IMG/VR virus record: IMGVR_UViG_3300047356_001116
Location: 1-23,061 of that record
Reading direction: 5' to 3' (one strand)
Length of the DNA: 23,061 bases
Source of the DNA: a virus
Below, one piece after another: positions 1 to 23,061 of this stretch. The notes beneath the pieces are model-generated. The model made no database searches. It worked only from the letters and a program-made list of their open reading frames with translations, and had not been told where the DNA came from. Position 1 is the first letter of the stretch; the number at the start of each line of letters is the position of its first letter. The position numbers were made by a program, and so were the translations under genes.

Positions 1-1
1 T

Positions 2-373
2 GGACAATCTGCAGCTAATTTTGGAAAAGATGGAAATTTTGGAAATTTAAATGGTTCAACATTTGGTGGTAATAATGTACCATTTAATCCAGGACAACAA
101 GGAGGTGGTTCCGAGGATTTAGATAATCAACTTAGAGCAAGATTATCAAGTGGGGGTACGTTGGAATCAAATTTAGATGATATACTTAGAGCAGAAACAC
201 AAAAAGATAGTTTAGGTAGAGAAAGGTTTTTTACAGAAGCTGATTTGATGGTTGCTGATTTAATAGATAAAGCAAAAGATGATAGAAATTCTAAAGAATT
301 ACAAAAATCTTTATCTCAAATTAGACAAGAGCTTGAGGAAGAAAGAAGAAAGTGTTGTACGGACTGTGATTAA
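2..373 (+). CDS. 3' end of an unknown, probably structural protein (partial)
   Basis: The frame is open from the first bases of the window to the TAA at 371-373, so this is the C-terminal part (about 123 residues) of a gene starting upstream. A TTG at 161 is in the same frame but is probably not the real start. The visible protein begins with a Gly/Asn-rich flexible stretch (GNF, GNL and GGNN patches), followed by a charged, probably helical or coiled-coil segment, and ends in a Cys-rich tail (CCTDCD). I do not recognise the family. It lies just upstream of the baseplate genes in the same direction, so a virion or assembly role is plausible but is only inferred from position. Confidence 0.7.
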   Translation, partial: GQSAANFGKDGNFGNLNGSTFGGNNVPFNPGQQGGGSEDLDNQLRARLSSGGTLESNLDDILRAETQKDSLGRERFFTEADLMVADLIDKAKDDRNSKELQKSLSQIRQELEEERRKCCTDCD

Positions 374-395
374 AAACTATAAAACGAACAAAGAT

Positions 396-405
396 ATATT
401 TATAT
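396..405 (+). promoter_or_regulatory. Candidate phage late promoter, copy 1 (ATATTTATAT)
   Basis: Exact ATATTTATAT in the 56-bp gap between the partial gene and the 194-aa gene, 24 nt before the ATG at 430. The same decamer, or a one-base variant, recurs before 7889, 12981, 15472 and 16780. It resembles the single-element T4-type late promoter (TATAAATA), but that string reads on the opposite strand here. The promoter role is inferred from recurrence and position. Confidence 0.6.
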
Positions 406-429
406 TAAGATAAAAACAATTTTTCAAAA

Positions 430-1014
430 ATGGATAATAAAAAACTTATTAAGGTAATAAAGGCATTAGTGGAGGTTGAGGTATCTAAGAAACATGAGAA
501 GTTTCTTAAGGACCAATTTCCAGCAATACTTGATGAAGCCGTTAAAGGTAAAATAAAAACTTTGAAAAAAACTACAACAAAAAAAGTAGTTAGTGAAGAA
601 GTAGACCCTTTTGAAATGGCAAATCAAGTATTACAAAACGAACGAGAAGAACAACCAAAAAGACAATTGAGTAAAAACGCTGCAATTAATGAGGTTCTTA
701 ATAATACACAACCATTCTCTAAAGAACAAAGAAGTGGAGGAACACAAGTTAAATCTGTGTTAGATTCATTTCAGAAACCACAAGTGAATGAAAGTATGGA
801 TAAAACAATTACATTTGATTCAACTAACGTTGCAATGGGAGGAGGTGTACCACCGAACTTGCAACATTCAATGGCAGCACAGATGGGATATGGAGATGTA
901 TCAGCAGCTGCTGGAGTGAAGCAAGGTGGATTGGGTGTACAGACTGGGTTAGCTGGTTTGGATAGAATATTAAACAGAGATAACTCTGCGTTAGTTAAAA
1001 AGTTTAAAAAGTAA
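430..1014 (+). CDS. Hypothetical protein upstream of gp25 (late structural cluster)
   Basis: This 194-aa protein has a charged helical N-terminus (about residues 1-60, Lys/Glu/Val-rich), a low-complexity Gln/Asn/Lys-rich middle (about 60-130), and a Gly/Ala-rich C-terminus ending in a basic KKFKK. No catalytic motif is visible. It has no Shine-Dalgarno sequence, only an A/T-rich leader, and lies 24 nt after a candidate late promoter. It is probably the first gene of an operon running through gp25 and gp6 to 7849. Small helical proteins before gp25 occur in T4-like marine phages, so a baseplate or assembly role is reasonable but unproven. A gp53-like wedge role is possible; I see no motif that shows it. 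Confidence 0.75.
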   Translation: MDNKKLIKVIKALVEVEVSKKHEKFLKDQFPAILDEAVKGKIKTLKKTTTKKVVSEEVDPFEMANQVLQNEREEQPKRQLSKNAAINEVLNNTQPFSKEQRSGGTQVKSVLDSFQKPQVNESMDKTITFDSTNVAMGGGVPPNLQHSMAAQMGYGDVSAAAGVKQGGLGVQTGLAGLDRILNRDNSALVKKFKK

Positions 1015-1018
1015 GGAG
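1013..1018 (+). promoter_or_regulatory. Shine-Dalgarno AAGGAG selecting the GTG start of gp25
   Basis: AAGGAG overlaps the stop codon of the preceding gene and lies 6 nt before GTG 1025. This supports the non-ATG start for the gp25-like gene and suggests translational coupling. Confidence 0.7.
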
Positions 1019-1024
1019 TAAGTA

Positions 1025-1453
1025 GTGGCATATGTTATAGGTAAAAAGATTGTAAAAGATACTGAATCAGAGTTTGATAGTCATGCTTATGGATTTCAGT
1101 TTCCTACAAACGGTGGTACTTTATTTAAACCAACCTATACCTCATATGAAGCTGCAAAATCTAATTTAAGAAATCTTCTTCTTACAGCAAAAGGAGAGCG
1201 AGTAATGCAACCAGAATTTGGTACAGGATTACACGAATTATTATTTGAACAAATGGGAGATGATTTTGAGGGTAGATTAGTAGATACAATAACTGAAAGT
1301 GTAAACTTTTGGTTACCTTATATAAACATAGATGAGATAAATGTTGAATTAACAGATGAAATGAAAGATAGAAATCAAGTTGGAATGAATATAAAATTTT
1401 CAATTGGTGATAATATCGAAACCGATAATGTAACATTTACTTTGCAGGGATAA
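1025..1453 (+). CDS. gp25: Baseplate wedge protein, gp25-like
   Basis: This 142-aa protein matches the small gp25/GPW family of contractile tails, which includes the type VI secretion protein TssE. Gp25 sits in the inner baseplate wedge with gp6 and gp53 and helps anchor the sheath. The family hallmark is visible at about residues 57-76: a GER(V)M-x-P-x-FG-x-GL-x-x-LLFE pattern, preceded by a helix (SYEAAKSNLRNLLLTAKGE). The C-terminal half is the expected mixed alpha/beta region (LPYINIDEINVEL). Length is normal for the family (T4 gp25 is 132 aa). It starts at GTG with AAGGAG 6 nt upstream. The gp6-like gene follows after 6 nt, the usual neighbour order in T4-like phages. Confidence 0.93.
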   Translation: MAYVIGKKIVKDTESEFDSHAYGFQFPTNGGTLFKPTYTSYEAAKSNLRNLLLTAKGERVMQPEFGTGLHELLFEQMGDDFEGRLVDTITESVNFWLPYINIDEINVELTDEMKDRNQVGMNIKFSIGDNIETDNVTFTLQG

Positions 1454-1459
1454 TAAATT

Positions 1460-3499
1460 ATGGCACTTAATACTGGTAATATAAAAAACAAGGGAAGAGA
1501 TATTAAATATCTAAATAAAGACTTTGGTCAATTTAGAGATAATTTAATAGAGTTTTCAAAAACATACTTCCCACAAACGTATTCTGATTTTAATGAATCA
1601 TCGCCAGGTATGATGTTCATAGAAATGGCATCTTACTTAGGAGATGTTCTTGGATATTATATTGATGATACTTTAAAAGAATCAATGATTCATTCTGCAG
1701 AAGATAGAAGTAATGTTGTTGCTCTTGCAAACTTCTTAGGATATAAACCAAAAACAACATCGGCAGGATTAACAACTATATCAGTTTACCAGCTTGTACC
1801 AAGTAAAAGAAAAGCTAGTGGTAATTTATATGATGGTGATAATAGATTTGATTTAGATGCAGGATATCTTATTAGAATTAAAGAAGGAATGAATATTACT
1901 TCTTCAACAACAGGTCTTACTTTTAGAACTACCGAACTTGTAGATTTTAATGACTTGAATGAGAGAGAAGTATCTGTGTACGAAAGAAACGAATTCGGTG
2001 AACCAACATTTTATTTAATAAGAAAATATGTAAATGCTATTTCAGCTGAATTAAATACATTAAATGTTTCATTTGATTCACCAGAGCAATTTTCTAAAGT
2101 TAATATTGCTGATACTAATATAATTGAAATTTATGATGTGAGGGATTCAAATGGAAACAAATGGTATGAAGTTCCTTATCTTGCACAAGAACTTGTTTAT
2201 ACTGATTACGCAAACACAGACCAGCGTGATAAAGATTTAGCACAATTTAAAGATTCAGTATCACAGATTTTACAGGTAACTAAAACATCAAGAAGATTTG
2301 TAAGACAAGTAAATGAAGATAATTCAACATCTCTTGTATTTGGGGGAGGTAATTCAGCATCTTCAGATGAAACTTTCTTACCAAACTTTAAAAATGTTGG
2401 ATTAGGATTGAATAATTCAATTGATAGATTGGGTGCATCATTTGACCCTGCTAACTTCTTAAAATCAAAATCATATGGACAGGCTCCTGCCAACACAACA
2501 CTCACTATACGATATTTTACAGGTGGTGGTGTTGAGGCAAATGTACCTGCAAACGATTTAACTAAAATAGATGCAATTGAATTCGATGAAGATTTATCTT
2601 TATTTGATGATGATGAATTAACATTATATAGATTCTGTAAAAATTCAGTTGCAGTTGATAATGAAATACCAGCTAGTGGTGGTAGGGGTGCAGAAACAAT
2701 CGATGAGATTAGAGAAAACGCACTTGCACACTTTGGTTCACAAAACAGAGCAGTAACACGAAAAGATTATCAAGTTAGAGCATTAGCTCTTCCACCAAAA
2801 TATGGAGGTGTAGCAAAAGCATATACTGCTCCTGATGGAGAATTGGATAACAACTCACCATCATCAATATTATCCTCACCTGATTCTTTAGATGAGTTCG
2901 CAGGGTTGGTTTTGGATTTACAAGAAAAAGAACTTACAGAAACTGAGTTAAAAACACAATTACAAACTTTTTTAACTAATAAAAAAGGAACTGTAAATGA
3001 AAAGAATAATCCATTTGCTATAAATCTATATGTTCTTGGATATAATTCAAATAAAAAATTAACATCTTTAAACAGAGCAGTTAAAGAAAATTTAAAAACA
3101 TACCTATCAGAATATAGAATGTTAACCGATGGTATAAATTTATTAGATGGTTTTGTAATAAATGTTGGTGTTGATTTTGAAATCAGAGTATTTAATTCTT
3201 ATAATAAACGAGAAGTAATGTTACAATGTATTACTGAAATAGAAAATTATTTTAATATTGATAATTGGACATTTAATAAACCAATTAATATTTCAGAATT
3301 GGAATTGATAATAGCATCAGTAGAAGGAGTACAATCTGTTCCTAAATGTATAATTGAAAATAAATGTGGTGGAACTTACTCTAAGCACAAGTATAATATT
3401 GAAACGGCAACTAAAGGTAAAATGGTTTTTCCATCATTAGACCCTTCAGTATTTGAATTAAAATATCCTGGTAAGGATATAAAAGGGAGGGTTATATAA
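1460..3499 (+). CDS. gp6: Baseplate wedge protein, gp6-like (baseplate J family)
   Basis: At 679 aa it is close to T4 gp6 (660 aa), the wedge protein that forms the inner ring of the baseplate and drives its change of shape at infection. The N-terminus has the typical opening: FGQFRDNLIEFSKTYFP, then ESSPGMMFIEMASYLGDVLGYY at about residues 49-70. A family signature near residue 436 reads DYQVRALALPPKYGGVAKAY, the gpJ-like segment. The order gp25-gp6 confirms the identification. The start ATG is 6 nt after the gp25 stop with no clear Shine-Dalgarno sequence, and the stop overlaps the next start by one base (TAATG), so translation is likely coupled. Confidence 0.93.
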   Translation: MALNTGNIKNKGRDIKYLNKDFGQFRDNLIEFSKTYFPQTYSDFNESSPGMMFIEMASYLGDVLGYYIDDTLKESMIHSAEDRSNVVALANFLGYKPKTTSAGLTTISVYQLVPSKRKASGNLYDGDNRFDLDAGYLIRIKEGMNITSSTTGLTFRTTELVDFNDLNEREVSVYERNEFGEPTFYLIRKYVNAISAELNTLNVSFDSPEQFSKVNIADTNIIEIYDVRDSNGNKWYEVPYLAQELVYTDYANTDQRDKDLAQFKDSVSQILQVTKTSRRFVRQVNEDNSTSLVFGGGNSASSDETFLPNFKNVGLGLNNSIDRLGASFDPANFLKSKSYGQAPANTTLTIRYFTGGGVEANVPANDLTKIDAIEFDEDLSLFDDDELTLYRFCKNSVAVDNEIPASGGRGAETIDEIRENALAHFGSQNRAVTRKDYQVRALALPPKYGGVAKAYTAPDGELDNNSPSSILSSPDSLDEFAGLVLDLQEKELTETELKTQLQTFLTNKKGTVNEKNNPFAINLYVLGYNSNKKLTSLNRAVKENLKTYLSEYRMLTDGINLLDGFVINVGVDFEIRVFNSYNKREVMLQCITEIENYFNIDNWTFNKPINISELELIIASVEGVQSVPKCIIENKCGGTYSKHKYNIETATKGKMVFPSLDPSVFELKYPGKDIKGRVI

Positions 3500-4563
3500 T
3501 GTATCATTTCGTAACCGCATCTAAAGATGCATCTATTTACTTACAACAACCATCTCAGAATACTGGATTAGATGAAATTTTAGAAGTTTCTAAAACTTAT
3601 TATGGAAGTTTAAAAGATATAGCACATTCTGTAATCAAGTTTGAAACAACTCCACTTTCACAATCTATTGCAAGTGGTGAAGTAACAATGAGTGCAGTAG
3701 ATATGATTCTTAAAGAATGTGAATCATCTGAAATTCCAATTGATTATACAATATATGCTTATGCAGTAACACAATCATGGGAAATGGGTATAGGTACTCG
3801 TTTCGATGATATTACAACTGATGGTGTATCTTGGAACTCTGTAAGAACAGGACAAGATTGGTTATCACAAGAAAACCATTCTGCAGATACAACTGGTTCA
3901 TTTAATGGTAAGGGAGGAACTTGGTTCACTGGTTCATTTTCATCACAATCTTTTTCATACGAATCATCTGATATAGAAATGGATGTTAAAACAACTATGG
4001 ATGAATGGATTGGTGGAACTCTACCAAATGAGGGATTTATTTTAAAACATGATACATCATTAGAAAATGATACTAATGATTATGGGCAATTAAAATTCTT
4101 CTCAAAAGAAACAAATACAATATACCAACCTAAACTGAGAATTGGTTGGGATGATTCTTCATTCTCTACTGGCTCTTTAACAGAACTTACCGCTGATGAT
4201 ATTCATGTAACATTTAAAAGATTAAAGACTAGATACAAGCGTGGAAGTAAACCTACAATCAGAGTTTTCGGAAGAGAAAAATATCCTCTTAAAACATATA
4301 CTAATGAATACTCATATACAGATTTATATTTTTTACCATCAACTACTTATTATCAGGTAAAAGATATATTAACTGATGAGATTATAATTGCATTTGATGA
4401 TGATTACACAAAAGTTTCGTGTGATTCAAATGGTAATTTCTTTAAATTAGATTTAACAAATTGGGAATATAATAGAGATTACTATATTCAGATTAAAACT
4501 AATAGAGATGGTGTTATAGAATACTTTGATGATAAGGATTTAACTTTTACGATAGAGAAATAA
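3499..4563 (+). CDS. Virion structural protein with DNRLRE-like N-terminal region
   Basis: This 354-aa protein is all-beta in appearance. Residues about 1-215 have the layout of DNRLRE/CBM96-type domains: an opening DASIYLQQPSQNTG, a line of paired beta-strands, an alternating YAYAVTQSWEMG segment, GVSW near residues 110-113, and a closing QPKLRIGWDD. Such domains are found on secreted and virion surface proteins and may bind carbohydrate. The remaining ~140 residues form a second beta-rich domain of unknown role. Its start overlaps the gp6 stop by one base and the next gene follows after one base. A baseplate-peripheral or fibre-attachment role is inferred from location. It occupies a position that gp7/gp8 could occupy in T4, but I see no specific resemblance to either. 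Confidence 0.75.
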   Translation: MYHFVTASKDASIYLQQPSQNTGLDEILEVSKTYYGSLKDIAHSVIKFETTPLSQSIASGEVTMSAVDMILKECESSEIPIDYTIYAYAVTQSWEMGIGTRFDDITTDGVSWNSVRTGQDWLSQENHSADTTGSFNGKGGTWFTGSFSSQSFSYESSDIEMDVKTTMDEWIGGTLPNEGFILKHDTSLENDTNDYGQLKFFSKETNTIYQPKLRIGWDDSSFSTGSLTELTADDIHVTFKRLKTRYKRGSKPTIRVFGREKYPLKTYTNEYSYTDLYFLPSTTYYQVKDILTDEIIIAFDDDYTKVSCDSNGNFFKLDLTNWEYNRDYYIQIKTNRDGVIEYFDDKDLTFTIEK

Positions 4564-4564
4564 A

Positions 4565-5845
4565 ATGGCATTAGATAATAAATTTAGAGTTTCAGAATTG
4601 GCACAGAGTGGCTCACGAGCAATCATCTCTGAGGACCCTATTTCTAAAACTCATACATTTATTGATGGTTCTACTACCATAGTTTCTCAATCTGCTTCTG
4701 AACCATATGAACATATTGAAGGTGAAAGAGATGGTGAGTTAACAAACTTTATAGAAAAGCCAAAGTACGAAGAAGAACAATTAAAGAAAGCAGTTGATAC
4801 TGTTATTGATGAGTTAATAGTACCACCATTACCACCATCACCGCCGGTAGTTCCTAAACCAATATACGATGATTTATTAGAACGATACAATCAAGCGATT
4901 GCAGATTTAGCAACTGCTAATAATACAATTAGAGATTTACAAGCACAGATTGCACAATTACAAGGTCAGATACAATCATTAAGACAACAACTTGATGCTG
5001 CACAGGTGGCCAGAGCAATTGCTGAAAACCAATTACAACAACAAGCTAGTTCATTTGGTGATTTAAGTGCTAAATTTTCACAAGCAATTATTAAAGCAAC
5101 AAGAGAAGCATCAGCAAGAGTATCTCTTCAAGCACAAGTTGCAGGTTTAGATGCTCAGAAAGAAACACTTAGAGAACAAATACTTGGATTGAGACAGATT
5201 GTTGCATCACTACAAGGACAGGTAGAAGCTCAATTAGCAATATTGGACCAACAGGTTGCATCATCACAGGCAGCTCAACAAGCAGCACAAGACATGATAT
5301 CAGGTAATCAAGCAACAAGTACTGCAGTAGCAAGTGGATTTGAAGATATGGGTGATGGTGATATATTCGTTAAATGGAGTACTGGAAAATATACAAGTGG
5401 TAATTTAGTTGTTGGAATGACAACTAAATGTAAAGATTATATAGGTGGACCTGGTAGATGGGACGGTGGTGAAAAACTTGAAATACAAAATTTAAAAGAT
5501 GATGATATCTCTGTAACTAAAGTTAGTATAAGAGTAACTTCACAAAGTGGTGGTGGATGGAAAGGAACAAAAAATTGGTTTAAACCAGCATCTCAACCAA
5601 ATATAGGTAGAGGTGATAAGGGTAGTGTTACTATGGTGGCTGAAAAATGGATTCATGGTCAAAATGGAGGTTCCAATCAAGTACAACCTTCTGATGGTTT
5701 ATATGTAAAAAGAGCATTCGGAATTAAAGACCGTGAGGCAAAAAATCATACTGGTAATTTTGAACTAACAATTGGAACTAGTGATGGTGCAACCATAAAG
5801 AAAACATTTGGATGGAGACTTGCAAAGAATAAAAAGAGTATATAG
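4565..5845 (+). CDS. Long coiled-coil virion protein, fibre- or whisker-like
   Basis: This 426-aa protein has three parts. Residues 1-85 are a polar N-terminal region, probably for attachment. Residues 87-99 are a short proline-rich linker. Residues about 101-245 are an uninterrupted Gln/Ala/Leu-rich heptad region (for example LQAQIAQLQGQIQSLRQQL), a clear coiled coil. The C-terminus (about 258-426) is beta-rich with many Gly, Trp and Lys residues and could be a distal knob or ligand-binding domain. This architecture is typical of trimeric phage fibres and whiskers, but I do not recognise a named family. It sits one base after the 354-aa gene and 3 bases before the 666-aa gene, with A-rich leaders instead of Shine-Dalgarno sequences. 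Confidence 0.75.
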   Translation: MALDNKFRVSELAQSGSRAIISEDPISKTHTFIDGSTTIVSQSASEPYEHIEGERDGELTNFIEKPKYEEEQLKKAVDTVIDELIVPPLPPSPPVVPKPIYDDLLERYNQAIADLATANNTIRDLQAQIAQLQGQIQSLRQQLDAAQVARAIAENQLQQQASSFGDLSAKFSQAIIKATREASARVSLQAQVAGLDAQKETLREQILGLRQIVASLQGQVEAQLAILDQQVASSQAAQQAAQDMISGNQATSTAVASGFEDMGDGDIFVKWSTGKYTSGNLVVGMTTKCKDYIGGPGRWDGGEKLEIQNLKDDDISVTKVSIRVTSQSGGGWKGTKNWFKPASQPNIGRGDKGSVTMVAEKWIHGQNGGSNQVQPSDGLYVKRAFGIKDREAKNHTGNFELTIGTSDGATIKKTFGWRLAKNKKSI

Positions 5846-5848
5846 AAA

Positions 5849-7849
5849 ATGGCAATAAAAGGATTTAAACAAGTAGTAGAAAAGAAGGGATACCGACTTG
5901 ATGACAAAGATAGAAAAATCTTTGAAAAGGAAATCAAGCGTGGGTATTTCGGATTTGATGTTGGTGATATTATCGAGTTTGTAATCTATGATGCATCTGA
6001 TAATCAATTACCACAAGAATTTGTTAATGGTCATAAAGTAAGGTATATAAACTATACTGATGAAAATATAAAAGAATATTTCGATAAAGTACCTGAAAAT
6101 AAGTTTAACAAAAAATCTAATAATGCTAAAGAGTATTTTATAGACACTGAAAAACTTATTAAAGAAGCTGGATATTCTAATGGAGTATTCAAAACACAGA
6201 TTACTTTATTAAATAGAAGATTGGGTTCTGAACCAAGATTGTTTGATAAAGCTTGGATTCATGAAATATCACCATCAAGAACAGAGGTAAGAGTACTACC
6301 AGTAGTAGAAGATGGAACAAATATTCCTAATTCAGATTTACAGGCAAGGTATGATACGTTTGTAAATTGTGGTACTTTTACAGCTGATGTTTTAATTTTT
6401 ATAGATGAGTTTGTAGACCAGTTTGATGTTGCTGAAGTAATCAAAAATATGTTGATGAAAAAGGGAACTATATCAGAAGGACAGGATTATATAAAATTAA
6501 TAGAAAAAGAATTTCAATTAGTAAACTTTGAAGTTTATCTTACACAAGCAAAAAAAATGTTTCAAGAGATTGTGGATAACTATCGTATGAATAGATACTA
6601 CAATCCATTTGAACCAAACTTTGGACAACCAACTGGTGAATCATTTGGAGTTGAATTTGATATTGCATCTGTTTTTGGTGAAATTTGTGAAATGGCATCA
6701 AATGCTGCAGAATATACATTACCAAAACAAGATATTAGATTAAATACGGCTAAAAGTGCATCTCAAAGTAGAACAATAGATGAATTAAAAGATATTTTAC
6801 TAACAGTTCGTAGTAGTAGTGAATATTCTTCTGATAGACCTACTGCTAAAGCAGCACAAATACGAGGATGTACAGACCCTTCTGCTAAAAACTATAACCG
6901 AGCGGCAACAATATCTTCACAATGTGTGTACGATATAAAAGTACCAAAGTATAGAAGTATAAAGGTTTGTAATGATAGGAGAGCTACAAATTTTGGTAGA
7001 GATGGTAATTGTACATATCCACCCCCACCTCCTCCTCCACCACCACCACCACCAATAGTAGTGAGGAATCCCCCACCTCCTCCACCAAGAGAGTCATCAG
7101 GTGGTTCTGGTTTATGTAAATATGGTAGTAGATATAGTATCTCAGCTGTTAGTAATCAAACTGTTGCAGCTGCAGGTAAAACAATTGGTCAACCACTTCA
7201 AGTATTGTTAGATGGTCAAAGACCTATGGCTGCTTGTAGAACCCAAGTAGGATTTACAATATCAGGATTTCCAAGTTGGATAACACCTAATATGAGAAGT
7301 AATAGCGATTCATCGGCTAGTAACTTTAGATATACAGTAGCAAAAAACACAGGTGCTTATAGAAGTGCAGTAATCAAAGTAACACCAAATCGTGCATCAG
7401 CAGGAGGTAGATATGCTGTATTTACTGTAAAGCAAGCGGCGGCGGTATCAAAACCACCACCACCTCCACCACCTCCACCACCAACAGTTGCTTTAACTAC
7501 TAGTCCAGCTACCTTAGAATTTAATTCCCAAGGAAGGCCTGCTTTTGGTATTGCAAGAATTAGTATAACTGTACCAGCTGGAGTAAGATGGGATATATCA
7601 CCAAATGGTGCAGCAGTTAATGGTATAGTATATAATCCAACTATGGGATATGGACCGGGAACCGTAAATTTTACTGATGTTAATCCAAGTTATAGTACAA
7701 ATGATAAAGCTGGTTATATCGATGTCCACTCTCAAGGAACATATAGGAGAACTTTTGTTACACAATATAAAGCTCCACGTTCTAGTGGTTATGGAAATAT
7801 GGGTGGTGACCAAGTTCAATCACGAGCTGGATTTGAATCACAAGCATAA
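5849..7849 (+). CDS. Structural protein with GCTD/NYN motifs, polyproline hinges and BACON-like domains
   Basis: This 666-aa modular protein starts with a region (about 1-310) resembling marine T4-like phage structural proteins, including a GVFKTQITLLNRRLGS stretch. Residues 340-362 (GCTDPSAKNYN...C-x-Y) and 374-390 (CNDRRATNF...CTY) are two Cys-bounded copies of a short motif common in Bacteroidota extracellular proteins. Polyproline follows (12 Pro from 391, six more after a short break), then a beta domain (about 420-530) containing FPSWITPN and ending AVFTVKQAA, as in BACON domains. A second polyproline (536-545) leads to a second BACON/Ig-like domain (about 547-645). The proline codons are mixed CCA/CCT/CCC. 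It is the last gene before the next candidate late promoter. Surface display on the baseplate or tail is inferred. Confidence 0.8.
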   Translation: MAIKGFKQVVEKKGYRLDDKDRKIFEKEIKRGYFGFDVGDIIEFVIYDASDNQLPQEFVNGHKVRYINYTDENIKEYFDKVPENKFNKKSNNAKEYFIDTEKLIKEAGYSNGVFKTQITLLNRRLGSEPRLFDKAWIHEISPSRTEVRVLPVVEDGTNIPNSDLQARYDTFVNCGTFTADVLIFIDEFVDQFDVAEVIKNMLMKKGTISEGQDYIKLIEKEFQLVNFEVYLTQAKKMFQEIVDNYRMNRYYNPFEPNFGQPTGESFGVEFDIASVFGEICEMASNAAEYTLPKQDIRLNTAKSASQSRTIDELKDILLTVRSSSEYSSDRPTAKAAQIRGCTDPSAKNYNRAATISSQCVYDIKVPKYRSIKVCNDRRATNFGRDGNCTYPPPPPPPPPPPPIVVRNPPPPPPRESSGGSGLCKYGSRYSISAVSNQTVAAAGKTIGQPLQVLLDGQRPMAACRTQVGFTISGFPSWITPNMRSNSDSSASNFRYTVAKNTGAYRSAVIKVTPNRASAGGRYAVFTVKQAAAVSKPPPPPPPPPPTVALTTSPATLEFNSQGRPAFGIARISITVPAGVRWDISPNGAAVNGIVYNPTMGYGPGTVNFTDVNPSYSTNDKAGYIDVHSQGTYRRTFVTQYKAPRSSGYGNMGGDQVQSRAGFESQA

Positions 7850-7851
7850 AG

Positions 7852-7861
7852 ATATTTATAT
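7852..7861 (+). promoter_or_regulatory. Candidate phage late promoter, copy 2 (ATATTTATAT)
   Basis: Exact ATATTTATAT in the 39-bp gap between the 666-aa and 1677-aa genes, 27 nt before ATG 7889. It begins 3 nt after the previous stop codon and is followed by AGGAG at 7873-7877 (11-nt spacing to the ATG). Confidence 0.65.
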
Positions 7862-7888
7862 AGAAGGATAAAAGGAGAAAAATAGAAA

Positions 7889-10800
7889 ATGGCAAGACCA
7901 AGTAGAAATGGTACTTATAATGGAGAAAAAGATGGGTTCTACACATGGAATGGACGCATGTGGGTGGATTCTCGTGTCACTTCTTTTAACAATGGTAATG
8001 GTGGTTTACCATTTGTTGGTGATTTAGGATTAGGTGACATTGGTGATTTTAGTGATTTTAAAATTGATATACCAGAAATCAAATTTGACCCAATTCATTT
8101 CGAAAATATTACATTAGTATGGGGTTCTAATCCTACTGGTATAGACTTTACTGTAAGTCATAATGGTAGAAATAAAACCAAATGGAGTAGTAGAGATTTT
8201 CTAAACCGAAAAACCTTTTCGGCTAAAGCAGGTGGATATGGTGAATCAGCTGATAAATATACTGTTGAAACAGTTGTGAGCAACCCTTCTTCAGTTAATT
8301 CAATTGGTTTCTTCCCCATGTTTCAGGTTCTTATTCGTAAAAATGGTGCTCTTGTAAAAACAATGACACTGGCAGATAAATACTTTACAGGTAAGTTTGA
8401 ATTTAAAAAAGAAGAAATTATAGTTCAAAACCCTCCGACTGGAATAGGTGTAAATGTTGATGTACAGGTACCAAATGGAGTTTCTGCTAAGGTTCAAATC
8501 AATAGTAAATCAGAAACCTCGAATGGTTCTGAAGATTTATCAATAGTAGACCGAGATTCAAGTGTAGGAAACTTAAATGTTACATTACAAGGAACTGATT
8601 CTACTTGTAACTATATGTATGAGTTGGCTAATTCAGCAGGAGCCTTTATAGCTTCTGGAAATACAAAAAACTTTAGCAAGAGTGGATTAACAGTTGGGAG
8701 TTATAAATTAAAAATTGTAGTAAGTAAAACTGCTGTTCCAGACCCACCTAAACCATCACCAAGTTATAGATATAGAACAGAAACATATTATGTAAACTCC
8801 ACATCAACGGCTGGTAGTGTTGCTGCATCTGCAGCTAAGGTAACAACAACTGCAACCGCAGATAGAGATTTTATAAACTTTGGAGCAGGTACTGAAGATG
8901 ATGATACGATAGATATTTCTTATAGCTCAACAAACGCAGATTATGTTAATTTTATTTTAGGTTCTTCTAAAACAGAATTAGGAAAAAGTGGTACAATTAC
9001 AATTTCAGGTACAGATTTATTTCAAGGAGAAGGAAAATATACAGCATATTTTCAAGCAGTATCTAGAAGAGATGGAACTGGTAATACCGCATCTATTCAA
9101 TTTAACGCTATTAGAAAAAATCTTTTACCTGGTCCTGATATTTTAACAATAGATTATCCTAACCAAATTGTTGGTAAAGATTATCAAGGATATAATGTTG
9201 ATTTTGAAATATCTTGGACTTCAATAAATACAAATTATGTTGATATTTGGATAAATGAGGTTAAAGATACATTGAAATTGGCTTCAAAAAGACCTGCCGA
9301 TGGAGTACAATCTTTTAATATTAAAGATGTATTAAGAAAAGCAGGAAATAATTTAGATGAAGATGCTGATGCAGTTGTATTTGATTTAAAATTAATTCCT
9401 TACAATGAAGAGGGTGATTCTAAAGTAGCAGGTAAAACCGAAACTATACAAATTACCTTTGATAAAGGAAACATAAAATTAAGAAGAGATGTAATTTTAA
9501 AAGATATTAAAGAATCTATTTGTGATTTATTCAATACTGATGTATTGGGTAGTGATTCTTCTAAATACTTAACTCACTTAATGCACTTTGGTGAAGCTAA
9601 TAACAAAGTAGTTGCATCTTGGGATACTGATTACGAAACATTCTCAGAATATGAATTCAAGGAAGATACTGGTGAAAGATTAAAAGTACATGAAGAAAAA
9701 ACTCTTGTATTTAAATTATATGAACCTCTTCCAAGAGAAGTACAACCAAATGAACAGATTTGGGTTTCTAAGATACAATCAATTCCTTATGTTGAACAGG
9801 TAACAATAGTAAATGAAGAAGTTGAAGATTGTATTGAATTAATACCAAACTTTGGTACTGATGTGTGTGGTGAAAATATTGGATATCAACTATATGATGA
9901 TTTGATAGCAAGTGGTTCTACATCATCCACAAAACTTTTAACAGAATATGTTAGTGGTAGTGGGTTTGATTTAAAAAAGCTTGATATTAACTTTGTGAGT
10001 TCATCAAGAGAAGTTAGTGGTTCGATATATGTTGATGGGGATTATACCTATGCTTGGAATAATTTTGTAAAGTATTCTTCAGCTGAAGAACGAGTTGATA
10101 ACTTTATGTATAAAATAAAGTTAATAGAATTCTATGAAGATAAAATAACAAAATTACAATCTGGTTCGTTCCACACAGGCTCAGTAACATTAAAAAACGA
10201 AATTAATAGAAACTCCGAATCGATTCAAAAAGTAGAAGATGAACTTGATGCATTTGAATCATTCTTATATACAAGTTCATCGATAGATGGATTAACATAT
10301 CCTGGTGCTGGTGGTAATTCTATATCTTCATCTGATTCATCAGATGCTACATCTTGGTATAATAGTATAATATCGAATGCAAAGAATTATGATTATTACA
10401 ACAAAGATTATCTTGTAAACAACTTACCACTTCATGTTCAAGATTCTGAAGATTCTGAACAGTTTAAAATGTTCTTTAATATGATGGGTCATCATTTCGA
10501 TGTTCTTTACTCATATACAAAATCTATTGCACAAAAGAAAAACTTAGAACATAAGTATGATATTGGTATTAAAGATTCTTTACTTTCAGAAATGTTAAAA
10601 TCTTTAAGTTGGGATGCTAAAATACCAGCTAAAGCACAATCTCTATGGGAATATGCATTTGGTGAAACATCAACTGGTACATCAGTATCATCTATGACTG
10701 GTAAACAAATCCAAAACGAAGTATGGAGAAGATTACTTAATAACTTACCTTACTTGATGAAACACAAAGGTTCAAGTAGAGCAGTAAAAGCAGCACTTAC

Positions 10801-12922
10801 TTGTTATGGTGTTCCTTCATCAATGTTAACCATTATGGAATTTGGTGGACCAAGGAGTTCAGATGGTGGTACAACTAAATTCTCATTCGAAGATAGAACC
10901 GCAGCAATAAACATAAGTGGTTCGCAATCAATATTAGTTCCTTGGAAAGAATACTCAGAAACATCTGATTATCCAAATGCAGTTGAAATTAGAGTAAACT
11001 CTGATACAAGACAAGACCAAACCTTTGTATCAAGTTCATTATGGAGTGTGGGTGTTGAACATACAAGTGGAAGAAACGCAGTATTAAAACTTACAGTTTC
11101 AGATACTACATCTGCATACTCAGTTACATCTTCAGCTTTCCCATTCTATAATGATGAATATACACAAGTTATTGTAACTAAGAATGGTAATTCATTTAAT
11201 GTATATGGTAAGGAAGCATTTCAAGGTAGAATACGAAGTGAAGTTTCTGCTTCATTAGAAGTTGAAAATCATATTTGGCAAACTGATACTACATTAAGAA
11301 TTGGTGGAGATACATTGACTGGTTCTGTTGATGAATTTAGATATTGGACAACTCCATTATCTGAATCAAGAATGGATAATCACACTTTGATGCCAGATGC
11401 AATTGATGGTAATCATCACTCATCATCTACTGAAGATTTAATATACAGATTAGATTTTGAATATCCAAAAGATAGAAACGCTGATACTGCAATTAAAAAC
11501 GTATCCATAAATGAAGGATATGGTGAACCATTTGCTACGGCAAGTGGATTTGATTCTATTACAGATTATCCATATCATTATACAACATATGAAAGAACTG
11601 TAACTGCAAATGTTCCTTCAAGTGGATTTAACGTTTCACAAAAATTTAGATTTGAAGAACAACAAGGATTAAATGAAGATATAGAATATGGATTAACTCT
11701 TTCTTATAGAGACCGTTCAACTAAAAAATCTTTCGATACTTCTCCTGTTGATTCAAATAGGTTAGGATTATTCTTTTCACCTGTTAAAGAGGTTAATATG
11801 GATATCCTAAAATCATTAGGACAGTTTGAATTGGATGATTATATTGGTAATCCATCAGATGAATATGAGTATGAATATAGAGATTTAAGAATTTTAAGAA
11901 ATTATTATTTTGAAAGATATAGTTTAAACTTATACGAATATATTCAATTAGTAAGATATATTGACCAATCATTATTTGAGGTATTAGAATCACTTGTACC
12001 TGCAAGAGCAATTGTATCAAGTGGATTATTGATTGAACCACATATACTTGAAAGAAATAAAGTAAAAAGAACTAAACCTCAAGCAGTAGATTTTGGTTCT
12101 AAATTTCAAGATGGGGAGATTGATGCTAGAGAAGCTTATCAATTAGCAATGATTCCAATAACACAATGGCCAGCTGATTTAAAATTACAAGAACAAGTAA
12201 GATTAGCAGGTTTACAGAATCAATATGCTACTTTACTTAAACTAAGTAAACCAACATTCCAAGGAAACTTTAATGATTTGATTGGAAGAATAGATGATTT
12301 ATCACCAACATTTGTATCAACTGTTGATTTAATTGATGGAAGAATTACAGATTCAAAAGTTGTTGATAAGTTAATAAAACAATTTGAAGCATTTGGTGGC
12401 CAAAATCAAGTAGGTATTGATACTGATAATTTAACAAATGGATTAGCGGGTATAACCGCACAAAACGGATTTGCTTATATTACTAAATTAGATGGAAGAG
12501 GAAATCTTATAAAAGAACACAAACAGGTATTTATAGTAGAAGAATCTTATACTATTACAATTCCAAAACTAATTAATAGAAATGACCCATCATTGGGTTA
12601 CGAAGATGAGATTGTAACTAAAACAAGAAAAGTAGTAGTATTTGCTGATATTGGTGATAACGGACCAACAGTTGGTGGTAACACATTATCAGTTACAAGA
12701 GCAAATTCAAATGGTGGTAAGTTGATAGGACAGTTGGGTTCTTCTAACTTAGGTCAAAAATATAGTGGAAGAGGATTTAGATTCCCTTCTTTACAAAATG
12801 AAAACACAACACTAGATGGACGTTCAGCAGTAGAAACTTTCTGTACAAACCCTAATATTCTTAAGGTTTCTGATACATCAAGGGGAGCTGGAGAACCAAT
12901 TTTAGAGGTAGATGTTAAATAA
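7889..12922 (+). CDS. Giant tail/baseplate protein with Ig-like and LamG-like domains
   Basis: At 1677 aa this is the largest protein here. The N-terminus has a YTWNGRMWV motif, followed by several beta-sandwich segments with Ig/PKD-like spacing (about residues 60-535). A mixed region (about 540-950) leads to a signature of tail protein I-like phage proteins at about 953-989: LLNNLPYLMKHKGSSRAVK, then CYGVPSSMLTI and EFGGP. Immediately after it comes a LamG/concanavalin-like sandwich (about 995-1165, ending in GGDTL..GSVDEFRYW), a common glycan-binding fold. The rest is mainly helical, then a short beta C-terminus. It has its own candidate late promoter and AGGAG, so it probably forms a separate transcription unit. 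It may take the place of gp7 or of a tail-fibre connector; neither is proven. Confidence 0.8.
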   Translation: MARPSRNGTYNGEKDGFYTWNGRMWVDSRVTSFNNGNGGLPFVGDLGLGDIGDFSDFKIDIPEIKFDPIHFENITLVWGSNPTGIDFTVSHNGRNKTKWSSRDFLNRKTFSAKAGGYGESADKYTVETVVSNPSSVNSIGFFPMFQVLIRKNGALVKTMTLADKYFTGKFEFKKEEIIVQNPPTGIGVNVDVQVPNGVSAKVQINSKSETSNGSEDLSIVDRDSSVGNLNVTLQGTDSTCNYMYELANSAGAFIASGNTKNFSKSGLTVGSYKLKIVVSKTAVPDPPKPSPSYRYRTETYYVNSTSTAGSVAASAAKVTTTATADRDFINFGAGTEDDDTIDISYSSTNADYVNFILGSSKTELGKSGTITISGTDLFQGEGKYTAYFQAVSRRDGTGNTASIQFNAIRKNLLPGPDILTIDYPNQIVGKDYQGYNVDFEISWTSINTNYVDIWINEVKDTLKLASKRPADGVQSFNIKDVLRKAGNNLDEDADAVVFDLKLIPYNEEGDSKVAGKTETIQITFDKGNIKLRRDVILKDIKESICDLFNTDVLGSDSSKYLTHLMHFGEANNKVVASWDTDYETFSEYEFKEDTGERLKVHEEKTLVFKLYEPLPREVQPNEQIWVSKIQSIPYVEQVTIVNEEVEDCIELIPNFGTDVCGENIGYQLYDDLIASGSTSSTKLLTEYVSGSGFDLKKLDINFVSSSREVSGSIYVDGDYTYAWNNFVKYSSAEERVDNFMYKIKLIEFYEDKITKLQSGSFHTGSVTLKNEINRNSESIQKVEDELDAFESFLYTSSSIDGLTYPGAGGNSISSSDSSDATSWYNSIISNAKNYDYYNKDYLVNNLPLHVQDSEDSEQFKMFFNMMGHHFDVLYSYTKSIAQKKNLEHKYDIGIKDSLLSEMLKSLSWDAKIPAKAQSLWEYAFGETSTGTSVSSMTGKQIQNEVWRRLLNNLPYLMKHKGSSRAVKAALTCYGVPSSMLTIMEFGGPRSSDGGTTKFSFEDRTAAINISGSQSILVPWKEYSETSDYPNAVEIRVNSDTRQDQTFVSSSLWSVGVEHTSGRNAVLKLTVSDTTSAYSVTSSAFPFYNDEYTQVIVTKNGNSFNVYGKEAFQGRIRSEVSASLEVENHIWQTDTTLRIGGDTLTGSVDEFRYWTTPLSESRMDNHTLMPDAIDGNHHSSSTEDLIYRLDFEYPKDRNADTAIKNVSINEGYGEPFATASGFDSITDYPYHYTTYERTVTANVPSSGFNVSQKFRFEEQQGLNEDIEYGLTLSYRDRSTKKSFDTSPVDSNRLGLFFSPVKEVNMDILKSLGQFELDDYIGNPSDEYEYEYRDLRILRNYYFERYSLNLYEYIQLVRYIDQSLFEVLESLVPARAIVSSGLLIEPHILERNKVKRTKPQAVDFGSKFQDGEIDAREAYQLAMIPITQWPADLKLQEQVRLAGLQNQYATLLKLSKPTFQGNFNDLIGRIDDLSPTFVSTVDLIDGRITDSKVVDKLIKQFEAFGGQNQVGIDTDNLTNGLAGITAQNGFAYITKLDGRGNLIKEHKQVFIVEESYTITIPKLINRNDPSLGYEDEIVTKTRKVVVFADIGDNGPTVGGNTLSVTRANSNGGKLIGQLGSSNLGQKYSGRGFRFPSLQNENTTLDGRSAVETFCTNPNILKVSDTSRGAGEPILEVDVK

Positions 12923-12945
12923 TACGTTAATTTTATAAAATAGTT

Positions 12946-12955
12946 ATATTTATAT
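12946..12955 (+). promoter_or_regulatory. Candidate phage late promoter, copy 3 (ATATTTATAT)
   Basis: Exact ATATTTATAT, 25 nt before ATG 12981. A perfect 12-bp palindrome (ATTTTATAAAAT, 12930-12941) lies just upstream, after the stop codon of the 1677-aa gene. A GAGG (12970-12973) lies between the motif and the start codon. Confidence 0.65.
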
Positions 12956-12980
12956 ATTGAATAACACAGAGGAATAAATT

Positions 12981-13610
12981 ATGGCATATTTAGATAATTC
13001 AGAAATCACAGTTGATGCTATCCTTACAAGAAAGGGTAGAGAACTTATGGCAAATGGCCAAGGAATCAACATAACAAAATTTGCATTGGGAGATGATGAG
13101 ATAGATTACTCATTATATGAACCAGCACATCCAAAGGGTAGTGCTTATTATGATGCAGCAATTAAAGCAATCCCAATCACAGAGGCTTCACCAGATGAGA
13201 CTCAAGTATTGAAATACAAATTGGTAACTTTACCAAAAGGTACTAAGAAGATTCCACAAGTGGAATTTGGTATTCCATCTATTTCAGTAACTCAAACTTC
13301 AGGTCAAGTTTCTCTAACACCAACAACTTCACCAGCAGGAAACACTCAGAGTGGATATACTATGATACTTTCTAACAAGAACGCAGGTTCTGTTGTAGGT
13401 ACTGGAATCGCAGCTGGTAGTGGTACAGTTCCTTTAACTCTTGGGGAGGAAATAACAACAACTGCAGCCATAGAAGTTGGACAAGCGTTTACATTTATTC
13501 CTAACCCAAGTATTACACAAACAATTAAGACAACGATTACTGTATATGGTAATGAAACGGGTGGTTCACAAACTATTCCTGTAACTATTACTTATGTACA
13601 ACCAAGTTAA
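12981..13610 (+). CDS. Conserved T4-like virion structural protein with Ig-like C-terminus
   Basis: The N-terminal ~95 residues of this 209-aa protein (MAYLDNSEITVDAILTRKGRE..., then ITKFALGDDEIDYSLYEPAHP) match a small structural protein that I recall from marine T4-like phages. Its exact position in the virion is not known to me. The C-terminal ~110 residues are Thr/Ser/Gly-rich with repeated beta-strands and end in VTITYVQPS, as an Ig-like domain would. It follows a candidate late promoter and GAGG, and the 410-aa structural gene follows after 18 nt, so the two form a short operon ending at the terminator near 14900. Confidence 0.8.
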   Translation: MAYLDNSEITVDAILTRKGRELMANGQGINITKFALGDDEIDYSLYEPAHPKGSAYYDAAIKAIPITEASPDETQVLKYKLVTLPKGTKKIPQVEFGIPSISVTQTSGQVSLTPTTSPAGNTQSGYTMILSNKNAGSVVGTGIAAGSGTVPLTLGEEITTTAAIEVGQAFTFIPNPSITQTIKTTITVYGNETGGSQTIPVTITYVQPS

Positions 13611-13628
13611 TAAAAAGGAAAAAATAAA

Positions 13629-14861
13629 ATGGCAAATATATCAGGACAAGCAGGAGTAAATTTATCAGCTGATTTAGCATCATATCTATCACAGAATAAT
13701 GGTAACCTAACCTCTGAACAATTAACCGGAATCATCAACAATTATTTGACTGGTGGTGATAAAGTTGCTGCACAAGGTGGTAACTTATCAACAGGAGTAT
13801 ATAAAAGATTTGGAGAGTTTGATACCGTACAAGGAAAAATAGATACAGTTACTTCTGGTCTTTGGACTGGAGATACTGGTTCGATGACAACCTTTTTTAC
13901 TTCATCTACTCAAACAAACGCAACAAAAAATTATTATCTAAATGTGTACAATGCAGACCCTGCTACTGATGAAACTGCAACTGTACAATATGCAATCGCA
14001 TTTGGTAACAAATATGGAAGTGGTTCTGTATCACTTGCAAATTCAGATGATGCAACTTTAGCAGCTAAAGCAACATATGCACAATATCGTTCTATTCTTC
14101 TTGAAGAAGAAGATAACTTCTTCTCATTCACATCAGCATCAGGTGGAACACATGATTCAGAAGATATCTTTATAGTTAATGTTGCAAGAGCAAGATATAA
14201 AGAAACAATGGACCCTGGTAACATAGAGTTTAAACTCGCTGGACCAAATGGAACCCAAACATTTATTGATGATAGTGGTAAGAAATTTTCAGATGCAGTT
14301 GGAAAAGCTGGTAGAGTGTTTAATATCGTAAGTGGTTCACTTAATTTAGGAACTGAAAATGACCCAACAGTTGCAGAGAACTATTCAAGTGGTACTGCAA
14401 ATGGACAAGGATTTGGATTATTTTATCCAGACCAAGGATTGATGGTACTTAACCCAGCTGCTCTTAGAGCAACAGTTGGTACATCAACCGATAGTGGTTC
14501 TGTTGGTGGAACATGGTTGTACAAAGGATTTGATTATGAAGGACAAAATTCTTACTTACTACATAATATGTTAGAAAGTGGTTCTGATTTCCAAGCAAGA
14601 AGAGTAGAAAACATTTCTACATCACATTACTTTGTAAGAGCACAGAACAGAGAATTTAACTTCTCTAACAACCCAACATTCATAACAGGTTCAGATGGAA
14701 CTTTCAAAGAATCAGATTTCGAAACAAATCCAAGAACTTATATTACAGCAATTGGATTGATGAATGATGCAAATGAAATTCTAGCAGTAGCTAAAACTTC
14801 ACAACCTATTGAAAAATCATTCGATAAAGAAGTACTTATAAAAGTTAAACTTGATTTCTAA
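13629..14861 (+). CDS. Virion structural protein, paralogue A (410 aa)
   Basis: This 410-aa protein is paralogous to the 424-aa protein at 15472 over its C-terminal half. Shared landmarks in order are an I-x-V-x-x-x-x-x-x-Y-x-E...P-x-x-I segment (about residue 178), a FY-x-D-x-GL(M/I)V segment, an EFN(F/Y)S-x-NP block, and a C-terminal (S/T)xIGL-x-(N/D)D-x-N-(E/N)xxAVAK...PI-x-K module ending in a hydrophobic LD(F/L). I recognise this C-terminal module as common in marine T4-like phage structural genes, but not a defined function. The N-terminal ~150 residues are unrelated to the paralogue. It is in an operon with the 209-aa gene, with AAAAAGGA upstream and a strong terminator 20 nt after its stop. 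Confidence 0.8.
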   Translation: MANISGQAGVNLSADLASYLSQNNGNLTSEQLTGIINNYLTGGDKVAAQGGNLSTGVYKRFGEFDTVQGKIDTVTSGLWTGDTGSMTTFFTSSTQTNATKNYYLNVYNADPATDETATVQYAIAFGNKYGSGSVSLANSDDATLAAKATYAQYRSILLEEEDNFFSFTSASGGTHDSEDIFIVNVARARYKETMDPGNIEFKLAGPNGTQTFIDDSGKKFSDAVGKAGRVFNIVSGSLNLGTENDPTVAENYSSGTANGQGFGLFYPDQGLMVLNPAALRATVGTSTDSGSVGGTWLYKGFDYEGQNSYLLHNMLESGSDFQARRVENISTSHYFVRAQNREFNFSNNPTFITGSDGTFKESDFETNPRTYITAIGLMNDANEILAVAKTSQPIEKSFDKEVLIKVKLDF

Positions 14862-14879
14862 AAGAACTTAACCTATAAT

Positions 14880-14909
14880 AAACCCTCACCACTTAGGTGG
14901 GGGTTTTTT
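14880..14909 (+). terminator. Rho-independent terminator after the structural operon
   Basis: CCCTCACC (14883-14890), a 5-nt loop ACTTA, then GGTGGGGG (14896-14903) form an 8-bp stem with one G-U pair. AAA before the stem can pair with the first T residues, and a run of six T (14904-14909) follows. It is the only clear intrinsic terminator seen in the window and closes the 12981-14861 operon. Confidence 0.92.
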
Positions 14910-14913
14910 GTTT
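14902..14913 (+). repeat. 12-bp direct repeat, left copy (flanks the oxygenase gene)
   Basis: GGTTTTTTGTTT, comprising the end of the terminator stem and its T-tract. An identical copy lies at 15432-15443, just after the oxygenase stop codon. The repeat is T-rich, so chance is possible. Confidence 0.55.
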
Positions 14914-14925
14914 ATAATTAATATA

Positions 14926-15426
14926 ATGGATTCACACGATACTTTACTTCTTTCTGATACTGAAATAGAACGTATCAAATCACAATATAATAATAAATTA
15001 AAATTGGTAGAAAGTGATATCAGACACCATTGGCATTATCATGAAACCAATCCAACTACATGGATATATAAATTAGTAGATAATTTAATTAAAGAAAATA
15101 TAGGTAGTGAATATTCCATTTACACTCGTGTAAGTATTTTAAAGTACACAAAGGGTGATTATTTTTTAGAACATTCTGATGGAAGTTATAATACATCTTT
15201 AGACCCAAATCTATCTGAACATTTTTACGGTGGAATTGAAATGAGTAATTTTAATGATTTTACGGGTGGTGAGTTCTTCAAAAATGGTGTAGTTGTACCT
15301 TTTAAAAAAGGTAAAATAAATACCCATCAATTCGATGAACCACATGGTGTAAACGAAATAACATCAGGAGTAAGATGGAGTTTACAATTTCCAATAAAAT
15401 GGCGTTATGAAACAAATTTAATATAA
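14926..15426 (+). CDS. 2-oxoglutarate/Fe(II)-dependent oxygenase (prolyl-4-hydroxylase-like)
   Basis: This 166-aa protein carries the double-stranded beta-helix oxygenase motifs: H83-x-D85 (EHSDGS) for iron, a GGEFF strand near 114-118, a distal histidine H140 (PHGVNEI), and R150 (SGVRWSL), which binds the 2-oxoglutarate carboxylate. This family couples 2-oxoglutarate decarboxylation to hydroxylation of a protein or small molecule. The substrate cannot be read from sequence. A TTG at 14908 is in frame but lies in the terminator T-tract, so ATG 14926 is the better start. No candidate late motif precedes it. A TATAAT at 14913-14918 is too close to the start for a normal leader. It is sandwiched between two paralogous structural genes and flanked by a 12-bp repeat, like an inserted accessory gene. 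Confidence 0.87.
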   Translation: MDSHDTLLLSDTEIERIKSQYNNKLKLVESDIRHHWHYHETNPTTWIYKLVDNLIKENIGSEYSIYTRVSILKYTKGDYFLEHSDGSYNTSLDPNLSEHFYGGIEMSNFNDFTGGEFFKNGVVVPFKKGKINTHQFDEPHGVNEITSGVRWSLQFPIKWRYETNLI

Positions 15427-15431
15427 TTAGA

Positions 15432-15443
15432 GGTTTTTTGTTT
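15432..15443 (+). repeat. 12-bp direct repeat, right copy (flanks the oxygenase gene)
   Basis: GGTTTTTTGTTT, identical to 14902-14913, but with no hairpin in front of it. It begins 6 nt after the oxygenase stop codon and ends 4 nt before a candidate late promoter. Confidence 0.55.
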
Positions 15444-15447
15444 CCAT

Positions 15448-15457
15448 ATATTTATAT
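15448..15457 (+). promoter_or_regulatory. Candidate phage late promoter, copy 4 (ATATTTATAT)
   Basis: Exact ATATTTATAT, 14 nt before ATG 15472, the shortest spacing of the five copies. GAGG follows at once (15459-15462), so the predicted leader is very short. Confidence 0.65.
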
Positions 15458-15471
15458 AGAGGAATTATAGT

Positions 15472-16746
15472 ATGTTAAAAAATATAGCCAAATCAAACGT
15501 TCAACAGAGAAGCTTTCCTGTATATAAGAAATTTTATGCATCCGAAGCTGATTATCCTGTAATGAAGATATATGATAAAACATCTGCTCTTCATAGCGGA
15601 AGTGGTGCCTTTGATGCATCTTCTTTTGAAAGAACTGTTAGTGGTTCTATTATAGATTCATATCATAAGCATCCAATGTACAAATCAATAAGACAAAAGT
15701 ATTTTATTGAAAATGATTTGGTAAAAATGTTTGGACCTATTTCTAATCTTTATGATTTTTCAAATGAGAGAAGATTAGAAGAAACAATTTATGTAATTGA
15801 TATAGACCAAATAAGATATGGTGAGGGAATAAAACCTTCTTCTATTAGTTTAACATCACCACAAGTTGCATCTGGTTCCGAAGTTACTGATGATGGTAAA
15901 GGAGTTTTAAGAGCAAAAACTACCGAATACCAATGGACTAGAATGGATATGAATCAGTTTCAAAATGATTTTTCAAGGGGAGTTGATATTGTATTTGTAG
16001 ATAATGATACTCAACCAATTACCATTAGAGCACAACAACCATATGGTATTGATTTTAATAATCCATTGGTAAAACTAACTTGGGAAGGTGATACAGATGA
16101 TAGAACTATTCAAAGAATGGATGCATATACTGATACATTCCAAACAGGTAGTCAAGGACAGATTACAATAGCAGAAGGATTAAACTTTTTAGGTTCTGGT
16201 TTAGAGAATGTACAAGTAGGTAATGTATTTTATGCAGATGGGTTAATTGTATTTACTACACTTGCTGAACAAGAACAAGATGTTACTGATTATGATTTAG
16301 AGTTTCGTTCTACAAAAACAATACATGAATTAGAAGTACTTTGTCAAGCAGGAGATTGTGAATTTAACTACTCACAAAATCCATCAGCAATAACCACAAC
16401 TTTAAGTGGTTCATATAATTTTACAGAAAGTGAAATACGAGAAGGTAGTAGACTGGTTAGAAATACTAGAACAAGACCAATACGGGAAATAACAACAATA
16501 GATAGGTTAAATGAATTTCATGGTTCTGTAACAAGTTCAGTAACAAATGAATATGCAACTGGTTCTTGGGATGATTATTATAACTATTCATTAACAGACC
16601 CAACTGGTTCATATTTAACAACATTCGTATCAACAATAGGGTTGTACGATGATAATAATAACATGGTAGCAGTAGCAAAGTTACCCAAACCAATAAAGAA
16701 ATATCCAGACATGGCGGTGAATTTTATCGTTCGTATGGATTTATAA
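15472..16746 (+). CDS. Virion structural protein, paralogue B (424 aa)
   Basis: This 424-aa protein is homologous by eye to the 410-aa protein at 13629. Shared landmarks include TIYVIDIDQIRYGEG..P.SI near residue 105, VFYADGLIVF, a CEFNYSQNPS block, and the C-terminal STIGLYDDNNNMVAVAK...PIKK module. The N-terminal ~100 residues differ and are rich in Tyr, Lys and His. No enzymatic motif is visible. Paralogous virion proteins with different N-termini suggest related parts of a ring or fibre bundle, but this is inference. It has its own candidate late promoter and GAGG ribosome-binding site, separate from the oxygenase upstream. Confidence 0.8.
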   Translation: MLKNIAKSNVQQRSFPVYKKFYASEADYPVMKIYDKTSALHSGSGAFDASSFERTVSGSIIDSYHKHPMYKSIRQKYFIENDLVKMFGPISNLYDFSNERRLEETIYVIDIDQIRYGEGIKPSSISLTSPQVASGSEVTDDGKGVLRAKTTEYQWTRMDMNQFQNDFSRGVDIVFVDNDTQPITIRAQQPYGIDFNNPLVKLTWEGDTDDRTIQRMDAYTDTFQTGSQGQITIAEGLNFLGSGLENVQVGNVFYADGLIVFTTLAEQEQDVTDYDLEFRSTKTIHELEVLCQAGDCEFNYSQNPSAITTTLSGSYNFTESEIREGSRLVRNTRTRPIREITTIDRLNEFHGSVTSSVTNEYATGSWDDYYNYSLTDPTGSYLTTFVSTIGLYDDNNNMVAVAKLPKPIKKYPDMAVNFIVRMDL

Positions 16747-16747
16747 C

Positions 16748-16757
16748 ATATTTATAC
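16748..16757 (+). promoter_or_regulatory. Candidate phage late promoter, copy 5 (ATATTTATAC)
   Basis: ATATTTATAC differs from the other four copies only in the last base. It begins 2 nt after the stop of the 424-aa gene and lies 22 nt before ATG 16780, with AGGAG (16767-16771) between. Confidence 0.55.
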
Positions 16758-16779
16758 TTATATAAAAGGAGAAACAACT

Positions 16780-16968
16780 ATGGCTTCAATAAAAGACTTA
16801 TACGATAAATCAGAATTTTCAAAACTAGCTGATAAAGGAAAAGATAAAACTCCTATTTCAGAAGGTGATTTTGATTTAAAGAAATTATCCAAAGATGAGA
16901 AAGCACTTAGTGCAGCAAGAGGTGGTAAATTAAACCAAACTCCTTACTCATCTACTGTAAAACTATAA
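16780..16968 (+). CDS. Small charged hypothetical protein (62 aa)
   Basis: This is a 62-aa, Lys/Asp/Ser-rich, probably largely helical or disordered protein (DLYDKSEFSKLADKGKDKTP, then SEGDFDLKKLSKDEKALSAARGGK), without Cys, signal peptide or membrane segment. It has one of the best ribosome-binding sites in the window: AGGAG 8 nt before the ATG, itself just after a candidate late promoter. That predicts strong late expression. I do not recognise a named family. A minor virion component or assembly factor fits its expression signals. The sulfotransferase-like gene follows after only 10 nt and could be co-transcribed. Confidence 0.75.
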   Translation: MASIKDLYDKSEFSKLADKGKDKTPISEGDFDLKKLSKDEKALSAARGGKLNQTPYSSTVKL

Positions 16969-16978
16969 ACTATATAAT

Positions 16979-17551
16979 TTGAGTTTATTAATAAACCGTT
17001 CTAACGAATGGGGATATATTCATATACCTAAAACAGGAGGCACATCAATTACCTCAGTTTTAAAAAAACAAGAAGGTACTGAATTTGTATCACAATCTCA
17101 CAATCACATAGGCAAATTTGAGAACATAAAAAATTATTATATTTTTTGTATGGTTAGAAATCCATTTACAAGATTTGCTTCTGCTTATTATCACTATTGT
17201 AGAGATAACGGATTTTCAAGTGTTAGAAAATTTATTGATTCTATTTTCGAACACGATTATCTGTACTTTCCCCAAAGCTATTTTACAAATAACGGAAGTT
17301 CATCTGAAAAAAAGGTGAGCTTTGTTGGTAGATACGAAAACTATGAAAACGATATAAATCATATTTTTCAAAATATAGGAGTACAAGAATCACTACCGCA
17401 CTTAAATCGTAATTCAATCTACGATAAACATCCACAATTAAATCAACATAATTTTTATAAACATATGTATCAAGAAGAGTGGATGAAAGATTGGGTACGA
17501 GAGAGGTACAAAAATGATTTCAAAATTTTTAACTATGAGTTGGACATATAA
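16979..17551 (+). CDS. Sulfotransferase-like protein (PAPS-binding motifs)
   Basis: The 190-aa protein has the two nucleotide-binding motifs of the carbohydrate sulfotransferase family. IHIPKTGGTSI at residues 14-24 is the 5'-phosphosulfate loop, and CMVRNPFTRFASAYYHY at 57-73 is the 3'-phosphate-binding region. VGRYENYENDINHIF (116-130) and a C-terminal RYKNDFKIFNYE are also typical. Such enzymes move sulfate from PAPS to a sugar or other acceptor. The substrate is unknown; a host surface glycan or a virion glycan is possible. No ATG occurs before Met58, inside the fold, so TTG 16979 is the likely start, without a Shine-Dalgarno sequence. The length is short for the family. The GIY-YIG gene overlaps its 3' end. 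Confidence 0.83.
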   Translation: MSLLINRSNEWGYIHIPKTGGTSITSVLKKQEGTEFVSQSHNHIGKFENIKNYYIFCMVRNPFTRFASAYYHYCRDNGFSSVRKFIDSIFEHDYLYFPQSYFTNNGSSSEKKVSFVGRYENYENDINHIFQNIGVQESLPHLNRNSIYDKHPQLNQHNFYKHMYQEEWMKDWVRERYKNDFKIFNYELDI

Positions 17552-18008
17552 TGGACAAATAATAACAGAATTATCAGATATGCCAAAAGATACTTTTGGA
17601 TTTATCTACAAAATAACAAATGGTAAAACTGATGAATACTATATTGGAAAAAAACAAGTGGTATCAATCAGAAAACGTAAATTTGGAAAACGAGAGATAG
17701 CATCTTTAGAAGATAAAAGAATGAAAAAATACGAGATGGTTCATAAAGAATCAGATTGGAAAACATATCGTTCATCTAATAAAGTTGTTAACGGTTGGTT
17801 TGAAGAAAACGAAAGATTATTAAAAGAAGATAATCGAGATGATATCAATGATAGATTAGAATTAAGAATCCTTAGATTTTGTTCTAATAAGAAATCCCTA
17901 ACCTATTATGAATTACAAGAACAATTCGCACATGATGTATTATCAGATGAATTATCACTAAATGATAACCTTTTAGGAAAGTTTTTTAGAAAAGATTTGG
18001 ATATTTAA
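17535..18008 (+). CDS. GIY-YIG nuclease-like protein
   Basis: With the start at ATG 17535 the protein has 157 aa. It opens MSWTYNG and has FGFIYKITNG (F23-I24-Y25 in the GIY position) and EYYIGKK (Y36-I37-G38), the two halves of the GIY-YIG core. A basic patch follows (RKRKFGKRE), then a SDWKTYRSSNK block (73-83) and LTYYELQEQFAHDVL (122-136), in which E126 is a candidate metal ligand. The same layout occurs in T4-like cyanophage proteins of unknown role and in phage homing endonucleases. An in-frame ATG at 17514 adds seven residues and more overlap; 17535 is preferred because the family starts near MSWTYNG. It overlaps the sulfotransferase gene by 17 nt. Confidence 0.8.
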   Translation: MSWTYNGQIITELSDMPKDTFGFIYKITNGKTDEYYIGKKQVVSIRKRKFGKREIASLEDKRMKKYEMVHKESDWKTYRSSNKVVNGWFEENERLLKEDNRDDINDRLELRILRFCSNKKSLTYYELQEQFAHDVLSDELSLNDNLLGKFFRKDLDI

Positions 18009-18030
18009 AATATTTTTCGTATATTAGTAT
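17995..18030 (+). repeat. Promoter duplication, copy 1 of 36 bp
   Basis: This 36-bp segment matches 18066-18101 at 31 positions. It begins inside the last codons of the GIY-YIG gene. The mismatches are single substitutions with no gap, which suggests duplication followed by drift. Confidence 0.8.
17996..18027 (+). promoter_or_regulatory. Upstream Bacteroidota-type promoter (weaker copy)
   Basis: TTTG at 17996-17999, a 20-nt spacer, then TATATTAG at 18020-18027, which matches TAnnTTTG at all but one fixed position. The spacing is the same as in the downstream copy. It overlaps the 3' end of the GIY-YIG gene and would give a leader about 71 nt longer for the primase transcript. Confidence 0.55.
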
Positions 18031-18065
18031 AATAAAAAATTGCAAATAAATAAAAGTTACAAATA

Positions 18066-18101
18066 ATTTGGTTATTTAAATTATTTTTCGTATCTTTGTA
18101 G
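18066..18101 (+). repeat. Promoter duplication, copy 2 of 36 bp
   Basis: Second copy of the 36-bp segment at 17995-18030, 71 bp downstream, 31/36 identical and without gaps. It contains the consensus promoter for the primase operon. The ~35 bp between the copies is A/T-rich, with nothing else recognisable. Confidence 0.8.
18067..18098 (+). promoter_or_regulatory. Bacteroidota primary-sigma promoter of the replication operon
   Basis: TTTG at 18067-18070, a 20-nt spacer and TATCTTTG at 18091-18098 match the Bacteroidota consensus (TTTG at -33, TAnnTTTG at -7) exactly. The preceding TTTTTCG is also typical. The transcription start is predicted near 18103-18106, leaving about 15 nt before ATG 18119 and no room for a Shine-Dalgarno sequence, as is usual in this phylum. 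It should be read by host RNA polymerase. Confidence 0.85.
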
Positions 18102-18118
18102 AGTTTAAAGTAGTAACC

Positions 18119-19060
18119 ATGCTTTCACACCACGAAAAACAATCAGTTGTAAACATATTAGATGATGTCTTAGGACCAGGTACATCCATGAAAGGAGATG
18201 AACAAGCACACTATTGTCCGTTCTGTCATCATCACAAGAAAAAGTTACAGATAAACTTACAAAGCCAAAAGTGGCATTGTTGGGTTTGTGATTCCAAAGG
18301 GAAACGAATCCAAAGTTTACTTAGAAGATTGCACGTAGATTCTCATAAGTTAAAAAAGATATATGAGATTTATGGTGATGATTATGTTGTGTACAGTAAT
18401 AATACCGAAGATGAAAAGGTAGAGTTAAGGTTACCAAACGAGTTTCGTTCACTATTAGAAGAGCCAAAGGGTATTAATCCCTTATTCAGAAAGGTGAAAG
18501 AATATGCAAGAAAACGAAATATTAGCGAAGGGGATATTAAACGTTATAATATCGGTTATTGCGATTCTGGTCATTATGCCAATCGTATTATTATTCCAAG
18601 TTATGATAGAGATAATAGACTCAATTACTTCATCGCACGTTCTGTATTCGATGAGGAAAAGTTTAAGTATAAGAATCCGCCGGTTTCGAAAAATGTTATT
18701 ATGTTCGAAAACCAAATAAATTGGAATGAACCTATTACCTTAGTAGAGGGAGTGTTTGATGCAATGGCTGTTAAGAGAAATGCAATCCCTCTACTCGGTA
18801 AGTTTGTACCAAAAACTTTAAATGATACTATATATAAAAAAGAGGTTAAAGGTATTAATATTCTACTCGATGAAGATGCACAAGAACAAGCGTTACATTA
18901 TACAGTTCAGTATCAGAATCAAGGAATTACTACAAAAAATATTAAACCCACAGATAAGGATGCATCTGATATGGGATTTTCAGAAGTAAACAGTAAGTTA
19001 AAAGAATCGAAAGAAACAGAATTTAGTGATATTATTTCACAAAAATTAAAAGGTTTATGA
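18119..19060 (+). CDS. gp61: DNA primase, DnaG/T4 gp61-like
   Basis: This 313-aa primase makes RNA primers for lagging-strand synthesis, normally with the replicative helicase (T4 gp41). Residues 31-59 form a Cys4 zinc ribbon: C33-x-x-C36 and C54-x-x-C57, with HWC-type spacing. The catalytic core has NRIIIPSYDRDNRLNYFIAR at 155-174, the TOPRIM glutamate in VEGVFDA (E210, D214), an LLDEDA motif with D251 and D253, and KDASD (280-284), like the KDP-x-D motif of DnaG. T4 gp61 is 342 aa, so the length fits. It is the first gene after a consensus Bacteroidota promoter. Its stop overlaps the next start (ATGA), so it heads a tightly coupled operon. Confidence 0.92.
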   Translation: MLSHHEKQSVVNILDDVLGPGTSMKGDEQAHYCPFCHHHKKKLQINLQSQKWHCWVCDSKGKRIQSLLRRLHVDSHKLKKIYEIYGDDYVVYSNNTEDEKVELRLPNEFRSLLEEPKGINPLFRKVKEYARKRNISEGDIKRYNIGYCDSGHYANRIIIPSYDRDNRLNYFIARSVFDEEKFKYKNPPVSKNVIMFENQINWNEPITLVEGVFDAMAVKRNAIPLLGKFVPKTLNDTIYKKEVKGINILLDEDAQEQALHYTVQYQNQGITTKNIKPTDKDASDMGFSEVNSKLKESKETEFSDIISQKLKGL

Positions 19061-19758
19061 TATTATATTCTATTGGGGATTCGGTTACATGGGGAGCTGA
19101 ATTAGAAAATAAAGAAAATGAAAGATATTCTAAATTAGTTGCAGATGAATTGGGAGCAGTTGATTGTAATAATGCATCTGCTGGTGTATCAAATGATTAT
19201 CTTTTTAGAAATGCAATGAGAGATATTCATCAATGGATTTATACTCATAAAATATGGGATGAAACCAATGGATGGTCTGAATCAGATGAACTAAAAGTTT
19301 TAATAGGTTGGACTTCACCTACACGATTTGAGTGGTGGGATGGTGAAAAATATGTACAAGATAGGTTATGGGTTGATTATGATAAATGGGGTAGTCCAGA
19401 TGCAAATCAAACAACAGAACAACAAGATAAATTTATTTTACATCAAAATGAATTAATACCATCCTATATTAGAGCGTTTAACCATATTCAATCTTTAATT
19501 TCAATATGTGAATTAAATGGTATCGATTATTACTTCTTTAATACATTTTATCATTACGAAAAGATAAAAGAACCTAAATCAAAAATTGATTTATGGGGAA
19601 GAGATGAAGAACAACTTGGCTTAAAATATTTAAAAGAAGAAATGGATAATATGTACGATTATTTAAATAAAAATAATGCTACATTTCACGAAAGAAAACA
19701 TCCAACAAAAGAGTCTCACAAAATGTGGGCAAATTATATACTTAATACATGGTTATAA
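19057..19758 (+). CDS. SGNH/GDSL hydrolase-like protein
   Basis: This 233-aa protein resembles SGNH-fold esterases/acyltransferases. Block I is GDSVTWG (residues 7-13, S9 nucleophile), block II lies in NNASAGVSND (38-47), block III is represented by VLIGWTSPTRFEWW (81-94), which lacks the usual GxND, and block V by HERKHPTKESH (211-221). There H215 is the best catalytic candidate and Glu212 stands where Asp is normal. I recall similar proteins with an IGWTSP-type motif in marine T4-like phages. No signal peptide is visible, so it acts in the cytoplasm. It overlaps the primase gene by 4 nt and the nuclease gene by 10 nt. Deacylation of a glycan or nucleotide-sugar is possible; the substrate is unknown. 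Confidence 0.72.
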   Translation: MILYSIGDSVTWGAELENKENERYSKLVADELGAVDCNNASAGVSNDYLFRNAMRDIHQWIYTHKIWDETNGWSESDELKVLIGWTSPTRFEWWDGEKYVQDRLWVDYDKWGSPDANQTTEQQDKFILHQNELIPSYIRAFNHIQSLISICELNGIDYYFFNTFYHYEKIKEPKSKIDLWGRDEEQLGLKYLKEEMDNMYDYLNKNNATFHERKHPTKESHKMWANYILNTWL

Positions 19759-22700
19759 ACAAAGTTTACCACCTTGCAGATTTACATATCCGTAATCTAC
19801 AAAGACACAAAGAATACAGACTGGTATTCAAAAAATTCCTAAAACAAGTAAAAGAAGATAAAATTGAGGATTCCCTCATTTATATCGCCGGTGATATTGC
19901 TCATGCTAAAACAGAGATGTCACCCGAACTCGTACATGAAATAAGTTGGTTTCTTACAGAATGTGCGAAGTTAAGAGAAACTGTGTTAATCACAGGTAAT
20001 CACGATTGTAACTTAAATAACTCACACAGACTAGATGTACTCACACCTATTATCGAAAATCTTAACAACGATAGAATTCATTATCTTCGTGATACTGGTA
20101 TCTATAATATCCATAACCTTACTTTCGTTGTCTATTCTATATTGGATAACAAGGAGAATTGGCCTAAGGGAGATACCGTTGATGGAGAGAATAAAATCGT
20201 TTTATTTCATGGACCAGTAAACAAAGCACAAACCGATATCGGTTACACCGTATCATCCAACTCATTTCAAGTAGATATGTTTGATGGATATGATATGGCC
20301 CTTTTAGGAGATATACACAAAAGACAAACATTTGGAGAAGGATATGAGTGGGTTGCCTACGCAGGTTCGATGATTCAACAGAATCATGGAGAACTACTCG
20401 AAAATCATGGTTACTTATTGTGGGATGTTCCCACTCGAACCTTCACCGAACATCATCTACATAATGATTATGGATTCTTAACAGTTGATGTAATAAACGG
20501 AGTTATACCTCAATGGGTATATGATGAGATTGGTACTAAACTTCCGAAGTATCCAAGATTACGTTTAAGGTTTACTAAAACGGAAGCTAGTGATATGAAG
20601 AAATGTATCACCGAACTTAAGAAGTTATTTAAAGTTGCTGAAGTTACTGTAACGAGAACCGATACAATCGGACAACTAAAAACAAATCAAAAGGTAAACA
20701 AAAACATTGTTGGTAATGTTAAAGATGAAACTTTCCAAAACCAACTAATTAGAGATTACTTAGAAAGACAATATCTATTAGAATCAGAAGAATTAGATAA
20801 GATAGCAGAAATAAACAAAGAACTTAATGGACATATAGATGATTCAGATTCAGCAGGTAATATCCTATGGACACCCAAAACCTTTGAATTTTCTAATATG
20901 TTCTCCTATGGTGAGGATAATCTAATCAGATTTGATAAAGCTCAAGGTATCATGGGTATCTTTGCTCCTAACGCTAGTGGTAAATCTTCTATGTGGGATG
21001 CACTATCTTTCTGTATCTACGATAAAACATCTCGTACAAACGTTTCTAAGAACATTCTGAACAATCGTAAAGATATGTTCTACTGTAAGTTTAGCTTCGA
21101 AATAGATGGAGTAGATTACTTTATTGAAAGAAAAGCTAAGTACGTTAGAAAGAAAACTTCTGTAAAGGTTGATGTAAACTTTTGGAGAGAAAATGGTGGA
21201 GTTATAGAATCACTCAATGGTGAGCAACGAAAAGATACAAACAAGAACATAGAGAAGTTTTTAGGTAAGTTTGAGGATTTTGTTTTAACTGCTCTTTCTC
21301 TACAAGGAAATAATGCACTCTTTATAGATAAATCCCAAAGTGAACGTAAAGAAATACTTTCTCAATTCATTGGAGTAGATATCTTTGATAAGTTATATCA
21401 AAAGGCAGCAGATGAGAATAGGGATAACGCAACACTTATCAGAAAATTTAAGAGTGATGATTTTACGACAAAATTGGCGAGTATCGACACTGAATTAAAA
21501 ACCGACAAGAACGAGTACAAACTTTTAGAGATGTCTCAAAAAGCCTTGAAGGAAGAGGATGATATACTGAATAGACAAATCATTAAGTTAAATGAAAAGA
21601 TAGTAAAGTTAAATTCCGATAGTGGGGTTTCAATCGAAGAGTTAGAAAAAAGATTGAAAAACCTCGAATTGAAGAAAGAGGGCCTCGAAACCACAAAGGG
21701 TTCTTTACAAGATAGAATTACCTTTAGAGAGGAACAACAAATCACTTTAGATGAGATTCTCGATAAATTTGATGAAGAGGATTTAGAAGAAGGAATTAAT
21801 ACCTTAAAACAACTTAAATCAAGTATTGGTAAGATAGAGAGTGAGATTGATAAAGTAAATATAAAATTAGAATCACTATATGAGCGAAAAGACCATTTAG
21901 ATTCACACAAATATAATGAGGAGTGTGATGTTTGTATGGAAAATTCTAAATCTATTTTAGAAACCAAAGATACAGTCAATTCTCAAATAAAAGAGTTGGA
22001 AGAATCTTTACAACATAATGAAAAGGAAAAATTAGATTTAACTATTAAAATTGAATCTTTAAGTAATTACGAAGATGAGTGGGATAAATATAAGGATGCT
22101 AAAGATAAAGAGGATAAATTAGATAGAGAGATATCTCAACTTATAAACAAGTTATCAACAACCGAAACTGAAGAATTACGATTAGATACCCAAGTTACAC
22201 AACAATCTCAATTAATTGATGAGTATTATAAGAATGAAAAACAAATTAAGAAGAACAAAGAGATACGAGAACAAATTACTGGTGTTCGGGATAAACAATC
22301 TTCTGTAAAGGATGAGTTAAAGAGAATCAATAGTGATGTTCTTAAATTAAATGGTAAGGTGTCTGCTCTTCAAAATCAAAAAGAAACAATTGAAGATAGG
22401 ATAGCTGAAGTTAAAAACTTAGAACAACAATCTAAGTTATTTGATTTCTACTTAAATGCACTTGGTAAAGATGGTGTATCATATGAGTTGATTGAAAAAT
22501 CTCTACCAATGATTGAAGGTGAGGTAAATAACATTCTTGCTCAAATAGTAGAATTTGGAATGCAGTTAGAGATTGATGGTAGAAATATTAATGCATATCT
22601 TGTATATGGAGACCAGAGATGGAGTTTAGAGATGTGTAGTGGTATGGAGAGGTTTATTAGTGGTTTAGCTATTAGAGTTGCTCTAATCAATGTATGTAAC

Positions 22701-22907
22701 CTTCCAAGACCTAATTTCCTTGTAATAGATGAAGGATTTGGTACTTTAGATAGTGAGAACCTACAATCTCTCTTTATGTTGTTTACATATCTTAAAACTC
22801 AGTTTGATTTCGTAATGGTAATCTCACACATCGATTCAATGAGAGATGTAGTAGATGGACTTATTGAAATTAAAAAGGTAAATGGATTCTCAAACGTTAG
22901 GTTCTAA
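19749..22907 (+). CDS. gp47/gp46: Fused Mre11-Rad50 type recombination nuclease (gp47-gp46 fusion)
   Basis: One 1052-aa reading frame holds both subunits of the SbcCD/Mre11-Rad50 complex, which resects DNA ends for recombination-dependent replication. The N-terminal ~340 residues are the nuclease: D11-L-H13, GD49, GNHD (83-86), H154 and GDIH (187-190). The C-terminal part is the ATPase: Walker A APNASGKSS (406-414), long coiled coils (about 555-720 and 730-920), a zinc hook C726-x-x-C729, signature CSGMERFISG (963-972; most homologues have SGGER), Walker B FLVIDEGFGTLD (about 990-1001) and H1027. T4 encodes these as two genes, 47 and 46 (339 and 560 aa). The start ATG 19749 overlaps the SGNH gene by 10 nt. 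Confidence 0.93.
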   Translation: MVINKVYHLADLHIRNLQRHKEYRLVFKKFLKQVKEDKIEDSLIYIAGDIAHAKTEMSPELVHEISWFLTECAKLRETVLITGNHDCNLNNSHRLDVLTPIIENLNNDRIHYLRDTGIYNIHNLTFVVYSILDNKENWPKGDTVDGENKIVLFHGPVNKAQTDIGYTVSSNSFQVDMFDGYDMALLGDIHKRQTFGEGYEWVAYAGSMIQQNHGELLENHGYLLWDVPTRTFTEHHLHNDYGFLTVDVINGVIPQWVYDEIGTKLPKYPRLRLRFTKTEASDMKKCITELKKLFKVAEVTVTRTDTIGQLKTNQKVNKNIVGNVKDETFQNQLIRDYLERQYLLESEELDKIAEINKELNGHIDDSDSAGNILWTPKTFEFSNMFSYGEDNLIRFDKAQGIMGIFAPNASGKSSMWDALSFCIYDKTSRTNVSKNILNNRKDMFYCKFSFEIDGVDYFIERKAKYVRKKTSVKVDVNFWRENGGVIESLNGEQRKDTNKNIEKFLGKFEDFVLTALSLQGNNALFIDKSQSERKEILSQFIGVDIFDKLYQKAADENRDNATLIRKFKSDDFTTKLASIDTELKTDKNEYKLLEMSQKALKEEDDILNRQIIKLNEKIVKLNSDSGVSIEELEKRLKNLELKKEGLETTKGSLQDRITFREEQQITLDEILDKFDEEDLEEGINTLKQLKSSIGKIESEIDKVNIKLESLYERKDHLDSHKYNEECDVCMENSKSILETKDTVNSQIKELEESLQHNEKEKLDLTIKIESLSNYEDEWDKYKDAKDKEDKLDREISQLINKLSTTETEELRLDTQVTQQSQLIDEYYKNEKQIKKNKEIREQITGVRDKQSSVKDELKRINSDVLKLNGKVSALQNQKETIEDRIAEVKNLEQQSKLFDFYLNALGKDGVSYELIEKSLPMIEGEVNNILAQIVEFGMQLEIDGRNINAYLVYGDQRWSLEMCSGMERFISGLAIRVALINVCNLPRPNFLVIDEGFGTLDSENLQSLFMLFTYLKTQFDFVMVISHIDSMRDVVDGLIEIKKVNGFSNVRF

Positions 22908-23058
22908 CTTTTAAAACATTCTTAGGCTTAGGAGTACCTACCTTCTGTTTAATCAGAGTTTCAACCAATCCACTTAATTTATACCCATGTTCCTTGCAAT
23001 ACCCTTGTAAGAGTTCATGGGTTTCTTTTTTTATCTGTATTGTAGTATATTTTCTCAT
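22897..23058 (-). CDS. Small ribbon-helix-helix-like DNA-binding protein (53 aa)
   Basis: Reading leftward from ATG 23058-23056 to TAA 22899-22897 gives a 53-aa protein. MRKYTTIQIKKETHELLQGY, CKEHGYKLSGLVETLIKQK and then a basic PKPKNVLK tail fit the CopG/Arc ribbon-helix-helix layout: a short strand with alternating residues (TTIQI), helix A, a Gly turn and helix B. Such proteins bind operators as dimers. Its start is 3 nt from the window edge, so a longer N-terminus cannot be excluded. It is the only - strand gene and overlaps the 3' end of the nuclease gene by 11 nt, tail to tail, with no terminator between them. A role as phage transcription regulator is inferred from the fold. Confidence 0.72.
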   Translation of the reverse strand: MRKYTTIQIKKETHELLQGYCKEHGYKLSGLVETLIKQKVGTPKPKNVLKVRT

Positions 23059-23061
23059 TCT

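Follow-up and report, generated by a model that had tools for sequence, protein, structure and literature searches.

The window considered here, that is the whole stretch of DNA analysed, is 23,061 bp long and is the entire IMG/VR virus record IMGVR_UViG_3300047356_001116. Its G+C content is 32% and its main genes all lie on the same strand. The T4-like baseplate wedge protein gp6 that it encodes has full-length matches of 36-41% identity in complete phages (uncultured LR756508, Microcystis phage Mel-JY01 and Flavobacterium immuto phages) and matches at least 80 IMG/VR contigs at 59-100% identity. Its main features, including the putative late units argued for below, are these.

430-7849, + strand: putative late unit 1, with gene 430, gp25, gp6 and genes 3499, 4565 and 5849, the inner genes being without the motif described below
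1025-1453, + strand: gp25, T4-like baseplate wedge, inside unit 1
1460-3499, + strand: gp6, T4-like baseplate wedge, inside unit 1
7889-12922, + strand: putative late unit 2, a single 1677-aa protein
12981-14861, + strand: putative late unit 3, with genes 12981-13610 and 13629-14861 and, at its end, a terminator-like hairpin
14880-14906, + strand: that terminator-like hairpin with its T tail (11 pairs, 6 of them G-C), at the end of unit 3
15472-16746, + strand: putative late unit 4, a 424-aa protein
16780-16968, + strand: first gene (62 aa) of putative late unit 5
18067-18098, + strand: host-type (sigma-ABfr) promoter TTTGG...TATCTTTG before the primase, also found in primase orthologues; a contrasting, early class
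18119-19060, + strand: DnaG-type primase, first gene of the early/replication unit
19749-22907, + strand: SbcD-SbcC-like protein

Unit 5 may continue through genes 16979 and 17514, where a sulfotransferase-like gene (16979-17551) overlaps one for a SegE-like GIY-YIG endonuclease (17514-18008). Between the hairpin and the next putative late promoter is a weakly 2OG-Fe(II) oxygenase-like gene (14926-15426) that has no motif of its own, has an orthologue start in one relative only and is probably a recent insertion. At 19749-22907 a single frame of 1052 aa contains both an SbcD-like phosphoesterase part and an SbcC-like ATPase part, whereas the T4 genes 47 and 46 are separate. Promoters of the Bacteroidota polymerase differ from those of E. 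coli, and an E. coli sigma-70 style scan of 12900-18200 gave chance-level matches only.

Five of the gaps carry a shared word in coding orientation.

396-405, + strand: putative late promoter element ATATTTATAT, 24 nt to the ATG at 430; the exact 9-mer ATATTTATA stands before 61 of 62 orthologues
7852-7861, + strand: putative late promoter element ATATTTATAT, 27 nt to the ATG at 7889; exact in 2 of 3 orthologues, with one mismatch in the third
12946-12955, + strand: putative late promoter element ATATTTATAT, 25 nt to the ATG at 12981; exact in 30 of 37 orthologues, with one mismatch in the other 7
15448-15457, + strand: putative late promoter element ATATTTATAT, 14 nt to the ATG at 15472; 15 of 15 orthologues exact
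16748-16757, + strand: putative late promoter element ATATTTATAC, its 9-mer ATATTTATA exact, 22 nt to the ATG at 16780; 12 of 12 orthologues exact

An earlier note, made from the letters of this DNA, had placed four decamers and the ATATTTATAC copy at these sites, intergenic, on the coding strand and 14-27 nt before ATGs, all of which is borne out. Its claim that genes hold no further exact copy also stands, the exact 9-mer ATATTTATA occurring five times on the + strand, always between genes, and not at all on the - strand. The one-mismatch copy that it gave as the nearest within a gene (4320-4329) is present, but there are others, at 12986-12995 and 17016-17025 on the + strand and at 1320 and 7114 on the - strand. 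A count of the decamer over the whole window, with 0-1 mismatch and on both strands, as the note proposed, gives 12 against a shuffle mean of 12.9 and is not above chance. The signal is in strand and position, not abundance: the 449 nt of intergenic DNA in the window have five exact ATATTTATA copies, when 3000 dinucleotide shuffles of the gaps yield a mean of 0.11 and a maximum of 2.

The pattern extends to the family, taken as ~95 related IMG/VR loci with 260 intergenic stretches (repeat loci of the same contig were dropped where noticed, and a simple ORF caller served for the IMG/VR contig gene starts and the k-mer tests). There ATATTTATA is the top-scoring intergenic 9-mer, present in 174 of the 260 stretches, with the proviso that the relatives share ancestry and such counts are not independent events. 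Its 176 copies in the gaps compare with 4.3 expected in shuffled gaps, 4 antisense intergenic copies, and 9 sense copies in 1.12 Mb of coding sequence; most end 13-30 nt 5′ of a start codon. Sense to antisense ratios in five long genomes are 37:4, 25:2, 18:1, 17:0 and 16:1, and an unbiased search of 8-mers ranks ATATTTAT or TATTTATA first in four of the relatives (G001-G004) and in the Flavobacterium phage immuto. As a positive control the same search on T4 returns first TATAAATA, the known T4 late promoter; ATATTTATA is without strand bias in T4 (6 and 7). Enrichment of ATATTTATA was looked for in the 484-kb phage LR756508.1 and none was found. Equal density within genes or on the non-coding strand, named in advance as evidence against a late promoter, is seen neither in the window nor in the relatives nor in the long genomes, and none of the tests of that kind made at the level of sequence went against the reading. 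Mel-JY01 (PP395634.1), whose recorded host is Microcystis, groups with the Flavobacterium phages and contains CGTATATT, a promoter word of Bacteroidota type; it may really infect a Bacteroidota companion.

The motif is conserved before orthologous genes, as the fractions given with the elements illustrate. For gene 12981 the exact motif is retained in immuto as well, at a protein identity of 43%. With gene 430 the spacing drifts (17-28 nt before the orthologues) while the motif stays, and among 53 distinct upstream sequences the motif columns are invariant and most flanking columns vary. Before the operon-internal genes there is no exact copy in any orthologue (gp25, 0 of 77; gp6, 0 of 80; 3499, 0 of 79; 4565, 0 of 44; 5849, 0 of 62), nor before any of 13 primase orthologues, seven of which have a one-mismatch match that overlaps the host-type -7 element there.

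In anatomy the element is spare. In an alignment of 225 unique late sites nothing upstream stands out as an element, no 5′ column exceeding 0.42 bits, and a -35 element is lacking, as it is from T4-type late promoters. The early class, CGTAnnTTTG, has a strong TTTGG ~20 nt upstream (2.45 bits at G) in 26 unique aligned sites, many of which are orthologous and hence not independent. These early sites agree with the published Flavobacterium promoter consensus, TTTG/TANNTTTG (PMC6847099). The Bacteroidota sigma-ABfr promoter, -33 TTTG / -7 TAnnTTTG (PMC6847099), is the type to which the early promoters of these phages belong; the late motif has TATATTT in common with its -7 element but is without the -33 TTTG and without the last G, and late sites do not qualify as promoters of that type. 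In 16 of 247 late sites the element ends just 1-6 nt before the ATG, which from the sequence would give leaderless or near-leaderless mRNAs; a class with a spacing of just 3-6 nt is seen in G001, G002 and immuto (e.g. ATATTTATAggtATG).

The T4 late promoter is a single -10-like AT octamer, TATAAATA, used by the host RNA polymerase with the gp55/gp33/gp45 system (PMC2988020, PMC7892883). Common to the two are an AT octamer before structural genes in coding orientation, the missing -35, a phage sigma (in the family a candidate) recognisable in region 2 only and, presumably, use of the host RNA polymerase. The family octamer is, however, TATTTATA and not TATAAATA, two of eight positions being different, so that the element lacks a feature by which T4 late promoters are defined and would work like one without being classed as one. 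Late consensi predicted in silico near structural genes of KVP40, 44RR, S-PM2 and Aeh1, phages with a gp55 homologue in their core set, are highly similar to that of T4 or differ at -13/-12 (Aeh1), and none is described as TATTTATA (PMC2988020). The earlier note had wondered whether the element was a T4 late promoter in flipped orientation or a diverged one. The first is not supported, as the element is directional, on the sense strand at a -10-like distance and with no antisense excess; the second fits better, with TATTTATA as a diverged TATAAATA in the normal reading direction.

What lies behind the two classes of site points the same way. The note had made the motif's presence before other structural genes a test, and in the family it does stand before those for terminase, portal, sheath, tube, hub, tape measure and head completion. 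The complete annotated genome of immuto has 24 TATTTATA sites, including those of terminase, portal gp20, tail fibre, tail spike, sheath, tube, hub and tape measure genes and also some before small genes that lead into the lysis cassette and the baseplate operon. Its second class, TTG-N-TATATTTAG (with a -33 TTG), has 17 sites, mostly before small hypothetical genes. Structural regions, drawn by us from the annotation as 77.9-101 kb and above 117 kb, hold 16 of the 24 late sites and 0 of the 17 second-class sites (Fisher p 9e-6); the other eight late-type sites precede non-structural genes. In G001-G004 the late motif is often found at portal, tube, hub, sheath and head-completion orthologues, and host-type promoters at those of primase, DNA polymerase and (G003) DnaB, with the sliding-clamp gene of G001 ~31 nt downstream of another. 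No exact copy was found close upstream of MCP and some portal and tube genes, and such major late genes may depend on read-through from upstream promoters or on variant motifs.

Several other explanations deserve weighing. That AT-rich intergenic DNA in a phage of 32% G+C produced the copies by chance would suit the raw one-mismatch count in the window, but the excess in the gaps of the window and of the relatives, the scarcity of antisense copies and the conservation before orthologues contradict it, leaving it a negligible probability. An element acting in RNA, whether a site at which the mRNA is processed or a leader signal for translation initiation, would account for most copies being 13-30 nt before start codons. 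It sits poorly with a spacing to the ATG that ranges from about 3 to >50 nt, and with operon-internal genes, which need translation too yet are without the motif. Pertinent also is the reverse complement, TATAAATAT, which in coding sequences of the ~95 relatives is seen 7 times against 63 expected under synonymous shuffling, an ~8-fold depletion. Among 504 AT-only 9-mers it ranks fourth in depletion, and runs of A, T or TA make up most of the other leading words. Such strong avoidance of antisense copies is expected of a DNA element that starts transcription. We consider the RNA alternative very unlikely. The depletion is consistent with selection against antisense late promoters, though it would fit avoidance of sense TATAAATA too.

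A more serious contender is a middle/late promoter read by host sigma-ABfr, with a MotA/AsiA-like phage co-activator in place of the -33 contact and no phage sigma involved. Its attractions are that TATATTTA resembles the -7 element TAnnTTTG minus the last G, and that these phages have early sites reading TATATTTG (TATATTTAG in immuto). At the late sites, however, neither the near-invariant G nor the -33 element is present, and the family conserves a sigma-region-2 protein closest to gp55; on these grounds we regard it as improbable, if less so than an RNA element.

A gp55-like sigma gene, which the earlier note had suggested looking for, is present in the family. The candidate, immuto gp118 (YP_010114565.1), is conserved, unannotated and encoded ~6 kb 5′ of gp6. 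Its match to PHROG 234, the late-sigma family, is weak (E 0.008, one member; E 0.5 in a plain scan), and profile-profile comparison by hhalign with T4 and cyanophage gp55 gives a probability of 85% and E 6e-6 over residues 7-105. The AlphaFold2 model is of moderate quality (pLDDT 66.8, pTM 0.39), yet the PDB matches listed for it are nearly all sigma factors, and the named ones among the BFVD matches listed are mostly so. First by VIA-align is T4 gp55 in the open complex (7d7c_F; Z 10.9, 111 residues, rmsd 6.0), where a Z of ~10.9 calls for caution with helical folds and the consistency of the match list is the stronger argument. The Pfam Sigma70_r2 and phrog_12791 profiles gave no match, Pfam scans of the candidate's family give weak unrelated matches only, and a profile search against PDB sequences gave none, so that it is placed by structure and profile-profile comparison. 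Judged by these, the protein is predicted to have a sigma-region-2 fold and to be a remote homologue of gp55, from which it differs in being very diverged, ~60-70 residues longer and endowed with a folded C-terminal domain.

Orthologues of the candidate are present in G001, G002, G004, G005, G008, G011, G012, immuto, Mel-JY01 and LR756508, and were not found in G003, G006, G007, G009 and G010, IMG/VR records that are possibly fragments. The window itself starts downstream of the expected sigma position. Two of the carriers, G012 and G008, also have a protein with 97% and 91% identity, respectively, to the 424-aa protein of the window, whose phage therefore very probably has the sigma too. LR756508.1 has its homologue at 100324-101010; there the late promoter may have diverged, or the link of sigma to motif may be looser than proposed. 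A host promoter directly 5′ of the sigma gene was considered and is inconsistent across 29 loci, the gene trailing the preceding one by a few nt. That neighbour, which overlaps or adjoins the sigma start in L081, L071, L181 and others (e.g. L181:4930-5202), is a conserved, translationally coupled gene of 87-120 aa with an N-terminal hydrophobic stretch and an SDDEVG/KDDEVG motif; by eye its product is not gp33-like. Directly 3′ of the sigma gene many relatives have one for a ~570-aa protein (start YILGISCGYHDSAAAL; e.g. L181:5987 onward), carbamoyltransferase-like by eye.

Of the other T4 components whose homologues the earlier note suggested seeking, a gp45-like clamp is found in two of the genomes examined, G001 (E 3e-14) and Mel-JY01, and gp33 (phrog_254) in 0 of 9 records, gp33 being fast to diverge and several of the records fragments. 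No gp45-like clamp was detected in the complete immuto genome, and activation by a clamp cannot therefore be assumed. The C-terminal domain of the sigma is modelled as four helices (core pLDDT about 90), and neither region 4 nor gp33, both considered as identities for it, is among the PDB matches listed, the best of which (Z 6.6) are to unrelated helical folds. The C-terminal tails, e.g. NPYIDNDYL, are acidic-hydrophobic, with a resemblance only to a clamp-binding peptide. A review of T4 late transcription remarks that a fused gp55-gp33 sigma is not found in nature and asks why (PMC2988020). The immuto-type family is a candidate for one. It is conceivable, though doubtful, that it is a natural single-chain late sigma, in which a gp55-like region 2 is joined to a C-terminal domain that does the beta-flap job of gp33, with a tail that possibly holds the clamp and a separate gp33 unneeded. 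If so, it would bear on the puzzle that gp55 and gp33 invariably occur as two proteins.

The explanation we consider well favoured is that ATATTTATA, with its core TATTTATA, serves a family of T4-like myoviruses of Bacteroidota as their late promoter and is read by a phage gp55-like sigma, early genes having host-type promoters. The element would be a single -10/-7-like one acting in the sense direction without -33/-35, with the start a few nt downstream, and would launch each structural-gene unit, in the window at 430, 7889, 12981, 15472 and 16780. Primase, polymerase, helicase and clamp genes would be served by TTTG-N17-23-TAnnTTTG promoters and the host sigma-ABfr holoenzyme, until a phage sigma related to T4 gp55, encoded just upstream of the baseplate genes, would redirect the host RNA polymerase to TATTTATA. 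We infer promoter role, late timing and recognition by the candidate sigma. A literature search for TATTTATA with phage and promoter returned unrelated papers only, and the part of the literature searched offered nothing on late promoters in T4-like phages of Bacteroidota.

On this sequence-level account, abundant T4-like phages of Bacteroidota (at least ~600 stretches matched in the scans of the family) would switch from a host-type early to a late programme, with the unannotated immuto gp118 likely the gene that makes the switch. With the promoter word, late genes can be recognised in phage genomes from metagenomes, and the action of a gp55-like sigma on a Bacteroidota polymerase becomes testable.
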